Source of the DNA: Stutzerimonas xanthomarina
Lineage (GTDB): Bacteria > Pseudomonadota > Gammaproteobacteria > Pseudomonadales > Pseudomonadaceae
Reading direction: 5' to 3'
Assembly: GCF_003935375.1 (NCBI RefSeq)
Contig: NZ_RHQM01000004.1
Span: forward strand, 124,001 to 188,000
DNA: 64,000 nt
Positions 1 through 64,000 of this stretch are shown piece by piece. The position numbers and the translations under genes are program-made. Each line of letters begins with the position of its first letter. Position 1 is the stretch's first letter. Under the pieces are notes generated by a model that saw only the letters and a list, made by a program, of their open reading frames with translations, was not told the DNA's origin and did no database searches.

Positions 1-596
1 AACTGGCCGAGCGCCAGTTGGAAGCACGCCTGAAGGGCGATCTGCTGGAAGTCTTCTCGGTGGACAAGTTCCCGAAGATGACCGATTACGTGGTCCCTGC
101 GGGCGTGCGTATCGCCGACAGCGCGCGCATTCGCCTCGGTGCCTATGTGGGTGAAGGCACCACCGTGATGCACGAGGGCTTCATCAACTTCAACGCCGGT
201 ACCGCCGGCCCGGGCATGATCGAAGGCCGCGTCTCCGCTGGCGTGTTCGTCGGCAAGGGTTCGGACCTCGGCGGCGGCTGCTCGACCATGGGCACCCTGT
301 CCGGTGGCGGCAACATCGTCATCTCCGTCGGCGAAGGCTGCCTGATCGGCGCGAATGCCGGCATCGGCATTCCGCTGGGCGACCGCAACACCGTGGAGTC
401 GGGCCTGTACATCACGGCCGGCACCAAGGTCAGCCTGCTCGACGACGGCGATCAACTGGTCAAAGTGGTCAAGGCGCGCGAGCTGGCCGGCCAGAGCGAC
501 CTGCTGTTCCGTCGCAACTCGCAGACCGGCGCGGTGGAGTGCAAGACCCACAAGTCGGCCATCGAGCTGAACGAGGCGCTGCACGCGCATAACTGA
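1..596 (+). CDS. dapD: Tetrahydrodipicolinate N-succinyltransferase, C-terminal part (5' end outside window)
   Basis: DapD transfers succinyl from succinyl-CoA to tetrahydrodipicolinate in the cytosolic diaminopimelate/lysine pathway. The frame is open from the window edge (first full codon at base 3) to the TGA at 594-596. Only about the last 198 residues are visible; the full enzyme in pseudomonads is roughly 340 residues. The visible part has the imperfect hexapeptide repeats of a left-handed beta helix (for example [19 protein letters not shown]) and a glycine-rich stretch [20 protein letters not shown] typical of the family. The csdA-csdE pair follows on the same strand. Recognition is by sequence memory and is confident. 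Confidence 0.93.
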
Positions 597-670
597 GCAG
601 GAGCAGCGGCAAGCTGCGAGCCATGAGCGCCTGCCTTGCCGCATCCCCTGCAGCTGGAGGTTTGCCGCTT

Positions 671-1876
671 ATGGCCCTGTTTTCTCCCTGGCGTGCCGAC
701 TTCCCTGCCCTGGCGGTGCTCGAAGCGCAAGGCCAGACCTATCTCGACAGCGCCGCCACGGCACAGAAGCCGCAGGCGCTGATCGATGCTCTCAGCGGCT
801 ACTACACCTGCGGCGCCGCCAATGTGCACCGCGCCCAGCACCAGCCCGCCGAACGCGCAACTCGCGCTTACGAAGACTCGCGCATCAAGGTGGCGAAATG
901 GCTGAACGCGGCTTCGCCCACTGAAATCGTATTCACCCGCGGCGCGACGGAAGCGCTGAATCTGCTCGCCTACGGACTGGAACATCTGATCGGAGCCGGT
1001 GACGAGATCGTCATCAGCGCCCTCGAACATCACGCCAACCTGCTGCCCTGGCAACAGCTGGCCAAACGGCGCAACGCCAGACTGCAGGTGCTACCGATCG
1101 ATACCGCCGGGCGCATCGACCTGGCCGCAGCTGCCGCGCTGGTCGGGCCGCGTACCCGACTGCTGGCGGTGAGTCAGCTGTCCAACGTGCTGGGTGGCTG
1201 GCAACCGCTGGACGACCTGCTGCACCTGGCCAAGACCCAAGGTGCGCTGACCATCGTCGACGGTGCGCAGGGCGTGGTGCACGGCCGTCACGACATGACC
1301 ACGCTGGGTTGCGATTTCTACGTGCTCTCCAGCCATAAGCTCTACGGGCCGGATGGCGTCGGCGTACTGTACGGCCGCGGCGAATCGCTGCTGCAGCTGC
1401 GTCACTGGCAGTTCGGCGGCGAGATGGTGCGCATCGCCGATTATCAACACGCCGAGTTCCATGCCGCGCCCCTGGGCTTCGAGGCCGGCACGCCGCCGAT
1501 CTCCGGCGTCATCGGTCTCGGCGCCACGCTGGACTATCTGGCTGGACTCGACGTTGCTGCGGTCGAGCGTCACGAGCGGGCATTGCACGACCAGCTGCTC
1601 GCCGGGCTTGCCGCACGCAACGGCGTTCGCCTGCTCGGCTCGCCGCAGGTTGCGCTGGCCAGCTTCGTTGTCGAAGGCGTGCATCATTCCGACCTGGGGC
1701 ATCTGCTCACCGAACAGGGCATCGCGGTGCGCAGCGGCAATCACTGCGCCATGCCGCTGATGAAACACCTTGGTCTGGATGGCGCGACACGCGTCTCGCT
1801 CGGGCTGTACAACGACAGTGCCGACCTCGAGCGCTTCTTTAGCGCCCTCGATCAGGCCCTGGAGTTACTGCGATGA
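671..1876 (+). CDS. csdA: Cysteine desulfurase, SufS/CsdA class
   Basis: PLP-dependent class V aminotransferase-fold enzyme, 401 residues, that removes sulfur from L-cysteine as an enzyme-bound persulfide for Fe-S cluster or other sulfur metabolism. Seen: the PLP-lysine motif SSHKLYGPDG, the active-site loop VRSGNHCAMP carrying the persulfide cysteine, and an HRAQHQPAERAT segment near the N terminus. The frame is open further up to an ATG at 623, but the ATG at 671 is preceded by CTGGAGG and gives the usual family length and N terminus (MALFSPWRADFPAL), so I chose it. It overlaps csdE by four bases (ATGA), indicating translational coupling with its SufE-type acceptor. Confidence 0.9.
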   Translation: MALFSPWRADFPALAVLEAQGQTYLDSAATAQKPQALIDALSGYYTCGAANVHRAQHQPAERATRAYEDSRIKVAKWLNAASPTEIVFTRGATEALNLLAYGLEHLIGAGDEIVISALEHHANLLPWQQLAKRRNARLQVLPIDTAGRIDLAAAAALVGPRTRLLAVSQLSNVLGGWQPLDDLLHLAKTQGALTIVDGAQGVVHGRHDMTTLGCDFYVLSSHKLYGPDGVGVLYGRGESLLQLRHWQFGGEMVRIADYQHAEFHAAPLGFEAGTPPISGVIGLGATLDYLAGLDVAAVERHERALHDQLLAGLAARNGVRLLGSPQVALASFVVEGVHHSDLGHLLTEQGIAVRSGNHCAMPLMKHLGLDGATRVSLGLYNDSADLERFFSALDQALELLR

Positions 1877-2280
1877 GCGACTTGCCGCAAGCCGCTGGCG
1901 AAGCGCTGGAGGCATTCAGCCAGGCGCCCGGCTGGGAGCAGCGCGCACGTTTGCTGATGCAATGGGGTGAGCGGCTGGCACCGTTGGATGAAGATGAACG
2001 CAGCGAAACGAATCAGGTATCGGGCTGCGAAAGCCGCGTGTGGCTGGTCGGCGAACGACAGGACGGCTGCTGGCATTTTCGTGCCGGCAGTGACGCCCGA
2101 CTCATCCGCGGCCTGCTGGCGGTGCTGCTGGCAAGAGTCAATGGCCTGGACGCGGATAAGCTGGCACAGGTGGATATGGCCGACTGGTTCGCCAGCCTGG
2201 GGCTGTCACGACAGCTGTCACCATCGCGCAGCAACGGCATGAATGCCGTTCTGCAACGAATGCGTGAACTGACCGGCTGA
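1873..2280 (+). CDS. csdE: SufE-family sulfur acceptor
   Basis: Small cytosolic protein of 135 residues that accepts persulfide sulfur from the desulfurase. Cys52 in the motif VSGCESRVWL is the expected acceptor cysteine. The start overlaps the csdA stop by four bases, so the two genes form one unit. Length and motif fit SufE/CsdE; the csdE label rests mainly on the pairing with csdA. No clear hairpin terminator was seen after the stop; the next gene runs on the opposite strand. Confidence 0.88.
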   Translation: MSDLPQAAGEALEAFSQAPGWEQRARLLMQWGERLAPLDEDERSETNQVSGCESRVWLVGERQDGCWHFRAGSDARLIRGLLAVLLARVNGLDADKLAQVDMADWFASLGLSRQLSPSRSNGMNAVLQRMRELTG

Positions 2281-2354
2281 TCAGGCCCGCTGCCCGCGGT
2301 CGTCATGGTGGGCTGAAGCGCACCCTACGAGCAACCTACGGCTAGCACTGACGA

Positions 2355-3476
2355 TCAGCGCTTGCGCAGGATCACGCTGCCGATCGAGTAGCCCGCACCG
2401 AATGAGCTGAGCACACCGAGGCTGCCGCTGGGCAGGTCGTCCTGGTGCTTGTGGAAGGCGATCACCGAGCCGGCCGAACTGGTATTGGCGTAGGTATCGA
2501 GGATCACCGGCGCCTCTTCCTCGGTGGCGTCGCGGCCCAGCAGGCGGCGCACGATCAGGTGGTTCATGTTCAGGTTGGCCTGGTGCAGCCAGAAACGCTT
2601 CACCGATTCAACAGCGATGTCGTTCTCCGCCAGGTGCTCACCGATCAGCTCCGCCACCATCGGGCAGACTTCCTTGAACACCTTGCGACCTTCCTGGATG
2701 AACAGCTTGTCCGGATCGTTCATGTGCTCTTCGGCAGCACGGTTGAGAAAGCCGAAGTTGTTGCGGATGTTGTTGGAAAACTCGGTCACCAGCTTGGTAC
2801 TGATGACGTCCCACTGCTGCGCCGAGGTCGCCAGATCTTCGCGCTCGATGATTACCGCGGTGCAGGCGTCGCCGAAGATGAAATGGCTGTCGCGATCCCG
2901 GAAGTTCATATGCCCGGTACAGATCTCGGGGTTGACCATCAGGATCGCGCGCGCCTGGCCCAGCTTGATGCTGTTGACCGCGTTCTGGATGCCGAACGTG
3001 GCCGACGAGCACGCCACATTCATGTCGAAGCCGAAACCCTTGATCCCCAGTGCCGCCTGCACTTCGATGGCGACTGCCGGATAGGCGCGCTGCAGGTTGG
3101 AGCAGGCGACGATCACGCCGTCAATATCCGCAGCGGTCTTCCCGGCGCGAGCCAGCGCTTCTTCGGCTGCCTTGACCGACATCTCGCAGAGAATCGACCA
3201 CTCGTCATTGCTGCGCTCGGGAATGCGCGGAACCATGCGCTCGGGATCGAGAATGCCGGCCTTGTCGGTAACGTAGCGGCTCTTGATGCCGGAGGCCTTT
3301 TCGATGAAGGCGGAGCTGGACTCGGGCAGCGGCTGGATCTCGCCGGCCTCGATGGCAGCGGCATTCTCGCTGTTGAAGCGATGAACGTAGGTGTTGAAGG
3401 ACTCCACCAGTTCATCGTTGGAAATGCTGTTGGCAGGGGTATAAAGGCCGGTACCGCTGATGACGACGTTATACAC
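2355..3476 (-). CDS. Beta-ketoacyl-ACP synthase III family protein (FabH-like)
   Basis: Thiolase-fold condensing enzyme of 373 residues. Seen: Cys156 in NVACSSATFG, His298 in WLHQANLNMN and Asn331 in YANTSSAGS, which together make the Cys-His-Asn triad of KAS III enzymes. The frame continues 25 codons upstream, but the GTG at 3474-3476 follows a GAGAGGA ribosome site with six bases between, and the protein then starts YNVVISGTGLYTPAN as the family does. It resembles the P. aeruginosa PA3286 type that condenses medium-chain acyl-CoA with malonyl-ACP; that substrate is inferred from resemblance, not shown here. It appears monocistronic. The roughly 250 bases upstream are AT-richer and should hold its promoter, with TTATAA near 3613-3618 as a weak -10 candidate. 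Confidence 0.82.
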   Translation of the reverse strand: MYNVVISGTGLYTPANSISNDELVESFNTYVHRFNSENAAAIEAGEIQPLPESSSAFIEKASGIKSRYVTDKAGILDPERMVPRIPERSNDEWSILCEMSVKAAEEALARAGKTAADIDGVIVACSNLQRAYPAVAIEVQAALGIKGFGFDMNVACSSATFGIQNAVNSIKLGQARAILMVNPEICTGHMNFRDRDSHFIFGDACTAVIIEREDLATSAQQWDVISTKLVTEFSNNIRNNFGFLNRAAEEHMNDPDKLFIQEGRKVFKEVCPMVAELIGEHLAENDIAVESVKRFWLHQANLNMNHLIVRRLLGRDATEEEAPVILDTYANTSSAGSVIAFHKHQDDLPSGSLGVLSSFGAGYSIGSVILRKR

Positions 3477-3674
3477 GGTCGTTCCTCTCGAATGGCTTGA
3501 TCGTTTCTGACGTTGGGACGGCAGCAACAGGACTCGGCCAGTCACGATCATTCCAGCGCCTCTTATGGCGGCTATTGTGCATGAAAATCTGAAAGAATCC
3601 GTAACATTGCGCTTATAACGGGTAGGTAATTAAGTCTTTTGTCACATCCGAATGTGACCGATCAGTCCGAAAAT

Positions 3675-3702
3675 GAAGAGAGCGCCGAATGGCGCTCTCT
3701 TC
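3675..3702 (-). terminator. Intrinsic terminator downstream of tsdA
   Basis: Perfect 12-bp inverted repeat (GAAGAGAGCGCC / GGCGCTCTCTTC) with a four-base loop, placed 26 bases past the tsdA stop. In the direction of tsdA transcription the stem is followed by ATTTTC. Because it is symmetrical it also shields the FabH-like promoter region from read-through. Confidence 0.75.
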
Positions 3703-3727
3703 TGTCCTCAATGATGTACTTAAGTCT

Positions 3728-4648
3728 CTATTTGATGCCCTGTCCAAGTACGACGCCATCCACCTCCTGTCCATAGAGATTCACTCCGTCGTTGGCGTGG
3801 TAGCGAAGCCGCGTCTTTTCCACCGAGCCGTCGACCAGACGCGGGTCCTGCGGCCGCTCATGGCTGTTCATGTATGCGGCCACGTGCCAGGCATCCTCGT
3901 CGCTGAGCGAACCACCCTTGCCCAGCGGCATGCTCTCCTTGATGAAGGCCGCGGCGGTGTTGATCCGGTGCATCCCGGCACCCCAGTTGAACGAGTCCTT
4001 GCCCCATAACGGTGGGAACACATACGCGCCACCCGCCTGCTGGCCCTGGCCGTTGTCGCCGTGACAGACCGCGCACTGCTCGGCATAGATCTGCTTGCCC
4101 TTGGCGATATCGAAACCACCTTTGGGCTGTGGGACTTCGGGATAGGCCCGCCCCGGCAGCTCCTGGCCTGTCGGAGCACCAGTGGAAAGCCAGTAGGAAT
4201 ACGCCGTCAACGCATTGATCACATGGCTATCGGCTGCAGGCGGCTTGCCGTTCATGCTGAACTGGAAGCAGCCCTGTACGCGCTCGGCGTAGCTGTTGAC
4301 CTTGTCGTTCTTCTTCCGGTAAGCCGGATACATCGGATACGCACCCCACAGCGGCGCGGAGTTGGCCTTGCGCCCCTGATCGAGGTGGCAGTTGGTGCAG
4401 TTCATGCCGTTGCCGACGTACTCGGCGGCGTACTTCTGCGTGTCGACGAAGATCGCCCGGCCCTGCTGCACCAGTTCGCCATAGGCGTTGGCCGGCAGAT
4501 CCTTCTCCTGCGGGGGCTGGAAAAAGCTCTCACCTGCGCCCTTGGCGGCTTTCTGTGTCAGCTGGGACTGGTCGTCCATCTTGATCTCGGCCGCCAGCGA
4601 CGCACCGCTGACCGCCATGGCCAGCATCGTTAACCAGTAGGTTCTCAT
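3728..4648 (-). CDS. tsdA: Thiosulfate dehydrogenase (tetrathionate-forming), diheme cytochrome c TsdA
   Basis: Periplasmic diheme enzyme that joins two thiosulfates to tetrathionate with release of two electrons. 306 residues with a Sec signal peptide (about 1-20, ending SGASLAA). Heme sites are CTNCH at 84-88 and CAVCH at 192-196. Cys127 in the motif QGCFQFSMNGK corresponds to the unusual cysteine that ligates the active-site heme in TsdA, and Met240 in KESMPLGKGG is a candidate distal ligand of heme 2. These features are what separate TsdA from generic cytochromes. It overlaps tsdB by four bases (ATGA). TsdA from P. stutzeri is an experimentally studied enzyme; I recognise this as its orthologue. 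Confidence 0.88.
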   Translation of the reverse strand: MRTYWLTMLAMAVSGASLAAEIKMDDQSQLTQKAAKGAGESFFQPPQEKDLPANAYGELVQQGRAIFVDTQKYAAEYVGNGMNCTNCHLDQGRKANSAPLWGAYPMYPAYRKKNDKVNSYAERVQGCFQFSMNGKPPAADSHVINALTAYSYWLSTGAPTGQELPGRAYPEVPQPKGGFDIAKGKQIYAEQCAVCHGDNGQGQQAGGAYVFPPLWGKDSFNWGAGMHRINTAAAFIKESMPLGKGGSLSDEDAWHVAAYMNSHERPQDPRLVDGSVEKTRLRYHANDGVNLYGQEVDGVVLGQGIK

Positions 4649-5295
4649 TGGCTGCCCCCCTTGTGCTCCAGGCCGGCAAAGTACTCGGCGACGGCCTGCA
4701 CCTCGTCGTCGGTCATTGCACGGGCGATATGACCCATCAGGTCATTCGGGTCGTTCTTGCGCGTACCCTGACGCCAGGCATTGAGCTGCGCGCTGAGGTA
4801 TTGCGTCGACTGTCCGGCCAGCGGCGGGAAGCTCTCACCGACCCCAATGCCAGCGGGACCATGGCAGGCTACGCACTCGGGAATGTTGCGTTCCCAGGCA
4901 CCACGAAGGGCAAGGCGCGGCCCCACACCTTCCGCCTTTTCCGCCCGACCGATGCTGGCGAAAACCGGCGCAGGCCTGGCTTCGAGCATGGCCGCCACGG
5001 CATCCATCTCTTCGTCGCTCAAGGCCGCAGCAATCGGCTGCATGACCGGATTGCTTCTGGCACCGGAGCGGAAGTCCTCGAGCTGCTTGCGCGTATATCC
5101 GGCGGATATCCCGGCGAGGCGTGGAAAGCCGGCCGCCGCCATCCCCATCGCATCGGCACCGTGGCACGTGCCACACGCCATCGCCGCAGGGTTGGCGCCG
5201 CCCTGCGCGTAGATCTTTTGCCCATCGGCAGCCTGTGCCTGCATCGTCAGTAACAACGCAGCCACACCGGCCAGGGGCCAGTGAGTGAGTTTCAT
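4645..5295 (-). CDS. tsdB: Diheme cytochrome c, TsdA electron acceptor TsdB
   Basis: 216-residue periplasmic cytochrome with a signal peptide (about 1-22, ending QAQA) and two homologous c4-like halves. CGTCH lies at 41-45 and CVACH at 141-145. It is the first gene of the tsdB-tsdA unit and overlaps tsdA by four bases. In P. stutzeri TsdB receives electrons from TsdA and passes them to the respiratory chain; that role is taken from the family and the gene order. The region 5296-5551 upstream separates it from a divergent gene and should contain its promoter, but I could not pick a convincing one. Confidence 0.85.
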   Translation of the reverse strand: MKLTHWPLAGVAALLLTMQAQAADGQKIYAQGGANPAAMACGTCHGADAMGMAAAGFPRLAGISAGYTRKQLEDFRSGARSNPVMQPIAAALSDEEMDAVAAMLEARPAPVFASIGRAEKAEGVGPRLALRGAWERNIPECVACHGPAGIGVGESFPPLAGQSTQYLSAQLNAWRQGTRKNDPNDLMGHIARAMTDDEVQAVAEYFAGLEHKGGSQ

Positions 5296-5551
5296 GAAAG
5301 GGCCTCATCAGCGGTTGTAGTTATGCTTGCCGCCACCGGCGTGGTCTTCGCCGACGCTCGGGTCTATCGATGGTGTGCGGCAGCTTGTCGCAGAAGCGAC
5401 GCTACCACATCGCCACGGCGGCCCTCCAGAAACAGAATAAGCTTAGAACTGCTTTGCATATACCAGACACAGCGGCCCGCTGTGCAACCAGCGGTGCACA
5501 CGAGACAACGACCTTGGTTATCCTTGCGTGCTCACTCGCGCAGGAACCCCC

Positions 5552-6085
5552 ATGAAAGACCAACTTGCCGCACTGATCAGCCTTATCAGCTCCGGCTGCA
5601 TGACCGACGACGAAATTGGCCGCGTCGCGGCAGAAGCCGCGGAGGCGTACGCCGATCCGCAGGCATTTCTACAGGCCAACCCGGACATCAATTACGACGA
5701 CAGCTTTCCCATTCCTCTCGGCGAATGGGTGGTGGTCGGCAGCCTGCCGGAGACGGTCTTGTTCCAGGCTGATGATTATCAGGAGCTGTTCACGCAGATC
5801 GTCGCCTCCTTCGGCGACAGCGTGACCTTCGTCCTCAAGCCCAAGCAGCTCGCCAAGACCGAGCCGCTGACAGCGCTGAACCGCATTCAGGTGCAGCTGA
5901 GCAGCCTGTATCCGGAGAAAGGTGGCTACGTGCTGGTGGACTTCAGCGAGCCGCTGGACGATGAGCTGCAGGCGGTGCTGGTCTACACCTGCGACGTGCC
6001 ACGACTGATGGAGCTGGCGGTGGAAGTAGGCATCTATGCCGCGCCGGCCCTGGAGGTGTTGCGCGAGCAAACCGAGCAACCGTGA
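5552..6085 (+). CDS. Conserved hypothetical protein, function unknown
   Basis: 177 residues, acidic, with no signal peptide or membrane segment. I do not recognise a named domain. The ATG at 5552 is chosen over an in-frame GTG at 5528 because AGGAAC lies six bases ahead of it. The protein begins with a helical stretch (MKDQLAALISLI) and contains several predicted beta-strand segments such as EWVVVGSLPETVLF and KGGYVLVDFSEPL, suggesting a compact cytosolic alpha/beta protein. It is divergent from tsdB and tail-to-tail with a DUF3820 gene, so neighbours give little functional hint. Confidence 0.7.
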   Translation: MKDQLAALISLISSGCMTDDEIGRVAAEAAEAYADPQAFLQANPDINYDDSFPIPLGEWVVVGSLPETVLFQADDYQELFTQIVASFGDSVTFVLKPKQLAKTEPLTALNRIQVQLSSLYPEKGGYVLVDFSEPLDDELQAVLVYTCDVPRLMELAVEVGIYAAPALEVLREQTEQP

Positions 6086-6106
6086 CGGTAGGCACTTCGC
6101 CGGCGA

Positions 6107-6346
6107 TCAGCCGCGCGAGGCGTTGCGGCGGCGCAAGGGTTCCAACAGGGCTGAAAGCCCGTTGTGGTCGATCTCGTGCATCAGCTCCAGCAGCTGGCCG
6201 AGGCTGCCAGGCGGGAAGCCGACGCGGGCGAACCAGTTGAGGTAATTACCCGGCAGGTCGGCTATCAACCGGCCCTTGTACTTACCGTAGGGCATCGTCT
6301 GGGTCACCAGGCGTTCGAGATCTTCAGGCTTCATCGCTTCGGGCAT
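6107..6346 (-). CDS. DUF3820 family small protein
   Basis: 79-residue protein with the DUF3820 pattern: MPYGKYKGRLIADLPGNYLNWF followed by GFPPGSLGQLLELMHEID. Family members are small proteins of unknown function, sometimes described as quorum-sensing-regulated. The frame is open upstream to 6463, but that part reads as low-complexity junk; the ATG at 6344-6346 (MPEAMKPEDLE) or the one at 6332-6334 is more likely. Neither has a strong ribosome site. It is convergent with the hypothetical gene ending at 6085. Confidence 0.75.
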   Translation of the reverse strand: MPEAMKPEDLERLVTQTMPYGKYKGRLIADLPGNYLNWFARVGFPPGSLGQLLELMHEIDHNGLSALLEPLRRRNASRG

Positions 6347-6574
6347 CGGAGTGTCGGGCCGTCGAATACTGCCACAACCGCACCCGCTTCTGGCACACGA
6401 GCCTGATTCGATGGCGTTCCGATATTCCTTCGGGCTGGCCATCGCTTGGGACTGGGCGCACATACAGAGCGCCTATCCGCAGGATAGAAAGCCTTGGTTG
6501 GCGCATCGCCAGCCCGATCAACACAATGGCTTTCGACACGGCAGGCGAACTGCTGACAGCCATGGAGAACCGCG

Positions 6575-7099
6575 ATGCAAACGCCCAGACAACTGCCAGA
6601 ACTGGATGACGCCACCCTCGCCTTCGCCGAGCACGTGTTCGACAGCGCTCGCAACGGCGACAGCTCGCGCCTTGGTGAACTGCTCAGGCAGGGTATGCCA
6701 GCCGATCTTCGCAATCACGCCGGTGACAGCCTACTGATGCTCGCCAGCTACCACGGCCACCTCGACGCCAGTCGTGTGCTGCTCGAGCATGGCGCCGATC
6801 CGCAGCTGCGCAATATTCGCGGTCATACGCCGCTGGCGGGCGCAGCCTTCAAGGGCGACCTGAACATGATCGAGTTGCTGCTGGCGCACGGCGCCGATGT
6901 CGAGAGCCCCTGCGAGGACGGCAAAACCGCTCTGATGATGGCAGCCATGTTCAACCGTACCGAAATCATCGAACACCTGATCGCCCGGGGTGCCAACCCG
7001 CAAGCCGTCGACGCCAATGGCGCCACAGCACTGGTCGCCGCAGCCATGCTGGGTGCTCAGGACGCCCAGGCGTTGTTGCGAAGCCTGGTCTCCAGCTGA
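6575..7099 (+). CDS. Ankyrin repeat protein
   Basis: 174-residue cytosolic protein with a short N-terminal helix pair and about four ankyrin repeats, seen as repeated patterns such as GDSLLMLASYHGHLDASRVL, GHTPLAGAAFKGDLNMIELL and GKTALMMAAMFNRTEIIEHL. There is no signal peptide. Ankyrin repeats mediate protein-protein contacts; no partner is evident from neighbours. Small ankyrin proteins in pseudomonads (such as AnkB) have been linked to catalase function, but nothing here shows that for this copy. The start has CATGGAGAACCGCG before the ATG. Confidence 0.85.
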   Translation: MQTPRQLPELDDATLAFAEHVFDSARNGDSSRLGELLRQGMPADLRNHAGDSLLMLASYHGHLDASRVLLEHGADPQLRNIRGHTPLAGAAFKGDLNMIELLLAHGADVESPCEDGKTALMMAAMFNRTEIIEHLIARGANPQAVDANGATALVAAAMLGAQDAQALLRSLVSS

Positions 7100-7165
7100 C
7101 GCACGATGTTTCGGCGCAGTGCAAATTTTCACCTCGCTTGACCGGACCCTCGCAGCTATCAGCTA

Positions 7166-7636
7166 TCAGCCGCGCCCGATCGACGCAAAAACAGCCTTGC
7201 TGTGCTCAGCCAGCACGGGGGGGGCCAGCTCGACTTCCAACCCGCGACGACCTGCGCTCACGTAGATGCTCGCCTGCGCCTGCGCAGAACTGTCGATAAA
7301 GGTACGCAGACGCTTCTTCTGCCCCAGCGGACTGATACCACCGACCAGGTAACCGGTGGCCCGCTGGGCTGCCATCGGATCGGCCATCTCCACCTTCTTC
7401 ACGCCGGCCGCCTGGGCCAGCGCCTTGAGATCGAGGGTGCCGGCGACGGGCACCACGGCGACCAGCAGCTCGTTCTTCTCGCTACAGGCGAGCAGCGTCT
7501 TGAATACCCGCGCCGGATCAAGCCCGAGCTTTTCCGCCGCCTCCAGTCCATAGGACGCAGACTTGGGATCGTGCTCGTAACTGTGTACGGCGTGCTCGGC
7601 TCGGGCTTTTTTCAACAGGTCGATGGCAGGTGTCAT
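7166..7636 (-). CDS. ybaK: Cys-tRNA(Pro)/Cys-tRNA(Cys) deacylase, YbaK/EbsC family
   Basis: 156-residue trans-editing protein that hydrolyses mischarged Cys-tRNA(Pro). The YbaK/aminoacyl-tRNA-editing fold is recognised from the N-terminal segment [23 protein letters not shown], from [15 protein letters not shown], and from the conserved [19 protein letters not shown] block. The length matches the family. The start ATG at 7634-7636 is the natural N terminus. It sits alone between the ankyrin gene and glpD. Confidence 0.88.
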
Positions 7637-7708
7637 GGCTTTGTAGTGCTAATGATTGATGAATGGCGGTAACGTACGGCGACAAAGAATCGGTAGTTAT
7701 AAGCGCCC

Positions 7709-9253
7709 ATGAATCATCCTCTTCTTGCACCGCTCGCGGAAGTCTACGACCTGGCCGTGGTTGGCGGCGGCATCAATGGCGCAGGTATCGCCGCCGATGC
7801 CGTCGGGCGCGGCCTGTCGGTGTTTCTCTGCGAGCAGGGCGACCTGGGCGAACACACCTCCTCCGCCAGCAGCAAGCTGGTGCACGGCGGGCTGCGCTAT
7901 CTCGAACATTACGAGCTGCGCCTGGTTCGCGAAGCGCTGGCCGAGCGCGAAGTGCTGCTGGCCAAGGCGCCGCACATCATCACCCCGCTACGCTTCGTGC
8001 TGCCCTACCGTCCGCATCTGCGCCCGTCGTGGATGATCCGCACCGGCCTGTTTCTCTACGATCACCTCGGCAAGCGCGAAAAGCTCGGTGGTTCGCGCAG
8101 CCTGCGTTTCGGTGCCGACAGCCCGCTCAAGGACGAGATCACCCACGGCTTCGAATATTCCGATTGCTGGGTCGACGATGCGCGGCTGGTGGTACTCAAT
8201 GCCATGGCGGCACGCGAGCTGGGCGCGCATATCCACACCCGCACTCGCTGCGTCAGCGCGCGCAGCAGCAAGGGGCTCTGGCATCTGCATCTGGAGCGTC
8301 AGGACGGCAGCCGGTTTTCGATCCGCGCCCGCGCGCTGGTCAACGCCACCGGACCGTGGGTAGCCTCGTTCATCGAGGAGCAGCTCCGGCAGGCTTCGCC
8401 TCACGGCATGCGCCTGATCCAGGGCAGCCATATCGTCGTGCCGAAACTCTATGAGGGCGATCACGCCTACATCCTGCAGAACGAGGATCGGCGCATCGTG
8501 TTCATCACGCCGTATCTCGGCCAGTTCAGCCTGATCGGCACCACCGATCACGAGTACCACGGCGACCCGGCGCAGGTGCGGATCACCGATAATGAGATCG
8601 ACTACCTGCTGGCCATCGTCAACGCGCACTTCAAGCATCAGCTGCACCGCGCCCACATCCGGCACAGCTATGCAGGGGTCAGGCCGCTTTGCGATGACGA
8701 GTCCGACCAGCCCTCGGCGATCACCCGCGATTACACGCTCACACTCAGCGATAGCGCCGGTGAGGGACCGTTGCTCTCGGTGTTCGGCGGCAAGCTGACC
8801 ACCTATCGCAAGCTCGCCGAAGCAGCACTGGCGCAGCTGGCACCGCTGTTTCCCGAAATGAAACAGCCCTGGACGCACGACGCGGCGCTACCTGGCGGTG
8901 AGCACCTGGAGGAACCATCAGCACTGGCCCATGCGCTCTGCGCCAGCTACCCGTGGTTACCAGGGCCGATTGCGCGGCGCTGGGCGCGCACCTACGGCAG
9001 CCGCAGCTGGCTGCTGCTCAAGGGTACCGATGCGCTGCAGGACCTTGGCGAATGCTTCGGCGCCGGCCTGCACGCGCGCGAGGTGGACTACCTGATGGTC
9101 GAGGAATGGGCGCAGACGGCAGAAGACATCCTCTGGCGCCGCACCAAGCTCGGCCTGTTCATGCAGCCCGCGGAGGTCGCACTTCTGCAGCGCTATCTGG
9201 ATAGCCGGACAGCCGAGCGCCTGACCCACTTCGACCACGTCGCCCAAGGCTGA
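7709..9253 (+). CDS. glpD: Aerobic glycerol-3-phosphate dehydrogenase
   Basis: Membrane-associated flavoenzyme that oxidises sn-glycerol-3-phosphate to dihydroxyacetone phosphate and reduces ubiquinone. 514 residues. The N terminus shows the FAD dinucleotide-binding motif (YDLAVVGGGINGAGIAADA), then SSASSKLVHGGLRYLEHYEL and the later SVFGGKLTTYRKLAE segment, all diagnostic for GlpD. No glpF, glpK or glpR is adjacent, so here it is separate from the usual glp cluster. It ends 48 bases before the convergent metE stop with no obvious hairpin between. Confidence 0.92.
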   Translation: MNHPLLAPLAEVYDLAVVGGGINGAGIAADAVGRGLSVFLCEQGDLGEHTSSASSKLVHGGLRYLEHYELRLVREALAEREVLLAKAPHIITPLRFVLPYRPHLRPSWMIRTGLFLYDHLGKREKLGGSRSLRFGADSPLKDEITHGFEYSDCWVDDARLVVLNAMAARELGAHIHTRTRCVSARSSKGLWHLHLERQDGSRFSIRARALVNATGPWVASFIEEQLRQASPHGMRLIQGSHIVVPKLYEGDHAYILQNEDRRIVFITPYLGQFSLIGTTDHEYHGDPAQVRITDNEIDYLLAIVNAHFKHQLHRAHIRHSYAGVRPLCDDESDQPSAITRDYTLTLSDSAGEGPLLSVFGGKLTTYRKLAEAALAQLAPLFPEMKQPWTHDAALPGGEHLEEPSALAHALCASYPWLPGPIARRWARTYGSRSWLLLKGTDALQDLGECFGAGLHAREVDYLMVEEWAQTAEDILWRRTKLGLFMQPAEVALLQRYLDSRTAERLTHFDHVAQG

Positions 9254-9301
9254 TGGGTCACGGCGCAGCGCCCGCACTGGAGCGCAGCGCCCGCATCGAC
9301 C

Positions 9302-11611
9302 TCAGGCGACCTTGGCGTTGCGCGACGCACGCAGCTGACGGGCCGCGGCCACCATGTTCACCAACGCTGCCTCGGTCTCCGGCCAGGCGCGGGTCTTCAG
9401 CCCGCAATCCGGGTTCACCCAGAGCCGCTCGGCAGGGATGCACTCGGCGGCCTTCTCCAGCAGCTGCACCATTTCGGCGGTATCCGGCACGCGTGGCGAG
9501 TGGATGTCGTAGACCCCCGGGCCGATATCGTTGGGATAGTCGAAGGCGCGGAAGGCTTCGAGCAGCTCCATCTGCGAACGCGAGGTCTCGATGGTGATGA
9601 CATCGGCATCCATCGCCGCGATGGACTCGATGACGTCGTTGAACTCGCTGTAGCACATGTGGGTGTGGATCTGCGTCTCGTCGCGTACGCCGCTGGCACA
9701 CAGACGGAACGCCTCGACCGCCCAGTCCAGATAGTGCTGCCACTGGGCACGGCGCAGCGGCAAGCCCTCGCGGAAAGCCGCCTCATCGATCTGGACGATG
9801 CGGATGCCGGCGGCTTCCAGGTCGCAGACCTCGTCGCGGATCGCCAGCGCCAGCTGCCGCGCCTGGACCTCACGCGACACGTCCTCACGAGCGAACGACC
9901 ACATCAGCATGGTCACCGGCCCGGTGAGCATGCCCTTCATCACCCGGTCGGTCTGCTGCTGTGCATAGCGAATCCAGTCGACGGTCATCGGCTGCGAGCG
10001 GCTGAGGTCGCCGTAGATCACCGCCGGCTTCACACAACGCGATCCATAGCTCTGCACCCAGCCGAAACGGGTGAACGCATAGCCATCGAGCTGCTCGGCG
10101 AAGTACTCGACCATGTCGTTGCGCTCCGCTTCGCCGTGTACCAGCACGTCCAGGCCGATCTGCTCCTGCACCGCCACCGCATGGCGGATCTCGGCCTGCA
10201 TCGCCTCGGTGTAATCGCCGAGCGACAACCGGCCCTGCTTGTAGGCCTGCCGCGCCAGACGGATGGCCGGTGTCTGCGGGAACGAGCCGATGGTCGTGGT
10301 CGGGAACGCCGGCAGGTCGAGCCGCGCGCGCTGCTGTTCGATTCGCGCAGCGAACACCGACGTGCGCTGGCTGTCTTGTGGCTCGATGGCATTCAGGCGC
10401 GCCTGAACCTGCGGTTTGTGGATGCGTGGCGAGTGCTGACGTGCCGCCTGCACGGCACGGCTGCGTGCCAGTTCGACCACCACATCCTCGTTTGTCGGCT
10501 CGTTGATGGCACGAGCCAGCGTCGCCACTTCGGCGCATTTCTGCACGGCGAAGGCCAGCCAGCCTTTCAGTTCATGATCGAGCCGGTCCTCGCGCTCAAG
10601 GTCCACCGGGCTGTGCAGCAAGGAGCAGGACGGCGCCAGCCAGAGGCGATCACCCAGCCGCTCGGCGGCATGCCGCGCCACCTCCAGGGCCTTCTCCAGG
10701 TCGCAGCGCCAGACGTTGCGACCATTGACCAACCCCAGCGACAGCACCTTGTAGGTCGGCAACCAGTCGAGAATCAGCGGGTACTGCTCCGGAGCACGCA
10801 CCAGATCGATGTGCAGGCCGTCCACTGGCAGCGCCGCCGCCAGGCTGAGGTTGTCCTCCAGTCCGCCAAAGTAGGTGGCGACCAGCTTCTTCAGCGGGGC
10901 CCGCTGCAGCAGGTTGTAGGCGCGCTCAAAGGCGTTCTTCCAGTCCTGCGGCAGGTCGAGGGCGAGGATCGGCTCGTCGATCTGCACCCACTCGACACCC
11001 TGCGCCGCAAGCCGGTCGAGCACCTCACCATAGACCGGCAGGAGGCGTTCGAGCAGCTCGAGCTTGTCGAAACGCTCGGCAGCCTCGCCCTTGAGCTTGC
11101 CCAGCCAGAGATAGGTTAGCGGTCCGACCAGCACCGGCTTGATCGTGTGACCCCGCGCTTGCGCCTCCTCGACCTCTTCGAACAGTTGCGACCAGGACAG
11201 CTGGAACTCCTGATCGGCGCTAAACTCCGGCACCAGATAGTGATAGTTGGTATCGAACCACTTGGTCATCTCCTGAGCCTGGCCGCCACCGCAGCAGCTG
11301 TTGGTCACGCCACGGGCCATGGCGAACAGCGTGTCCAGCGTCGGTTGGCCGTCGGTCGGGCGGAAGCGCTGCGGCACCACGCCGAACATCAGCGAGTGCG
11401 TAAGAACCTGGTCGTACCAGGCGAAGTCGCCCACCGGCAGCAACTGGATACCGGCATCGGCCTGGGCTTGCCAGTGTTGTGCTCGCAGCTGGCGACCAAC
11501 CTGGCGCAGCCCCTGCTCGTCCAGCTCGCCCTTCCAATATGCCTCCAGGGCTTTCTTCAGCTCGCGGTCCGCACCGATGCGTGGAAATCCGAGGTTGTGC
11601 GCTACAGCCAT
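9302..11611 (-). CDS. metE: Cobalamin-independent methionine synthase
   Basis: MetE transfers the methyl group of 5-methyltetrahydropteroyltri-glutamate directly to homocysteine. 769 residues, full family length. Seen: the N-terminal half-barrel start [20 protein letters not shown], and in the C-terminal catalytic barrel the zinc ligands in [12 protein letters not shown] and [11 protein letters not shown] good ribosome site (GGAGTGAGAA) precedes the ATG at 11609-11611. Inverted repeats upstream may bind MetR, whose gene lies about 0.9 kb away beyond an ExoD-family gene. MetE is the cobalamin-free alternative to MetH, so induction when B12 is limiting is expected but no riboswitch was seen. 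Confidence 0.95.
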
Positions 11612-11666
11612 TTCTCACTCCAAATGTCGTTCTGCATGAATGCGCTGATTGTCCGCGCCATGTCTG

Positions 11667-11712
11667 CGTGAAACAAACTCACGTAATTACATTTGAAATA
11701 TAGAAATATTCA
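11667..11712. promoter_or_regulatory. Candidate MetR operator region upstream of metE
   Basis: Two dyads lie between metE and the divergent ExoD-family gene. One is CGTGA-N7-TCACG around 11668-11684, the other TGAA-N11-TTCA at 11694-11712 with an AT-rich centre. MetR sites in enterobacteria are TGAA-N5-TTCA; the spacing here differs, so this is a weak match supported mainly by position. Confidence 0.35.
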
Positions 11713-11772
11713 TGCAGGAGCATTTCGGGGCGACGGGCCTCTAAAAGAAGACCTCCCCTACCAGGCGCATTC

Positions 11773-12363
11773 ATGAATCCGGATCAGCCACCGCAGAATC
11801 TCGAAAGCCTGCTGCAGCGTCTCGAAAAGGCCGGCGAAGCTGACCAGCCGGTAACCATCGAGTGCATGCTACAAGCCACCGATGAGCGCAGCTTCGGTGC
11901 CCTGCTGCTCGTACCCGGCCTGCTGGTGTTCTCGCCGCTGTCGGGAATTCCCGGATTGCCCAGCGTGTTCGCGGTGATGGTTTCGCTGATCGCAATTCAG
12001 CTGCTGATCGGCCGGAAGCACTTCTGGCTACCCAAATGGCTGCTGCGACGTAGCGCCTCGCGCAGCAAGTACGACAAGGCCATAGCCTTCCTGCATCGCA
12101 TTGCCGGCTTCGTCGACCGCCTGCTCAAGCGGCGGCTGACCTTCCTTACCAACGGCCTGGCGAATCGGTTGAATGCCGTGCTGTGCCTGGCAATCGCCGC
12201 CACCATGCCGCCGCTGGAGCTGATCCCGTTCGGCAACTCCACTGCCGGCGCGGCCTTGAGCGTGCTGGGGCTGGGCATGATGGCCCGCGACGGCGCGATG
12301 ATCGTTGCCGCGCTGCTGTTCTTCTTTGGTCTGGCCTACATGGTTTCGCGGCTGTGGTTCTGA
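11773..12363 (+). CDS. ExoD-family membrane protein
   Basis: 196-residue integral membrane protein of the ExoD family (named after a Rhizobium gene affecting exopolysaccharide production). It has a short cytosolic N terminus (ESLLQRLEKAGE) followed by hydrophobic segments around LLLVPGLLVFSPLSGIPGLP, VFAVMVSLIAIQLLIG, LCLAIAATMPPLELIPF and MIVAALLFFFGLAYMVS. The molecular function of the family is not established. It is divergent from metE and followed, after about 150 bases, by metR; there is no evident functional link to methionine. Confidence 0.8.
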   Translation: MNPDQPPQNLESLLQRLEKAGEADQPVTIECMLQATDERSFGALLLVPGLLVFSPLSGIPGLPSVFAVMVSLIAIQLLIGRKHFWLPKWLLRRSASRSKYDKAIAFLHRIAGFVDRLLKRRLTFLTNGLANRLNAVLCLAIAATMPPLELIPFGNSTAGAALSVLGLGMMARDGAMIVAALLFFFGLAYMVSRLWF

Positions 12364-12517
12364 ATGGCCCGGCCGATTGCGTAGCGGCCACTCGACAGCA
12401 TCCAGATGCTGGGACACACTTGCGGCGGATGAGCGTTTCTCATCTTCTTATTCATTCAGGGAACATCAGGCCTGCTGCTCGAGGCCGTGCTGATCCCGCT
12501 TCGCAAGGTAGTTCGGC

Positions 12518-13444
12518 ATGCTGGAAATTCGTCACCTGAAGACGCTTCATGCTCTTCGGGAAACCGACAGTCTCGTCGAAGCCGCCGAGCGCCTGCACCT
12601 GACGCAGTCGGCGCTTTCCCATCAGTTCAAGGAACTGGAAGAACGCCTCGGCCTGCAGCTGTTCGTGCGCAAGACCCGCCCGGTGCGCTTTACCAGCGCC
12701 GGCCTGCGTCTGCTGCAATTGGCGGATCTGATGCTGCCGCACCTGCGCAGTGCCGAACGTGACCTCGCCCGTCTGGCCGGCGGAACCGCCGGGCGGCTGC
12801 ACATGGCCATCGAATGCCACAGCTGCTTCCAGTGGCTGATGCCGACTATCGACCAGTTCCGCGATGCCTGGCCCGAGGTCGAGCTGGATCTGGCCTCGGG
12901 CTTCTCCTTCGCCCCGCTACCGGCCTTGGCGCGCGGTGATCTCGATCTGGTGGTCACCTCCGACCCGCTGGAGCTGCCCGGCATCACCTACGTGCCGCTG
13001 TTCACCTACGAGGCCCTGCTGGCGGTGGCGAACCAGCATGCGTTGGCCGCGCGGCCGTACATCCGCCCGGAAGACCTGGCCAGCGAGACGTTGATTACCT
13101 ACCCCATCGAACGCGACCGTCTGGATATCTTTACCCGTTTCCTCGAACCGGCCGATATCGAACCGGCGCAGGTACGCACCTCGGAACTCACCGTGATGAT
13201 GATGCAGCTGGTGGCGTCAGGGCGCGGTGTCTGCTCGCTGCCGAACTGGGCGCTGCATGAGTACAGCTCGCGCGGCTACGTCACCGCCAAACGGCTGGGT
13301 GACAAGGGTCTGTTCGCCACGCTTTATGCGGGCATCCGCGCCGACATGCTCGACTCACCCTTCATGCGCGACTTCCTGTTGACCGCCAAGGACACCTCCT
13401 TCGCCACGCTCGAAGGCGTCAGTGCTGCGCCGAAGGTGCGCTGA
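12518..13444 (+). CDS. metR: LysR-type activator of methionine biosynthesis genes
   Basis: 308-residue LysR-type regulator. The N-terminal winged helix-turn-helix covers about residues 1-62 (HALRETDSLVEAAERLHLTQSALSHQ in two parts) and is followed by the effector-binding domain with the MetR-typical stretch AIECHSCFQWLMPTIDQFR. Known MetR proteins use homocysteine as co-inducer and activate metE. Identification comes from this stretch and from proximity to metE, although an ExoD-family gene intervenes. AAGG precedes the ATG by about nine bases. Confidence 0.88.
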   Translation: MLEIRHLKTLHALRETDSLVEAAERLHLTQSALSHQFKELEERLGLQLFVRKTRPVRFTSAGLRLLQLADLMLPHLRSAERDLARLAGGTAGRLHMAIECHSCFQWLMPTIDQFRDAWPEVELDLASGFSFAPLPALARGDLDLVVTSDPLELPGITYVPLFTYEALLAVANQHALAARPYIRPEDLASETLITYPIERDRLDIFTRFLEPADIEPAQVRTSELTVMMMQLVASGRGVCSLPNWALHEYSSRGYVTAKRLGDKGLFATLYAGIRADMLDSPFMRDFLLTAKDTSFATLEGVSAAPKVR

Positions 13445-13451
13445 CAGCGTG

Positions 13452-14426
13452 TCAGCGCCGCCGCGCCAGGCATACGCCAAGACCGATCAACCCGGCTGCC
13501 ACGCCGCCGATAAACAGCCAGCGCTTGTCATCATCCGACGACGAGCGCCAGCCACCATCGATGCGCCGTTGCCCCAGCGGCGGATGAAAGAGATTGCCTG
13601 ACGAGGGCGCCACTCGCTGCGCGCGGCCAAGCGCGAAGCCGGTCAGCAGCCCATTGAGTCGATCAAAGCCCGGGGTGAGGAAATGCGCCAGGCGCAGCAA
13701 TGTGGCGGTGGCCCCGACCGACGTGGTGTGGCGCGGATGCAGGGCCAGACTGACCATGGCATTGGCCACCTGACGCGGATCGAGCAGCGGTGGCGGCGGC
13801 TGCAACGAGCGCCCGGCGTAGTTGCCGCCGTCGCGAAAGCCGGGGGTATCGACAATGCCGGGATACACATCGCAGATGTGTATCCCCGGCCAGGCTCCCA
13901 GTTCGCCGCGCAGCGCCTGGGACAGGCCGCGCAGGCCGAACTTGCTGGCCGAATAGGCCGCCGCGAAAGGTTGCGCTACCCAGCTGCCGACCGACAGCGT
14001 ATTGATCAGCACACCGCTCTTTTGCTGCTTGAAGTACGGCAGCACCACATGGGCGCCACGCAGATAGCCGAGCAGATCGGTCTGCACCACCTGTTCATGG
14101 GCATCCAGTGGCGTCTCGTCGAACGCGCCGACCGCGCCGATGCCGGCATTGTTGATCCACACATCGATGCGCCCCTGACCGAACTCCGCCGCGGCGCTGG
14201 CCAGTGCTTCGACCTCGTCGCTGTGGGTGACGTCAGTGGGCACCACCAGGACTTCGCCACCGAACGCGCGGCATTCATCGGCGGTTTCCGTCAGCGCTTC
14301 GGCGTCGCGCGCGGCAAGCACCAGCCGCGCGCCCTGGCGGGCGAAAGCCTGGGCAGCGGCGCGACCGATGCCGCTGGACGCACCAGTCAGCACCACCAGG
14401 GCGCCGTAGAGTTTTCCGTAGGCCAT
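13452..14426 (-). CDS. SDR-family oxidoreductase with C-terminal membrane anchor
   Basis: 324-residue short-chain dehydrogenase/reductase. The NAD(P)-binding motif TGASSGIGRAAA is near residue 15, NNAGIGAVGAF near 92, and the catalytic YxxxK is in AAYSASKFGLRG. After the Rossmann domain there is a linker and a C-terminal hydrophobic segment (WLFIGGVAAGLIGLGVCLA) followed by RRR, suggesting tail anchoring in the inner membrane. The substrate cannot be told from sequence. It ends eight bases past the metR stop on the opposite strand. Confidence 0.82.
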   Translation of the reverse strand: MAYGKLYGALVVLTGASSGIGRAAAQAFARQGARLVLAARDAEALTETADECRAFGGEVLVVPTDVTHSDEVEALASAAAEFGQGRIDVWINNAGIGAVGAFDETPLDAHEQVVQTDLLGYLRGAHVVLPYFKQQKSGVLINTLSVGSWVAQPFAAAYSASKFGLRGLSQALRGELGAWPGIHICDVYPGIVDTPGFRDGGNYAGRSLQPPPPLLDPRQVANAMVSLALHPRHTTSVGATATLLRLAHFLTPGFDRLNGLLTGFALGRAQRVAPSSGNLFHPPLGQRRIDGGWRSSSDDDKRWLFIGGVAAGLIGLGVCLARRR

Positions 14427-14528
14427 CGCCGTTCCTCCGCAGTCTGCTGTCGTAGTTAAGCTGACAGCGACGCTGCGCCGAACATTCCCCCCGATGGTCG
14501 GCGCGATGCCCCGCGCGCAGGAACGTAC

Positions 14529-14984
14529 TCAAGCCTGGGCGACGCTTCCCGCCGCTTCGTCCGCCCAGGGGTCGTAGGTGCCGAAGCTCCACAGATGCCC
14601 TTCGATATCGCGGCAGGTGAAGCCGCGACCGCCGTAATCCTCGTCCTTGAGCTCGACGACGATCTGCGCCCCGGCCGCCTTGGCCTGAGCGTAGAGCGCA
14701 TCGGCGCTGTTGACGATCACGTAGATGCCCTGGGTGGATGCGCCGCCAATCTCATCGGGCTGGCGCAGCTGCTGGCCATACTCGGAATCGACTACCGGTC
14801 CGACCATCAGCATGCCGTTGCCGAAAGCCAGTTGTGCATGAGTGATGCCGACCTGTTCGTCGCGGTACTGGCGTCGGCATTCGAAGCCGAACGCACGACA
14901 AAGCCAGTCGATGGCGCTGGCCAGGTCGCGATAGCGCAGGCAGGGGATCAGGCTGGCCGAGGTGTTCTTGCTCTGCTGAGACAT
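14529..14984 (-). CDS. VOC superfamily (glyoxalase/bleomycin-resistance-like) protein
   Basis: 151-residue vicinal-oxygen-chelate fold protein. Seen: SLIPCLRYRDLASAIDWLCRAFGFE at the start and the metal-site style glutamate/histidine segments in the C-terminal half (GGRGFTCRDIEGHLWSFGTY). This sub-type, with the final DIEGHLWSFGTYDPW motif, is widespread and uncharacterised. It is likely monomer or dimer in the cytosol; substrate unknown. It is co-directional with the LysE gene upstream but separated by about 75 bases. Confidence 0.8.
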   Translation of the reverse strand: MSQQSKNTSASLIPCLRYRDLASAIDWLCRAFGFECRRQYRDEQVGITHAQLAFGNGMLMVGPVVDSEYGQQLRQPDEIGGASTQGIYVIVNSADALYAQAKAAGAQIVVELKDEDYGGRGFTCRDIEGHLWSFGTYDPWADEAAGSVAQA

Positions 14985-15059
14985 ACACAGCTCCCATCAT
15001 GGGCTGCCGAAGGGCTGCCCTTCTTTCATGAGAGCCACACCGTGGCGATCAATTCCCTT

Positions 15060-15695
15060 TCAGAGGCGTTCGCTCAAGCCCAGGCGAATACCCAGGGCGA
15101 TGAGCATCGAGCCCAGCGCCCGGTCCAGCCACTGGCTTATGGCCGGATTGTCGCGCAACGCCTGGGTGGCGCGGGCCGCCAGCAGCACCACAGCGCACTC
15201 GATGATGATCGCCACCACAACCACCAGCACGCCGAGAACCAGCAGCTGCAGCGGTACGGAGCCATGCTCGGGGCGGACGAACTGAGGCAGGAAAGCCATG
15301 AAGAAAATCGCCGCCTTGGGGTTCAGCAGATCGACCAGCACGCCCTGGCGATAGGCTTTCCAGGCGGACGCTTGCGGTGCTGCCTTGAGGGCCAGCACGG
15401 TTCCGCCGCCGGCCGAGCGCAGAGCCTGATAGCCGAGATACAGCAGATAGACGGCACCGACGTACTTGACCACCGTAAACGCCAGCGCCGAAGTGGCGAG
15501 GATGGCCGAGATGCCCAGAGCGGCGAACGCCACGTGCACCAGCGCACCGCTGCATACGCCACAGGCGGAAATCATACCGATACGGCGGCCGCCACTCAGG
15601 GTGCGTGAAATCACGTAGAGCAGATCCGGCCCGGGCGACAGGTTCAGCGCCAGCGCGGCCGAGAAGAACACCAGCCAAAACACGGGATCAATCAT
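15060..15695 (-). CDS. LysE-family amino-acid/metabolite exporter
   Basis: 211-residue inner-membrane protein with about six hydrophobic segments. The N terminus (FWLVFFSAALALNLSPGPDLLYVISRTL) carries the NLSPGPD motif typical of LysE/RhtB exporters, which efflux amino acids or homoserine lactone-like compounds. The substrate is not predictable. Transcription runs away from the curli locus; the roughly 250 bases up to csgD are AT-rich and must contain promoters for both directions. Confidence 0.88.
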   Translation of the reverse strand: MIDPVFWLVFFSAALALNLSPGPDLLYVISRTLSGGRRIGMISACGVCSGALVHVAFAALGISAILATSALAFTVVKYVGAVYLLYLGYQALRSAGGGTVLALKAAPQASAWKAYRQGVLVDLLNPKAAIFFMAFLPQFVRPEHGSVPLQLLVLGVLVVVVAIIIECAVVLLAARATQALRDNPAISQWLDRALGSMLIALGIRLGLSERL

Positions 15696-15941
15696 CGCTC
15701 CATCTCCATCTACGCGCCCGAACCAAAGCCGTCACTCAACAGATCGGACTCTAGGAGAGAAGCCCTCCCCGGAGCCAGAAGATTCTCTTCAATCGCCTTT
15801 TCGTCGAGATGCTGACACTAATTTTAATTTTTGACTTTTTTTTGTCGCAAAGCTGAACTACTTTCTATTGCCAGACGGGACCGCTCTCTGCGCGTCACGC
15901 AATCTAGGACTGCCCATCAACATTCAGCAAAGGACATGCGA

Positions 15942-16592
15942 ATGAAAGACGATGTCGCGCCGGCTTTCCAGCCCGCCCAATTCCGCATAACACTTCTCTC
16001 CGCCAGCAAGCTGCTCGACAGCACGCTGCGCCAGCACCTGTACGACTGCCCCAGCTGCACACTGGTCCATATGGTCACGCCGCGGCCGGAGCATGTGGAC
16101 TCCGCACTGGTGTTGCTGGATGTCGCCAGCTACGACCGCAACGATTGCGTGCACCTGCTCCGCCAGTTCGGCGACACGCCGGTCGCGCTGATCAACGCCC
16201 AACCCGATCAGGCACGCAGACTGGTCGAAACGCATCCATGGATTCGCGGGGTCTTCTACCGCGCAACGCCGCGCGCCATGTTCGTCCGCGGTATCCAGAC
16301 CATGCTCGCCGGAGGCGACTGGCTACCGAGAGAGCTGATGGAAACGCTGCTCTGTCGCTACCGACAGCTCAGCAACGCACATCAGGTCATCGACGAGTTG
16401 ACCCTGCGCGAAAAGCAGATCCTCGCCCTCGCCGGCCAGGGTCTGTCCAATGCGGCGATCGGCGAGAGGCTGCACCTGAGCATCCACACCATCAAGAGCC
16501 ATGTGCACAACGCGCTGCGCAAGCTCGGCGCGAGCAATCGCGCCCAGGGTGCCTCGCTGGTGCTGGCCCACGTTGGTGAGGCGGTGTCGTGA
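15942..16592 (+). CDS. csgD: LuxR-type regulator, CsgD-like curli regulator
   Basis: 216 residues, the same length as E. coli CsgD. The N-terminal part resembles a degenerate receiver domain (VLLDVASYDRNDCVHLL), and the C-terminal LuxR helix-turn-helix occupies about residues 148-205 (LTLREKQILALAGQGLSNAA, then IHTIKSHVHNALRKLGASNR). The ATG at 15942 is chosen because AAAGGA stands eight bases ahead; an ATG at 15936 is too close to it and the open frame beyond is non-typical. It overlaps csgE by four bases (GTGA). The role as activator of the linked curlin genes is inferred from family and context. Confidence 0.82.
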   Translation: MKDDVAPAFQPAQFRITLLSASKLLDSTLRQHLYDCPSCTLVHMVTPRPEHVDSALVLLDVASYDRNDCVHLLRQFGDTPVALINAQPDQARRLVETHPWIRGVFYRATPRAMFVRGIQTMLAGGDWLPRELMETLLCRYRQLSNAHQVIDELTLREKQILALAGQGLSNAAIGERLHLSIHTIKSHVHNALRKLGASNRAQGASLVLAHVGEAVS

Positions 16593-16972
16593 AACGCACC
16601 GCCGCGCTGCTTCTGCTGCTGTTGAGCCTGACCGCTCAGGCCGACGAAGCCGAGCTGCAAGGGTTCATCACCAACAACACGGTTTCCCGCTCCGGTCACG
16701 AGTTCTACCTGCGCTTCTGCGAGCGCCTGAACGACATCAGCGCCCTGGACTTCAACCTTGCCATCAAGGAAAGGCCCTCGGCGCGCTGGGGCGTTCTGGT
16801 CTGGGTGGAGCACGAGAACCAGACCCTGTATCGCCGCTTCCTGCAGCCCAACGTGGCGGACATGAAGGAACCGGCCTACGAGGCCGCCGATTACGTGGTG
16901 CAGGAAATCAACCGGCGCAAGATCGAAGCGTTGTTCGAAGACAACATTGACATGGCCAAGGACGAACTATGA
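16589..16972 (+). CDS. csgE: Curli assembly/transport protein CsgE
   Basis: 127-residue periplasmic protein that in E. coli caps the CsgG secretion channel and selects curlin subunits. A signal peptide (about 1-18, ending LTAQA) is followed by the CsgE core EAELQGFITNNTVSRSGHEF and ETLYRR-type strand segments. It starts with GTG inside the csgD stop and overlaps csgF by four bases, so csgD-E-F are tightly coupled translationally. Confidence 0.88.
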   Translation: MKRTAALLLLLLSLTAQADEAELQGFITNNTVSRSGHEFYLRFCERLNDISALDFNLAIKERPSARWGVLVWVEHENQTLYRRFLQPNVADMKEPAYEAADYVVQEINRRKIEALFEDNIDMAKDEL

Positions 16973-17385
16973 AACAGCACATTCACAAGGCGCTCGGCAC
17001 GCTGCTCGCCAGCCTGCTGCTTAGCACTGGCGCCAGCGCCACCGAGCTGGTGTACACCCCCGTCAACCCATCCTTCGGCGGTAGCCCGCTCAACGGTGCC
17101 TGGCTGCTCGGCAACGCGCAGGCGCAGAACAGCAAGAAGGACCCGGATGCCATCGATCGCTCCTCGCTGCTGGAAAACCAGTCCGCCCTGGACCGTTTCA
17201 CCAGCCAGCTGGAGTCGCGCCTGCTGGGCGATCTGCTCAGCGGCGTGACCGATGGCAAGACCGGCACCGTGACCACCGACGATTTCATCGTGCGCGTCTA
17301 CAACGGCGACGCCGGCATGCTGATCGTGGAAATCACCGACCGACTCACCGGCGAAATGTCCGAAATCATAGTCGGTCAGAACTGA
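16969..17385 (+). CDS. csgF: Curli assembly protein CsgF
   Basis: 138-residue secreted protein that binds the extracellular side of CsgG and helps nucleate curli at the surface. A signal peptide (about 1-24, ending STGASA) is followed by the mature N-terminal motif YTPVNPSFGGSPLNGAWLL and AQAQNSKKDP, the part that threads into the CsgG channel in the E. coli structure. Overlaps csgE by four bases; csgG follows after 22 bases with an AAGGAG ribosome site. Confidence 0.9.
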   Translation: MKQHIHKALGTLLASLLLSTGASATELVYTPVNPSFGGSPLNGAWLLGNAQAQNSKKDPDAIDRSSLLENQSALDRFTSQLESRLLGDLLSGVTDGKTGTVTTDDFIVRVYNGDAGMLIVEITDRLTGEMSEIIVGQN

Positions 17386-17407
17386 CCCCCAAGGAGAAAC
17401 AAAGGCC

Positions 17408-18238
17408 ATGAGAAGCCTATTCGTAGCCATAGGGATGATGGCTGTACTGCAGGGTTGCGCCGTTCGCGAGCCCATGTCTGCCGACCAGCATCCGCCAACC
17501 CTGACCCCACGCACCTCGACCTACCAGGATCTGCTGGCTCTACCGCGCCCGAAAGGCCCGCTGGTGGCTGCGGTGTACGGCTTTCGCGACCAGACCGGCC
17601 AGTACAAGCCCACTCCGGCCAGTTCCTTCTCCACCGCGGTGACCCAGGGCGCGGCCAGCATGCTGGTCGATGCCATGCAGGCCAGTGGCTGGTTCGTGGT
17701 GCTCGAGCGTGAAGGCCTGCAGAACGTGCTGACCGAGCGCAAGATCATCCGCGCCTCGCAAGCCAAGCCGGATGTCGCACCCAATATCCAGTCCGAGCTG
17801 CCGTCGCTGCTGGCGGCCAACATCATCATGGAAGGTGCCATCGTCGCCTACGAAACCAACGTGCGCAGTGGCGGCCAGGGTGCGCGCTATCTGGGCATCG
17901 GACTGTCGCAGGAATACCGCGTCGATCAGGTCACGGTGAATCTGCGGGCCATCGACGTGCGCAGCGGCAGGGTGCTGTCGAACGTGATGACCACCAAGAC
18001 GATCTTCTCCGTCGGCCGTAGCGCCAACGTCTACAAGTTCATCGAGTTCAAGGAACTGCTCGAAGCGGAGGCGGGTTACACCACCAACGAGCCGGCGCAG
18101 CTCTGCGTACTCTCGGCGATCGAGGCTGCCGTGGCGCACCTGATTGCCCAGGGCGTCGACCGGCGCCTCTGGCAGACCGCCGAAGGCAGCGGTGGCGAGC
18201 ATCCGGCGCTGAGCAAGTACCTGAGCAAGCTGGACTGA
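17408..18238 (+). CDS. csgG: Curli secretion channel lipoprotein CsgG
   Basis: 276-residue outer-membrane lipoprotein that forms the nonameric curlin export pore. The lipobox is LQGC with Cys17 as the lipidated residue. The family core is recognised in VAAVYGFRDQTGQYKPTP, GWFVVLEREGLQNVLTERKI and the transmembrane-hairpin region GARYLGIGLSQEYRVDQVTV. Length matches CsgG (277 residues in E. coli). Last gene of csgDEFG; a short hairpin follows, then a 260-base gap before the curlin genes. Confidence 0.93.
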   Translation: MRSLFVAIGMMAVLQGCAVREPMSADQHPPTLTPRTSTYQDLLALPRPKGPLVAAVYGFRDQTGQYKPTPASSFSTAVTQGAASMLVDAMQASGWFVVLEREGLQNVLTERKIIRASQAKPDVAPNIQSELPSLLAANIIMEGAIVAYETNVRSGGQGARYLGIGLSQEYRVDQVTVNLRAIDVRSGRVLSNVMTTKTIFSVGRSANVYKFIEFKELLEAEAGYTTNEPAQLCVLSAIEAAVAHLIAQGVDRRLWQTAEGSGGEHPALSKYLSKLD

Positions 18239-18245
18239 GATCCAA

Positions 18246-18265
18246 GTCGGCGGCGCAACGCCGAC
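18246..18265 (+). terminator. Weak hairpin after csgG
   Basis: Seven-bp stem GTCGGCG/CGCCGAC with a six-base loop, eight bases after the csgG stop, followed by GACGTTTC rather than a clean T-run. It may partly terminate or process the csgDEFG transcript before csgBA. The rest of the gap to 18501 contains an AT-richer stretch (ATTTTCAATCATTGG near 18421) that could hold a separate csgBA promoter. Confidence 0.4.
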
Positions 18266-18501
18266 GACGTTTCAGCTTTCCTAGCAATCCCCTTCCCGGC
18301 TGACGGCACGCTCAATAGCGATGCCGTCTGCACAGCCGTGCGCCATCGGCTATCGGCAAGTGCCCCCGAACGCAGCAGCCCGTATCGCCAATCGCCACCC
18401 GTTACGCACCGGATCGCAACATTTTCAATCATTGGATGGATGTTCGCCGCCCCCATTAAGGGCAAGTATGTCGACATCAGAGCCCATCAGGACAGGACGC
18501 C

Positions 18502-18993
18502 ATGACTCGCTCGCAACGGATTGCGCATGACCTGCTGCTACCCGCAGTTCTGCTACTGGCTACCGCCAGCCACGCCGACATCCCCGCCTCGATCGATCTC
18601 GCCCCCAACGAATTGGCCTACCTCACGGCAGACCCATCCGCCCACGCTGGCGTCAGCGGCCAGGGCGCCGTGGCGCTGATCCAGCAATCCGGCGAAAACA
18701 TGACCGGCCGCATCGCCCAATCAGGCTCCGAGCTGGAGGCCTACATCATCCAGAGCGGTTACGCCAACGGCGCCAGCATCGAGCAGATCGGCCAAGGCAA
18801 CGCAGCGCTGATCAGCCAGAACGGCTTCGACAATGACGCCCACATCGAACAGACCGGCTCGGACAACCGCGCCGCCATCGCACAACAGGGCTCGAGCAAT
18901 CGCGCTCTCATCGAACAGACCGGCAGCGGGCATAGCAGCAATGTCAGCCAGAGCGGCCGAGGTCTGACGGTAGTGGTTCGCCAGTACCGCTAA
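18502..18993 (+). CDS. csgB: Minor curlin subunit, CsgB-like nucleator
   Basis: 163 residues: a signal peptide (about 1-25, ending ASHA), a linker, then five curlin repeats of about 22 residues with the Q-x-G-x(2)-N-x(5)-Q pattern, for example ALISQNGFDNDAHIEQTG and AAIAQQGSSNRALIEQTG. The last repeat degenerates to TVVVRQYR, a basic C terminus as in CsgB, where it anchors the nucleator. It precedes the CsgA-like gene by 47 bases. The nucleator role is inferred from position, size and the basic C terminus. Confidence 0.8.
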   Translation: MTRSQRIAHDLLLPAVLLLATASHADIPASIDLAPNELAYLTADPSAHAGVSGQGAVALIQQSGENMTGRIAQSGSELEAYIIQSGYANGASIEQIGQGNAALISQNGFDNDAHIEQTGSDNRAAIAQQGSSNRALIEQTGSGHSSNVSQSGRGLTVVVRQYR

Positions 18994-19040
18994 TCGCAAG
19001 GAAATACCGCTGTACTTAAAACATCCATGGAGTGACAAAA

Positions 19041-20327
19041 ATGTTTAAGTTCAAACCTCTTGTAGCAGCCATTCTGACCGTCGCCACTGCCCAGGCTTTT
19101 GCCGCCGAGAACACCTCCGAGCAGAACCAGCACGGCATCAACAACAACGCAGAAGTGCTGCAAAGCGGCGGTTCGGGCAACTTCGCCACACAAAACCAGA
19201 GCGGCTTCAGCAACGACGCAATGGTCGAGCAGATCAGCTCGGAAGCCACTACCGCCACCCAGACCCAGACCGGCAACTTCAACAATGCCGAATCCCGCCA
19301 GAGCGGCACGTTGATGACCGGCTCGACCCAGACCCAGAACGGCTGGGGCAACGATGCACTGGTAGAGCAGACCGGCACCTACAAGACTGGCGCCACGCAG
19401 AACCAGAAAGGCGTCAACAACGTTGCCGAGACGTTCCAGTCCGGCGCGACCATGACCAACGCCACCACCAACCAGGACGGCAAGGACAACTACGGCCTGA
19501 TCTCCCAGACCGCCACCTATGGCAGCCAGGCAGTGGTCAACCAGAACGGCGACCTGAACAGCGCCAGCATCACTCAGTTCCTCAGCAACCACGACCGCGC
19601 AACCGTCACCCAGCAGGGCATCGACAACGATGCGCAAGTGGTGCAGGTCGCCAGCAGCGGCTCCATCGCCGAAGTCGAGCAGAGCGGCTGGCGCAACGAC
19701 GCGATGGTTTCGCAAACCGGCCTGCAGCACGAGGCGTATGTCGATTCCGTCGGCAGCCACAACATTGTCAATGTGGACCAGAGCGGTAATGCGCAGAACG
19801 CTTTCGTCGTGCAGTACGGCGAACGTAACGACTCGAGCATCACGCAAACCAACGGCTGGTTCGGCGGTAACAACACCGCTACAACTGACCAAGCTGGTAC
19901 AGATAACCGAGCTGACGTATACCAGGACGGACGCAATCAGACTGCCAAGACCATCCAGGAAGGCGCTTTCAACGTCGCCTCCGTGGAGCAGGAGGGCCGA
20001 GGCAATGATCTGCACTTCCACCAGGACGGTGTCGCTAATGAGCTCAACGCCGTACAACACGGCGTCGACAACGAGATCGTCGGCGTCAGCTACGGTGCGA
20101 ACAACACAGCCGATATCGAACAGGACGGCCGCGACAACCTGGCCACCGTTCGCCAGGAAGGCTACTTCAACGACGTGATGCTGAGCCAGAGCGGCGCCGA
20201 TCACCTGATCAAGGTGACTCAGAACGGCTTCGGCAACGACGCCGTCGCCAGCCAGGCCGGCTACGGCAATGCGGCCTACATCAACCAGAGCGGCTGGAAC
20301 AACACCGCCCTGGTCACCCAGCAGTAA
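19041..20327 (+). CDS. csgA: Very large major curlin (CsgA-like amyloid subunit, 18 repeats)
   Basis: 428 residues. An Sec signal peptide (about 1-20, ending TAQAFA) is followed almost directly by 18 curlin repeats to the last residue, with no separate N-terminal export segment comparable to the E. coli one. Each repeat holds Q-x-G-x(2)-N-x(5)-Q (for example TQNGWGNDALVEQ). Motif-to-motif spacing is 23 residues for the first eight intervals, then 22, apart from a single 26-residue interval containing NGWFGGNN. E. coli CsgA has five repeats. ATG 19041 is preferred to a GTG at 19032 because GGAG lies eight bases before it. Expected to be secreted by CsgG and to polymerise into extracellular curli. 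Confidence 0.85.
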   Translation: MFKFKPLVAAILTVATAQAFAAENTSEQNQHGINNNAEVLQSGGSGNFATQNQSGFSNDAMVEQISSEATTATQTQTGNFNNAESRQSGTLMTGSTQTQNGWGNDALVEQTGTYKTGATQNQKGVNNVAETFQSGATMTNATTNQDGKDNYGLISQTATYGSQAVVNQNGDLNSASITQFLSNHDRATVTQQGIDNDAQVVQVASSGSIAEVEQSGWRNDAMVSQTGLQHEAYVDSVGSHNIVNVDQSGNAQNAFVVQYGERNDSSITQTNGWFGGNNTATTDQAGTDNRADVYQDGRNQTAKTIQEGAFNVASVEQEGRGNDLHFHQDGVANELNAVQHGVDNEIVGVSYGANNTADIEQDGRDNLATVRQEGYFNDVMLSQSGADHLIKVTQNGFGNDAVASQAGYGNAAYINQSGWNNTALVTQQ

Positions 20328-20345
20328 GTTCGTTCGCTACACCCG

Positions 20346-20368
20346 ACTGCCGGCGCCTTGCCGGCAGT
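20346..20368 (+). terminator. Terminator after the curlin gene
   Basis: Nine-bp perfect stem ACTGCCGGC/GCCGGCAGT with a five-base loop, 18 bases past the csgA stop, followed by TGCGTTTC. The remaining 330 bases up to the tsx-like gene hold no gene; their last part (20555-20640) is AT-rich and likely contains that gene's promoter. Confidence 0.65.
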
Positions 20369-20701
20369 TGCGTTTCATCCCTCCGCGATTCCCACCTCAC
20401 TTCGCCTTGACCAGTCGACGCACCGTTTCGGTGGCGAGCCTGGCGAACGGCCATCGCAGCGCCCCAAACTGAAGCAAGCTGACGCATCGGTCAGGTCACG
20501 CCAACGCGCCCACCTCCCATCCGGCAGCCCTGCCATCAGTCAAAACGTTTCGCCTGCGAAAAATAAATCTTTTCCTATCAATGATTTATAAAGAAACTCA
20601 ATGGGATCTTCGGTATTGGCGCGACGCTTGCTTTGTGACCAAAGCCTGACCGCTTGGACAACTTACAAGCTCATTCAAATGCCAATACGGAGACACACTC
20701 A

Positions 20702-21499
20702 ATGAAGCGCAGCCTGACCACCGCAGCCCTCGCGGCCGGGTTCATCCTCAGCAGCCAAGCCATGGCCAGCCCAATGCTCTGGCAGAACAACAGCCTCACC
20801 TACCTGTACGGCAAGAACTTCGCCGTCGACTCCGCAGGTGGTAAGGAAGGCGACATCCAACAGACCATTACCTTCGAACATGCCAGCGGCTGGACCTGGG
20901 GGGACATGTTCCTGTTTGTCGATAACAAGTGGTACAACGGCATTTCCGGCAGCGATGGCCACACCTACTACGGCGAATTCAGCCCGCGCCTGTCGCTGGG
21001 CAAGATCAGCGGCGCAGACCTGTCCTTCGGTCCGATCAAGGATGTGCTGATCTCCGCGACCTACGAACGCGGCGAAGGCCGTAATCGCAACTATCTGCTC
21101 GGCCCGGCCGTGGATCTGGCTATTCCAGGTTTCGACCGCTTCTCCCTGAACACCTACTACCGCAAGCCCGACGGCATCACCGGCAAGCCTGGCGGCCAGT
21201 GGCAGATCACTCCGACCTGGGCCATGACCTTCCCGGTGGGCAAGTCGGACATCCTCTTCGACGGCTATATCGACTGGGTCGTCAACGATAAGAAGAATGG
21301 CAACACCGAGCTGAAGAAGAACTTCCACTTCAACCCGCAGGTCAAGTACGACCTCGGCAAGGCGCTGGACTACACGCCCGGCAAGCTCTATGTCGGTATC
21401 GAATACGACTACTGGTCGAACAAGTACGGCATCGAAGATTCCGACGCCTTCAACACCGACAACAACGTCACCAACTTCATCGTCAAGGCGCACTTCTGA
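20702..21499 (+). CDS. Outer-membrane nucleoside-specific channel, Tsx/OmpK family
   Basis: 265-residue outer-membrane beta-barrel protein. Signal peptide about 1-22 (ending SQAMA), then alternating amphipathic strands rich in aromatic residues and a C-terminal aromatic residue (KAHF), the signature of beta-barrel insertion. The pattern MLWQNNSLTYLYGKNF and the closing KLYVGIEYDYWSNKYG match the Tsx/OmpK family that passes nucleosides. The ATG at 20702 has GGAGA about nine bases upstream. The RutR-like regulator downstream fits a nucleoside or pyrimidine theme, but that link is inference. Confidence 0.78.
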   Translation: MKRSLTTAALAAGFILSSQAMASPMLWQNNSLTYLYGKNFAVDSAGGKEGDIQQTITFEHASGWTWGDMFLFVDNKWYNGISGSDGHTYYGEFSPRLSLGKISGADLSFGPIKDVLISATYERGEGRNRNYLLGPAVDLAIPGFDRFSLNTYYRKPDGITGKPGGQWQITPTWAMTFPVGKSDILFDGYIDWVVNDKKNGNTELKKNFHFNPQVKYDLGKALDYTPGKLYVGIEYDYWSNKYGIEDSDAFNTDNNVTNFIVKAHF

Positions 21500-21507
21500 C
21501 GCGCCTC

Positions 21508-21535
21508 GCCGCCCGCAAACCGGGCGGCTCTCTTT
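21508..21535 (+). terminator. Intrinsic terminator after the tsx-like gene
   Basis: Eight-bp perfect stem GCCGCCCG/CGGGCGGC with a five-base loop CAAAC, followed directly by TCTCTTTC. It lies nine bases after the stop codon and separates the porin from the regulator genes downstream. Confidence 0.8.
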
Positions 21536-21761
21536 CGGTGCCGGCCGCGATCCTCGCCGTCACAAGCGCAACGGCTGCATCGAACAGCGAAACTCGTGCA
21601 GAATCAGCTCGGCTCGACCATCACCCCGGGCGGTCCGAAACCCTTTCCCGGGGGCTGCGAGGTGAATGAACGCAGCGCATAGGCCATCATTCTCAACACG
21701 CAGCAGGCCCGCTCCGCATAGTGGACCAGGCCAACCGCCAGCGCGCTCACGGACAGGGAAC

Positions 21762-22436
21762 ATGGACAAGAACAACGCACCCCAGCCGCTCTACACCGCC
21801 CAGGGCAAGCCCGCCGGCCGCATTCGGCAGAAGAACGAGGAAACCATCCTGGCGGCAGCTGCCGAAGAGTTCGCCCGCTACGGCTTCAAGGGCACCAGCA
21901 TGAACGCCATCGCCACCCGCGCCGGGTTGCCCAAGGCGAACGTGCACTATTACTTCAACAGCAAGCTGGGGCTGTATGTCGAGGTCATGCGGCATATTCT
22001 CGAACTCTGGGATACTGCCTTCGACGATGTGACCGTCGACGATGACCCGGCCGTTGCTCTGGCCGAATACATCCGCATCAAGATGGAATTCTCGCGGCGC
22101 CATCCGCAGGCCTCGAAAATCTTCGCCATGGAGGTCATCAGCGGCTGCGAGTGCCTCTCCGAGCACTTCAACCAGGACTACCGCAACTGGTTCCGCGGCC
22201 GCGCCGCGGTGTTCGACGCCTGGATCGCCGCCGGCAAGATGGCCCCGGTCGACCCAATGCACCTGATCTTCATGATCTGGAGCAGCACCCAACACTATGC
22301 CGACTTCTCCGATCAGATCCGCCGCATCAACGGCAAGCGCATGACCCGCGCCGATTTCGCCCACGCCAGCGACAACCTGATCGCCATCATCCTCAAGGGC
22401 TGCGGACTGACGCCACCTCCGCCCGCGGATCGCTGA
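21762..22436 (+). CDS. TetR-family regulator resembling RutR
   Basis: 224-residue TetR-type regulator. The N-terminal helix-turn-helix covers about residues 20-65 (EETILAAAAEEFARYGFKGT, AIATRAGLPKANVHYYFNSK). The ligand domain carries the block DPMHLIFMIWSSTQHYADFSDQI, closely like RutR of E. coli, which senses uracil/thymine and controls pyrimidine and purine metabolism. ATG 21762 is chosen over an in-frame ATG at 21666; a GGGA ribosome site is close to it. It ends seven bases before the next start, so it is co-transcribed with the LysR gene. The ligand is an inference from resemblance. Confidence 0.8.
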   Translation: MDKNNAPQPLYTAQGKPAGRIRQKNEETILAAAAEEFARYGFKGTSMNAIATRAGLPKANVHYYFNSKLGLYVEVMRHILELWDTAFDDVTVDDDPAVALAEYIRIKMEFSRRHPQASKIFAMEVISGCECLSEHFNQDYRNWFRGRAAVFDAWIAAGKMAPVDPMHLIFMIWSSTQHYADFSDQIRRINGKRMTRADFAHASDNLIAIILKGCGLTPPPPADR

Positions 22437-22442
22437 CCGACC

Positions 22443-23411
22443 GTGGCCCGCAAACTGCGCATCCATTCCCCGGCCATCCATTACTTCGACATGGTGCGGC
22501 GCTGCCAGTCGATTCGCGAGGCGTCGCGCCGGCTCAACGTCGCCTCGTCGGCGGTAAACCGGCAGATTCTCAAGCTCGAAGACGAGATCGGCGCGCCCCT
22601 TTTCGAACGCCTGCCCGGCGGACTGCGGCTGACCGCCGCCGGCGAGATCTTCGCCCGCCATGTCATCGTCGTGCTGCAGGACGCCGAGCGTGTGCGCTCC
22701 GAACTGGACGCACTGCAGGGCCTGCGCACCGGCCATGTGGAAATCGCCACGGTATCCGGGGTCACCACCGATCTTCTACCTGGCGTGCTGGAGCAGCTGC
22801 GCGAACGCTATCCGCGGGTTACCGTGGGCGTCACCAGCCTTGGCTCGCAGGCGATTCCCGAGGCTGTCATCAGCGGCCAGGCGGACATCGGCCTGGCCTT
22901 TGCCCTGCCGCGTACCGCTGACTTGCAGCAGCTGGGCGTCGGCCACTTCCGTCTCGGCGCAATCGTTCCCCCCTCGCATCCGCTGGCCGAACGCGCCGAG
23001 GTGAGCTTCGCCACCTGCGCCGAATACCCGCTGATCCTGGCCAAGAGCGATCTGTCCATCCATCACCTGCTGGCGCCGCTGCTGGCGCGCACTCGCCCGC
23101 GGCACAAGGCGCCGCTGGAAACCAGCTCCGTGGAATTGGCCTTGCAGATGGCCAAGCGCGGTGCCGGGGTCGCTTTCCAGACGCGCATCGGCATCGAAGC
23201 CGAGCTGGCCGGCGGCACGCTCGTGCATGTACCGCTGAACGACGGCGGCGCGGTGTTCAGCGACCTCGGCGTGTACGTGCGCAGCTCGCGTTACCTGCCC
23301 GTCGCGGTGGACGCATTCGTTCGTGCACTGAGCGAACAGATCGGCGAACGCGAAGCGGCTCAAGGTAGTCGATCGCCAACCGGTCGCAGCGGCGAAACCA
23401 CGGTGCGCTGA
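22443..23411 (+). CDS. LysR-family transcriptional regulator
   Basis: 322 residues, GTG start. The N-terminal helix-turn-helix (MVRRCQSIREASRRLNVASS, then AVNRQILKLEDEIGAPLFER) is followed by a substrate-binding domain (GHVEIATVSGVTTDLLPGVL onward). It follows the TetR-type gene with a six-base gap, an unusual tandem of two regulator classes. The target genes are unknown; the neighbouring tsx-like gene is a possibility. A hydrophilic tail after residue 305 is variable. Confidence 0.82.
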   Translation: MARKLRIHSPAIHYFDMVRRCQSIREASRRLNVASSAVNRQILKLEDEIGAPLFERLPGGLRLTAAGEIFARHVIVVLQDAERVRSELDALQGLRTGHVEIATVSGVTTDLLPGVLEQLRERYPRVTVGVTSLGSQAIPEAVISGQADIGLAFALPRTADLQQLGVGHFRLGAIVPPSHPLAERAEVSFATCAEYPLILAKSDLSIHHLLAPLLARTRPRHKAPLETSSVELALQMAKRGAGVAFQTRIGIEAELAGGTLVHVPLNDGGAVFSDLGVYVRSSRYLPVAVDAFVRALSEQIGEREAAQGSRSPTGRSGETTVR

Positions 23412-23466
23412 ACGTCCGCGGCAGATTTCGCTCTATTGAGCGAAGCCACTACCCCCGGAGTTGCCA

Positions 23467-23988
23467 TTGAAATCGTCACGACTGCTGGCTCTACCCGCCG
23501 CGTTGCTGCTGTCATTGCATACCCTCCCTTCCCTCGCCGCCGACGGCACACCGCTCGGCTGGGTGGAGCGTGGCAAGGTGCTTCCCGAGGAAGTCACGGT
23601 GAAGTTCAAGCTCGACACTGGCGCGCTAACTTCGTCGATGCATGCCGAAGACATCGAGTATTTCGAGCGGGACGGTGACGAGTGGGTCCGCTTCGATCTG
23701 GACCTTGAGGACATCGAACGGGACAAGCTGGTCAAATCGCGCATCGAGCGCAAACTGCATCGCGAACTGACGGTCCGCGGCGCCGGCGGCAAGGAGGATC
23801 GTCCGGTGGTGCTGATGAAGGTGTGCATCGGCGATCGCCTCCTCGAGGAGCAGTTCTCGCTCAGGGATCGCGATGAAATGCACTACCCCGTACTGCTTGG
23901 CCGCCGCACCCTGGAGAAGCTCGGCCCGGTCGACTCGGCGCGCACGTTCACCATCGAGCCCAGCTGCGAAGAGCTGGCCACTCGCTGA
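23467..23988 (+). CDS. Periplasmic retropepsin-like protein (Zn_protease/RimK-associated family, PF05618 type)
   Basis: 173 residues with a signal peptide (about 1-22, ending LPSLA). The core shows the aspartic-protease style motif KFKLDTGALTSSM and a second half ending in MHYPVLLGRRTLEKLG, matching the family often labelled putative ATP-dependent zinc protease. The DTG triad suggests a retropepsin fold rather than a zinc enzyme. Start: TTG at 23467, since GGAG ends six bases before it and the peptide then begins KSSRLLALP; a TTG at 23461 lies too close. Substrate unknown. It stands alone between the LysR and DUF305 genes. Confidence 0.75.
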   Translation: MKSSRLLALPAALLLSLHTLPSLAADGTPLGWVERGKVLPEEVTVKFKLDTGALTSSMHAEDIEYFERDGDEWVRFDLDLEDIERDKLVKSRIERKLHRELTVRGAGGKEDRPVVLMKVCIGDRLLEEQFSLRDRDEMHYPVLLGRRTLEKLGPVDSARTFTIEPSCEELATR

Positions 23989-24194
23989 GCCGCGGCGCCT
24001 CGCAGGTCCGTAACGGCGAGTAGGTCCGGCTGCGCATTGCGCTGCGGTCAGCCCTGCGAGGCCATCGCAGTCGGCCAGTGCGTGCCGCTGGCGTGGCCGA
24101 GAAACGTGAACGGCACCGACCGAGGGCTGTCGAGATGACCGAATGGGCTGGCGATTTGCCGCCCCACCAGTCATAGCGAGAGGAGAGCACGCCT

Positions 24195-24647
24195 ATGCAG
24201 CCCTACGTCAAATTCGGCGCAATGATTGCCACCTCGACGCTGGTCATGTTCGGCCTGATGTACCTGAACGTGTTCCAGACCGACCACATCCTGTTCAGCG
24301 AAACCCGCGCCTACATGGCGCTGATCATGGGCGCGGCCATGGCGATCGTCATGCTGGCATTCATGCTGAAGATGTATCCGCGGCGTGGGGTGAACATCGC
24401 CATTTTCGCCGGCAGCGCGCTGGTGTTCGTCGTGTCCTTGTGGCTGGTGCGCAGCCAGGCGACGGTGGACCAGGTGTCGTGGATGAAGGCGATGATTCCG
24501 CACCACTCCATCGCCATCCTCACCAGCGAGCGGGCGGATATCCAGGACCCGAGGGTGCGCGAGCTGGCGGACAGCATCATCGAGGCGCAACGCCGTGAGA
24601 TCGACGAGATGAAAGCGCTGATCAAGGACCTCCAGGCGCGCGGCTGA
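24195..24647 (+). CDS. DUF305 family membrane protein
   Basis: 150 residues with three hydrophobic segments (about 5-25, 39-60, 68-86) followed by a soluble helical domain with the DUF305 motif MKAMIPHHSIAILTSERADI and DPRVRELADSIIEAQRREIDEM. DUF305 domains are found near copper and heavy-metal genes and the conserved histidine pair suggests metal binding; no metal genes are adjacent here. The start ATG follows GAGAGGAGAGC with good spacing. Confidence 0.82.
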   Translation: MQPYVKFGAMIATSTLVMFGLMYLNVFQTDHILFSETRAYMALIMGAAMAIVMLAFMLKMYPRRGVNIAIFAGSALVFVVSLWLVRSQATVDQVSWMKAMIPHHSIAILTSERADIQDPRVRELADSIIEAQRREIDEMKALIKDLQARG

Positions 24648-24829
24648 ACCAGGGCAGGTCGTACAGCACGGATCGCTGGCGCCGCCTGACCAGGCGGCGC
24701 AGTCGACCTCCGATATAGGTTCATCTCGAGAGTTTTCGCGCGAGTTACGGTATCGAATGCCATGCGCCATCCCCGCTATTCCGCCCACAGGCCGCCTCCA
24801 TCCGGCTCATCCTCCACAAATCACAACCA

Positions 24830-24876
24830 AACAATAACGATTTTCATTTGAATTCGCGTTTATAGCTGCATAAGAT
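24830..24876 (+). promoter_or_regulatory. Fur-box-like operator over a sigma-70 promoter for the siderophore uptake operon
   Basis: The segment AACAATAACGATTTTCATTTG at about 24830-24850 matches the Fur-box pattern of repeated NATWAT-type hexamers well though not perfectly. It overlaps a promoter with -35 TTGAAT at 24848-24853, a 17-base spacer and -10 TAAGAT at 24871-24876. The MFS gene start follows within 25-30 bases. Iron repression is the natural reading given the genes downstream. Confidence 0.7.
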
Positions 24877-24899
24877 GCACCGCCTCACCCAGCGGCGTT

Positions 24900-26120
24900 A
24901 TGTACATGGATGCAGATCGACAAACGAAAACGGCTGTTCAGCTGGCCACACTGATTAGCATGCTATCGATCGGCAGCCTGATGATGATCATGCCGCTCGG
25001 CCCGGATTTCGTCCGCGAACTGGACATGCCCGCCGACCGCATTGGGTATCTGGCTGGCGCCGCGACCTTGGCAGCGGCCCTCGGCTCGGCGCTCAGTGCT
25101 GCCTGGCTGGACCGCTTCGAGCGCAAGCCGGTGCTGCTCACCCTGCTCGTCCTGCGCTTCGCGCTGCTCGGTGCCTGCGCAGGTGCCTCCGACGCGCACC
25201 AGTTGACCTGGCTCTTCGTGCTCAGTGCATTCATCGCCGGCCCCCTGGGCGCGGTGCTGATGGCGAGCCTGCTCGATCTGATCCCGCCAGCCGAACGGGG
25301 CCGGCAGCTCGCCCGCCTAGCGATGGGTTTCTCCCTCGCCGCCATCGTCGTCACGCCTCTGGCGCTGGAACTCGCGCGCTGGCTGGGCTGGCGCGCGCCG
25401 ATGCTGGGCATTGCCGCGGTTGGCCTGGCGCTCGCGTTTGGCTGCCACATCCTCTTCCTCAATCCGCAACCACACCCACGCCCTCCAGGAGCGCTGCGCC
25501 CGCTGTTGCGCTCACCGCTGTGCCTGGGGGCACTGGCGCTGGTCGCATTGCAGATGTTCAGCCACTTCCTGCTGGTGCCGCACTTTTCCGCATTCCTCCA
25601 GTTCAATCTCGGCTTCGCCCGCGAACACATCGGCGTGCTCTACCTGTGCGGTGGGCTGGCCAGCCTGGCCGCCGTGCGCCTGGGCGGCAGCTGGATCGAT
25701 CGCGGCCACGCTGGCCGGCTGGTCCTGAGCAGCAGCGGCCTGCTGGCACTGATCACGCTGCTCGGCTTCGCCCTGCTGGTTCCACTGCCGCTGTTGCTGG
25801 TGTTCAGCCTGTTCATGGCACTCAGCACATTGCGCACCAGCAGCACCACGACGGTCGCCGCGAGCATTCCGGCGCCCCATCAACGCGCCGCGTTCATGGC
25901 TCTGCACGGGTCCGTCAGCAACGTTGCCGCCGGCCTCGGCAGCCTGGCCTCCGCCGCCTACCTGGGTACGGCTGCCGATGGCGAGCTGACGGGTTTCGAA
26001 CACCTCGCAGGTTTCCACGTGGTCCTCACCCTGACCGCAGGCGCAACCCTGCTGTTACTGCTCGCCGCCCTGCGTCGCCATGGACACCTGCCAACACCTA
26101 CAACCACAAGCAGGGCCTGA
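24900..26120 (+). CDS. MFS transporter at the head of an iron-siderophore operon
   Basis: 406-residue major facilitator superfamily protein with twelve predicted membrane segments and the loop-2 type motif AAWLDRFERKPVLL. Candidate starts are ATG 24900 and ATG 24906; neither has a strong ribosome site and the leader is short. It lies directly behind the Fur-type promoter and 64 bases before the TonB receptor gene, so it is probably a siderophore exporter or an inner-membrane siderophore carrier. No siderophore biosynthesis genes are in the window, which favours uptake or recycling of a foreign siderophore. The role is inference from context. Confidence 0.8.
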   Translation: MYMDADRQTKTAVQLATLISMLSIGSLMMIMPLGPDFVRELDMPADRIGYLAGAATLAAALGSALSAAWLDRFERKPVLLTLLVLRFALLGACAGASDAHQLTWLFVLSAFIAGPLGAVLMASLLDLIPPAERGRQLARLAMGFSLAAIVVTPLALELARWLGWRAPMLGIAAVGLALAFGCHILFLNPQPHPRPPGALRPLLRSPLCLGALALVALQMFSHFLLVPHFSAFLQFNLGFAREHIGVLYLCGGLASLAAVRLGGSWIDRGHAGRLVLSSSGLLALITLLGFALLVPLPLLLVFSLFMALSTLRTSSTTTVAASIPAPHQRAAFMALHGSVSNVAAGLGSLASAAYLGTAADGELTGFEHLAGFHVVLTLTAGATLLLLLAALRRHGHLPTPTTTSRA

Positions 26121-26184
26121 ACCTGCAGCCGCACGCCTGATGAGACTTACATCCCGCATCGATCAAACCGCAATGGAGCCTGCA

Positions 26185-28173
26185 ATGCCTTCTGTAAGAA
26201 CCATCAGTCGTCCCCGTCACCTGCCGCTCACGCTGCTCGGCGCACTCCTTCCGATACTCGCCATCGCCAGCGAGCCGGTCACCCTGCAGAACGAAGTCAT
26301 CACCGCCACCCAGACCGCCCACAGCGAACTCAGCGCGCCGGCGAGCGTGTCGGTGGTCACCCGTGACGACCTCGACAAGCTGCCGGTGTACAACCTCGCC
26401 GATGCGGTGAAATACCTGCCGGGGGTGTACATCAGCCCGTCTTCGACCTACGGCCGCAAGGAAATCAAACTGCGCGGGATGGATTCGGACTACACCCTGC
26501 TGTTGGTCAACGGCCGCCGCATCAACTCGCGTGAAGCCCTGGTCTCCAACTACGCCAACGACTTCGATCTGTCCTCGATCCCGATGGCCGCCATCGAGCG
26601 CATCGAGGTGATCCGCGGGCCGATGTCCTCGCTGTACGGCGCCGATGCCATCGGTGGCGTGGTCAACGTGATCCTGCGTAAACCGACCGCCGACACCAGG
26701 GCCGGCATCGCCTACGGCTACGAGCACCCGACCGAGGGTGATTCCGGTGACAGCCACAAGACCAGCGGCTACATCAACGGCACGCTGATCGAGGACAAGC
26801 TGCTCGGCAACCTGATCGTCGAGGGCACCGACCAGGCTGCCTGGGGTTCGGACCAGACTACGTCGCCCCTGATCGATGCCGCCGAAAAACGCCAGAACGC
26901 CAGCGCCTACGGCAGCCTGAGCTGGCTGCTAGTCGAGCGCCAGAGCATCGACCTCGACCTGAGCCATCGTGAGGACGACCGCAAGGGCACCTGGAGCAAC
27001 TCGGGCTTCGCCTTTCCGACCAACGTTCAGGAGATGGAACGCAGCGCCTTCGGCCTGACCCACAACGGCAGCTGGGACGACTTTAACTCGCGAGTCCGCT
27101 ACTACTACGAAGACGTCGACCTGATGGACGATTCCGAGGTCATGACCGACCTGCGCGGCGGCCGCTTCAGCAACGTCAACCAGACCAACCATACGGTCGA
27201 CGGCCAGGTGACCGCGTTCCTCGGCAACCACCTGCTGACCCTGGGCAGCGAACTGCGCCGCACCGAACTCAGCCACAGCAACAACCTCGGTTCGGAGATC
27301 GAGATCGATCAGCAGGCGCTCTACCTGCAGGACGAGTTCTCCCTGGGACAGCTGGATATCACCCTCGGCGCCCGCTGGGATGATCACGAAAGCTACGGCA
27401 GCGAATTCAGCCCGCGGGCCTACGGCGTGTACAACCTCAGTGACAGCTGGGTGATCAAGGGCGGCGTGGGCAAGTCGTTCAAGGCGCCGAGCATTGCCCA
27501 ATCCGATCCCACCTACGTGGAAATCGCCTGCCGTGGCTACTGCGTGACGGTCGGCAACGAGGATCTCAAGCCGGAAACCGCAACCAGCTACGAGCTCGGC
27601 ACCTTCTACCAGAATGACCGCCTGCAGGCCGGCATCATGTTCTTCCAGACCGACATCGAAGACATGATCAGCACCGAAACGACGCGGCTGATTCGGGTGA
27701 ACGGCCAGATCGTCGCCGCCGACCCGGTGCTGACCACCTACAACCAGCCCCATGTGCGGATCAAGGGTTACGAGCTGCAGGGCAACTACCTGCTGAGCGA
27801 CCGCATCGGCCTGCGCGCGAACTACACCTACTCCGACGCCAGGGATCGCGACACCGACGAGCCGATCCGCAACTCGCCGCAGCATATCGCCAACCTGGGA
27901 GCCGACTGGCAGGCGCTGCCAAAGCTCGGCCTGAACCTGGATTACCAGTACACCGGCAGCCAATACCTGTACGACGTGGCGCGCTCCGGGGCGTTCGAGA
28001 CCGGTGCCTTCCACACCCTGAGCCTCGGTGCCCGCTACCAGGCCACCAAGCAGCTGACACTCAACGGCGGGCTCAACAACCTGACCAACGAGAAGCGCGA
28101 CGAGGTGGCTCAGGCCGTCGACAACATCCTCATGGGTCGCACGCTTTTCGTCGGTTTCGCCTACGACATCTGA
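26185..28173 (+). CDS. TonB-dependent siderophore receptor
   Basis: 662-residue outer-membrane receptor. Signal peptide about 1-28 (ending PILAIA). The TonB-box region is near NEVITATQTAHSELSAPAS; the plug domain follows with NLADAVKYLPGVYISPSS, IKLRGMDSDYTLLLVNGRRI and IERIEVIRGPMSSLYGADAI; the barrel ends in aromatic residues (VGFAYDI). The plug resembles the CirA/FepA group. The ATG at 26185 has GGAG six bases ahead; the open frame upstream overlaps the MFS end. The transported siderophore is unknown, and its operon partners are two permeases, an ATPase and a binding protein. Confidence 0.88.
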   Translation: MPSVRTISRPRHLPLTLLGALLPILAIASEPVTLQNEVITATQTAHSELSAPASVSVVTRDDLDKLPVYNLADAVKYLPGVYISPSSTYGRKEIKLRGMDSDYTLLLVNGRRINSREALVSNYANDFDLSSIPMAAIERIEVIRGPMSSLYGADAIGGVVNVILRKPTADTRAGIAYGYEHPTEGDSGDSHKTSGYINGTLIEDKLLGNLIVEGTDQAAWGSDQTTSPLIDAAEKRQNASAYGSLSWLLVERQSIDLDLSHREDDRKGTWSNSGFAFPTNVQEMERSAFGLTHNGSWDDFNSRVRYYYEDVDLMDDSEVMTDLRGGRFSNVNQTNHTVDGQVTAFLGNHLLTLGSELRRTELSHSNNLGSEIEIDQQALYLQDEFSLGQLDITLGARWDDHESYGSEFSPRAYGVYNLSDSWVIKGGVGKSFKAPSIAQSDPTYVEIACRGYCVTVGNEDLKPETATSYELGTFYQNDRLQAGIMFFQTDIEDMISTETTRLIRVNGQIVAADPVLTTYNQPHVRIKGYELQGNYLLSDRIGLRANYTYSDARDRDTDEPIRNSPQHIANLGADWQALPKLGLNLDYQYTGSQYLYDVARSGAFETGAFHTLSLGARYQATKQLTLNGGLNNLTNEKRDEVAQAVDNILMGRTLFVGFAYDI

Positions 28174-28180
28174 CGCCCCG

Positions 28181-28202
28181 CCCGGCGGCGCGAGCCGCCG
28201 GG
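28181..28202 (+). repeat. GNRA-loop hairpin between receptor and permease genes
   Basis: Nine-bp perfect stem CCCGGCGGC/GCCGCCGGG closed by a GCGA tetraloop, eight bases after the receptor stop and 25 bases before the permease start. There is no T-run after it. Such hairpins often protect the upstream mRNA or lower downstream expression, which would fit a highly expressed receptor ahead of less-needed ABC genes. Confidence 0.6.
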
Positions 28203-28227
28203 TTCACCTGGAGACGCGAAGTGAACC

Positions 28228-29262
28228 ATGCCGACTGATCAGAGGATGCCCAGGTCGCAGAAGGCCACGCTGATTGCCGGCAGTGGCCTTCTGCTCGTGC
28301 TGCTGACGCTGTCCCTGGCCACCGGTGCCGGCGTGTATGGTGCCGACGCCGTGTTCGGCTATCTGCTCGGCCAGCCCGACTATCTGGCCGACGACAAGCT
28401 GGCCATGGTCGTCGATACCCTGCGGCTGCCGCGCACCCTCGCCGCGCTGGTGGTGGGCGCCAGCCTGGCAATCGCCGCCTCGCTGCTGCAGAGCGCGACA
28501 CGCAATCCCCTGGCCGAACCCGGCCTGCTCGGTGTCAATGCCGGCGCGGTGCTCGGGCTGGTGATCGGCCTGATCTATTTCGGCGTCGAGTCGACCCGGG
28601 GCTACCTGCTCTGGTCCGGCGCCGGCGCCCTGCTGGGCAATCTGCTGGTGCTGGGCGTCGGCCTGATGCTGGGTCAGGCCAGCCCGCTGAAGCTGATTCT
28701 TGCTGGAGTGGCGCTCGGCGCGATCTTCGGCGGTCTGGCGAATTTCCTGCTGCTCTCCACGCGGGTGGCGCTGGAGCAGTTCCGCTTCTGGAACCTCGGC
28801 TCGCTATCGGCCTCCAGCCTCGATGCGGTCGGCACGGTCAGCCCACTGGCCGTGCTCGGGCTGGTGCTGGCGACGCTGCTCTGCCGTCAGCTGACCCTGA
28901 TGCAGATGGGCGACAGCCAGGCCCGCGCGCTGGGCATCCATACCGGTTGGGTACGCCTCGGCGTGCTGGCGGCATCCACCCTGCTCACCGCCTGCGCCAT
29001 CTCGCTGGCCGGGCCGATCGGCTTTCTCGGTTTTCTCGCCGCCTATTGCGCGCGCCGCATCGAGCCGGTGGCACTGCTACGGCAACTGCTGTTTTCCACG
29101 CTGTTCGGCATGCTCTTCCTGCTCGCCGCCGACGTGCTCTCGCGCTGGCTGCTGCAGCCGTACGAACTGCCGGTCGGCACCCTGCTGGCCGCGCTCGGCG
29201 CGCCGGCGCTGATCGCCATCGTGCTGCGCGGCGGCTTTCGTTCCCTGTTGACGGTGAGGTAG
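28228..29262 (+). CDS. FecCD-family ABC transporter permease (first of two)
   Basis: 344-residue inner-membrane permease of iron-siderophore importers, with about nine to ten hydrophobic helices. FecCD motifs: VDTLRLPRTLAALVVGASLA, LLQSATRNPLAEPGLLGVNA, and the ATPase-contact loop near AISLAGPIGFLGFLAAYCAR. GTGAACC precedes the ATG; start could also be the in-frame ATG six codons later. It is followed after two bases by the second permease, so the pair probably forms a heterodimer. Confidence 0.88.
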   Translation: MPTDQRMPRSQKATLIAGSGLLLVLLTLSLATGAGVYGADAVFGYLLGQPDYLADDKLAMVVDTLRLPRTLAALVVGASLAIAASLLQSATRNPLAEPGLLGVNAGAVLGLVIGLIYFGVESTRGYLLWSGAGALLGNLLVLGVGLMLGQASPLKLILAGVALGAIFGGLANFLLLSTRVALEQFRFWNLGSLSASSLDAVGTVSPLAVLGLVLATLLCRQLTLMQMGDSQARALGIHTGWVRLGVLAASTLLTACAISLAGPIGFLGFLAAYCARRIEPVALLRQLLFSTLFGMLFLLAADVLSRWLLQPYELPVGTLLAALGAPALIAIVLRGGFRSLLTVR

Positions 29263-29264
29263 CC

Positions 29265-30311
29265 ATGACCTCCATCCCCACACCTTCCGGCATCTGGACG
29301 CTGCGCCTCGGTGGCATCAGCCTGCTGCTGCATCGGCGCAGTTGGTTGATGTTCACCCTGCTCGTGCTGGTGCTGCTGGGCTTGACCGTCCTGGCGACCA
29401 GCCTCGGCAGCGGCCATCTGGGCGTGCGCGACGTCATCGCCACCCTGACCGGAAACGGCAGCAGGCTGCAGGAAATCATGGTGTTCAAGATTCGCCTGCC
29501 GCGGGTCGCCGCCGCGATCATCGCCGGGCTGGCCATGGGCATGGCCGGCTGCCTGATCCAGACTCTGGTACGCAACCGCCTGGCGACACCGGACATGATC
29601 GGTGTGAACGAGGGCGCCTCGCTGGCTGTAGTCGTCTTCGCCCTCTACCTGACCCTCGGCAACTGGCCATGGTGGGCGTCGCCACTCGGAGCCGCACTGG
29701 CGGCCGCCGCACTGTTCGCCCTGTGCCGACGCCCCGGCGAGCAGGGCTACCTGTTCATCGTCATCGGCATTGCGCTGTCGGAACTGCTCGGCGCGCTCGG
29801 CGACTTCGCCATGTCGACGCAACCCCTCGCTCACCTGGGCAGCATCTACCTGTGGACCATGGGCCACTTCGCCGGTGTCAGCTATCAGACGGTCAAGCCC
29901 GTCGCACTGCTGCTGTTGCTGCTCTGCCCGCTGATGGCGCTGGTCAATCGGCCGCTGGTGCTGCTGCGCTTCGGCGACGCCACGGCGCAGAACCTCGGGG
30001 TGAAGGTGCCGCTGGTCCAGCTCGGCGTGCTCGCCCTGGCAATCGTGGTGGCCGCGCTGGGTACGGCGATCGGCGGGCCGGTGGTGTTCATCGCCATGGC
30101 CGCACCGATCCTCGCCTCCTGGCTGGCCCGCGACAACCTCGCCCCGCTGTGGCTATCGGCGCTGTGCGGCGCGGTATTGCTGCTAGGCAGCGACACCCTG
30201 GTGCGGGTGCTCGCCCAGCCCGAGGAAATCCCCACCGGCATCATGACGCGGCTGCTCGGGGGCATCCTGCTGCTCGGCCTGCTGCTCAAGGACAGACGAG
30301 GAGCTGACTGA
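29265..30311 (+). CDS. FecCD-family ABC transporter permease (second of two)
   Basis: 348-residue permease paralogous to the preceding gene. Seen: VFKIRLPRVAAAIIAGLAMG, CLIQTLVRNRLATPDMIGVN, and the C-terminal AIGGPVVFIAMAAPILASWL. The frame is open well upstream inside the first permease, but the ATG at 29265 with GGTGAGG before it is the natural start. Its stop overlaps the ATPase start by one base (TGATG), showing strong coupling. Confidence 0.87.
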   Translation: MTSIPTPSGIWTLRLGGISLLLHRRSWLMFTLLVLVLLGLTVLATSLGSGHLGVRDVIATLTGNGSRLQEIMVFKIRLPRVAAAIIAGLAMGMAGCLIQTLVRNRLATPDMIGVNEGASLAVVVFALYLTLGNWPWWASPLGAALAAAALFALCRRPGEQGYLFIVIGIALSELLGALGDFAMSTQPLAHLGSIYLWTMGHFAGVSYQTVKPVALLLLLLCPLMALVNRPLVLLRFGDATAQNLGVKVPLVQLGVLALAIVVAALGTAIGGPVVFIAMAAPILASWLARDNLAPLWLSALCGAVLLLGSDTLVRVLAQPEEIPTGIMTRLLGGILLLGLLLKDRRGAD

Positions 30312-31144
30312 TGACTGCCCTGCGCGCGGAAAACCTGCACTTCGCCTATCAGGACAAGGTCGTGCTCGACGGCGTCTCCTTCAGCCTGCCCAGAGGCAAG
30401 CTGATCGGAATCGTCGGCCCCAATGGCAGCGGCAAATCCACGCTGCTCAAGCTGCTCGCCCGCCAGCTGCCGCTGCAACGCGGCACCGTGGAGATCCACG
30501 GCAAGCCGCTGCTGGGCTACTCGCTCAAGGCGCTGGCGCGAAAGCTGGCCTTTCTGCCGCAACGGCCGGTGCTGGCCGAAGGCATCCGCGTGGAACAGCT
30601 GGTGCAGTATGGCCGCCATCCGCACCAGGGATGGTTCAACCAGTGGAGCGCGGAAGACGCCCGCCAGGTTGCACGCGCCCGCGAGGTGATGCAGCTCGAT
30701 GCGATCTGGCAACGCAGCGCCGCCTCGCTCTCGGGTGGCCAGGCGCAACGGGCTTGGCTCGGCATGATCCTGGCGCAGAACACCGACCTGATCCTGCTCG
30801 ACGAACCCACCAGCGCGCTGGACATCGGCCACCAGGCCGAGGTGATGGAAGCCGTGCACCAGATCGCCGCGGCCGGGCGCACGGTGCTGATCGTGATCCA
30901 TGACCTCGGCGTGGCCGCCCGTTACTGCGATGAGCTGATCGCCCTGGCCGACGGCCGGGTGCAGGCCATCGGCCCGGCGCGGCAGGTGATGACCAAGGCC
31001 CTGGTCGACCGCCTTTACGATACCGACGTCGACATCCTTCCGGCCCCCGGCGACGGCGCGCCGGTGATCGTGCCGCGCCGCCGTACCCGTGGCCTCCAGC
31101 AACCCACTCTCAGAGAACACCCCGAAACGGAAGGTATGCAATGA
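30311..31144 (+). CDS. ABC transporter ATPase for iron-siderophore import
   Basis: 277-residue FepC-like ATPase. Walker A is VGPNGSGKSTLLKLL near residue 35, the signature motif is SLSGGQAQRAWLGMILAQN, Walker B is LILLDEPTSALDIGHQ, and the switch histidine is in LIVIHDLGVAARY. It overlaps the permease by one base and the binding-protein gene by four bases. It powers import through the two FecCD permeases. Confidence 0.92.
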   Translation: MTALRAENLHFAYQDKVVLDGVSFSLPRGKLIGIVGPNGSGKSTLLKLLARQLPLQRGTVEIHGKPLLGYSLKALARKLAFLPQRPVLAEGIRVEQLVQYGRHPHQGWFNQWSAEDARQVARAREVMQLDAIWQRSAASLSGGQAQRAWLGMILAQNTDLILLDEPTSALDIGHQAEVMEAVHQIAAAGRTVLIVIHDLGVAARYCDELIALADGRVQAIGPARQVMTKALVDRLYDTDVDILPAPGDGAPVIVPRRRTRGLQQPTLREHPETEGMQ

Positions 31145-32085
31145 CCCTCAAGACCCCACGTCACCTGGCCGCCGCTCTGCTGGCCAGCCTGCTCGCCCTG
31201 CCCGCCCTGGCCGATACGCGCCAGGTGAGCGATGCCATGGGCAACACCGTCACCGTGCCGGAAGCGCCGAAGCGGGTGATCACCCTCAGCGAAATCGATC
31301 TGGATACCGCACTCGCACTTGGCGTCACCCCGGTCGGCACCATCAACGGCCGCGGCCAGGCCGCACCGCCGCGCTACCTCGAAGGCAAGCTGCCGGCCGA
31401 CGTCCCGGTGGTCGGTGATCTGGACAATCCGAATCTGGAAACCCTGCTCGAACTGGAGCCCGATCTGATCCTGACCGGCCCGGTAAAGCCGGAGCAGCTG
31501 GCGATCCTTAACGAGATCGCGCCGACCGTGATCACCTACAGTTGGGGTCGCCCCTGGCAGGAAACCATGCAGCGCACCGCACAGATCCTGAACAAGAACG
31601 CCGAAGCCAACGCCGTGCTGGACCGCTACCGCGCGCGGATCGAGCAGGCGCGTGAGCGGCTGAGCACGCATCAGGGCGAAACCCTCAGCATCGTGCGCTG
31701 GAATCCCAAGGGCCCCTCGTACATGTTCAAGGACGCCTTCGTCAGCACGGTCATCAAAGACATTGGCCTCACCCGCCCCGCCCATCAGCAGGACCCCGGC
31801 CACACCCACTCGATGGCACTGAGCCTGGAGTCCTTGGAACTGCTGGATGCCGACTGGCTGGTGATCGGCACCCTGGCTACCAGCGGCGAGGCGGTCGAGG
31901 CCATGCGTCAGGCCGAACAGACCCCGGCGTTCGGCCAGCTCTCGGCGCTGCAGAGCAAACGCTTCGGCGCTGTCGACGGCTCGCTGTGGACGTCCGTCGG
32001 CGGTCCGCTGGCGGCACTGCAGGTGATCGAGGACGTCGAGCGCTTGCTCGGCAAGGCCGATGCAGAGCCGGTCACAAGGGACTGA
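31141..32085 (+). CDS. Periplasmic iron-siderophore binding protein
   Basis: 314-residue FepB/FatB-type binding protein with a signal peptide (about 1-24, ending LPALA). Family segments: VSDAMGNTVTVPEAPKRVIT at the mature N terminus and PNLETLLELEPDLILTGPVK, the inter-domain region of class III binding proteins. Starts four bases inside the ATPase gene. It ends the operon, 13 bases before a convergent methyltransferase gene, with no clear terminator hairpin. Confidence 0.9.
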   Translation: MTLKTPRHLAAALLASLLALPALADTRQVSDAMGNTVTVPEAPKRVITLSEIDLDTALALGVTPVGTINGRGQAAPPRYLEGKLPADVPVVGDLDNPNLETLLELEPDLILTGPVKPEQLAILNEIAPTVITYSWGRPWQETMQRTAQILNKNAEANAVLDRYRARIEQARERLSTHQGETLSIVRWNPKGPSYMFKDAFVSTVIKDIGLTRPAHQQDPGHTHSMALSLESLELLDADWLVIGTLATSGEAVEAMRQAEQTPAFGQLSALQSKRFGAVDGSLWTSVGGPLAALQVIEDVERLLGKADAEPVTRD

Positions 32086-32097
32086 CTCGACCCAGCG

Positions 32098-33033
32098 TCA
32101 GGCCGAAAACAGCAGCGCCTTGAGCCCGCTCTCGGGGCTGATGTCGGGAAACTCCGGCGGGTTCTCCAGGCGCTGCTCGAAGCGAAGCTGCGGCGCCTCG
32201 GCGGCCATGCCCTGGATCAGGAAGTCCGCGCCGATATCCGGGTCATTCACGCAGGCCAGCACCTGGCCGCCGCCGGTCAGCAGTTCCGGCAGCTTGCGCA
32301 GGATCTTCTGGTAATCGCGCGTCAGGGCGAAGCTGCCCTTCTGGAAGGAAGGCGGGTCGATGATGATCAGGTCGTACGGTCCGAGCTTGCGCACCTTGCC
32401 CCAGGATTTGAACAGCTCGTGGCCGAGAAAGCTCACCCTGCTGAGATCGTGGCCATTCAGCCGATGGTTCTCCCGCCCTCGGGTCAGGGCGGCACTGGCC
32501 ATGTCCAGATTGACCACGTGCTCGGCGCCACTGGCGATCGCCGCGACGGAAAAGCCGCAGGTGTAGGCGAACAGGTTGAGCACCCGCTTGCCCTGCGCAT
32601 TTTCCTGCACCCAACGGCGGCCATAACGCATGTCGAGAAACAGGCCGTTGTTCTGCTTGCGCCCGAGATCGAGCTTGTAGCGCAGACCGTTCTCGCTGAT
32701 CAGCCACTCGGCGGGCACATCGCCCAGCAACGCCTCGGTCGGTGCATCCGGCAGATAGCGATGCTGCAGCAGCAAGCGCTGTGCCTGGCTCTGCTTCCAG
32801 GCCGGGGATTCCGTCAGCGCCATGAGCATCTGCTCTAGCGCCGCCCGCTCCGCCTCGCCCGGATCACGGAACAGCGCCACCAGCACCACGCCCTGTAGCC
32901 AGTCGACGGTCAGCTGTTCGAGCCCCGGATAGCAGCGGCCGCGACCATGGAACAGTCGTCGCGTCTCGTTGGGCGCGTTGGCCAACGCGTCGAGCAGGTG
33001 ATTTTGCAGGGTGGTGAGGTGTTCGGGTGTCAT
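32098..33033 (-). CDS. Class I SAM-dependent methyltransferase (RlmI/RlmK-like)
   Basis: 311 residues. The C-terminal Rossmann domain shows NGLFLDMRYGRRWVQ, motif I VLNLFAYTCGFSVAAIASGA with NLDMASAALTRGRENHRLNG, and the catalytic motif IIIDPPSFQKGSF. These match the COG1092 group of 23S rRNA (cytosine-C5) methyltransferases, although the N-terminal PUA domain of RlmI is not evident and the protein is shorter. The target RNA is not assignable. The gene is monocistronic and convergent with the siderophore operon. Confidence 0.82.
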   Translation of the reverse strand: MTPEHLTTLQNHLLDALANAPNETRRLFHGRGRCYPGLEQLTVDWLQGVVLVALFRDPGEAERAALEQMLMALTESPAWKQSQAQRLLLQHRYLPDAPTEALLGDVPAEWLISENGLRYKLDLGRKQNNGLFLDMRYGRRWVQENAQGKRVLNLFAYTCGFSVAAIASGAEHVVNLDMASAALTRGRENHRLNGHDLSRVSFLGHELFKSWGKVRKLGPYDLIIIDPPSFQKGSFALTRDYQKILRKLPELLTGGGQVLACVNDPDIGADFLIQGMAAEAPQLRFEQRLENPPEFPDISPESGLKALLFSA

Positions 33034-33095
33034 GGGCGGGCATCGTCGGCAGCGTGGCCGCGCATTCTAAACGCAGCCGCCGCCGACGCCAGGCT

Positions 33096-34106
33096 TCAGA
33101 TATCCAGGCAGATCTTGCCGAAGTGCTGGTTGGTTTCCTGATAGCGGAACGCCTCGACGATATCGTCCACGGCGAAGTGCTTGTCGATTACCGGGCGGAT
33201 GCCGTTGGCATCGATGGCGCGGATCATCTCTTGCTGCTGCGCGCGGCTGCCCACCAGCACGCCCTGCAGACGCAACTGGCGCACCAGCGCCGGTACCAGC
33301 GGCAGCTCGCCGGCAACCCCGGTGAGGATGCCGATCACCGAGATATGCCCGCCGATGCGCGCCGCAACCATCGACTGCTCCAGCGTTGCCGGCCCACCGA
33401 CTTCGATCACATGGTCGACGCCGCGGCCGTCGGTCATCTTGCGCACCGTCTCGCCCCAGGCCGGCGTGCTGCGGTAGTTGATCAGGTGATCGGCGCCCAT
33501 CTCGCGCAAGCGCTCCAGCTTGGCATCGCTGGACGAGGTGGCGATGACCGTGGCGCCGGCCATCTTGGCGAACTGCAGGGCAAAGATGGAAACGCCGCCG
33601 GTGCCCTGGATCAGCACGCTGTCGCCGGGTTTGAGCTTGCCGTCGGCCATCAGCGCACGCCAGGCAGTGAGGCCGGCGGTGGTCAGGGTTGACGCCTCGG
33701 CATGGCTGTAGCCCTCGGGTGCATGGGTGAACGAGGTGGCGCGCGCGGTGACCATCTCCCGCGCATAACCATCGACGCCATCGCCCGGTACCGTGGCGAA
33801 ACCCTCGATCAGCGGCTCACCGGCCAGCCAGTCGGGGAAGAAGGTGCTGACCACCGCATCGCCAACGGCGAATTCAGTCACGCCCGAACCCACCGCCACC
33901 ACTTCACCGGCCCCATCGGCCATGGGAATGCGCGGCTCGCTGGGGCCCCACATGCCGCTGACCACCGCGAAATCGTGGTAGTTGAGCGAGTTGGCGCGCA
34001 GGCGCACGGTGATCTCGCCGGCCTCCGGTCTGGGGGCCTCGCTGGTGCCAACGATGACCCGGTCATAACCGCCGCCGGGCTGTACGAATATGGCTTTGTG
34101 GCTCAT
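33096..34106 (-). CDS. MDR-family (zinc-type) alcohol dehydrogenase, NAD(P)-dependent
   Basis: 336-residue medium-chain dehydrogenase/reductase. Seen: an N-terminal GroES-like domain (SLNYHDFAVVSGMWGPSEPR), a Rossmann motif VLIQGTGGVSIFALQFAKMA at about residue 165, and the C-terminal FRYQETNQHFGKICLDI typical of quinone-reductase-like members. The catalytic-zinc cysteine and the structural four-cysteine loop of true alcohol dehydrogenases are absent, so it may be a zinc-free reductase. The ATG at 34104-34106 follows GAGGAG with six bases between. An open frame continues upstream but has no coding character. Confidence 0.78.
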   Translation of the reverse strand: MSHKAIFVQPGGGYDRVIVGTSEAPRPEAGEITVRLRANSLNYHDFAVVSGMWGPSEPRIPMADGAGEVVAVGSGVTEFAVGDAVVSTFFPDWLAGEPLIEGFATVPGDGVDGYAREMVTARATSFTHAPEGYSHAEASTLTTAGLTAWRALMADGKLKPGDSVLIQGTGGVSIFALQFAKMAGATVIATSSSDAKLERLREMGADHLINYRSTPAWGETVRKMTDGRGVDHVIEVGGPATLEQSMVAARIGGHISVIGILTGVAGELPLVPALVRQLRLQGVLVGSRAQQQEMIRAIDANGIRPVIDKHFAVDDIVEAFRYQETNQHFGKICLDI

Positions 34107-34346
34107 TGGAATTCTCCTCTGGTAACGGGATGACCTGCATGGGAACGGCCGGCAGCGGCATCGTTCGACCTGCCGAAGCCTGCTGCGCATCGCTGTTCGA
34201 ATGCGCGACAGCATAGCCAATCCGCCATCGACGGTGGCGGCCGCGAACTTACCTCCACCGCCATCGTCGAAAGCGCGTTCGCCAATAGTCCACGGCTCGC
34301 CCGCAGGCAGCCGCACGAAACTGCCCAGCGCATCCGGAACAACTTC

Positions 34347-35867
34347 ATGCCCCATCGCCCTGATCAACCGACGATCCTGCACAGCACCCTCGCCGCCGCA
34401 CTCCTGCTCGCCCTGGCCACGCCCAGCCTGGCGGCCGAAACAGAGGCGCAGCTGGCCGCCCGCGACGCCGAGAACAAGCGCCTGACCGCCGAGCTCCTGG
34501 CCAAGCCGAACGAGCTGACCCAGCCGCTGGAAAGCAAGTACAACCACATCATCACCTACGGCCAGTCGCTCGCCTCCGCCGCCGAAGGCTGGCCAGCGCT
34601 CTCGGTGGCGCCGCGCTACGACAACCTCATGCTCGGCCAGTCGCCACGCTCGGCTGCGTTCAGCGGCGCGGCGTTCAAACCGGTGGGCGAAGCGACCTTC
34701 ACGCCGTTGCGCGCCGTGGTTCAGCAGAAGAGCAACGCGGCCGTGGTGCTCGATGCAGAAAAGGTCGGCAAGCTCGCGCCGCACGCGCAGGAAGAAGGCG
34801 AGTCGGTGGAAGTCGGCGCGCTGAACATGGCACGCCGGCTCTATCTGCATCACCTCGGCCGCGACACCGATCCGGATCACCTGTTCGTCGCCAGCAACGC
34901 CTCGACCTCGGGTCGCTCCATTGCCCAGCTCTCGAAAACCGGTGGCACCAACGAATACCTGCGCGTGACCCAGGCCGTCGATCAGGCCAAGGCGCTGGCC
35001 GACGCGCAACAGGCCAGTTACAGCATCAGCGCATTCTTCTGGCTGCAGGGCGAGTACGACTATTCCCACACCAACGGCGGCAAGAACGATCAGGCGTACT
35101 ACAAGGCCAAACTGCGCCAGCTGCGCGACGACCTCTACGCCGACACCGCCAAGGCCATCGCCGGGCAGGAAAAGATGCCGGCCTTCTTCAGCTACCAGAC
35201 CGACGCCAAATCCTCGGTCAAGGACGGTTCGCTCGCGGTCGGCATGGCGCAATGGGAACTGGCCCAGGAAGAACCCGGCTGGTACCTGGTTGGCCCGGTC
35301 TACCCCTACACCGACAAGGGTGTGCACCTGTCGGCGAACGGCTATCGCTGGTTTGGCCAGATGCTCGGCAAGGTCTACCACCGCGTCGTCATCGAGCGTA
35401 AGGGCTGGACTCCGCTCGCACCGCGCCAGGCCACGCTGGACGGCCGCGACGTGCTGATCGACTACCACGTGCCGCACCCGCCACTGGCGTTCGACCAGCC
35501 GTACATCGGCCACCAGGCCCGCGACGTGAAGAACAAGGGTTTCGTACTGCGTGACGACAGGGGCGAAGTGCCCATCGAAGCCGTCGAAATCGTCGCCGAC
35601 ACCGTCGTGCGGCTGCGCGCCGGTCGCGACTTCAGCGGCCAGCCGCGCATCAGCTATGCGGGCCATGAGGTCGGCGGCGCCGGCCAGCTGCGCGACAGCG
35701 ACCCGATGCGCGCCGACGCGACCTACGAATACCTGCCCGACCTCATGCCTGCCGAAGCCAACATCAAGGCACTGGTGCACCAGCCCTACCCGCTGCAGAA
35801 CTGGAGCATCGCCTTCGATATCGCCGCTGAAAAAGCCACGCCGGCGGCACAGCCCGTCAGCGAGTAA
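34347..35867 (+). CDS. Secreted SGNH-type hydrolase (sialate O-acetylesterase-like)
   Basis: 506 residues with a signal peptide (about 1-29, ending PSLAA), so periplasmic or secreted. SGNH blocks: HIITYGQSLASAAEG (block I GQS), FFWLQGEYDYSH (as in the WxQGE motif of sialate O-acetylesterases), and DKGVHLSANGYRWFG near 330 (block V His). The C-terminal 150 residues form a beta-rich domain of unknown function. Carbohydrate O-deacetylation is a plausible activity but is inferred from motif resemblance only. Convergent with acoR, 14 bases apart. The 240-base region ahead of it has no other recognisable gene. Confidence 0.65.
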   Translation: MPHRPDQPTILHSTLAAALLLALATPSLAAETEAQLAARDAENKRLTAELLAKPNELTQPLESKYNHIITYGQSLASAAEGWPALSVAPRYDNLMLGQSPRSAAFSGAAFKPVGEATFTPLRAVVQQKSNAAVVLDAEKVGKLAPHAQEEGESVEVGALNMARRLYLHHLGRDTDPDHLFVASNASTSGRSIAQLSKTGGTNEYLRVTQAVDQAKALADAQQASYSISAFFWLQGEYDYSHTNGGKNDQAYYKAKLRQLRDDLYADTAKAIAGQEKMPAFFSYQTDAKSSVKDGSLAVGMAQWELAQEEPGWYLVGPVYPYTDKGVHLSANGYRWFGQMLGKVYHRVVIERKGWTPLAPRQATLDGRDVLIDYHVPHPPLAFDQPYIGHQARDVKNKGFVLRDDRGEVPIEAVEIVADTVVRLRAGRDFSGQPRISYAGHEVGGAGQLRDSDPMRADATYEYLPDLMPAEANIKALVHQPYPLQNWSIAFDIAAEKATPAAQPVSE

Positions 35868-35881
35868 CACCAAGGCGCCGG

Positions 35882-37813
35882 TCACACCGGCGCTTCGATA
35901 CCCAGCACGCGCATGCGCCGGTACACCGTCGGGCGCGACACGCCAAGCTCCCGCGCCACCGCGCTGACATTCCAGCGATGCCGGCGCAACTGGTCGCGCA
36001 GTGCCGACGCCGACTCGGGTTCGGATGGGGCCGACGACTGACGACAGCGCGCCAGAATCGGCGGCAGGCATTCGTCCGGAAGATCCTGCACGGTGATCTC
36101 GTCCCCCTCACAGGTTGCCAGCGCGTATTGCAGCACGTTGCGCAGCTCGCGGATGTTGCCCGGCCAGGGATAGGCCAGCAGCGCGCTCATGGCATCGCCA
36201 CGCAGGTGCGGATTGCCCGGCCGGCCTTCGGCAAGTTCGGCGAACACCCGCTCGATGAGAAAGCCCTTGTCGGCGCGCTCGCGCAGCGGAGGCAGCTTCA
36301 ACGACGCACCGTTCAGGCGGTAGAACAGGTCCTCGCGAAACGCCCCACTCTCGACCATCTGCCGCAGGTCGCGGTGACTCGCGGCCACCACGCGGATATC
36401 CACCTTCACCGGTTTCTCGGCACCCAGCGGCATCACTTCCTGCTCGGCCAGCACCCGTAACAGCCGGGTCTGCAAGTGCAGCGGCATGTCGCCGATTTCA
36501 TCGAGGAACAGCGTGCCGCCGTCGGCCTGCTGGATCAGTCCGCGCATGCCCTTGCTGCGCGCGCCGGTAAAGGTGCCAGGGGCGTAGCCGAACAGCTCGC
36601 TTTCGATCAGCGACTCGGGCATGGCGCCGCAGTTGATCGCCACGAAGGGTTTGCTGCGCCGGCAGCCGCTCTCATGCAGCGCCTTGGCCAGCCGTTCCTT
36701 GCCGGTCCCGGTCTCGCCATTGAGCAACACGTTCAACGGCTCGCTGCACAGGCGTCTGGCGCGGGCGAGCATCTTGCGCATCACCGGGTCGTCGTCAGCC
36801 AGCACATCGAGCGCGGAGTGCCCGCCGGGCGCGCTGCGTTCGGCCGGCTCCGGTGCACGGCGACGCGGCTCCATCAAGGCGGCGAAGAACAGCTGGTGGC
36901 GATGGGTGCGAAAGGCACGGACCTGGTCGTGACTGGCGTAGGGAATGCTCAGCACATCACCCAGCTCGCAATCGAACAGCTGATCGATGCGCGCCTGCGC
37001 CGGGGTGCCAAAGGGGCCCGGCATCATCAGCCCGTGCTCGGCCAGCAGACCGCGAGCGGCGGTGTTGCCGGCAAGCAGCTCGCCATCGTCACCCAGTGCC
37101 AGCAGGTAGCGGCGGTTGATCAGGACGAACTCGCGGGAGCCGTCGAAACAGAGGATCGGCCGCTCGCGATAGACGCGCATGAAGTAGGCGTCCTCGATCA
37201 TCCGCGCGTACTGCTTGACCAGCTGCAGGGCGAAGGTCTGGGAATCCTTGGTCGGTGGTGAATGCAGCGCGGAGATATCCAGCACTGCCAGCAGCTGGCC
37301 GTGCGGGTTGAACATGGGCACCGCGGTGCAGGTGAGGTTGGTATGCCAGACGCTGAAATGATCCTGCTGGTGACAGGTCAGCGCCTGCTGCTCCTTGATG
37401 CAGGTGCCGACAGCGCAGGTGCCGGCGTGGTCCTCGCCCCAGTCCGAACCAAGGAACAAGCCGGTCTTGCGATGCGCCTTTTCGTCTGCCGGGTCGCCGA
37501 GAAACTGCACGGCGATACCGCGGTTGTCGGTCAGCAAGATCACGTAACCCAGCTCGGCGATCTGCCGGTACAGCTGCTCCACCCCGGCGCGGGCGACATT
37601 GATCAGCTCGTCGGCCTGATCCTGATGCTCGCGCAACACCTGCCGCGGGACGAAACGGGCTTCGGCAGGTCGCGCCGGATCCAGACCGTAGTCGTGCACA
37701 CAGCGATGCCAGGAGCGCGCGATGATCGGATCACGATCACCGGGCAGGTGCGGCGCATTGGCCAGGGAAAGCACCGCGTCGATATGGCTGACCGGACCGG
37801 ATAGCAGATTCAT
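35882..37813 (-). CDS. acoR: Sigma-54-dependent activator of acetoin catabolism
   Basis: 643 residues. N-terminal GAF-like sensor region (about 40-230, with ILLTDNRGIAVQFLGD and a cysteine-rich GTCAVGTCIKEQQALTCHQQ), a PAS-like middle, then the AAA+ domain: Walker A LLNGETGTGKERLAKAL, sigma-54 contact loop PGTFTGARSKG (GTFTGA rather than GAFTGA), and Walker B GGTLFLDEIGDMP. The C terminus is a Fis-type helix-turn-helix (WNVSAVARELGVSRPTVYRR). The ATG at 37811-37813 follows GGAGGAGGC. It is divergent from the acetoin operon, whose control region has matching sigma-54 elements. Confidence 0.9.
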   Translation of the reverse strand: MNLLSGPVSHIDAVLSLANAPHLPGDRDPIIARSWHRCVHDYGLDPARPAEARFVPRQVLREHQDQADELINVARAGVEQLYRQIAELGYVILLTDNRGIAVQFLGDPADEKAHRKTGLFLGSDWGEDHAGTCAVGTCIKEQQALTCHQQDHFSVWHTNLTCTAVPMFNPHGQLLAVLDISALHSPPTKDSQTFALQLVKQYARMIEDAYFMRVYRERPILCFDGSREFVLINRRYLLALGDDGELLAGNTAARGLLAEHGLMMPGPFGTPAQARIDQLFDCELGDVLSIPYASHDQVRAFRTHRHQLFFAALMEPRRRAPEPAERSAPGGHSALDVLADDDPVMRKMLARARRLCSEPLNVLLNGETGTGKERLAKALHESGCRRSKPFVAINCGAMPESLIESELFGYAPGTFTGARSKGMRGLIQQADGGTLFLDEIGDMPLHLQTRLLRVLAEQEVMPLGAEKPVKVDIRVVAASHRDLRQMVESGAFREDLFYRLNGASLKLPPLRERADKGFLIERVFAELAEGRPGNPHLRGDAMSALLAYPWPGNIRELRNVLQYALATCEGDEITVQDLPDECLPPILARCRQSSAPSEPESASALRDQLRRHRWNVSAVARELGVSRPTVYRRMRVLGIEAPV

Positions 37814-37868
37814 GCCTCCTCCTCGAAGTGCTCGCGCCAGACCGAGGCGGGCTACTCCAGCGAAACGC

Positions 37869-37887
37869 TTTATTGTTTTGCAATAAA
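37869..37887. promoter_or_regulatory. AT-rich dyad upstream of acoR
   Basis: Perfect seven-bp inverted repeat TTTATTG/CAATAAA with a five-base loop, about 55 bases upstream of the acoR start. It may be an operator for acoR itself or a hairpin in its leader; its sequence differs from the CGCTTTACA sites nearby. Confidence 0.35.
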
Positions 37888-37966
37888 CGAAGGATAAACC
37901 ATAGAACCGCACAGACCAGCCTGAACTTTAGAAGCACTTTGTCTGTGCATATTGTTTGTCGCCGTA

Positions 37967-38018
37967 CTGTAAAACGCTTTACAGCGCTTTACAGGTGTAA
38001 CGCCCAAAGCGCTTTACA
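37967..38018. promoter_or_regulatory. Candidate AcoR upstream activating sites
   Basis: Three copies of the ten-base element (A/G)CGCTTTACA lie at 37974-37983, 37984-37993 and 38009-38018. The first forms a dyad CTGTAAA-N4-TTTACAG at 37967-37984 and TTACAGGTGTAA (37989-38000) forms another. They lie about 85-135 bases upstream of the sigma-54 promoter, the usual distance for enhancer binding. Confidence 0.65.
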
Positions 38019-38101
38019 CATTAAATACAACAGCGCCATAAAGTTACAAAAAAATCATATTTATCAATCGCTTGCCAAAACCTTAAGCCCTCACTGAAAG
38101 T

Positions 38102-38116
38102 TGGCATGACAACTGC
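38102..38116 (+). promoter_or_regulatory. Sigma-54 promoter of the acetoin/butanediol operon
   Basis: TTGGCATGACAACTGC has the invariant GG (38103-38104) and GC (38115-38116) separated by ten bases, the -24/-12 spacing required by RpoN. Transcription would begin near 38128, about 80 bases before the first gene. This fits control by AcoR, a sigma-54 activator. Confidence 0.75.
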
Positions 38117-38208
38117 TCCTACTGTTTTGCGGAACAAACTCTTCGCATAACAAGATCGCCAGCATTCCGATCACCACGGAACTGCCGGTAATAATCAGGA
38201 GCCATGTC

Positions 38209-38712
38209 ATGCACGATTCAGCTCGCCCGCAGGGCACGCTAAACCGGCGACGCTTTCTTTCCATTTCCGGCCAGTCCTTGCTGGCACTCAGCCTGTCGCA
38301 ACTGATCCCGGTGAACCTGCTCGCCGAGGAACGCCTGCCAGACCTGCCCGATGGCCTGTTACGCATGGGCCGCGACGTCTTCCCCCACACTTTCATCAGC
38401 CACCACCACTACGTGCAGCCCCTGCTCGGCCTGGTGGACGAGCAGCCGGCCCTGGTCGCTCGCGGCCTGGACGAACTGCAGCAGCAGGCGCAGCAAGCCC
38501 ATGGCTCGCCATTCGAACAGCTCGACGAGGCCGAGCGGGTGGCCCTGCTGACCGACATCGAAAACACCCCCTTCTTCAAGGCCGTGCGCAGCAGCCTGAT
38601 GTTCGGCCTGTACGACAACAAGGCGCTGTTCCCGCTGTTCGGCTACGAGGGTTCGTCCTGGGAATACGGCGGCTACGTCAACCGCGGCTTCAACGATCTG
38701 AACTGGCTCTGA
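38209..38712 (+). CDS. Tat-exported gluconate 2-dehydrogenase subunit 3-like protein
   Basis: 167 residues. A twin-arginine signal (NRRRFLSISGQSLLALSLS) leads into a small helical domain of the gluconate_2-dh3 type (ending SSWEYGGYVNRGFNDLNW). Such subunits accompany GMC flavoprotein dehydrogenases and carry them across the membrane by the Tat route. It is the first gene behind the sigma-54 promoter, and the GMC gene follows after 49 bases. AGGAGCC precedes the ATG. No cytochrome c subunit accompanies this copy, unlike the paralogous set at 59-62.7 kb. Confidence 0.8.
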   Translation: MHDSARPQGTLNRRRFLSISGQSLLALSLSQLIPVNLLAEERLPDLPDGLLRMGRDVFPHTFISHHHYVQPLLGLVDEQPALVARGLDELQQQAQQAHGSPFEQLDEAERVALLTDIENTPFFKAVRSSLMFGLYDNKALFPLFGYEGSSWEYGGYVNRGFNDLNWL

Positions 38713-38761
38713 ACACCCCGCCCACGCGGGATAACAACAAGAACAAGATGAGGAATACCCC

Positions 38762-40339
38762 ATGGCAACTTTTGCCCAGGATGACGATGGCGTCGTGGTG
38801 ATCATCGGCTCCGGTGCCGGCGGCGGGACGCTCGCCAACGCGCTGGCCAAGCAGAAGATTCGCAGCGTGGTGCTGGAAGCCGGCAAGCGCCACACGCTGG
38901 AGGACATCGAGAACGACGAGTGGGCGATGTTCAAGAAGATATCCTGGCTCGACAAGCGCCAGGCCGCCGGTGGCTGGCACCTGACCGAGAACAACCCGAC
39001 CCTGCCCGCCTGGATCGTCAAGGGCGTCGGCGGCAGCACGGTGCACTGGGCCGGCATCGCCCTGCGCTTTCGCGACTTCGAATTCAAGATGCAGAGCATC
39101 AATGGCGACATCGCCGGCGCCAACCTGCTCGACTGGCCGGTGACACTGGAGGAGATGGCGCCCTGGTACGAGAAGGCCGAGAAGCACATGGGCGTGACCG
39201 GGCCGAGCACCGGCATGGCCTATCACCCGTGGCACAACTCCTTCAAGGTGCTGGCCACCGGCGCCAAGCGGGTCGGCTACAAGGAGATCCTCTCCGGGCC
39301 GATGGCGATCAACACCGAGCCCTATGACGACCGCGCCGCCTGCCAGCAGCTCGGCTTCTGCATGCAGGGCTGCAAGATGGGCGCGAAGTGGTCGACGCTC
39401 TACACCGACATTCCCCGCGCCGAAGCCAGCGGTTATTGCGAAGTGCGGCCGCATTCGATGGTGCTGCGCATCGAGCATGACGCCAAGGGCCGCGCCAATG
39501 CCGTGGTCTACGCCGATGCCAGCGGCGCCATCCAGCGGCAGAAGGCCCGGGTGGTCTGCGTGGCGGGCAACTCCATCGAGTCGCCGCGGCTGTTGCTCAA
39601 CTCCGCCTCGGCGATGTTCCCCGACGGGCTGGCCAACTCCTCCGGCCAGGTCGGACGCAACTACATGACCCACACCACCGCCGGCATCTTCGCCGTGATG
39701 CCCAAGCCGGTGAACATGCACCGCGGCACCACCTGCGCCGGGGTCATCTCCGACGAGTCCTACAACGATCCCTCGCGCGGTTTCGTCGGCGGTTACCGGC
39801 TGGAAATCCTCGCCCTCGGCCTGCCCTTCCTCTCCGCCTTCCTTGACCCGACACCCAAGGGCTGGGGCAAGCAGTTCACCTCGCGGATGGAGAAGTACAA
39901 CCACATGTCAGGCGTCTGGCTGTGCGGCGAAGACCTGCCGCTGGAGAACAACCGCATCACCCTGCACGGCAGCGAAAAGGACCAGTACGGCCTGCCGATT
40001 CCGGTGGTGACCAAGACCGACCATCCGATGGATGCCGCCATGCGCAAGCACGGCGTCGCCGCCACCGCCAAGTGCTACGAGGCCGCCGGTGCCACCGACA
40101 TCATCGAGCTGCCGCCCTACCCGGCCAGCCACAACATGGGCACCAACCGCATGAGCGCCAAGGCCCGTGACGGCGTGGTGAACAAGTGGGGCCAGAGCCA
40201 TGACATCCCCAACCTGTTCGTCTCCGACGGCAGCCAGTTCACCACCAGCGGCGGCCAGAACCCCACTCTCACCATCGTCGCGCTGGCCCTGCGCCAGGCC
40301 GAGCAGATCGGCCGCCTGCTCAACGAACGCGCAATCTGA
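38762..40339 (+). CDS. GMC-family FAD-dependent alcohol/polyol dehydrogenase
   Basis: 525 residues. The FAD-binding motif is VVVIIGSGAGGGTLANALAK near residue 12. The GMC C-terminal domain holds ASHNMGTNRMS and NLFVSDGSQFTTSGGQNPTL, with the histidine and asparagine expected at the active site. A cysteine cluster (CQQLGFCMQGCKMGAK) may bind an Fe-S cluster, as in bacterial FAD glucose dehydrogenases, or form disulfides. It pairs with the Tat small subunit ahead of it. Since it is embedded in the acetoin operon, a diol related to 2,3-butanediol is a reasonable substrate guess, but this is inference. Confidence 0.83.
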   Translation: MATFAQDDDGVVVIIGSGAGGGTLANALAKQKIRSVVLEAGKRHTLEDIENDEWAMFKKISWLDKRQAAGGWHLTENNPTLPAWIVKGVGGSTVHWAGIALRFRDFEFKMQSINGDIAGANLLDWPVTLEEMAPWYEKAEKHMGVTGPSTGMAYHPWHNSFKVLATGAKRVGYKEILSGPMAINTEPYDDRAACQQLGFCMQGCKMGAKWSTLYTDIPRAEASGYCEVRPHSMVLRIEHDAKGRANAVVYADASGAIQRQKARVVCVAGNSIESPRLLLNSASAMFPDGLANSSGQVGRNYMTHTTAGIFAVMPKPVNMHRGTTCAGVISDESYNDPSRGFVGGYRLEILALGLPFLSAFLDPTPKGWGKQFTSRMEKYNHMSGVWLCGEDLPLENNRITLHGSEKDQYGLPIPVVTKTDHPMDAAMRKHGVAATAKCYEAAGATDIIELPPYPASHNMGTNRMSAKARDGVVNKWGQSHDIPNLFVSDGSQFTTSGGQNPTLTIVALALRQAEQIGRLLNERAI

Positions 40340-40364
40340 CCCGCCACTTCAAGGGAGTCCACCC

Positions 40365-41354
40365 ATGACCCAGCCCAACAACTCGCAGCGCCTGTGGATG
40401 TACGAGCAGATGCTGACCAGCCGCTACATGGAGGAATCCATCGAGCGCATCTACATGGAAGGCAAGACGCCGGTATTCAACATGGCCAAGGGCCCGATTC
40501 CCGGCGAGATGCACCTTTCCAACGGCCAGGAGCCCTGCGCCGTGGGTGTCTGCGCCCACCTCGAGGCTGCGGACATCGTCACCGCCACCCACCGCCCGCA
40601 CCACATCGCCGTGGCCAAGGGCGTCGACCTCAACGAGATGATGGCCGAGATCTTCGGCAAGGCGACCGGCCTGTCTGGCGGCCGCGGCGGGCACATGCAC
40701 CTGTTCGATGGCCGGGTGAACTTCTCCTGCTCGGGGATCATCGCCGAGGGCATGGGCCCGGCGGTCGGCGCGGCGCTGTCGCGGCAGATGCAGGGCAAGC
40801 CCGGCGTGGCCGTCTCCTTTATCGGCGAGGGCGCGGCCAACCAGGGCGCCTTCCACGAAACGCTGAACCTCGCCGCGCTGTGGAAGCTGCCGGTGGTGTT
40901 CGTCATCGAGGACAACGCCTGGGGCATCTCGGTGGCCAAGGCCAGCGCCACCTGCATCAAGCAGCACCACGTACGCGCCGTGGCCTACGGCATGCCCGGT
41001 GTGTTCGTCGAGAACAACGACCCGGACGGCGTGTTCCGTGCCGCCGGTGAAGCCATCGAGCGCGCCCGCGCCGGCGGCGGCCCGACCCTCATCGAGATCG
41101 AAACCTACCGCCTGGCCGGCCACTTCATGGGCGACGGCGAAACCTACCGCCCCGAAGGCGAGAAGGACGGCCTGATGAAAAAGGACCCGATCCCCGGCTA
41201 CCGCCAGCGCCTGATCGACGAGGGCGTGATGAGCGAGGCGCAGGCCGAAGACATCGCCGCACGCGCCCGCGGGCGCATCGATGAAGCGGTGCAGTTCGCC
41301 CGCGAGAGCCCTTATCCGCGTCCCGAAGAGGCGCTGGAGAAGGTCTTCGTGTAG
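40365..41354 (+). CDS. acoA: Acetoin dehydrogenase E1 component, alpha subunit (TPP-dependent)
   Basis: 329 residues. The thiamine diphosphate motif is SFIGEGAANQGAFHETLNLA and the phosphorylation-loop-like region is YRLAGHFMGDGETYR. With AcoB it cleaves acetoin to acetaldehyde and passes the acetyl group to the E2 lipoyl domain. The ATG at 40365 follows GGGAG with good spacing; the open frame upstream lies inside the GMC gene. Unusually, the butanediol dehydrogenase gene separates it from acoB. Confidence 0.88.
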   Translation: MTQPNNSQRLWMYEQMLTSRYMEESIERIYMEGKTPVFNMAKGPIPGEMHLSNGQEPCAVGVCAHLEAADIVTATHRPHHIAVAKGVDLNEMMAEIFGKATGLSGGRGGHMHLFDGRVNFSCSGIIAEGMGPAVGAALSRQMQGKPGVAVSFIGEGAANQGAFHETLNLAALWKLPVVFVIEDNAWGISVAKASATCIKQHHVRAVAYGMPGVFVENNDPDGVFRAAGEAIERARAGGGPTLIEIETYRLAGHFMGDGETYRPEGEKDGLMKKDPIPGYRQRLIDEGVMSEAQAEDIAARARGRIDEAVQFARESPYPRPEEALEKVFV

Positions 41355-41434
41355 CGCAGGTCAGCCCCGACGACCGCAGAAGCGAGCCTGCTCGCGAAAC
41401 GCGGACACAGCAGAACAACAAGAGGAATACCACC

Positions 41435-42523
41435 ATGAACAGCCAAACCACCATGACCGCCGCCGTCTGGCACGGTCGCAAGGACATCCGCCTGGAACAG
41501 GTGCCGCTACCCGGAGCGCCGCAACCGGGCTGGGTGCAGATCCGCGTGCACTGGTGTGGCATCTGCGGTTCCGATCTGCACGAATACCTCGCCGGCCCGG
41601 TGTTCATCCCGGTGGATGCGCCGCACCCGCTCACCGGCATCAAGGGCCAATGCATCCTCGGCCACGAGTTCTGCGGCGAGATCGTCGCCACCGGTGAAGG
41701 CGTCGAAGGCTACGCGCCCGGTGACAAGGTCGCCGCGGACGCCTGCCAGCACTGCGGCCAGTGCCGTTTCTGCAAGACCGGCCAATACAACCTCTGCGAA
41801 CAGCTGGCCTTCACCGGGCTGATGAACAACGGGGCCTTCGCCGAACTGGTCAACGTGCCGGCCGAGCTGCTCTACCGCCTGCCGGAAGGATTCCCAATGG
41901 AAGCCGGCGCGCTGATCGAGCCACTGGCGGTGGGTATGCACGCGGTGAAGAAGGCCGGCAGCCTGCTCGGCGAAACCGTGGTGGTGGTCGGCGCCGGCAC
42001 CATCGGCCTGTGCACCATCATGTGCGCCAAGGCTGCGGGCGCCGGCCAGGTGATCGCCCTGGAGATGTCCGCCGCACGCAAGGCCAAGGCGCTGGAAGTC
42101 GGTGCCAACCGGGTCATCGACCCCAGCGAGTGCGACGCCATCGCCGAAATCAAGGCGCTCACCGGCGGCTACGGTGCCGGCGTCTCCTTCGAGTGCATCG
42201 GCCACAAGGCCACCGCCAAGCTCGCCATCGACGTGATCCGCAAGGCTGGTCGCTGCGTGATGGTCGGCATCTTCGAGGAACCCTCGGAATTCAACTTCTT
42301 CGAGATCGTCGCCACTGAAAAACAGGTGATCGGCTCGCTCGCCTATGCCGGCGAATTCGCCGATGTCATCGCCCTGATCGACGACGGGCGCATCGATGTC
42401 ACCCCGCTGATCACCGGCCGCATCGGCCTGGACAACATCCTCGAACAGGGCTTCGAGGAGCTGGCCAACCACAAGGACCGCAACGTCAAGATCATCGTCA
42501 GTCCCGGCGCGCTGGCCGGCTGA
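41435..42523 (+). CDS. 2,3-butanediol dehydrogenase (zinc MDR family)
   Basis: 362 residues. Catalytic zinc site CGICGSDLHEY and the following GHEFCGEIV; structural zinc loop ADACQHCGQCRFCKTGQYNLC; NAD-binding motif VVVVGAGTIGLCTI. These match NAD-dependent (R,R)-butanediol/acetoin dehydrogenases. It supplies acetoin from 2,3-butanediol for AcoAB. The first ATG (AGAGGAATACCACC ahead of it) gives MNSQTTM; a second ATG six codons on is also possible. Co-directional between acoA and acoB. Confidence 0.87.
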   Translation: MNSQTTMTAAVWHGRKDIRLEQVPLPGAPQPGWVQIRVHWCGICGSDLHEYLAGPVFIPVDAPHPLTGIKGQCILGHEFCGEIVATGEGVEGYAPGDKVAADACQHCGQCRFCKTGQYNLCEQLAFTGLMNNGAFAELVNVPAELLYRLPEGFPMEAGALIEPLAVGMHAVKKAGSLLGETVVVVGAGTIGLCTIMCAKAAGAGQVIALEMSAARKAKALEVGANRVIDPSECDAIAEIKALTGGYGAGVSFECIGHKATAKLAIDVIRKAGRCVMVGIFEEPSEFNFFEIVATEKQVIGSLAYAGEFADVIALIDDGRIDVTPLITGRIGLDNILEQGFEELANHKDRNVKIIVSPGALAG

Positions 42524-42536
42524 GCAGGAGAATCCC

Positions 42537-43559
42537 ATGACCACAGCAGTAAAAGAAAGAAAGCTCACTGTCGCCCGCGCCATGGCTGAAGCCGTGGCGC
42601 AGGAGATGCGCCTGGATCCGAAGGTGTTCGTGATGGGCGAGGACATCGGCCAGCTCGGCGGCGTGTTCGGCAACACCCGTGGGCTGTATGACGAGTTCGG
42701 CAAGACGCGCATCCGCGACACGCCGATCTCCGAAACCGCCTTTATCGGCGCCGCCGTGGGCGCCGCCTCGGACGGTATGCGGCCGATCGTCGAGCTGATG
42801 TTCGTCGACTTCTTCGGCGTCTGCATGGACGCGATCTACAACCTGATGGCCAAGAACACCTACTTCTCCGGCGGCAAGGTGCCTGTGCCGATGGTGCTGA
42901 TGGCTTCCACCGGCGCCGGCTACTCGGATGCGGCCCAGCACTCGCAGTGTCTCTACGGCACCTTCGCCCACCTGCCGGGCATGAAGGTGGTGGTGCCGAG
43001 CAACGCCTACGACGCCAAGGGCCTGATGACCGCGGCCATCCGTGACGACAACCCGGTGGTCTACCTCTTCCACAAGGCGCTGCAGGGCATGGGCTGGCTG
43101 GGCACCGAGAAAGGCGCCACGGTGCCGGTGCCGGAAGAGCCCTACATCGTCGAGATCGGCAAGGCCAAAACCGTGCGCGAGGGCCGCGACGTCAGCCTGG
43201 TCAGCCTCGGCGCCGGCGTTCACCACGCCTTGCGCGCCGCCGCGCAGCTGGAGAAGGACGGCGTCAGCGCCGAGGTCATCGACCTGCGCAGCCTGGTGCC
43301 GCTGGACCGCGAGCACGTCATCGCCTCGGTCCGCAAAACCGGCCGGCTGATTGTGATCGACGAGGACTATCACAGCTTCGGCGTCAGCGGCGAAATCATC
43401 GCCAGCGTCGTCGAGCACGACATCGGCATGCTCAAGGCACGCCCGCAGCGGGTGGCCTTCCCCGACATCCCCATCCCCTTCACCCCGGTCATGGAGCAAT
43501 GGGCCCTGCCCAACGCCGACAAGATCGTGGCCGCCTACCACGCCATGCATAAGGAATGA
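42537..43559 (+). CDS. acoB: Acetoin dehydrogenase E1 component, beta subunit
   Basis: 340-residue transketolase-type subunit. Seen: VFVMGEDIGQLGGVFGNTRG near the N terminus and the C-terminal domain with LVPLDREHVIASVRKTGRLI. It forms the heterotetramer with AcoA. It starts 13 bases after the butanediol dehydrogenase stop and is followed after five bases by the free lipoyl domain gene. Confidence 0.9.
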   Translation: MTTAVKERKLTVARAMAEAVAQEMRLDPKVFVMGEDIGQLGGVFGNTRGLYDEFGKTRIRDTPISETAFIGAAVGAASDGMRPIVELMFVDFFGVCMDAIYNLMAKNTYFSGGKVPVPMVLMASTGAGYSDAAQHSQCLYGTFAHLPGMKVVVPSNAYDAKGLMTAAIRDDNPVVYLFHKALQGMGWLGTEKGATVPVPEEPYIVEIGKAKTVREGRDVSLVSLGAGVHHALRAAAQLEKDGVSAEVIDLRSLVPLDREHVIASVRKTGRLIVIDEDYHSFGVSGEIIASVVEHDIGMLKARPQRVAFPDIPIPFTPVMEQWALPNADKIVAAYHAMHKE

Positions 43560-43564
43560 CGTTT

Positions 43565-43798
43565 ATGAGTACCCCCATCGTGATTGCAGACGACCTCTGG
43601 GAAGGCGACGCCGAAGCGGTGATCACCTCCTGGCTGGTCAGCGACGGCGCCGAAGTGGCCGCCGGAGACCTGGTCGCCGAGGTCATGTCGGAAAAGGCCC
43701 AGTTCGAGATCGAAGCCCCGGTTGCCGGGGTGCTGAAGATCATCGAGGAAGAAGACGCGGTGATCGCCAAGGGTGCGGTCATCGGCCAGGTGGAATAG
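43565..43798 (+). CDS. Free-standing lipoyl (biotinyl/lipoyl-attachment) domain protein
   Basis: 77 residues forming a single lipoyl domain, with Lys44 in the hairpin VMSEKAQFEIEAP as the lipoylation site. In ordinary E2 proteins this domain is fused to the catalytic acyltransferase; here it is a separate gene followed two bases later by the catalytic domain. The start ATG at 43565 is preferred over 43556 because it gives a clean domain boundary. It should carry acetyl groups between E1 and the separate E2. Confidence 0.85.
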   Translation: MSTPIVIADDLWEGDAEAVITSWLVSDGAEVAAGDLVAEVMSEKAQFEIEAPVAGVLKIIEEEDAVIAKGAVIGQVE

Positions 43799-43800
43799 CC

Positions 43801-44514
43801 ATGACTCGATTGGAACTCCTGCCCGAGCGCGCGCCCCAACGGGTGCCCGAACGGGTACCGCTCAAAGGCATGCGCAAGATGATCGCGGCGAAGATGCACG
43901 AAAGTCTGCAGACCACCGCGCAGCTGACCCACCACAGCGAATGCCGGCTGGATGCGCTGAAAACCCGACGCGCCGAGCTGAAGGCCGAGGGCAGCGCGGT
44001 GTCCGTGCAGGACCTGTTGCTGCTCAAGGTGATCGAGACGCTGCAGGCCCATCCCGGCCTCAATGCCACGCTGGAGGACGACGTGATCCACCAGCACGTG
44101 GCGGTGCATCTGGGCCTCGCCATCCCGCTGCCGGGCGACCTGCTGGTCGCGCCGGCGCTGTTCGACGCCGAACAGCTGGACGGCGAAAGCCTGTGCCTGG
44201 CGCGCAAGGCGCTGGTAGACAAGGCCCTGGCCGGCAAGCTGTCGGTCAAGGAGCTGACCGGCGCCACCTTCACCGTCTCCAACCTGGGGCTGTCGCGGGT
44301 GCACCACTTCACGCCGATCCTCAATCCGCCGCAGGTGGCGATCCTGGGTGTCGGCGGCATTCAGCGGCGGCTGGAACTCGGGCCCATCGGCGAGCTGGTG
44401 GAAGTCGAGTGGATGGGCCTGTCGCTGACCTTTGACCATCGCGCCGTCAACGGCTCGCCCGCGGCGGAGTTTCTCGATGATCTGTGCCGGCGCATCGAGG
44501 AGTACGCGGCATGA
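43801..44514 (+). CDS. E2 acyltransferase catalytic domain without lipoyl or subunit-binding domain
   Basis: 237 residues covering only the 2-oxoacid dehydrogenase acyltransferase catalytic domain, from KGMRKMIAAKMHESLQTTAQ to the active-site motif DHRAVNGSPAAEFL. The family motif is HxxxDG; here Asn stands in place of the usual Asp. A short basic arginine/proline-rich N terminus (ERAPQRVPERVP) could replace the peripheral-subunit-binding linker. Lies between the free lipoyl domain gene and the lipoate ligase gene, which it overlaps by four bases. Acetyl transfer to CoA in acetoin cleavage is the expected role. Confidence 0.8.
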   Translation: MTRLELLPERAPQRVPERVPLKGMRKMIAAKMHESLQTTAQLTHHSECRLDALKTRRAELKAEGSAVSVQDLLLLKVIETLQAHPGLNATLEDDVIHQHVAVHLGLAIPLPGDLLVAPALFDAEQLDGESLCLARKALVDKALAGKLSVKELTGATFTVSNLGLSRVHHFTPILNPPQVAILGVGGIQRRLELGPIGELVEVEWMGLSLTFDHRAVNGSPAAEFLDDLCRRIEEYAA

Positions 44515-45278
44515 ACGGCATCGCCCGGTTCAGCGTGGGCGCCGGCCTGAATGCCGAGCGGGCCTTGTTGCAGCGCGTCTGCGACGGGTTGTTCGACTGC
44601 CAGTTGCTGCTCTGGCGCCCCACCGGCCAGGCGCTGGTGATGCCCGGCAGCTTCGAGCGCCGGCCCGGTTTCGCCCTGGCCAGCCAACGCTGCGCGGCGC
44701 AGGGCTGGCCGATTCTGCTGCGCGACACCGGGGGCGAGCCGGTGCCGCAATCGTCGGCGGTGCTCAATATCGCCCTGGCCTGCGCCCTGCCGGCCGGCGA
44801 CGAGGTCGGCAAGCGCATCGACATCGCCTATGAACGGTTGCTCGAACCCCTGGCGCTGTGGCTGGCGGAAAACGGCCTCAAGGCCGGTGTAGGCGCGGTG
44901 CCGGGTGCATTCTGCGACGGCCGCTTCAACCTCACCCTGGAGGGCCGCAAGCTGGCCGGCACCGCCCAACGCTGGCGGCGCAGCCGCGATGGACGCCCCG
45001 TGGTGCTGGCGCATGCCGCGCTGCTGATCGAAGACTGGCGCGAACCCATGGCCGACGTGGTGAACCGCTTCTACCACGCCTGCGCCAGCGACCTGCGCTG
45101 CCAGGCCGCGAGCCATCTGGCGCTCGCCGAGCGACTGGCCAATGCCTGGGCAACCGCCACATCCCTGCCCGAATGCTATCAGCGCGTCCTCGCCTGGCAG
45201 GGCCTGGAACTCGGCGCCCGCGCCAGCACTTATCCGCCCGAAGGCCTCGCCGCCGGACGGCACTCCCCCTTGCTTTGA
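44511..45278 (+). CDS. Lipoate-protein ligase A family protein
   Basis: 255 residues of the biotin/lipoate protein ligase fold. Seen: a GRKLAGTAQRWRR segment with the conserved lysine of the substrate-binding loop, followed by VVLAHAALL, as in LplA/LipM-type enzymes. It overlaps the E2 gene by four bases, so it is made together with its probable target, the free lipoyl domain. It may transfer lipoate or octanoate; sequence alone does not decide. The upstream ATG at 44484 lies inside the E2 gene and is not used. Confidence 0.78.
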   Translation: MNGIARFSVGAGLNAERALLQRVCDGLFDCQLLLWRPTGQALVMPGSFERRPGFALASQRCAAQGWPILLRDTGGEPVPQSSAVLNIALACALPAGDEVGKRIDIAYERLLEPLALWLAENGLKAGVGAVPGAFCDGRFNLTLEGRKLAGTAQRWRRSRDGRPVVLAHAALLIEDWREPMADVVNRFYHACASDLRCQAASHLALAERLANAWATATSLPECYQRVLAWQGLELGARASTYPPEGLAAGRHSPLL

Positions 45279-45330
45279 ATAAAAACAACACGCAGGCCAT
45301 CCGGGCCGGCCATGCATCGGAGGAAACACC

Positions 45331-45435
45331 ATGAGCCATCCCACCCCTTACCCGCTCCAACGCAGCAACACCCTGTTAGGACGATGTACTGCGACTCTCT
45401 GCGCAGCGTTACCGCAGCGACGCTACCGTCATTAG
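45331..45435 (+). pseudogene. Possible truncated gene start after the acetoin operon
   Basis: An ATG with an excellent ribosome site (CGGAGGAAACACC) opens a 34-codon frame (MSHPTPYPLQRSNTLLG, then a low-quality tail) that ends at a TAG. The upstream spacing and ribosome site look like the next gene of the operon. The tail and the following 220 AT-rich bases look unlike it, suggesting that a deletion or insertion removed the rest. I cannot name the original gene. The wider gap 45279-45658 holds nothing else I can recognise except presumed promoter DNA for the next gene. Confidence 0.35.
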
Positions 45436-45658
45436 CGCTGGCAACCCACACGCAACCAAACCGGATTTCTAGTTATAGAAGTTTAAATAACTAATCCAAA
45501 AGCAGTGATATACGCACACCCATGTTGCTCGCCATTACAGCGCGCAGCAGTGGAAGCCGCTTTGCCAATAAAACAAATATCAGAAGAGTTTTAGCAGCGG
45601 ACGCTCGTTTAAGGAATGCCTGAAACGAGAAACAACCCCATACAAGGAAATAATAAAA

Positions 45659-47791
45659 ATGAAATTCAAACAGTCGAGTTTAAGGGTACAGATAATCATG
45701 GCGGCCTCGCTTCTTGCGATCACGCCACTGCACGCATCAGACAGAGTCATTACCGACAAGGAACTGTCTGACGAATCGAACACCACTGATTGGCTGGCTT
45801 ACGGGCGAACACACTCCGAACAGCGATTCAGCCCCCTCAAAGACATCAACGTAGAGAACGTCAGCGGGCTCAAGCCTGAATGGTACGCGCCGCTGCCGGA
45901 TCGCTCCGATATCGTCGGAACACCTTTGGTCGTCGATGGGGTCATGTACTACGTTGGTGAAATGAACAGAACACGTGCGTTCGATGCACGCACGGGCAAG
46001 ATGCTCTGGGAATATGACCCACAAGTTTCCAAGGAGATCATCGACAACAACATGAAGAAGGTCTTCTGGAAGCACAGCCGAGGCCTTTCAACATACGGGG
46101 ACAAGTTATTCATCGCCACATGGGATGGCCGCCTGATTGCAATCAACAGAAAGGACGGCAAGGAAGTCTGGCAGACCCGAACCTTCGATCACGACCAGCC
46201 GTTGAATATCACAGGTCATCCCAAGGCCTTCGATGGCAAGGTATTTGTAGGCAATGGCGGAACAGAACTTGGGCCGATGCGCGGTTATGTGACCGCCTAT
46301 GACACTGAAACGGGTAAACAGGTTTGGCGTTTCTATATCGTCCCTGGCAATCCCGCAGATGGATTCGAAGACGCCGCTCAGGAAATGGCCGCCAAAACCT
46401 GGACTGGCCGGTGGTGGGAAAACGGCGGCGGCGGTAATGCCTGGCATGGCTGGACTTACGACGAGAAATACAACCAGCTCATCTTCGGGACAGGCAACGG
46501 TGGGCCATGGAACATCAAAGTGCGCAGCCCGGACGGCGGCGACAACCTGTTCCTGTGTTCTGTCGTGGCTGTAGATGCGGATACGGGCGAATACAAATGG
46601 CACGTCCAGACTGCACCAGGCGACACCTGGGACTACAACTCGAACATGGACATCGTGCTGGCCGATCTGAAAGTCGATGGCAAGGATGTTGATGCCGTAT
46701 TGCATGCGCCGAAGAACGGCTTCTTCTATACGATTGACCGCTCGAACGGCAAGGTGCTGTCCGCTGAAAAATTCACTGACGCCAACTGGTCAACCAAGTA
46801 CGACCTGAAAGAGCAGCGCCATATTGTTGCGGACGATGCCAGGTATCCCGATGGCGAGAAGAATATCTATCCGTCGGCATTCGGCGCTCACTCGTGGCAT
46901 GCAATGTCCTATAACCCCGAGTTGAATCTTGCCTTTATCCCCACCAACCATCTGGGCAACACCTTCAAGGACGACGGCAAGAACACGAAGCCTGGCCACA
47001 AGATGGCGAACCACAAACTTTACCTGGGGCTGACCGGTTGGGAACTGACCAAGGACCCACACGAGTCACGCGGTTCCCTACAGGCCTGGGACCCGGTCAG
47101 GAACAAGCGTGTGTGGCAAGTAAATCAGAAGAGCCCATGGGGTGGCGGAACCTTGACCACAGCCGGAAACCTGGTTTTCCAGGGCCAGCCTGATGGAATG
47201 CTCAAAGCCTACGATGCCCGCACTGGTGATGAACTTTGGTCCTATGACGTAGGCCTCGGTATCTCTGCGCCACCGATTACCTACAAGCTGGATGGCAAGC
47301 AGATGGTTTCCCTGCTCGTGGGTCCTGGTGGTGCACTGGCCTCCAACTTCGGCGGCTCGGGTGAACTGGGATTTGAAAGCCACGGCTGGAAATATGGTGT
47401 GCATGAACGCCGCATCATGACGTTCTCGCTTGACGGAAAAGCGGTTATTCCAGAACAGCCTGCACCGCAACTTGCCAAGCCAATCATTGATGAGAAGTTT
47501 GAGGTCGATGCCAAAAAGGCCGAGGCAGGCGCGGGTGTCTTTGCGGAGAACCTCTGTGTTGGCTGTCATGGCGCCGGAGCTGTTGCGGGTATGAAAGCAC
47601 CCGATCTGCGGGAGTCGCCGATATTGCTCAAAGGCAGTGAGAAGGCGTTCGAGAGTGTTGTGCGCGGCGGTGCGTTACTTGCCAATGGCATGCCCAAGTT
47701 CCCGGAACTGACAGATGCAGAGCTGGAGAGCATTCGCCTTTTTGTTCGTCGGCAAGCGCGCGATGGTGTGAAGTCTGGCGGCGGACATTAA
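45659..47791 (+). CDS. PQQ-dependent quinohemoprotein alcohol dehydrogenase
   Basis: 710 residues: signal peptide (about 1-26, ending TPLHA), an eight-bladed PQQ propeller, and a C-terminal cytochrome c domain with CVGCH at 633-637. The catalytic aspartate is Asp325 in PGDTWDYN; Asn327 two residues on argues for calcium rather than lanthanide use. The adjacent-cysteine pair that sits over PQQ in most members (CC before the VxRG strand) is missing: residues 138-144 read KHSRGLS and the only other cysteine is Cys300. Codon use and AT content differ visibly from neighbours, suggesting recent acquisition. Oxidises an alcohol in the periplasm; substrate unknown. Confidence 0.85.
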   Translation: MKFKQSSLRVQIIMAASLLAITPLHASDRVITDKELSDESNTTDWLAYGRTHSEQRFSPLKDINVENVSGLKPEWYAPLPDRSDIVGTPLVVDGVMYYVGEMNRTRAFDARTGKMLWEYDPQVSKEIIDNNMKKVFWKHSRGLSTYGDKLFIATWDGRLIAINRKDGKEVWQTRTFDHDQPLNITGHPKAFDGKVFVGNGGTELGPMRGYVTAYDTETGKQVWRFYIVPGNPADGFEDAAQEMAAKTWTGRWWENGGGGNAWHGWTYDEKYNQLIFGTGNGGPWNIKVRSPDGGDNLFLCSVVAVDADTGEYKWHVQTAPGDTWDYNSNMDIVLADLKVDGKDVDAVLHAPKNGFFYTIDRSNGKVLSAEKFTDANWSTKYDLKEQRHIVADDARYPDGEKNIYPSAFGAHSWHAMSYNPELNLAFIPTNHLGNTFKDDGKNTKPGHKMANHKLYLGLTGWELTKDPHESRGSLQAWDPVRNKRVWQVNQKSPWGGGTLTTAGNLVFQGQPDGMLKAYDARTGDELWSYDVGLGISAPPITYKLDGKQMVSLLVGPGGALASNFGGSGELGFESHGWKYGVHERRIMTFSLDGKAVIPEQPAPQLAKPIIDEKFEVDAKKAEAGAGVFAENLCVGCHGAGAVAGMKAPDLRESPILLKGSEKAFESVVRGGALLANGMPKFPELTDAELESIRLFVRRQARDGVKSGGGH

Positions 47792-47954
47792 GCCGGCCAC
47801 GTCCAATCGCCAACTAAACACTTGAACCAATAACGCCTACATAGCCAGGCGTTACCACTGAGCAGAAACGCACGCGAATACCGTGAATGCCCACACGCAT
47901 TGCGGCTAACGGTATTCGCTGCACCCGCACAGTTACATTCGAAGGATCAGAACA

Positions 47955-49223
47955 ATGACAACAAGCCTGCGCTTCGGCAGCGGCGTTCTCGCCGCCTGCC
48001 TGTTCACTTCTGCCCACGCGGCCGAATATTCACCCGATCAGTTCCTCTTCGGCGACTGGAACGGCAGTCGCACCCGTCTGCATGAGGCCGGCGTCGACCT
48101 GCAGATCACCTACGTCAACGAGCTGGCCTGGAATACCCAGGGCGGCGATGACCATACCGGCACCTACTCCGATCAGCTGATGTTCGACGCCGCGCTGGAC
48201 CTGGAGAAACTGCTCGGCTGGTCCGGCGCCGGTTTCCGCTTCAGCGTGGTCAACCGCAACGGCGAGAACCTCAACGCCGAGGCCGATCTCGGCGTCCTGC
48301 TGCAACCCCAGGAAATACACGGCTACGGCAGCGTCACCCGGCTGGTGCAGTTCTATTACCAGCAAGCACTGCTGGACGACCGCCTGCTGGTCAAACTGGG
48401 CCGTTTGCCCATGAGCGGCGAGATATTCCCCTTCGCCTGCCCGTTCCAGAACCTCGGTTTCTGCGGCACGGTGCCCGGCTATGTCACACCGAACTGGTTC
48501 ACCTGGCCGATCAGCCAGTGGGGCGCCACCGCGCGTTACCAGCTGGATGCAGAGTGGTCGCTGCAGACGGCGCTTTATCAGGTCAACCCGCGTTTCACCG
48601 AGCGCGAGCAGGGCCTGAATTTCGGCAGCCCGTCGGGCACCACCGGCTACCACGCGGTTGCCGAGCTGGGCTGGACACCGACCTTCGCCGGCCAACCCGG
48701 CGCCTACCGTCTGGGCCTCTGGCGCAATACCGGCGATTTCGAGGACATCTACCGTGACGCTGCCGGCCGGCCGATGGCGCTTTCCGGCGCGCCAGCCGCC
48801 GAACACGACAAGGCCACCGGCGGCTATCTGATGGCCGAACAGCAGCTCTGGCAGAGCAGCGCGGTGGCCGAGCGACGCTTGAAGCTGTTCGCCAACTTCA
48901 TCCAGTCCGACCCGGACGTGACCTATATCGAGCGCATCTGGCAGGTTGGCGGCATCCTCTCCGCCCCCTTCGCCTCGCGCCCGAACGACGAGCTCGGCCT
49001 GGGCCTGGGCCGCCTGGAAATCAACGACGACGCCCGCAAGCACCTGCGCGAACAGGGCGAGCCGGTGCCGGACGTGGAATACCCCGCCGAACTCTACTAC
49101 CGCGTCGCCCTCACGCCGGCCATCTCGCTGACGCCGAACATCCAGTACTTCCACCGCCCTGGCGGCTTCGACGAGGCGGAGGACGTGGTGGTCGTAGGGC
49201 TGAAGACAGTGGTCAGCTTCTGA
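47955..49223 (+). CDS. OprB-family carbohydrate-selective porin
   Basis: 422-residue outer-membrane porin. Signal peptide about 1-23 (ending SAHA), then DQFLFGDWNGSRTRLHEAGV, the OprB-type N terminus, a 16-18-strand barrel pattern, and a terminal phenylalanine (VVSF). AAGGATC precedes the ATG. Base composition returns to the chromosomal norm here. It may bring in sugars or polyols for the periplasmic dehydrogenases nearby. Confidence 0.85.
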   Translation: MTTSLRFGSGVLAACLFTSAHAAEYSPDQFLFGDWNGSRTRLHEAGVDLQITYVNELAWNTQGGDDHTGTYSDQLMFDAALDLEKLLGWSGAGFRFSVVNRNGENLNAEADLGVLLQPQEIHGYGSVTRLVQFYYQQALLDDRLLVKLGRLPMSGEIFPFACPFQNLGFCGTVPGYVTPNWFTWPISQWGATARYQLDAEWSLQTALYQVNPRFTEREQGLNFGSPSGTTGYHAVAELGWTPTFAGQPGAYRLGLWRNTGDFEDIYRDAAGRPMALSGAPAAEHDKATGGYLMAEQQLWQSSAVAERRLKLFANFIQSDPDVTYIERIWQVGGILSAPFASRPNDELGLGLGRLEINDDARKHLREQGEPVPDVEYPAELYYRVALTPAISLTPNIQYFHRPGGFDEAEDVVVVGLKTVVSF

Positions 49224-49237
49224 CCGGCGCGTGAAGC

Positions 49238-49267
49238 GCGGCGACCGGGCGCAAAGCCGGTCGCCGC
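49238..49267. terminator. Bidirectional terminator between convergent genes
   Basis: Perfect 11-bp stem GCGGCGACCGG/CCGGTCGCCGC with an eight-base loop, centred between the OprB-type gene stop (49223) and the convergent MFS-like gene stop (49279). No long T-run on either side, but position and strength fit a shared terminator. Confidence 0.65.
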
Positions 49268-49278
49268 CTGCGCTTCGC

Positions 49279-50598
49279 TCAAGCGCCATTCCCCACAACT
49301 GCCCCCACCCTTACCTCGGTTCGCCTGTCCGCCTGCTTGCCGAGCTGCCAGCCGAGATAGCCCCATAGCAGCGCGCAGATTGCGCCGGCCACGGCGACCA
49401 GGCCGGCACCCTGACCGAACATGTCCAGTGCAGTCTTCCCCCAACCGCTGACGGCATCACCGGCGCGGTAGACCACCGTATCGATGACGTTCTTCGCCTT
49501 GTATTTGCTTTCCGCATCCAGGGGTGCGAAGAGCATCTCCCGGCCGGGCCGGACGAAAGCGTATTCGCCGATTCGACGCACGATCATCAGCGCCGCAAGC
49601 AAGGCGAAGCTGGGCATCAGCGCCAGACCGACAAAGCCGACGCAGACAAGCAGCGGCACAATCGCCAGCAACACGCGCACGCCCAGCTTCTGCGCAAGCC
49701 GTCCGGTGATGAACAGCTGAGACAGCAGTGCCCCGGCCTGGACGACCACATCAATAGTGCCGAACACCCGAACCTGCGCCGCCCGGTCGGGGAACAGTTC
49801 GGCCACCAGACGCGCCTGCTCGAAGTAGAGAAAGGTCGTCACGGTAGCCAGCAGCACCACAAAGCCGGCGATGCCGAGCAGATAAGGCGACTGCAGCACC
49901 CGCGTCATCCCGCTGAACGGATTGCCCGGCACCGGCTTGCGCGTGCTCTCCGCCGGGGTCGCGCCAGGCCGCCCTGCTCCGCCGACTTCACGCCAGCGCA
50001 TGAGCGAGAACTTGAGTGCCAGCGCCCCGCCCTGCAGCAGCGCGGCGAGCAGCATCAACCCCGCCTCTCTCAGACTGCCGATCAGCAATGCGCTGAGCGC
50101 TGGCCCGACCAGTCCGCCGACGCTCGCCCCGGCAGCGATAAAGGCGAATAGCCGCTTGGCCTGGGCGCTGTCGAATACGTCCGCCATCAGGCTCCAGGCC
50201 ACGGACACGACAAACAGGTTGTAGACCGAGATCCACACGTAGAACACCCGCGCCAGCCAGGGGTTTTCGCCCTGCAGCATAAACAGCACGGAGAACAGCA
50301 GCAGGTTCAGGCAGAAGAAGCCGTACACCCAGTCGACGAAATGTAGCCGCGGTACGCGCGAGCTGAGCCAGGCGAACAACGGAACGGCCACCAGCATGAC
50401 GACGAAGGTCGCGGTAAACAGCCATTGCAGGTTCTCCACCCCCGCCGCGATGCCCATCGACTCGCGGATCGGGCGCAGCATGAAGTAGCCGGCGAACAGG
50501 CAGAAAAACAGTAGGAAACCACTCAGCGCCGGGCGCAGCTCGTGTTCCTCGGCATTGATCGCGGTGCTCAGGCGATGCACAACGAATGGCGTGCTCAT
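49279..50598 (-). CDS. MFS/NTT-like membrane carrier
   Basis: 439-residue inner-membrane protein with about twelve hydrophobic helices. The N-terminal stretch FCLFAGYFMLRPIRESMGIA and WSLMADVFDSAQAKRLFAFI resemble bacterial relatives of ATP/ADP-type carriers that are usually annotated as MFS transporters. Substrate unknown. CAGGAGCGCGCCC precedes the ATG. Co-directional with the SDR gene located 63 bases upstream, so the two may be one unit under the adjacent LysR regulator. Confidence 0.75.
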   Translation of the reverse strand: MSTPFVVHRLSTAINAEEHELRPALSGFLLFFCLFAGYFMLRPIRESMGIAAGVENLQWLFTATFVVMLVAVPLFAWLSSRVPRLHFVDWVYGFFCLNLLLFSVLFMLQGENPWLARVFYVWISVYNLFVVSVAWSLMADVFDSAQAKRLFAFIAAGASVGGLVGPALSALLIGSLREAGLMLLAALLQGGALALKFSLMRWREVGGAGRPGATPAESTRKPVPGNPFSGMTRVLQSPYLLGIAGFVVLLATVTTFLYFEQARLVAELFPDRAAQVRVFGTIDVVVQAGALLSQLFITGRLAQKLGVRVLLAIVPLLVCVGFVGLALMPSFALLAALMIVRRIGEYAFVRPGREMLFAPLDAESKYKAKNVIDTVVYRAGDAVSGWGKTALDMFGQGAGLVAVAGAICALLWGYLGWQLGKQADRRTEVRVGAVVGNGA

Positions 50599-50661
50599 GG
50601 GCGCGCTCCTGAAAAAGGAAGAGAGGTAACAGGGCGCGAGCGCAAAGCCGCGCCCGAGGGT

Positions 50662-51708
50662 TCAGGGATAGCGCACGCCGGTCAGGCGTTCCGACAGCTG
50701 CCACAGTTCGGCGGCATCGGCCTGGTTCGCGGCGGCCTCGGGAACCCTGGCAAAGCCCAGCGGGCCGCGTTTCTCCTCCTCGCCGGTCGGCCCGTAATAG
50801 GCGCCGCCGACCGCTACCGGCGCGGTCGCCGCATACAAGGTCGGCAGAGCACCCTGGGCGGCGGAGTGGTAGTTGTCGCGGTCCTTGGCCCAGTTGGCGG
50901 CGAACTCACTGTCCAGCCCTGGGCCGCGCTCAACCAGTTCGGTGACCGCGACTCCAGGGTGCGCGGCAATGCTGCGAATGCCCCAGCCGGCAGTATCGCT
51001 GTAACGCTGCAGCTCCATCGCCCACATCAGCACCGCCAGCTTGGATTGCGCGTAGGTGGCGTAGGGGTTGTAGTCCTGCTCGGCCTGCAGGTCCGCGAAG
51101 TTCAAGCGACCTCGACCCGCCGCAATGCTGGACAGGCTGACCACCCGGGCATCGTCGCTTTCCAGCAGCAGCGGCATCAGCAATGCGGTCAGGGCGAACG
51201 GGCCCAGGTAGTTGGTCGCCAGCTGCAGCTCGTGGCCATCAGCCGAGGTGCCCCGCTCAGGCGGCGCCATGATCGCGGCATTGTTGATCAGCACGTCCAG
51301 ACGCGGCAGGCGTTGTTGAAGACGCTCGGCCAGACTGCGCACCGAGGCCAGGTTGGCCAGATCCACTGCCTCGAACTGCACGCGGGCATCCGGCACCTGT
51401 TCGCGTATCCGCTCGATCGTCTCCTGCCCGCGCTCGGCATTGCGCGCAGCGATGATCACCTCCGCGCCAGCGCGCGACAGCGCAAGTGCATCCTCGTAAC
51501 CCATACCGCTGGTGCCGCCGGTGACCAGCACGATGCGGCCGGTCTGAGCCGGCATGTCAGCCAGGCTCCAATCGGGTTTTGGCGATGGCCGGTTGGCGGC
51601 TTCGACGGCCAGTGACCCAGCCAGCGCCACCCCGGCGATCAGCGTTCTGGCCAGCTTCATCAATGGCCGGGCATGGCCGCCCGGCTCGGTTGCGTTTCTC
51701 TGCGCCAT
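50662..51708 (-). CDS. SDR-family oxidoreductase (retinol-dehydrogenase-like) with N-terminal signal/anchor
   Basis: 348 residues. A hydrophobic N-terminal segment (about 17-38) precedes the Rossmann domain with TGGTSGMGYEDAL, NNAAIMAPPERG and the catalytic YAQSK motif. The segment suggests a membrane anchor or export, unusual for an NAD(P)-dependent enzyme. GAGGAAACGATC precedes the ATG at 51708; a second in-frame methionine 16 codons on is also possible. It is divergent from a LysR gene that probably controls it. Substrate unknown. Confidence 0.8.
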   Translation of the reverse strand: MAQRNATEPGGHARPLMKLARTLIAGVALAGSLAVEAANRPSPKPDWSLADMPAQTGRIVLVTGGTSGMGYEDALALSRAGAEVIIAARNAERGQETIERIREQVPDARVQFEAVDLANLASVRSLAERLQQRLPRLDVLINNAAIMAPPERGTSADGHELQLATNYLGPFALTALLMPLLLESDDARVVSLSSIAAGRGRLNFADLQAEQDYNPYATYAQSKLAVLMWAMELQRYSDTAGWGIRSIAAHPGVAVTELVERGPGLDSEFAANWAKDRDNYHSAAQGALPTLYAATAPVAVGGAYYGPTGEEEKRGPLGFARVPEAAANQADAAELWQLSERLTGVRYP

Positions 51709-51767
51709 GATCGTTTCCTCTTCATCGTGAATGGCCTACCTCAGGCAGAGGCGGCCGACGGATGAAG

Positions 51768-51793
51768 TATCAGCGTACGATCAGATACTGATA
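51768..51793. promoter_or_regulatory. Candidate LysR operator between SDR and LysR genes
   Basis: TATCAG at 51768-51773 and CTGATA at 51788-51793 form an inverted repeat, with an inner perfect dyad ATCAG-ATA-CTGAT at 51780-51792. Placement in the divergent promoter region is typical of LysR autoregulatory sites. Confidence 0.5.
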
Positions 51794-51856
51794 ATCCAGG
51801 CAAACATGGACGGGCTGTTCGCCCAATCGTACAGTCGACGAATTCAAGGAGGCTTC

Positions 51857-52762
51857 ATGCGTCAACCCAACCTGAGTGATGTCGCTCTGTTTGCCGCCGT
51901 GGTCGAAGCCGGAGGGTTTCGCGCCGCGGCGCAGAAACGCGGCATGTCGGCGTCTTCGCTGAGCGATTGCATACGCCGCCTGGAAAGCGATCTAGGCCTG
52001 CGCCTGCTCAACCGCACCACTCGCAGCATCACCCCGACCAGTGCAGGCGAACGCCTGCTGGAACGCCTGCGACCGGCGCTCGACGAAATAAGCGCCGCGT
52101 TCAATGATCTGGACGATGACTCCCACAGGCCGGTCGGCACCCTCAAGCTCAACGTGCCGGTGCCGGTGGCTCGCTTCCTGTTGCCGGACCTGTTGAGCCG
52201 CTTCCTCAAGCTCTACCCGGCGGTGAACGTCGAAGTGGTGATGGAGAACACCTTCATCGACGTCATCGCGGCGGGTTACGACGCCGGGGTGCGCTACGAG
52301 GAAAGCCTGGCCAAGGACATGATCGCCATTCCCGTCGGCCCGCGCCGGCAACGCTTCGTCGCAGCCGCCGCGCCTGCCTACCTCGCCGCCCACGGCACGC
52401 CGCGGCACCCATCCGAGCTGACCGAGCATCAGCTGCTCGGCCATCGTTTCGAGAGCGGCAAGGTGGGTATTTTCGAATTCGAGAAGGACGGCCGAACCTT
52501 GCGCGTACCGCCACAAGGCCAGCTCGTGACCTCCTCCCATGACCTGAAAACCAGTGCGGCGATCAACGGCCTGGGCGTCATCTACACCTTCGAAGACTTC
52601 ATCCGCGAGCCGCTCGCCGATGGCCGCCTGACGCCCATCCTCGAAGACTGGTGGCAGTCTTTCGACGGCCCCTACCTTTACTACCATGGCCGCCGCCACA
52701 TGCCCTCGCCACTCAGGGCCTTCGTCGATTTCCTCAAGGCCGAGGGGCAAGAGCGGCGCTGA
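51857..52762 (+). CDS. LysR-family transcriptional regulator
   Basis: 301 residues. The helix-turn-helix covers about residues 5-62 (VALFAAVVEAGGFRAAAQKR, SASSLSDCIRRLESDLGLRL), and the effector domain begins at GTLKLNVPVPVARFLLPDL, typical of the CrgA/AaeR-like subgroup. The ATG at 51857 has AAGGAGG six bases ahead, so the longer open frame from 51731 is not used. Divergent from the SDR gene; likely its regulator. Confidence 0.88.
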   Translation: MRQPNLSDVALFAAVVEAGGFRAAAQKRGMSASSLSDCIRRLESDLGLRLLNRTTRSITPTSAGERLLERLRPALDEISAAFNDLDDDSHRPVGTLKLNVPVPVARFLLPDLLSRFLKLYPAVNVEVVMENTFIDVIAAGYDAGVRYEESLAKDMIAIPVGPRRQRFVAAAAPAYLAAHGTPRHPSELTEHQLLGHRFESGKVGIFEFEKDGRTLRVPPQGQLVTSSHDLKTSAAINGLGVIYTFEDFIREPLADGRLTPILEDWWQSFDGPYLYYHGRRHMPSPLRAFVDFLKAEGQERR

Positions 52763-52772
52763 CTCAACACCG

Positions 52773-53360
52773 TCAGGGCTTGGGCAGATAACCCGGCAAC
52801 GCTTCCAGCCGCTCCATCCAGCGGGTGACGTGGCTGTATGGCGTGAGATCCACATCCCCTTCCGGCGCCAGCACCACATAGGGGTAGACCGCGCAATCGG
52901 CGATGGTCGGTCGGTCGATCGCCAGCCAGTCGTGGCGCTGCAGATGATCGTCCAGCAGCTTGAGCACTGCTGGTGCCTTGGCCAGCGCCGCGGCCTTGTC
53001 CAGCGGGTAGCCGAACTTCTGCACCAGCCGCGCCGCATTCAGGCTCTGCTGAATCTCGTTGGCGGTGAAGGACAGCCACTGCACGATCTCCGCCTGCCCG
53101 CGCGGGTTGTCCGGCCACCACGCCAGGCCGCCGTATGCGCCGGCGAGGTAAACCAGAATGGCCTGCGAGTCGCGGACGATATGGTCGCCATCATCCAGAA
53201 TCGGCAGCTGCCCCAGCGGGTTCAGCTCGGACAGCGGCGGCTTCTTGTGCGCACCATTGGCGAAATCTACGGCCACCAGTTCAAGGTCGATATTTGCCAG
53301 CGCAGCGAACAGCCGCACCTTGTAGCAGTTGCCGGATGGACCCAGGTCGTACAGTTTCAT
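52773..53360 (-). CDS. Glutathione S-transferase family protein
   Basis: 195 residues: thioredoxin-like N-terminal domain (MKLYDLGPSGNCYKVRLFAA, with NPLGQLPIL and the glutathione-binding VRDSQAIL) and an all-helical C-terminal domain. The ATG at 53358-53360 follows AGAAGG and overlaps the stop of the VOC gene by four bases, so the two are one unit. Conjugation or isomerisation with glutathione of an unknown electrophile is the family role. Confidence 0.87.
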   Translation of the reverse strand: MKLYDLGPSGNCYKVRLFAALANIDLELVAVDFANGAHKKPPLSELNPLGQLPILDDGDHIVRDSQAILVYLAGAYGGLAWWPDNPRGQAEIVQWLSFTANEIQQSLNAARLVQKFGYPLDKAAALAKAPAVLKLLDDHLQRHDWLAIDRPTIADCAVYPYVVLAPEGDVDLTPYSHVTRWMERLEALPGYLPKP

Positions 53361-53785
53361 TGCGCACCTTCTCTGATGAGCTGATTGAATTCGAGAACGT
53401 TGCCGTCCGGGTCGCGGATGAACAGCGCGATCCGCCGCGGGCCGATGGGATGCGGCCCCTCGGTGATGACGATGTTCTGCGCCTCGAGCCAATGCTGGAG
53501 CGCCGCGAGGTCATCGACGATAAAGGCCGGATGGGTCATGCCGGGCCGCTTGACCGGCGCATCCAGCAGCACGTTGTGCGCATCAGCCGCACGCGCACCG
53601 TTGAAGATCAGATTGATGCGCACGCCATCCGGGCTGAGCATTTCGTTAGCCTCGAACAGCGGGAAGCTGGCGCTCTCGACGAAGCCCAGCGCCTGGTAGA
53701 AGGCCATCGCCCGCGGCCGGTCGCTGACACGAATGCCGATGTGGTCGTAGGCGACAATGCGAGCGGGACTGGCTGACTGATTCAT
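53357..53785 (-). CDS. VOC superfamily (glyoxalase-like) protein
   Basis: 142 residues. The fold is seen in YDHIGIRVSDRPRAMAFYQA at the start and the metal-ligand end motif IALFIRDPDGNVLEFNQ. GGAG lies nine bases before the ATG at 53783-53785. Forms an operon with the GST gene downstream, divergent from a LysR gene; together they look like a small detoxification unit. An imperfect dyad TGC-N7-GCA at 53869-53881 in the gap could be the regulator site. Confidence 0.82.
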   Translation of the reverse strand: MNQSASPARIVAYDHIGIRVSDRPRAMAFYQALGFVESASFPLFEANEMLSPDGVRINLIFNGARAADAHNVLLDAPVKRPGMTHPAFIVDDLAALQHWLEAQNIVITEGPHPIGPRRIALFIRDPDGNVLEFNQLIREGAQ

Positions 53786-53898
53786 GTGCGAAACTCCAGG
53801 AAATCTCAGTCCCTGCAGTGTCAGCCACCGCGCCGGTTTCACCTATGCCGCGGGCCTGACAACATCTATGCAGTGATCGCACAAATCCCGGGGTGGCA

Positions 53899-54795
53899 AT
53901 GGACAAGCTCAAGGCAATGGCCAACTTCGTTCGCATCGTCGACAACGGCAGCCTGAGCTCGGCCGCCGATGCCACCGGGCAATCCGTGGCATCGGTGGTG
54001 CGCTCACTGGCCGCGCTGGAGCGCCATCTCGGCGTGCGGCTGCTGAACCGCAGCACCCGGCGCATGGCCCTCACCGACGAGGGCACGGAATACCTGGCCT
54101 GGAGCCGGCGCATGCTGGCGGACTTCGCCGACATGGAGCAGCGCCTGGAAGCCAGCGACGGCGCCGTCCGCGGCCTGCTGCGCATCACCGCGCCAGTGGA
54201 ATTCGGCCAGCGTTACGTCGCGCCGTTGGTGAATGACTTTCTCAAGGAACATGCAGAGATCCGGGTGGAGCTGAACCTGAGCGACCAGATCGTCCCGCTG
54301 CTCGACGAACGCCTCGACCTCGCCCTGCGCATCGGCCACCTGCCCGACTCGGCCATGGTCGCCCGACAGATCGGCAGCACCCGGCTGGTCACCTGCGCCA
54401 GCCCCGACTACCTGAGCACCGCCCCCGCCATCGACACCCCGGCAGCACTGGAGGACCACGCCTGCATCCTCTTCGCCGCCCAGGGCCGCCACTGGTACTA
54501 CCGCCACGGCGAAAAGAAACAGGCGGAAGAAATCACCCCACGCCTGACCTGCAACCAGATCCGCACCGCCAGCCTGGCCTGCGTGAAAGGTCTCGGCATC
54601 ACACGGCTGATGCACTATCAGGTCGCCGATGAACTGGCTGATGGTCGTCTGGTAAGAGTGCTCAGGGATTACGAACCGAGGGACCTGCCGATCCAGCTGG
54701 TCTACCCACACGCCTTGCAGCTATCGCCAAGGGTGCGGGCGTTTGTGGAGTGGGTTTGTCCGAGGTTGGAAAGGGGGTTGCCGGGGTTGGGTTAG
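53899..54795 (+). CDS. LysR-family transcriptional regulator
   Basis: 298 residues from the ATG at 53899 (a GTG two codons upstream is also in frame). Helix-turn-helix about 6-60 (MANFVRIVDNGSLSSAADAT), effector domain from RGLLRITAPVEFGQRYVAPL. Divergent from the VOC-GST pair and likely its regulator. Its 3' end marks the left edge of a compositionally distinct island; the 110 bases after it hold no gene. Confidence 0.86.
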   Translation: MDKLKAMANFVRIVDNGSLSSAADATGQSVASVVRSLAALERHLGVRLLNRSTRRMALTDEGTEYLAWSRRMLADFADMEQRLEASDGAVRGLLRITAPVEFGQRYVAPLVNDFLKEHAEIRVELNLSDQIVPLLDERLDLALRIGHLPDSAMVARQIGSTRLVTCASPDYLSTAPAIDTPAALEDHACILFAAQGRHWYYRHGEKKQAEEITPRLTCNQIRTASLACVKGLGITRLMHYQVADELADGRLVRVLRDYEPRDLPIQLVYPHALQLSPRVRAFVEWVCPRLERGLPGLG

Positions 54796-54904
54796 GGATA
54801 ATGCTGACTTTTTTCGACCAGAAGCGGTAAGAATTTTGAAATCGCATTATCATCGATAAAGGTTGAACATATTGACTCGCATTCTTTAGACCCCATTCGA
54901 TCCA

Positions 54905-55114
54905 TCAAACCCTAGAGAATGGAACCGCATTCTTTATATATAAGTTGAAAAACTTTCCTTTAGAAGGGGCTGACTGAAATTGTTCATAAAGGTGTGGACT
55001 TACATTGTAATATTGGTAAACAGTCCCATCCTTAAATTCGATCTCCAAGGTTTCACTCCCGAGATCATAGCCAGCAGACATAATATTTGACGAAGATACG
55101 GCATCACGATCCAT
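54905..55114 (-). CDS. KTSC-domain small protein, third gene of the SIR2-HerA operon
   Basis: 69 residues forming a single KTSC domain: MSAGYDLGSETLEIEFKDG, then VYQYYNVSPHLYEQF and SKGKFFNLYIKNAV. KTSC domains are small and of unknown function; some are fused to lysyl-tRNA synthetase or occur near mobile genes. Its ATG lies one base past the HerA stop (TGA-A-ATG), so it is translated with HerA. AT-rich like the two genes upstream. Possible roles are modulator, RNA-binding partner or self-protection factor, all inference. Confidence 0.8.
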   Translation of the reverse strand: MDRDAVSSSNIMSAGYDLGSETLEIEFKDGTVYQYYNVSPHLYEQFQSAPSKGKFFNLYIKNAVPFSRV

Positions 55115-55115
55115 T

Positions 55116-56948
55116 TCAGCCTTCCTTAGGGTCGTCTTTGATTGGTGAGCGGGTAATTTCGAGTTTTTGGATAACCGCGTTGGTCTGCTGACTGCGCCAA
55201 GATGCGACCACGCGGTCGTATCCCTCGGCTGATCGTCGGTTAGCCCAAGCTTGGGTCACCTTGGGATCATTGCTCTTAGGTAAATGTTCTTGGCGAGGTA
55301 AGGCAACACGACAGCGCACAGGAAGACGGGCTGCTTCACCTGTGATAATTGCCTCTCCAGTTCTTAAGACAGGCAGCAGGTCCATCAGCCCGGCAAGGTT
55401 GTCTGGCAAGGTTCCTTTGACACGTGCGCGATCAACAGGATTAGACAGTCGAAGCGCGATGATCGTGCCGCATTGGGATAAGACTGTCTCATCGACCTCT
55501 GCGGGACGTTGGGAAACAACCATGGCGCCAACACCGTATTTTCGCCCTTCCCTAGCGATACGTTTCACGACCTCCGAAGCGACTGTTCCGGCATCAGGCC
55601 CCAGATAGCGATGAGCTTCCTCCATCACGACTAAGAGCGGGCGCTCTACTCCTCCCTCTGATTTTTCCCGGCTCCAAAAAAGCGCTTCATAAACGATGCG
55701 AAGAATAGAGCCGATGAGCCTCGTGAGAACTGTGCTCGGAACTCCGGACAAATCCAATATCGTGATTTGTTTATCGTGGCCAAGCCAGTTTTCAAGCAAC
55801 TTATCGAGATCACATTTGACCTTCCCCGTTAATTCTGGCTCCCAATCTCCGGGATGTAGAAGAAAGTCATAGCGGCGATCTAGCAAACGGGATCGAAGCA
55901 GGTTCAAGGGTCTACGTATACCCTTGGCCGCCGTATTGGTGAACGGCCCTTTGGCTCCCATCGCGTGAGGTTGGTATCTTGGCGCGACCAACATCTCCGC
56001 ATCGCCTTTTTCTTCAAGCGCTGGTTCATCACGATTTGCTCCGACATAAGTTGTCGTTTCAAAGTTAACCAGCTCATACCAAAGTTGTTTCAAGCTAAAT
56101 GGAACAGGGCTGTCTACGGTAAGCGTTCTTGAATCTACGCCCGCCCTTGGGTACGCGCTAATTCCTTTATCCTTTAGCTCCACAATTTTATCTGTAAAGG
56201 CAATTTCGTGGGTATCGGATAGACCTCCTGTGATGAACTCTAAAAGCTCACCCGCCTCCAAAGCCCAGTAAGGAACAAACAACGACTTCTGGCCTTGGCT
56301 AGGGGTAGCACTGAAAACAGCCGCCACATCTTCAAGAGCTTTTGTGTACTCACCATGGATATCGAGCATCAGGATACGAGCACCCGGGGATCCCGGCGTT
56401 TCCTCTTTCCGAATTATTGACCGCAGGAGACTTGCAACAGTTGTTGATTTTCCTGAACCTGTTGACCCGAGTATTGCTGAATGGCGGGTTACAAGTGCGT
56501 CCAAGGATAGGCGCACCTCAATATTTTCAGCACTGGCGAGATTTCCTATAACCACTTGGTCTTCACCAACCGACCCGTAAATTCTTCTTAGATCGGCCTC
56601 CGTAACTAAGTGCACCGAGTCATTTATATTCGGATGCTGGCTTAGTCCTCTTTCAAATTGCCCTCCAATTGTTTCACCAGCCAGTTGAACGGTCATCCAT
56701 CTTCCTGAATCGATGCCTGAAACATCTGACTGTATTGGTGCTGCTGTCGCGCCGACTTCGGAAACAATTCCAAATAGGTCTTGGTAGCCTTGAGGAATTC
56801 TAACAAAGCTACCAACCTGGCCAACCCGATATGTATGGCCATATATGACGGCAAAACCCGAATCCAGAGACTCCGCTAGCCTAACAGTGAGGGTGGCTCC
56901 TGAAACGGCGCTAACGACGCCCAAGTAGGTCGGGTCATTGCCGCTCAT
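55116..56948 (-). CDS. herA: HerA-type AAA+ ATPase/DNA translocase (SIR2-HerA defence pair)
   Basis: 610 residues. An N-terminal HAS-barrel-like region (about 1-110) is followed by the FtsK/HerA-type ATPase: Walker A GSTGSGKST at 161-169 and Walker B LLVVMEEAH at 438-446. A C-terminal part includes the arginine-rich VVKRIAREGRKYGVGAMVVS. HerA proteins form hexameric rings and move along DNA. The start lies 14 bases inside the SIR2 gene and the stop abuts the KTSC gene. Known SIR2-HerA pairs assemble into a large complex that stops phage infection through NAD depletion and/or DNA degradation. Confidence 0.88.
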   Translation of the reverse strand: MSGNDPTYLGVVSAVSGATLTVRLAESLDSGFAVIYGHTYRVGQVGSFVRIPQGYQDLFGIVSEVGATAAPIQSDVSGIDSGRWMTVQLAGETIGGQFERGLSQHPNINDSVHLVTEADLRRIYGSVGEDQVVIGNLASAENIEVRLSLDALVTRHSAILGSTGSGKSTTVASLLRSIIRKEETPGSPGARILMLDIHGEYTKALEDVAAVFSATPSQGQKSLFVPYWALEAGELLEFITGGLSDTHEIAFTDKIVELKDKGISAYPRAGVDSRTLTVDSPVPFSLKQLWYELVNFETTTYVGANRDEPALEEKGDAEMLVAPRYQPHAMGAKGPFTNTAAKGIRRPLNLLRSRLLDRRYDFLLHPGDWEPELTGKVKCDLDKLLENWLGHDKQITILDLSGVPSTVLTRLIGSILRIVYEALFWSREKSEGGVERPLLVVMEEAHRYLGPDAGTVASEVVKRIAREGRKYGVGAMVVSQRPAEVDETVLSQCGTIIALRLSNPVDRARVKGTLPDNLAGLMDLLPVLRTGEAIITGEAARLPVRCRVALPRQEHLPKSNDPKVTQAWANRRSAEGYDRVVASWRSQQTNAVIQKLEITRSPIKDDPKEG

Positions 56949-58197
56949 TTTTTATCCCCTCTACTTCAACGTCATCAGCGCTGCGGTCATCTTCAGAGTC
57001 AGGGCTTTCTGGCTCGTCTCGTTTCAAGGATTGCACTATCAAATCATTTGCTTGGGCTAAGGCACAGAAGCGCGCGAAAGCTGCAAAATCTCCCAACAGA
57101 AAGACAGCCGGCTCTTTTGGCCATCGCGATGCCCAAAAGCTTTTACGGATACTGCCCCAGTTTTTCGGGAGTTCACCTGGATGCCATGTACCTGGAATGC
57201 CGCCGATCACAGCTCCATCAGCCGCGTAGACACTCAAGTTAGGTCTGTCGGTCGCCAACTTAACAGCAGGCTCTTCTTTCGCAAGGCTCTGGTATTGGAA
57301 CGCCAAAACAGCTGTATTCGCGTTCATTGCCAAGCTCTCATCCAGAACCGCACAGATATGAGCATCTCTGAAGGAAAAGCCAATCGTCAGCAACAGAGAA
57401 TCCGGTGTAAGCAAGAATCTTTTTAGCCTCTCAAAGAGAGCCGAATAGGGCTGCTTTTGAGTCAGATCATATTTTAAGTGGTCCGGATAAACCAACTCGG
57501 CAGCTTCTCGACCATGCCCTCGAACAACGGCGCCATCTTCCAAGGCCCAACCAAAGGAGCCGTGCATCTTCCAAAGTTTTGCCCAACGAGCAGGCAAATC
57601 ATCGCCCGCTACTGAGACCGGATCGAAGAAAGGCTTGCTGCCTCCAGAAAAGCCGTCAAAATAAGGACTCCTGACTCTTTCGAAAGCTTCTTCGAAAAGA
57701 AAGTCATAATTTGTAGTAAATATTTCAACAGAGTTAGAACGAACGGTTCCCGTAATCCACGCTATTAGCTCGGAATATGCATTGCGCCCTTGCGGCAAAT
57801 AGACACCAACAATTTTTGCAATGTTTCTACAGATATCTTTTCCGAGATCTTTATAACCTTCAGAGTCAAGCCCTTGGACTACGGTATCTCCTAGAGCCTG
57901 TTCCAATAAGCGGATACGTGAAAGAACGGACTCGATATTAGCGCTGCTACCTAAGCTAGCCTTTATTGCTTCAACAGCTGCTGTCTGAGTTGCCGACAGT
58001 CCAGCGGTTGCCTGTTGTGTTAGCGCCTCGACTCCGGGGATAAGCGACACCCCGTTAGGGTCTATCTCATTTTTTTCGTTGACGCGTATTGCAAGCGGTG
58101 CTCCTGCGCCAACTAAAATCCCAATTCGTTTTCTTCCCTGCGACAGCACTTGTCGCAGATCGGACATAAACCGATCTGGATTGTGGAACGTTTCCAT
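56935..58197 (-). CDS. SIR2-family protein (NADase/nuclease effector of SIR2-HerA defence)
   Basis: 420 residues. SIR2 core: GILVGAGAP at 26-34, TTNYD at 161-165, and the catalytic His212 in LWKMHGSFGW; a later segment is IGFSFRDAH. The acidic C-terminal tail (about 385-412, rich in E, D, S and P) is unusual. GGGGGAGAACG precedes the ATG at 58195-58197. First gene of the three-gene operon and visibly AT-richer than the chromosome. In known systems the SIR2 partner hydrolyses NAD on phage infection; assignment to that class rests on pairing with HerA. Confidence 0.87.
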   Translation of the reverse strand: METFHNPDRFMSDLRQVLSQGRKRIGILVGAGAPLAIRVNEKNEIDPNGVSLIPGVEALTQQATAGLSATQTAAVEAIKASLGSSANIESVLSRIRLLEQALGDTVVQGLDSEGYKDLGKDICRNIAKIVGVYLPQGRNAYSELIAWITGTVRSNSVEIFTTNYDFLFEEAFERVRSPYFDGFSGGSKPFFDPVSVAGDDLPARWAKLWKMHGSFGWALEDGAVVRGHGREAAELVYPDHLKYDLTQKQPYSALFERLKRFLLTPDSLLLTIGFSFRDAHICAVLDESLAMNANTAVLAFQYQSLAKEEPAVKLATDRPNLSVYAADGAVIGGIPGTWHPGELPKNWGSIRKSFWASRWPKEPAVFLLGDFAAFARFCALAQANDLIVQSLKRDEPESPDSEDDRSADDVEVEGIKNERQ

Positions 58198-58542
58198 CGT
58201 TCTCCCCCGTTAATGTTGTCGCTGAACTCCTTGAGTAGGGCCTCAGCATTTGATAACAACCTCCCGAAAAGCAGGTTACACCACCTAACCATTCTGATCA
58301 TCTTGAAGGAGTTATCGGGACCAAAGAAATGGGTGAGCGGCGCTGAGCATAGCGCTTTGTGAGCAGCCGCTAGGGGTGTATTCAGATAAATCAAATGGCC
58401 GACTTTGGCCGAAGCTACCTCTGATCTTCCGCTCGAACATCAGCGCCCACTGCCCAACCCTCCGCTTACACCCCCTCTTCCTCCCAATGCTAGAGTGCCC
58501 GCTCCATAGCCGCACAACTCCAAACCACCTAGCGAGGCCCCC
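58198..58542. other. Gene-free upstream region of the SIR2-HerA-KTSC operon
   Basis: 345 bases between the divergent SIR2 and VOC genes. Composition shifts from island-like (near 58200-58300) to chromosome-like (after about 58400). No gene, tRNA or clear attachment repeat was seen. It should contain the promoter of the defence operon and, near 58490-58540, that of the VOC gene. Confidence 0.6.
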
Positions 58543-58935
58543 ATGCTCAACCATGTAATGGTCGGTTCGAATGATATTGAACGGTCGAAGCGTTTCTACG
58601 ATGCCGTGCTCGGCGTACTCGGCGCCGGCGAGCCGCTGCGCAATGTGGCGCCGTCCGGGCATACGCGCCTGTTCTACCGTCACGATGGCAGCCTGTTCGG
58701 TGTCACCGAGCCCATCAACGGTGAGGAAGCAACCGTCGGTAACGGCGGCACGATTGGCTTTAAGTGCAGCTCGGCGGAGCAGGTCAAGGCGTTTCACGAT
58801 GTAGGCGTCGCCCATGGCGGCACCACCTGTGAGGACCCGCCGGGGCTGCGCGAAACCAGCCTCGGCGCGTTGCACCTCAGCTATGTGCGCGACCCTGACG
58901 GCAACAAGCTTTGCGCCATCTACCGCCCGCAGTAA
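58543..58935 (+). CDS. VOC superfamily (glyoxalase-like) protein
   Basis: 130 residues: HVMVGSNDIERSKRFYDAVL at the N terminus and ALHLSYVRDPDGNKLCAIYR at the C terminus, the paired beta-alpha-beta modules of the fold. Often annotated as glyoxalase/bleomycin-resistance protein; no specific reaction can be assigned. Chromosomal composition. It stands alone and ends in a good terminator. Confidence 0.84.
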   Translation: MLNHVMVGSNDIERSKRFYDAVLGVLGAGEPLRNVAPSGHTRLFYRHDGSLFGVTEPINGEEATVGNGGTIGFKCSSAEQVKAFHDVGVAHGGTTCEDPPGLRETSLGALHLSYVRDPDGNKLCAIYRPQ

Positions 58936-58948
58936 CCCTCCTCTGTTT

Positions 58949-58971
58949 CAACGCCGCACTGTGCGGCGTTG
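58949..58971. terminator. Terminator between convergent VOC and cytochrome genes
   Basis: Ten-bp perfect stem CAACGCCGCA/TGCGGCGTTG with a three-base loop, 14 bases after the VOC stop and 37 bases before the cytochrome stop on the other strand. Preceded by TTT and followed by GATCC; it probably serves both directions. Confidence 0.75.
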
Positions 58972-59007
58972 ATCCTCGCACCAGCATCGGCACCTCCAGC
59001 GACACGT

Positions 59008-60234
59008 TCACTGGCTTTGCAGCGCCTCGCGCTGTTTACGCACCTCATCGGCGCTGACTGCCGGGGCCGCATTGCCCCAGCTGTTGCGCACATAGGTGAG
59101 CACGTCGGCGATGTTTTCATCCGAGAGGTTCCAGGCGAACGACGGCATGGCCGGGCCGGTAGGTGCCGCGTCCGTACTTCCGGCGCGATTGCCGGCAAGT
59201 ACCACGCGAATCATCGATACCGCGTCGCGCGCATTGACCAGCGGCGCATTGGCAAGCTTGGGAAATAACGTCGGAATGCCTTCGCCATCGGGGGTATGGC
59301 AGGCCGAGCAGCGGTCTTCATAGAGCCCGCGGCCAGCGGTCATGATCGGGTCGTTGGGGTCCAGCGGTTCGGGCTTTTCGTGCTCGTGGTCGAGGTCCTT
59401 GAGATAGACCGCCACAGCCCTCAGGTCCTCGTCACGCCAGTACTGAGTGGAATTCTCCACCGCCTCGGCCATCGGCCCGGAAGCGATGTCGTAGCGGTTG
59501 GCACCGGTCTTGAGGTACTGCACGATGTCGTCCTCAGTCCATTCACCCAGGCCAACATGGGCCGTGTTGGAGATATTCGGCGCCATCCAGCCCTGCAACT
59601 TCCCGCCTTTGAGCGTGCCATCGTTCTTGTCGCCGCCGATGAGGTTTTTCGGCGTGTGGCAACTGCCGCAATGCCCAAGCCCCTGCACCAGGTAGGCGCC
59701 GCGGTTCCATTGTTCGCTTTTGTCCGCGTCGGGTTCGAATTCGCCCTCGGTGAAGTTGAGCCAGTTCCACGCCTTCATGCTCAGGCGCACGTTGAAAGGA
59801 AACGGCAGCTGGTTCGTTTCCACCTCGCTCTGCACCGGCTGCACGGTGCGCAGGTAGGCCCAGAGCGCCAGGTTGTCCTCGCGCGTGACCTTCGTATACG
59901 CGGCATAGGGCATGGCCGGATAGAGCTGCTTGCCGTTGCGTCCATGGCCGCGGGCCATGGTGTTCTGGAAGTCTTCGAAGGTCCAGCGGCCGATACCGGT
60001 TGCCGGATCAGGGGTGATATTGGCGCCCAGTAGTTCGCCGAACGGCGTTTCGATCGCCACGCCACCTGAGAAAAGCGGCTCGCCGGGCAATGTGTGGCAG
60101 GCCGTACAATCACCGAGCGTGGCGATGTAGCGACCTTTTTCCACGAGTTCGTAGGCGTCCGGAGCGGTGACGGCGTAGGCGCTGACGCTCGTCGCGACGA
60201 GCAACGCGAGGCCGGTGTTCAGGAGAGGCTTCAT
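59008..60234 (-). CDS. Triheme cytochrome c subunit of a gluconate-2-dehydrogenase-type complex
   Basis: 408 residues with a signal peptide (about 1-21) and three heme sites: CTACH at 43-47, CGSCH at 189-193 and CSACH at 309-313. This three-domain layout is that of the cytochrome subunit of membrane-bound gluconate, sorbitol or alcohol dehydrogenases, which passes electrons to ubiquinone. It overlaps the flavoprotein gene by four bases and is the last gene of the unit. Confidence 0.88.
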   Translation of the reverse strand: MKPLLNTGLALLVATSVSAYAVTAPDAYELVEKGRYIATLGDCTACHTLPGEPLFSGGVAIETPFGELLGANITPDPATGIGRWTFEDFQNTMARGHGRNGKQLYPAMPYAAYTKVTREDNLALWAYLRTVQPVQSEVETNQLPFPFNVRLSMKAWNWLNFTEGEFEPDADKSEQWNRGAYLVQGLGHCGSCHTPKNLIGGDKNDGTLKGGKLQGWMAPNISNTAHVGLGEWTEDDIVQYLKTGANRYDIASGPMAEAVENSTQYWRDEDLRAVAVYLKDLDHEHEKPEPLDPNDPIMTAGRGLYEDRCSACHTPDGEGIPTLFPKLANAPLVNARDAVSMIRVVLAGNRAGSTDAAPTGPAMPSFAWNLSDENIADVLTYVRNSWGNAAPAVSADEVRKQREALQSQ

Positions 60235-62003
60235 ACGCTGATCATCTCCCCGGGACGTTTGAGGTAGTAGGTGCGGATCGCATGCGCTGCCTTGAATGCC
60301 AGTGCGCCGACGGTGCCCGTTGGGTTGTAGCCGGGGTTCTGCGGAAAGGCCGATGCGCCGACCACGAACAGGTTCGGCACATCCCAGACCTGCAGGTGCT
60401 TGTTTACCGAACTGGTAGAAGGATCAGCCCCCATGACGAAACCACCGACCACGTGGGAGGACTGATAGGACGTGTTGGACCACGGCCCTTTGCGCGGGCT
60501 GGCGACTATCATTTTCGGATTCAGCGCCCTGGCGATCTCAGCCGTTTTGTCGGTGACGTACTGCGCCATGCGCAGGTCGTTGTCGGTGAAGTCGAAGGTA
60601 ATCCGTAGCAGTGGTCGGCCGTGCGGATCGGTGTAGTTCGGGTCCAGCGACAGGTAGTTGTTGCGGGTGCTGTAGTTGCTCGCTTCGCAACCGATGGACA
60701 TGCTGTTGGCGTAGTACTGCACCGTCGTCTTCTTCCACTCCGAGCCCCACTTGGGCGTGCCAGGCGGTACCGGACGGGAGTTGATGGGCGCTGCGCCAAT
60801 GGGCGTCACCCGCGTGCTGCCGCCGCCGACAAAGCCCAGCCCGGAATGGTCAAAATTGTCGTTGTTGAAGTCATCGATGCCCATGCCGATGGCGCCGCCA
60901 CCGATGAAGGGGTTGAAGTTCTTGTCGTCGAAGAACAGCTGCACGCTGTTGGCCGTCTGGTAGGCGTAGTTGCGCCCGGTGGTACCGGTGTTGCTTAGCG
61001 GGTCGTAGGGCTGGCCGATGCCGGAGAGCAGCATCAGGCGTACGTTTTCGAAGGTGAACGCGGCGACCACGACGATATCCGCCGGCTGTTCCCATCGGTC
61101 GCCGTTGGAATCCACATAGACGATGCCAGTGGCGCGCTTGCCGGTGCTGTCCTTCGTTACCTCCAGCACTTCGCAATGGGTCTTGGCGGTGAAATTGGGC
61201 AGGCGTGCCAGCGATGGCAGCACGTTGACGATGGCGCTTGCCTTGGAATAGTTGGCGCAGCCGTAGTTGGTGCAGAACCCGCAGAAGGTGCACGGCCCCA
61301 TCGTTACGCCGTACTGGTTGGTATAGGCCTGCGAAGCCAACGCCGATGGCACCGGGAACGGCGTGTAGCCCATGTCACGTGCGGCATCGGCGAACAGCAC
61401 GGGCGCGAAGGTCTGCTTGGTCGGCGGGTTGGGGTACTCCCTGGACCGTGCGCCCTCGAACGGATTGCCACCGTCGACGACGTTGCCTCCTATGTTGCCG
61501 GCCTTGCCGGACACGCCGGCCACACGCTCGAAGGCATCGTAGTGCGGCTCCATTTCTTCCCAGGTGGTGCCCCAGTCCTGCAGGGCCAGCCCTTCGATGG
61601 ACGCTTCGCCGTAACGCTCGACCAGATGGCTCCGGAGGCGAAACTCTTCCGGCTGAAAGCGAAAGGTGATGCCAGCCCAGTGGTTACCCGCTCCACCGGT
61701 GCCGTTGCCGGGGTGAAAGGAGCCCCAGGTACGCATCGGCAGCGCGGTTTCGCTTGGCTTGTTGCGCATCGTGCAGGTGTTCTGGCGGGTGCGCAGCATG
61801 AGCTCCTGGCGAATCACGTAGCGCAGCTCGTCGGTCACCGAGGCGATATTGAAGTCGCTGGCGGTATCACGCCAGGCACCCCGCTCGAACCCCATGATCG
61901 TCAGGCCCTCATCGGCGAGTTCCTTGGCGATGATCGACCCGGCCCAGCCGAGCCCTACCACCACGACGTCGGTTGAAGGCAGTTTTTTGGTCATATCCTT
62001 CAT
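60231..62003 (-). CDS. GMC-family flavoprotein subunit of a gluconate-2-dehydrogenase-type complex
   Basis: About 590 residues. FAD motif VVVVGLGWAGSIIAKELADE at the N terminus; active-site region SSHVVGGFVMGADPSTSSVN and NLFVVGASAFPQNPGYNPTG at the C terminus. A cysteine cluster CTFCGFCTNYGC could bind an Fe-S cluster, as in related FAD glucose dehydrogenases. Starts at 62018, 62003 and 61994 are all in frame; 62003 is chosen because GGAG precedes it by nine bases. It lies between the Tat small subunit and the cytochrome gene. The gluconate, polyol or other sugar-acid substrate cannot be fixed from sequence. Confidence 0.86.
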   Translation of the reverse strand: MKDMTKKLPSTDVVVVGLGWAGSIIAKELADEGLTIMGFERGAWRDTASDFNIASVTDELRYVIRQELMLRTRQNTCTMRNKPSETALPMRTWGSFHPGNGTGGAGNHWAGITFRFQPEEFRLRSHLVERYGEASIEGLALQDWGTTWEEMEPHYDAFERVAGVSGKAGNIGGNVVDGGNPFEGARSREYPNPPTKQTFAPVLFADAARDMGYTPFPVPSALASQAYTNQYGVTMGPCTFCGFCTNYGCANYSKASAIVNVLPSLARLPNFTAKTHCEVLEVTKDSTGKRATGIVYVDSNGDRWEQPADIVVVAAFTFENVRLMLLSGIGQPYDPLSNTGTTGRNYAYQTANSVQLFFDDKNFNPFIGGGAIGMGIDDFNNDNFDHSGLGFVGGGSTRVTPIGAAPINSRPVPPGTPKWGSEWKKTTVQYYANSMSIGCEASNYSTRNNYLSLDPNYTDPHGRPLLRITFDFTDNDLRMAQYVTDKTAEIARALNPKMIVASPRKGPWSNTSYQSSHVVGGFVMGADPSTSSVNKHLQVWDVPNLFVVGASAFPQNPGYNPTGTVGALAFKAAHAIRTYYLKRPGEMISV

Positions 62004-62740
62004 CCCTTGCGACTCCATGAGGAACTGCCGATGATCGACAGCGGTACCAGATCCAGCTTCTCGTTATGCCGGTCGATGTAGGGGCGATAGTCGTAACGGG
62101 CACCGGGGAAGCCGAGCATCTTCCAGCTGACCATGTCGCGATTGCCGCCGTAGATCGGGTCGGCGAAGAATCCCTCCATGGCGTTTTGCAGAATCTGTTC
62201 GAAGAACACCTCTGACTCGATGCCTTCGAAGGCGATATCGCCACTCTCCATCTTCCTGAGCACGTCATCGCACTGGTCACCTTCCAGCTCGCTGAAACGC
62301 TTGCCGAACGTCGCCTGGCAATGCCTGCCCAGCTGTTCGATACCGACCCGGTAGCGCTCGGCAGGCACCAAGTCCGAGGGCGGTTCGACGCCAGGCACAA
62401 ACGGACCATGCTGATAGAGCCGCTCATAGCGGCCATAGTGGCCGGCCAGCTGGCGGTCGATGAACACCGCACAACCCGCCTCCTTGCCGCTGACTGAAAG
62501 ATCGTCGGCAGGGATCAGGCGCTCGACGATCGCCTCCACCTCCCGGGCCTCCTCAAGAGTAAAGAACTGCCAGCCCTTGGCCTCGTAATGCAGCGGGCCG
62601 TTATGGTCGAAGGGCAGCCACTGCGGTACGCCGTTGACGGTAACGGCCTTCGCGGTCGCGGCGACCCCGGCCGCCACGGTAGCGGCCGATGCAGTGAGCA
62701 GCTTGCGTCGGGTCAATCCGTTGGGGGGATTTGTAGGCAT
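62000..62740 (-). CDS. Tat-exported gluconate 2-dehydrogenase subunit 3 family protein
   Basis: 246 residues with a twin-arginine signal (TRRKLLTASAATVAAGVAAT) and the subunit-3 domain: LTLEEAREVEAIVERLIPAD-type start, KEAGCAVFIDRQLAGHYG and the end DMVSWKMLGFPGARYDYRP. First gene of the three-gene unit; AAGGAG precedes the ATG. It should escort the folded flavoprotein through the Tat pathway. Paralogous to the shorter protein at 38.2 kb. Confidence 0.88.
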   Translation of the reverse strand: MPTNPPNGLTRRKLLTASAATVAAGVAATAKAVTVNGVPQWLPFDHNGPLHYEAKGWQFFTLEEAREVEAIVERLIPADDLSVSGKEAGCAVFIDRQLAGHYGRYERLYQHGPFVPGVEPPSDLVPAERYRVGIEQLGRHCQATFGKRFSELEGDQCDDVLRKMESGDIAFEGIESEVFFEQILQNAMEGFFADPIYGGNRDMVSWKMLGFPGARYDYRPYIDRHNEKLDLVPLSIIGSSSWSRKG

Positions 62741-63194
62741 CTCGACTCCTTATGAACCAATGGATCGGGGTCGCGCGGCTTGGGAAGTTCCACTCGGAAA
62801 ACGGCCCGGCGGAGCACGCTGACCGCCATGCCGAACTGCCTCGGAATGCGCGCCTAGCTGCACAAACTTCGCAACAAAATAAAGCGCCAGGGCCACGGAA
62901 CCCCTGTCCCGAAGTCGGACAGCCAGACGGCGAATGACGTTCAAACCAAATAGCTAGAGCGGTTGCAGGCGCTGACTGAGGGGTAGGAGCAGCAGACTCG
63001 ACATAGGCCTTTGGAATTTCCAACGGGTGAGCAGGACAAGCGATATGTCCGTTTGCCCTCTGAGGGCACGCTTGACGCCGCATGACCCGATGGATAGGCA
63101 CATCGAAAGGCTGAACATCGATGCGCCGCGGTCCTGCGGCGCATGACGTGTCAAAACGCGGCTGCGCTCTCCTACCCGCGGCCTTCCTCGCCCA
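62741..63194. other. Gene-free region upstream of the gluconate-dehydrogenase-type operon
   Basis: 454 bases between the small-subunit start and the gamma-glutamyltransferase stop. No gene with coding character was seen on either strand. It should hold the promoter of the three-subunit operon (AT-richer part near 62860-62890) and the end of the ggt transcript. Confidence 0.6.
63121..63144 (-). terminator. Hairpin downstream of ggt
   Basis: Nine-bp stem ATGCGCCGC/GCGGCGCAT with a six-base loop, 50 bases after the ggt stop. No T-run follows in the ggt direction, so termination would be weak or Rho-assisted. Confidence 0.45.
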
Positions 63195-64000
63195 TCAAGG
63201 CTTGACGACCATCCCCACTCCACGACCGCGCGGGTCTGAGCCGGTCTGCAGGCGCGTGCCATCGACGCGTATCGCCTGGATATCACCCATCAGCCAGCCC
63301 TGATCCTCGAGCGTGTAGCCCATGGCTTTCAGCTCGTCGGCAACCTTGCCGGTCAGCGGTGCGTGGGCGTCGTAGTAGATGGTGTCCTTCGGCAGCAGTT
63401 GATGGTGCACGCGTTGTGCGGCCACGGCTTTTTCCAGCGGCATGTCGAAGTCGTAGACGTTGTTCAGCACCTGGAAGATCGAGGTGAAGATGCGCGAACC
63501 GCCCGGCGTGCCAAGCACCAGGCTGACCTTGCCATCCCGCGTGACGATGCTCGGGCTCATGGACGACAGCATGCGCTTGCCCGGTTCGATGGCGTTGGCG
63601 TCGCTACCGACCACACCGAAGGCGTTGGCGACGCCCGGCTTGGCGCTGAAGTCGTCCATCTCGTCGTTGAGGAGGAAGCCGGCGCCCTTGACCACCACGC
63701 CGCTGCCGTAGTCCAGATTGAGGGTGTAGGTGTTGCTGACTGCATTGCCGTCGGCATCGACGATGGAGAAGTGGGTCGTCTGCCGCGGTTCGAGGCCCGG
63801 GCGCACCTTCTCGGTTTCGGAAATGGCCGTGGGATTTATCTCGGCAGCGCGCTGCTTCAGGTAGTCAGCCGATGTCAGCTTCGCGACCGGCACGTCGGAA
63901 TAGTCCGGGTCGCCCAGGTAGTCGGCACGGTCGGCAAAGACGCGCTTCTCGATCTCCGCCAGCAGGTGGATGTAGCGTGCCGAGTTCAACTCGACGCCCT
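63195..64000 (-). CDS. ggt: Gamma-glutamyltransferase, C-terminal part (5' end outside window)
   Basis: Periplasmic enzyme that hydrolyses or transfers the gamma-glutamyl group of glutathione and similar compounds. The visible 268 residues cover the end of the large subunit and the small subunit. The catalytic threonine after autocleavage is in RQTTHFSIVDADGNAVSNTYTLN, and GSRIFTSIFQVLNNVYDFDM plus the terminal DPRGRGVGMVV match the small subunit. The frame runs open to the window edge (reading GVELNSARYIHLL), so the start is beyond it. Confidence 0.92.
   Translation of the reverse strand, partial: GVELNSARYIHLLAEIEKRVFADRADYLGDPDYSDVPVAKLTSADYLKQRAAEINPTAISETEKVRPGLEPRQTTHFSIVDADGNAVSNTYTLNLDYGSGVVVKGAGFLLNDEMDDFSAKPGVANAFGVVGSDANAIEPGKRMLSSMSPSIVTRDGKVSLVLGTPGGSRIFTSIFQVLNNVYDFDMPLEKAVAAQRVHHQLLPKDTIYYDAHAPLTGKVADELKAMGYTLEDQGWLMGDIQAIRVDGTRLQTGSDPRGRGVGMVVKP

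Follow-up and report, generated by a model that had tools for sequence, protein, structure and literature searches.

A free lipoyl protein, a detached E2 core and a LipL-like transferase encoded in an acetoin-dehydrogenase-like cluster of Stutzerimonas xanthomarina

The textbook 2-oxoacid dehydrogenases work with swinging lipoyl arms that are tethered to E2. A gene cluster of Stutzerimonas xanthomarina raises the question of whether an enzyme of this kind can dispense with the tether and, if so, how the arm would be loaded and which acceptor it would serve. The window that we analysed is a stretch of 64,000 nt (GCF_003935375.1, NZ_RHQM01000004.1:124,001-188,000, forward strand), and all coordinates below refer to it. 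As read from its genes, the lipoyl arm of this acetoin-dehydrogenase-like enzyme is a separate protein, unfused to the acyltransferase. This split arrangement is a real variant, and an under-described one: the literature listed, consisting of titles and abstract openings with few subscription journals, contained no free-standing lipoyl domain beside a bacterial E1/E2.

Three consecutive, coupled genes had been predicted to encode a 77-residue lipoyl domain, a 237-residue E2 core and a third protein, and we found them intact, tightly packed and supported by Pfam. The lipoyl gene follows the E1 beta gene after 5 nt and precedes the E2 gene by 2 nt, and the E2 gene overlaps the third gene by 4 nt (ATGA). 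Six comparisons per gene gave dN/dS values of 0.07-0.31 for the lipoyl gene (with few changes), 0.11-0.24 for the E2 gene and 0.19-0.25 for the third gene, indicating in-frame conservation beyond chance and purifying selection on all three.

The free lipoyl protein (77 aa, 43565..43798, + strand; 80 aa if translated from an alternative ATG at 43556) scored 45.9 bits with the Pfam family Biotin_lipoyl (PF00364; cut-off 22.1), and its best PDB matches were lipoyl and biotinyl domains. Its model (mean pLDDT 95.3) has the hammerhead fold, with Lys44 (codon 43694..43696, +) in the exposed hairpin turn 42-45 between the strands 36-41 and 46-50. From this position and from the M-x-x-K motif, we infer that Lys44 is the predicted lipoylation site. 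The motif was present in 82/82 extracted lipoyl proteins; the motif denominators given here and below (82, 76 and 73) were drawn from a sample of 80 named loci with a relative of the lipoyl protein, out of 161 relatives, together with L053 and L082. The GCV_H family (PF01597), which would mark an LbpA- or GcvH-like carrier, reached only 16.3 bits with this protein, under its cut-off of 22.2.

The second gene (43801..44514, +) encodes an E2 acyltransferase catalytic domain of 237 aa, in which 2-oxoacid_dh (PF00198) spans residues 16-235 with 191.3 bits. No further Pfam family was found in it at E <= 0.1, which bears out the prediction of a core without a lipoyl or subunit-binding domain; a canonical fused E2 would carry both in the same chain. 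A stop codon separated lipoyl and E2 frames in 75/75 loci. The active-site HxxxD/N signature was found as DHRxx[ND]G in all of the 76 E2 relatives extracted. We considered whether the DHRAVNG of the window protein (Asp to Asn) signifies an inactive E2, and rejected this, as relatives show DHRAVNG, DHRAVDG, DHRAIDG and DHRALDG. A catalytic Asn is known in the E2p of Azotobacter.

The order E1 beta, lipoyl protein, E2, transferase, for which a survey of other genomes had been proposed, recurred in 71/80 listed loci, four of which have 1.2-1.7 kb between the E2 and transferase genes. E2 adjoins the lipoyl gene in 75/80 loci, being broken in one (L150, which has no E1), and one further locus is truncated (L121). 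No transferase match was present in the fetched stretches of two of the 80 loci that have both lipoyl protein and E2 (L119 and L152). The layout also recurs in haloarchaea, there without the loading enzyme, and we found no transferase in the stretches from Rhodococcus, Azospirillum or haloarchaea; Actinomycetota and Halobacteria were sampled through plasmid records only. In Rhodococcus opacus, lipA lies immediately 3' of the split E2. We found no E2 in the Haladaptatus stretch, and the stretch of Azospirillum B510, which has a different E1 lineage, contained E1 and lipoyl protein followed by an AMP-binding protein, again with no E2.

Four loci, from two Halomonas-group and two Paracoccaceae genomes, keep the lipoyl protein and the transferase without this E2. 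In these four genomes, of unstated completeness and one of them a metagenome bin, we found no split E2 elsewhere: all 14 PF00198 matches lay in frames of at least 397 aa, with 27-35% identity to the window E2, and the two that were checked in full (L182, L179) each carried an N-terminal lipoyl domain on the same chain. Likewise, apart from 19 matching residues in L166 (E 0.003), five split E2 queries found nothing in six E2-less stretches. As the other E2s of these genomes are so divergent and so long, the four loci suggest that the carrier can be independent of this E2.

The third gene (44511..45278, +; 255 aa from ATG, with the frame in the list of open reading frames beginning at a GTG at 44484) matched LplA-B_cat (PF21948) with 47.4 bits against a cut-off of 27. 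In an alignment of 28 sequences, Cys135 (codon 44913..44915, +), a candidate acyl-thioester nucleophile, and Lys147 (codon 44949..44951, +), the catalytic Lys of the superfamily, were invariant. In 2p5i and 2p0l, which we take to be LipL-type, a Cys aligns with Cys135, which together with Lys147 gives the Cys and Lys pair of a LipL amidotransferase. The model of the protein (pLDDT 92.9) had 2p0l (Z 23.0) and 2p5i (Z 22.7) as its nearest folds, and these two were the closest to it by both sequence and fold, with Thermoplasma LplA and LipB being more distant. Cys135 was found in 72/73 extracted transferases, the exception being a 40-residue contig-end fragment (L120); the 73 come from 79 with a match, six having been left out as the match ran past a stop (L104, L122, L124, L126, L135 and L136), and the Lys in L113, L153 and L154, missed by the search pattern, was seen by eye. 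The protein did not reach the LipL equivalog cut-offs (NF053589, 45.1 of 400 bits; NF047857, 29.9 of 450). The original prediction of an LplA-family ligase was right as to the LplA/LipB superfamily, but the Cys and Lys are those conserved in the LipB/LipL class and the LplA C-terminal domain gave no match (Pfam found LplA-B_cat only in the 255 aa), which makes 'lipoate ligase' probably the wrong chemistry; the residues point to a LipL-type, Cys-dependent transferase instead. Relatives of this protein carry the annotation lipoate-protein ligase, which is a generic name.

The prediction also called this enzyme dedicated, which holds only in part. Among 198 family genomes, the transferase occurred in 27/27 with a split E2, but also in 52/171 others (Fisher 7e-13, with kinship ignored and two draws of the 198 taken as one set), and linked and stand-alone copies intermixed in the transferase tree. 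Given the stand-alone genomes and the mixed tree, the transferase need not be specific to the split E2. We also considered whether it could be dedicated to lipoyl domains of the AcoC type generally. AcoC (NF011457) was found in 29/198 genomes, and 15 of these 29 have the transferase compared with 79/198 overall, leaving this idea unsupported; one Paraburkholderia plasmid carries acoABC followed by a transferase relative.

E1 alpha (40362..41354, +; a ThDP dehydrogenase/lyase subunit, PF00676 with 250.8 bits) and E1 beta (42537..43559, +; PF02779/PF02780) belong to a free-lipoyl clade of Pseudomonadota, Rhodococcus and haloarchaea; Azospirillum, whose E1 branched elsewhere in the trees, is not counted in the 'free' group. 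E1 alpha has GHFMGD where AcoA has GHFEGD. The pattern GHFxGD is common to the four AcoA rows, and the four fused-E2 rows compared have HSMSD, HSMFD or HSSSD in its place. One tree placed E1 beside AcoB (81/81) and another grouped it with part of the fused-E2 E1 rows (80/80, on long branches). In a joint tree of E1 alpha and E1 beta (19 rows), the free-lipoyl clade (100/100) and the aco clade (100/99) were separate; their sister relation received only 67/48, and the data did not reject a grouping of the free-lipoyl clade with fused-E2 rows (p 0.345). Acetoin E1 is therefore only a candidate sister group. The predicted identity of the cluster as an acetoin dehydrogenase is plausible from the AcoA-like GHFxGD, but the E1 forms its own clade, outside AcoA/AcoB. 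E1 alpha fell under both PDH E1 alpha equivalog cut-offs, which leaves acetoin as no more than a candidate substrate.

The genes around E1 encode several dehydrogenases. A small subunit of the gluconate 2-dehydrogenase subunit 3 family (38209..38712, +; PF13618 with 30.3 bits, cut-off 23.4), whose N-terminus appears by eye to be of the twin-arginine type (RRRFL), precedes a GMC-family flavin dehydrogenase (38762..40339, +; PF05199, PF00732), and each of the two was found in 67/80 loci. The GMC dehydrogenase is the probable supplier of the ketone substrate. A Zn alcohol dehydrogenase resembling threonine/butanediol dehydrogenases (41435..42523, +; PF08240/PF00107) appears to be accessory, with matches in 47/80 loci that include distant paralogues, and a PQQ-dependent alcohol dehydrogenase downstream (45659..47791, +; TIGR03075 with 543 bits, cut-off 480) is a lineage-specific neighbour matched in 14/80 loci. 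The probable regulator is a divergent sigma-54-type activator (35882..37912, - strand), recognised by its sigma-54 activator core and presumably AcoR-like. A relative of it occurred in 71/80 loci. Of 26 NCBIfam models, the 25 listed all stayed under their cut-offs with the window protein. A sigma-54 promoter scan of the 64 kb gave 3 matches against 2.85 expected, none beside the cluster, and the sigma-70 and terminator scans did no better than shuffles.

The cluster itself lacks an E3, as predicted: the genome has 19 TIGR01350 matches, all on contigs other than that of the window, and only one of them, at C9:84010, was above the cut-off. An E3 match was present in 1/80 loci, with 30% identity. 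The candidate of a hidden E3 in the E2-transferase gap of some Pseudomonas loci was dropped, since inspection of the + strand of three loci by eye revealed nothing E3-like. A fused AcoC that could be the functional E2 was found nowhere in the genome, whose other two E2s look like SucB and AceF. The genome also encodes one LipB and two GcvH-family proteins that exceed the Pfam cut-off.

We favour, with a probability of about two in three, a system of the 2-oxoacid/acetoin-dehydrogenase type with its lipoyl arm as a soluble carrier, LipL-like loading and a housekeeping E3. The transferase would pass an octanoyl or lipoyl group to Lys44 through a thioester at Cys135, the acyl donor probably being GcvH or LipB-derived. 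The linked GMC, Zn and PQQ dehydrogenases would make a hydroxyketone, e.g., acetoin, which E1 would cleave, transferring the acyl group to the unattached lipoyl domain. By diffusion the acyl-lipoyl domain would reach the E2 core, which would hand the acyl group to CoA, and the reduced carrier would be reoxidised by the single housekeeping E3. The analogy with acyl-carrier proteins, already drawn in the original prediction, is strengthened by the loci that keep the carrier without E2, and free diffusion is a presumed part of it.

Other explanations would change one step of this scheme or another. The lipoyl protein and the E2 core may join non-covalently as an ordinary E2 complex, rendering the split kinetically meaningless, as the adjoining and tightly packed lipoyl and E2 genes of most loci would allow; this seems doubtful in view of the four loci that keep lipoyl protein and transferase without such an E2. 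The lipoyl protein might also bind E1 in a non-covalent way. The same loci could be taken to mean that the lipoyl protein serves a non-CoA acceptor, e.g., in a redox or hydrolytic step, and that E2 is an optional add-on, and the E2-less Haladaptatus and Azospirillum B510 stretches (the latter with its AMP-binding protein and different E1 lineage) would fit as well. However, E2 lies beside the carrier in 75/80 loci, with its active-site motif intact in 76/76 extracted, and we regard such an acceptor as improbable.

The loading step and the substrate can be questioned too. An ATP-dependent LplA-type lipoate-protein ligase scavenging free lipoate for the carrier would belong to the same superfamily, with Lys147 conserved; one relative is named lipoate--protein ligase in the public record, and in the structural comparison Thermoplasma LplA follows next (Z 20.6). 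Since Thermoplasma LplA shows no aligned Cys at the position of the invariant Cys135, which matches that of 2p5i/2p0l, and since Pfam found no second domain in the chain, a ligase is unlikely. As for the substrate, E1 could act on an ordinary 2-oxoacid, either pyruvate or a branched-chain one, in which case the split would represent a degenerate PDH/BCKDH. The best PDB matches of E1 alpha and E1 beta are of the PDH type, with no acetoin E1 named among the matches listed, the tree with the fused-E2 E1 rows (80/80, long branches) favours this, and the joint tree does not reject it; the trees make it slightly stronger and our preferred explanation slightly weaker. Against it stand the GHFxGD of E1 alpha, shared with AcoA and unlike the four fused-E2 rows, and the GMC dehydrogenase linked in 67/80 loci. 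For the Haloferax E1 pair oadhAB2, one report describes pyruvate and 2-oxoglutarate as excluded (PMC8305020), which is relevant if that pair is a member of the clade. We regard an ordinary 2-oxoacid as unlikely.

The favoured scheme resembles several known systems without coinciding with any. E1 alpha and E1 beta are 40% and 46% identical to the pair of a Paraburkholderia acetoin dehydrogenase (AcoABC), and E1 alpha shares GHFxGD with AcoA. The AcoC of Paraburkholderia (L057), however, is one 372-aa chain of lipoyl and, by eye, alpha/beta-hydrolase-like parts, whereas the window has the carrier and a PF00198-type core on separate genes and its E1 in a clade of its own. With AceF/SucB, the window proteins have the lipoyl fold, the PF00198 core and DHRxx[ND]G in common, but are 77 + 237 aa without a covalent link or a match to a peripheral subunit-binding domain. 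With LipL (octanoyl-[GcvH]:protein N-octanoyltransferase), the transferase has a conserved Cys and Lys in common, and its best neighbours are 2p5i/2p0l; it differs in lying far under the equivalog cut-off, in its length (255 aa vs a 276-position model) and in its genome also encoding LipB. GcvH is likewise a free lipoyl carrier moving between enzymes, but of a different family (PF01597, 16.3 bits with the window carrier) and pathway. Wanner and Soppa are said to have described in 2002 an unattached lipoic-acid-binding domain beside E1 in oadhAB2 of Haloferax volcanii; that system is archaeal, and we know of no transferase linked to it. The LbpA of sulfur oxidation is also a lone, unfused lipoyl protein whose lipoylation gene is linked; it is GcvH-like, has a specific ligase and serves an Hdr-like pathway (PMC6067878), whereas the window carrier is E2-type and lies beside E1/E2.

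More tentatively, these loci could belong to an ancient trans-domain ThDP family with a freely diffusing lipoyl acyl carrier, exchangeable acceptors (its own E2 core or, if this is absent, a housekeeping E2) and a LipL-like relay beside LipB in Pseudomonadota; we consider this possible, with the balance somewhat against it. According to a 2023 survey (PMC10332631), Proteobacteria contain only LipB, never LipM, and both LipM and LipL have been demonstrated in Firmicutes and Tenericutes; the survey adds that there may be amidotransferases still unknown. A family working with a detached carrier offers a natural way to find out if tethering is necessary, and its E2-less loci raise the question of which E2 accepts a foreign acyl-lipoyl protein. 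Additionally, the known lipoylation routes would be extended if Pseudomonadota have a LipL-like transferase alongside LipB.

The lipoyl gene (43565-43798), the E2 gene (43801-44514) and the third gene (44511-45278) follow E1beta (42537-43559), and all three are intact and tightly packed. They match Pfam Biotin_lipoyl, 2-oxoacid_dh and LplA-B_cat over the cut-offs, respectively, and the Pfam search returned no further family over cut-off in any of the three proteins, which bears out the original prediction of a lipoyl domain, an E2 core and an LplA-superfamily protein encoded by consecutive coupled genes. In the model predicted for the lipoyl protein, with a mean pLDDT of 95.3, Lys44 is located in a turn between strands 36-41 and 46-50, and the nearest solved folds are lipoyl and biotinyl domains. 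In comparisons with six relatives, dN/dS was 0.02-0.06 for E1beta, and 0.07-0.31, 0.11-0.24 and 0.19-0.25 for the lipoyl, E2 and third genes, respectively. The cluster is followed (45659-49223) by a gene for a PQQ alcohol dehydrogenase, matched in 14/80 loci of the survey below, whose C-terminus looks cytochrome c-like by eye, and then by a gene that by eye is porin-like. Also by eye, the region 26080-32085, with a TonB-receptor, FecCD-type permeases, an ATPase and a binding protein, resembles a siderophore uptake locus.

The split E2 was present in 27/198 genomes of the window's family (E <= 1e-60) and in 3/398 genomes sampled across the phylum, a figure that counts the window's own genome (E <= 1e-40). 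A search of genome_contigs by a lipoyl-family pattern gave 161 relatives; the counts that follow rest on 80 of them, hosted by Stutzerimonas, Pseudomonas, Halomonas and kin, Marinobacter, Rhodobacterales, Cocleimonas and others. The lipoyl-E2-transferase order behind E1beta recurred in 71/80 loci, with 1.2-1.7 kb between the E2 and transferase genes in four of the 71 (L108, L113, L114 and L115). The other loci had lipoyl-transferase without E2 (4/80), lipoyl-E2 without transferase (2/80) or lipoyl-E2-transferase without E1beta (2/80, one at a contig end and one with a broken E2), or were truncated (1/80). A stop codon separated lipoyl and E2 in 75/75. The GMC dehydrogenase and its small subunit accompanied 67/80 loci, the activator 71/80, a Zn alcohol dehydrogenase match 47/80 and an E3-like match 1/80. 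At L150 of Halomonas fontilapidosi (8001-9770), we observed an orphan lipoyl-E2(broken)-transferase remnant with no E1 within the stretch. The operon on an Aminobacter plasmid (L052, 8264-8965) has an in-frame stop in the E2 active-site motif region and adjoining transposases, and is probably decaying.

Contig C40, which holds the window, belongs to a 4.66 Mb genome with three PF00198 matches: the window E2, a protein on contig C9 beside lipoamide dehydrogenase, which we read as SucB, and a 677-aa frame on contig C44 that contains three lipoyl domains and that we read as AceF. A fused AcoC elsewhere in the genome, named beforehand as the observation that would count against the split E2, was not found (NF011457, E <= 1e-60). 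The lipoamide dehydrogenase beside SucB on C9 is the only one over cut-off in the genome, the next two matches fitting glutathione reductase and NAD(P) transhydrogenase better; therefore E3 must be shared, in agreement with the prediction that it is borrowed. Besides the third gene, the genome has one LplA/LipB-superfamily gene, LipB; two GcvH-family proteins pass the Pfam threshold, and one of the pair passes that of NCBIfam as well.

The first PDB matches of the third protein, by phmmer and with a profile of 28 relatives, were 2p5i and 2p0l. Its predicted structure (pLDDT 92.9) matched them with Z of 22.7 and 23.0, respectively (rmsd 2.5-2.6 over 215-216 residues), followed by Thermoplasma LplA (Z 20.6) and LipB (18.8), the gaps of two to three Z units being modest. 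Cys135 and Lys147 were invariant across 28 aligned relatives, and in the printed alignment Cys135 paired with a Cys of 2p5i and 2p0l, with none at that position in Thermoplasma LplA. LipB catalysis proceeds through a thioester and uses a dyad of Cys and Lys (PMC9307952). The top NCBIfam match, octanoyl-[GcvH]:protein N-octanoyltransferase, scored far below cut-off, and thus we name the protein LipL-like without assigning it to LipL. Of the predicted dedicated LplA-family ligase, the superfamily stands, whereas the ligase label probably gives way to a LipL-like one because of Cys135/Lys147 and the nearest folds. The transferase occurs without the split E2 in 52/198 genomes of the family, so its distribution extends beyond this system; on the tree, linked and stand-alone copies require four label changes. 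Stand-alone LipL-like genes, with no split-E2 genes in the fetched stretch, were seen in genomes of the window's family (L062, L064, L066-L070, L072-L074, L076 and L077). Transferase relatives with no adjoining E1-type match were seen in Klebsiella and Salinivibrio records (L054, 7917-8657; L055, 7962-8696).

In the 19-row E1beta tree, ten free-lipoyl rows from Pseudomonadota, Rhodococcus and two haloarchaea fell on one side of a branch (support 100/99), and four AcoB rows formed another group (100/99); the joint E1alpha+E1beta tree (19 rows) recovered the free-lipoyl clade at 100/100 and the aco clade at 100/99. The neighbour of the free-lipoyl clade differs among trees: AcoB in the E1beta tree (81/81), three fused-E2 rows in a 31-row E1 tree (80/80, with long-branch warnings), and aco at just 67/48 in the joint tree, where holding the clade with fused-E2 rows was not rejected (p 0.345). 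The E1alpha motif GHFxGD is common to the free-lipoyl clade and four AcoA rows, the same position reading HSMSD (two), HSMFD or HSSSD in four fused-E2 rows; GHF[MI]GD occurred in 79/79 extracted E1alpha. The Azospirillum B510 E1 fell outside the clade in the 19-row E1beta and joint trees, yet has a free lipoyl gene, and the detached lipoyl domain may therefore have arisen more than once.

Plasmid records carry several arrangements. E1alpha-E1beta-lipoyl-E2 occurs in Halobaculum, in Sphingomonas paeninsulae, where it sits inside an aromatic-catabolism-like cluster at a distance of about 7 kb from the transferase, and in Rhodococcus opacus, followed there by lipA. In the latter (strain 1CP, L187, 7031-8041), lipA, a lipoyl synthase gene, lies directly 3' of the split E2; a free lipoyl domain is thus accompanied by another kind of lipoylation gene. 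Haladaptatus has E1alpha-E1beta-lipoyl with no E2 within the 12 kb stretch. In the Azospirillum sp. B510 plasmid (L190, 2901-6878), E1alpha-E1beta-free lipoyl is followed by an AMP-binding protein, with no E2 within the stretch. The Rhodococcus, Azospirillum and two haloarchaeal stretches yielded no transferase relative.

E1alpha, E1beta, lipoyl and transferase genes are kept without an E2 gene in Billgrantia gudaonensis, Halomonas faecis, Thioclava atlantica and a Defluviimonas bin (operons L137, L143, L149 and L166). Five split E2 queries had no match in these stretches save 19 residues in Defluviimonas (E 0.003). The 14 PF00198 matches in the four genomes, 27-35% identical to the window E2, sit in frames of at least 397 aa. 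The simplest interpretation is that the free carrier would hand its acyl group to another E2, e.g., AceF. The analysis establishes gene content, residues, folds and distribution. In the order of events that we infer, the transferase would load the predicted site Lys44, E1 would split an acetoin-like ketone and acylate the free lipoyl carrier, the acylated carrier would diffuse to the E2 core or to a different E2, the acyl group would be handed to CoA, and the carrier would be reoxidised by the shared E3.

GcvH is the free lipoyl protein of glycine cleavage. An unattached lipoic-acid-binding domain was reportedly described in the original Haloferax volcanii oadhAB2 paper; in that case, the detachment of a lipoyl domain beside E1 would not in itself be a novelty. 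For oadhAB2, pyruvate and 2-oxoglutarate are reported to be excluded as substrates, and none was identified (PMC8305020). In Hdr-like sulfur oxidation, the free lipoyl protein LbpA is described with specific ligases (PMC6067878). LipL relays have been described in Firmicutes and Tenericutes, whereas Proteobacteria are stated to have LipB only, never LipM (PMC10332631; S. aureus work, PMC5049849). Added here are the bacterial distribution of the detached lipoyl domain, an E1 clade that spans two domains of life, variants lacking the E2 and a LipL-like partner.
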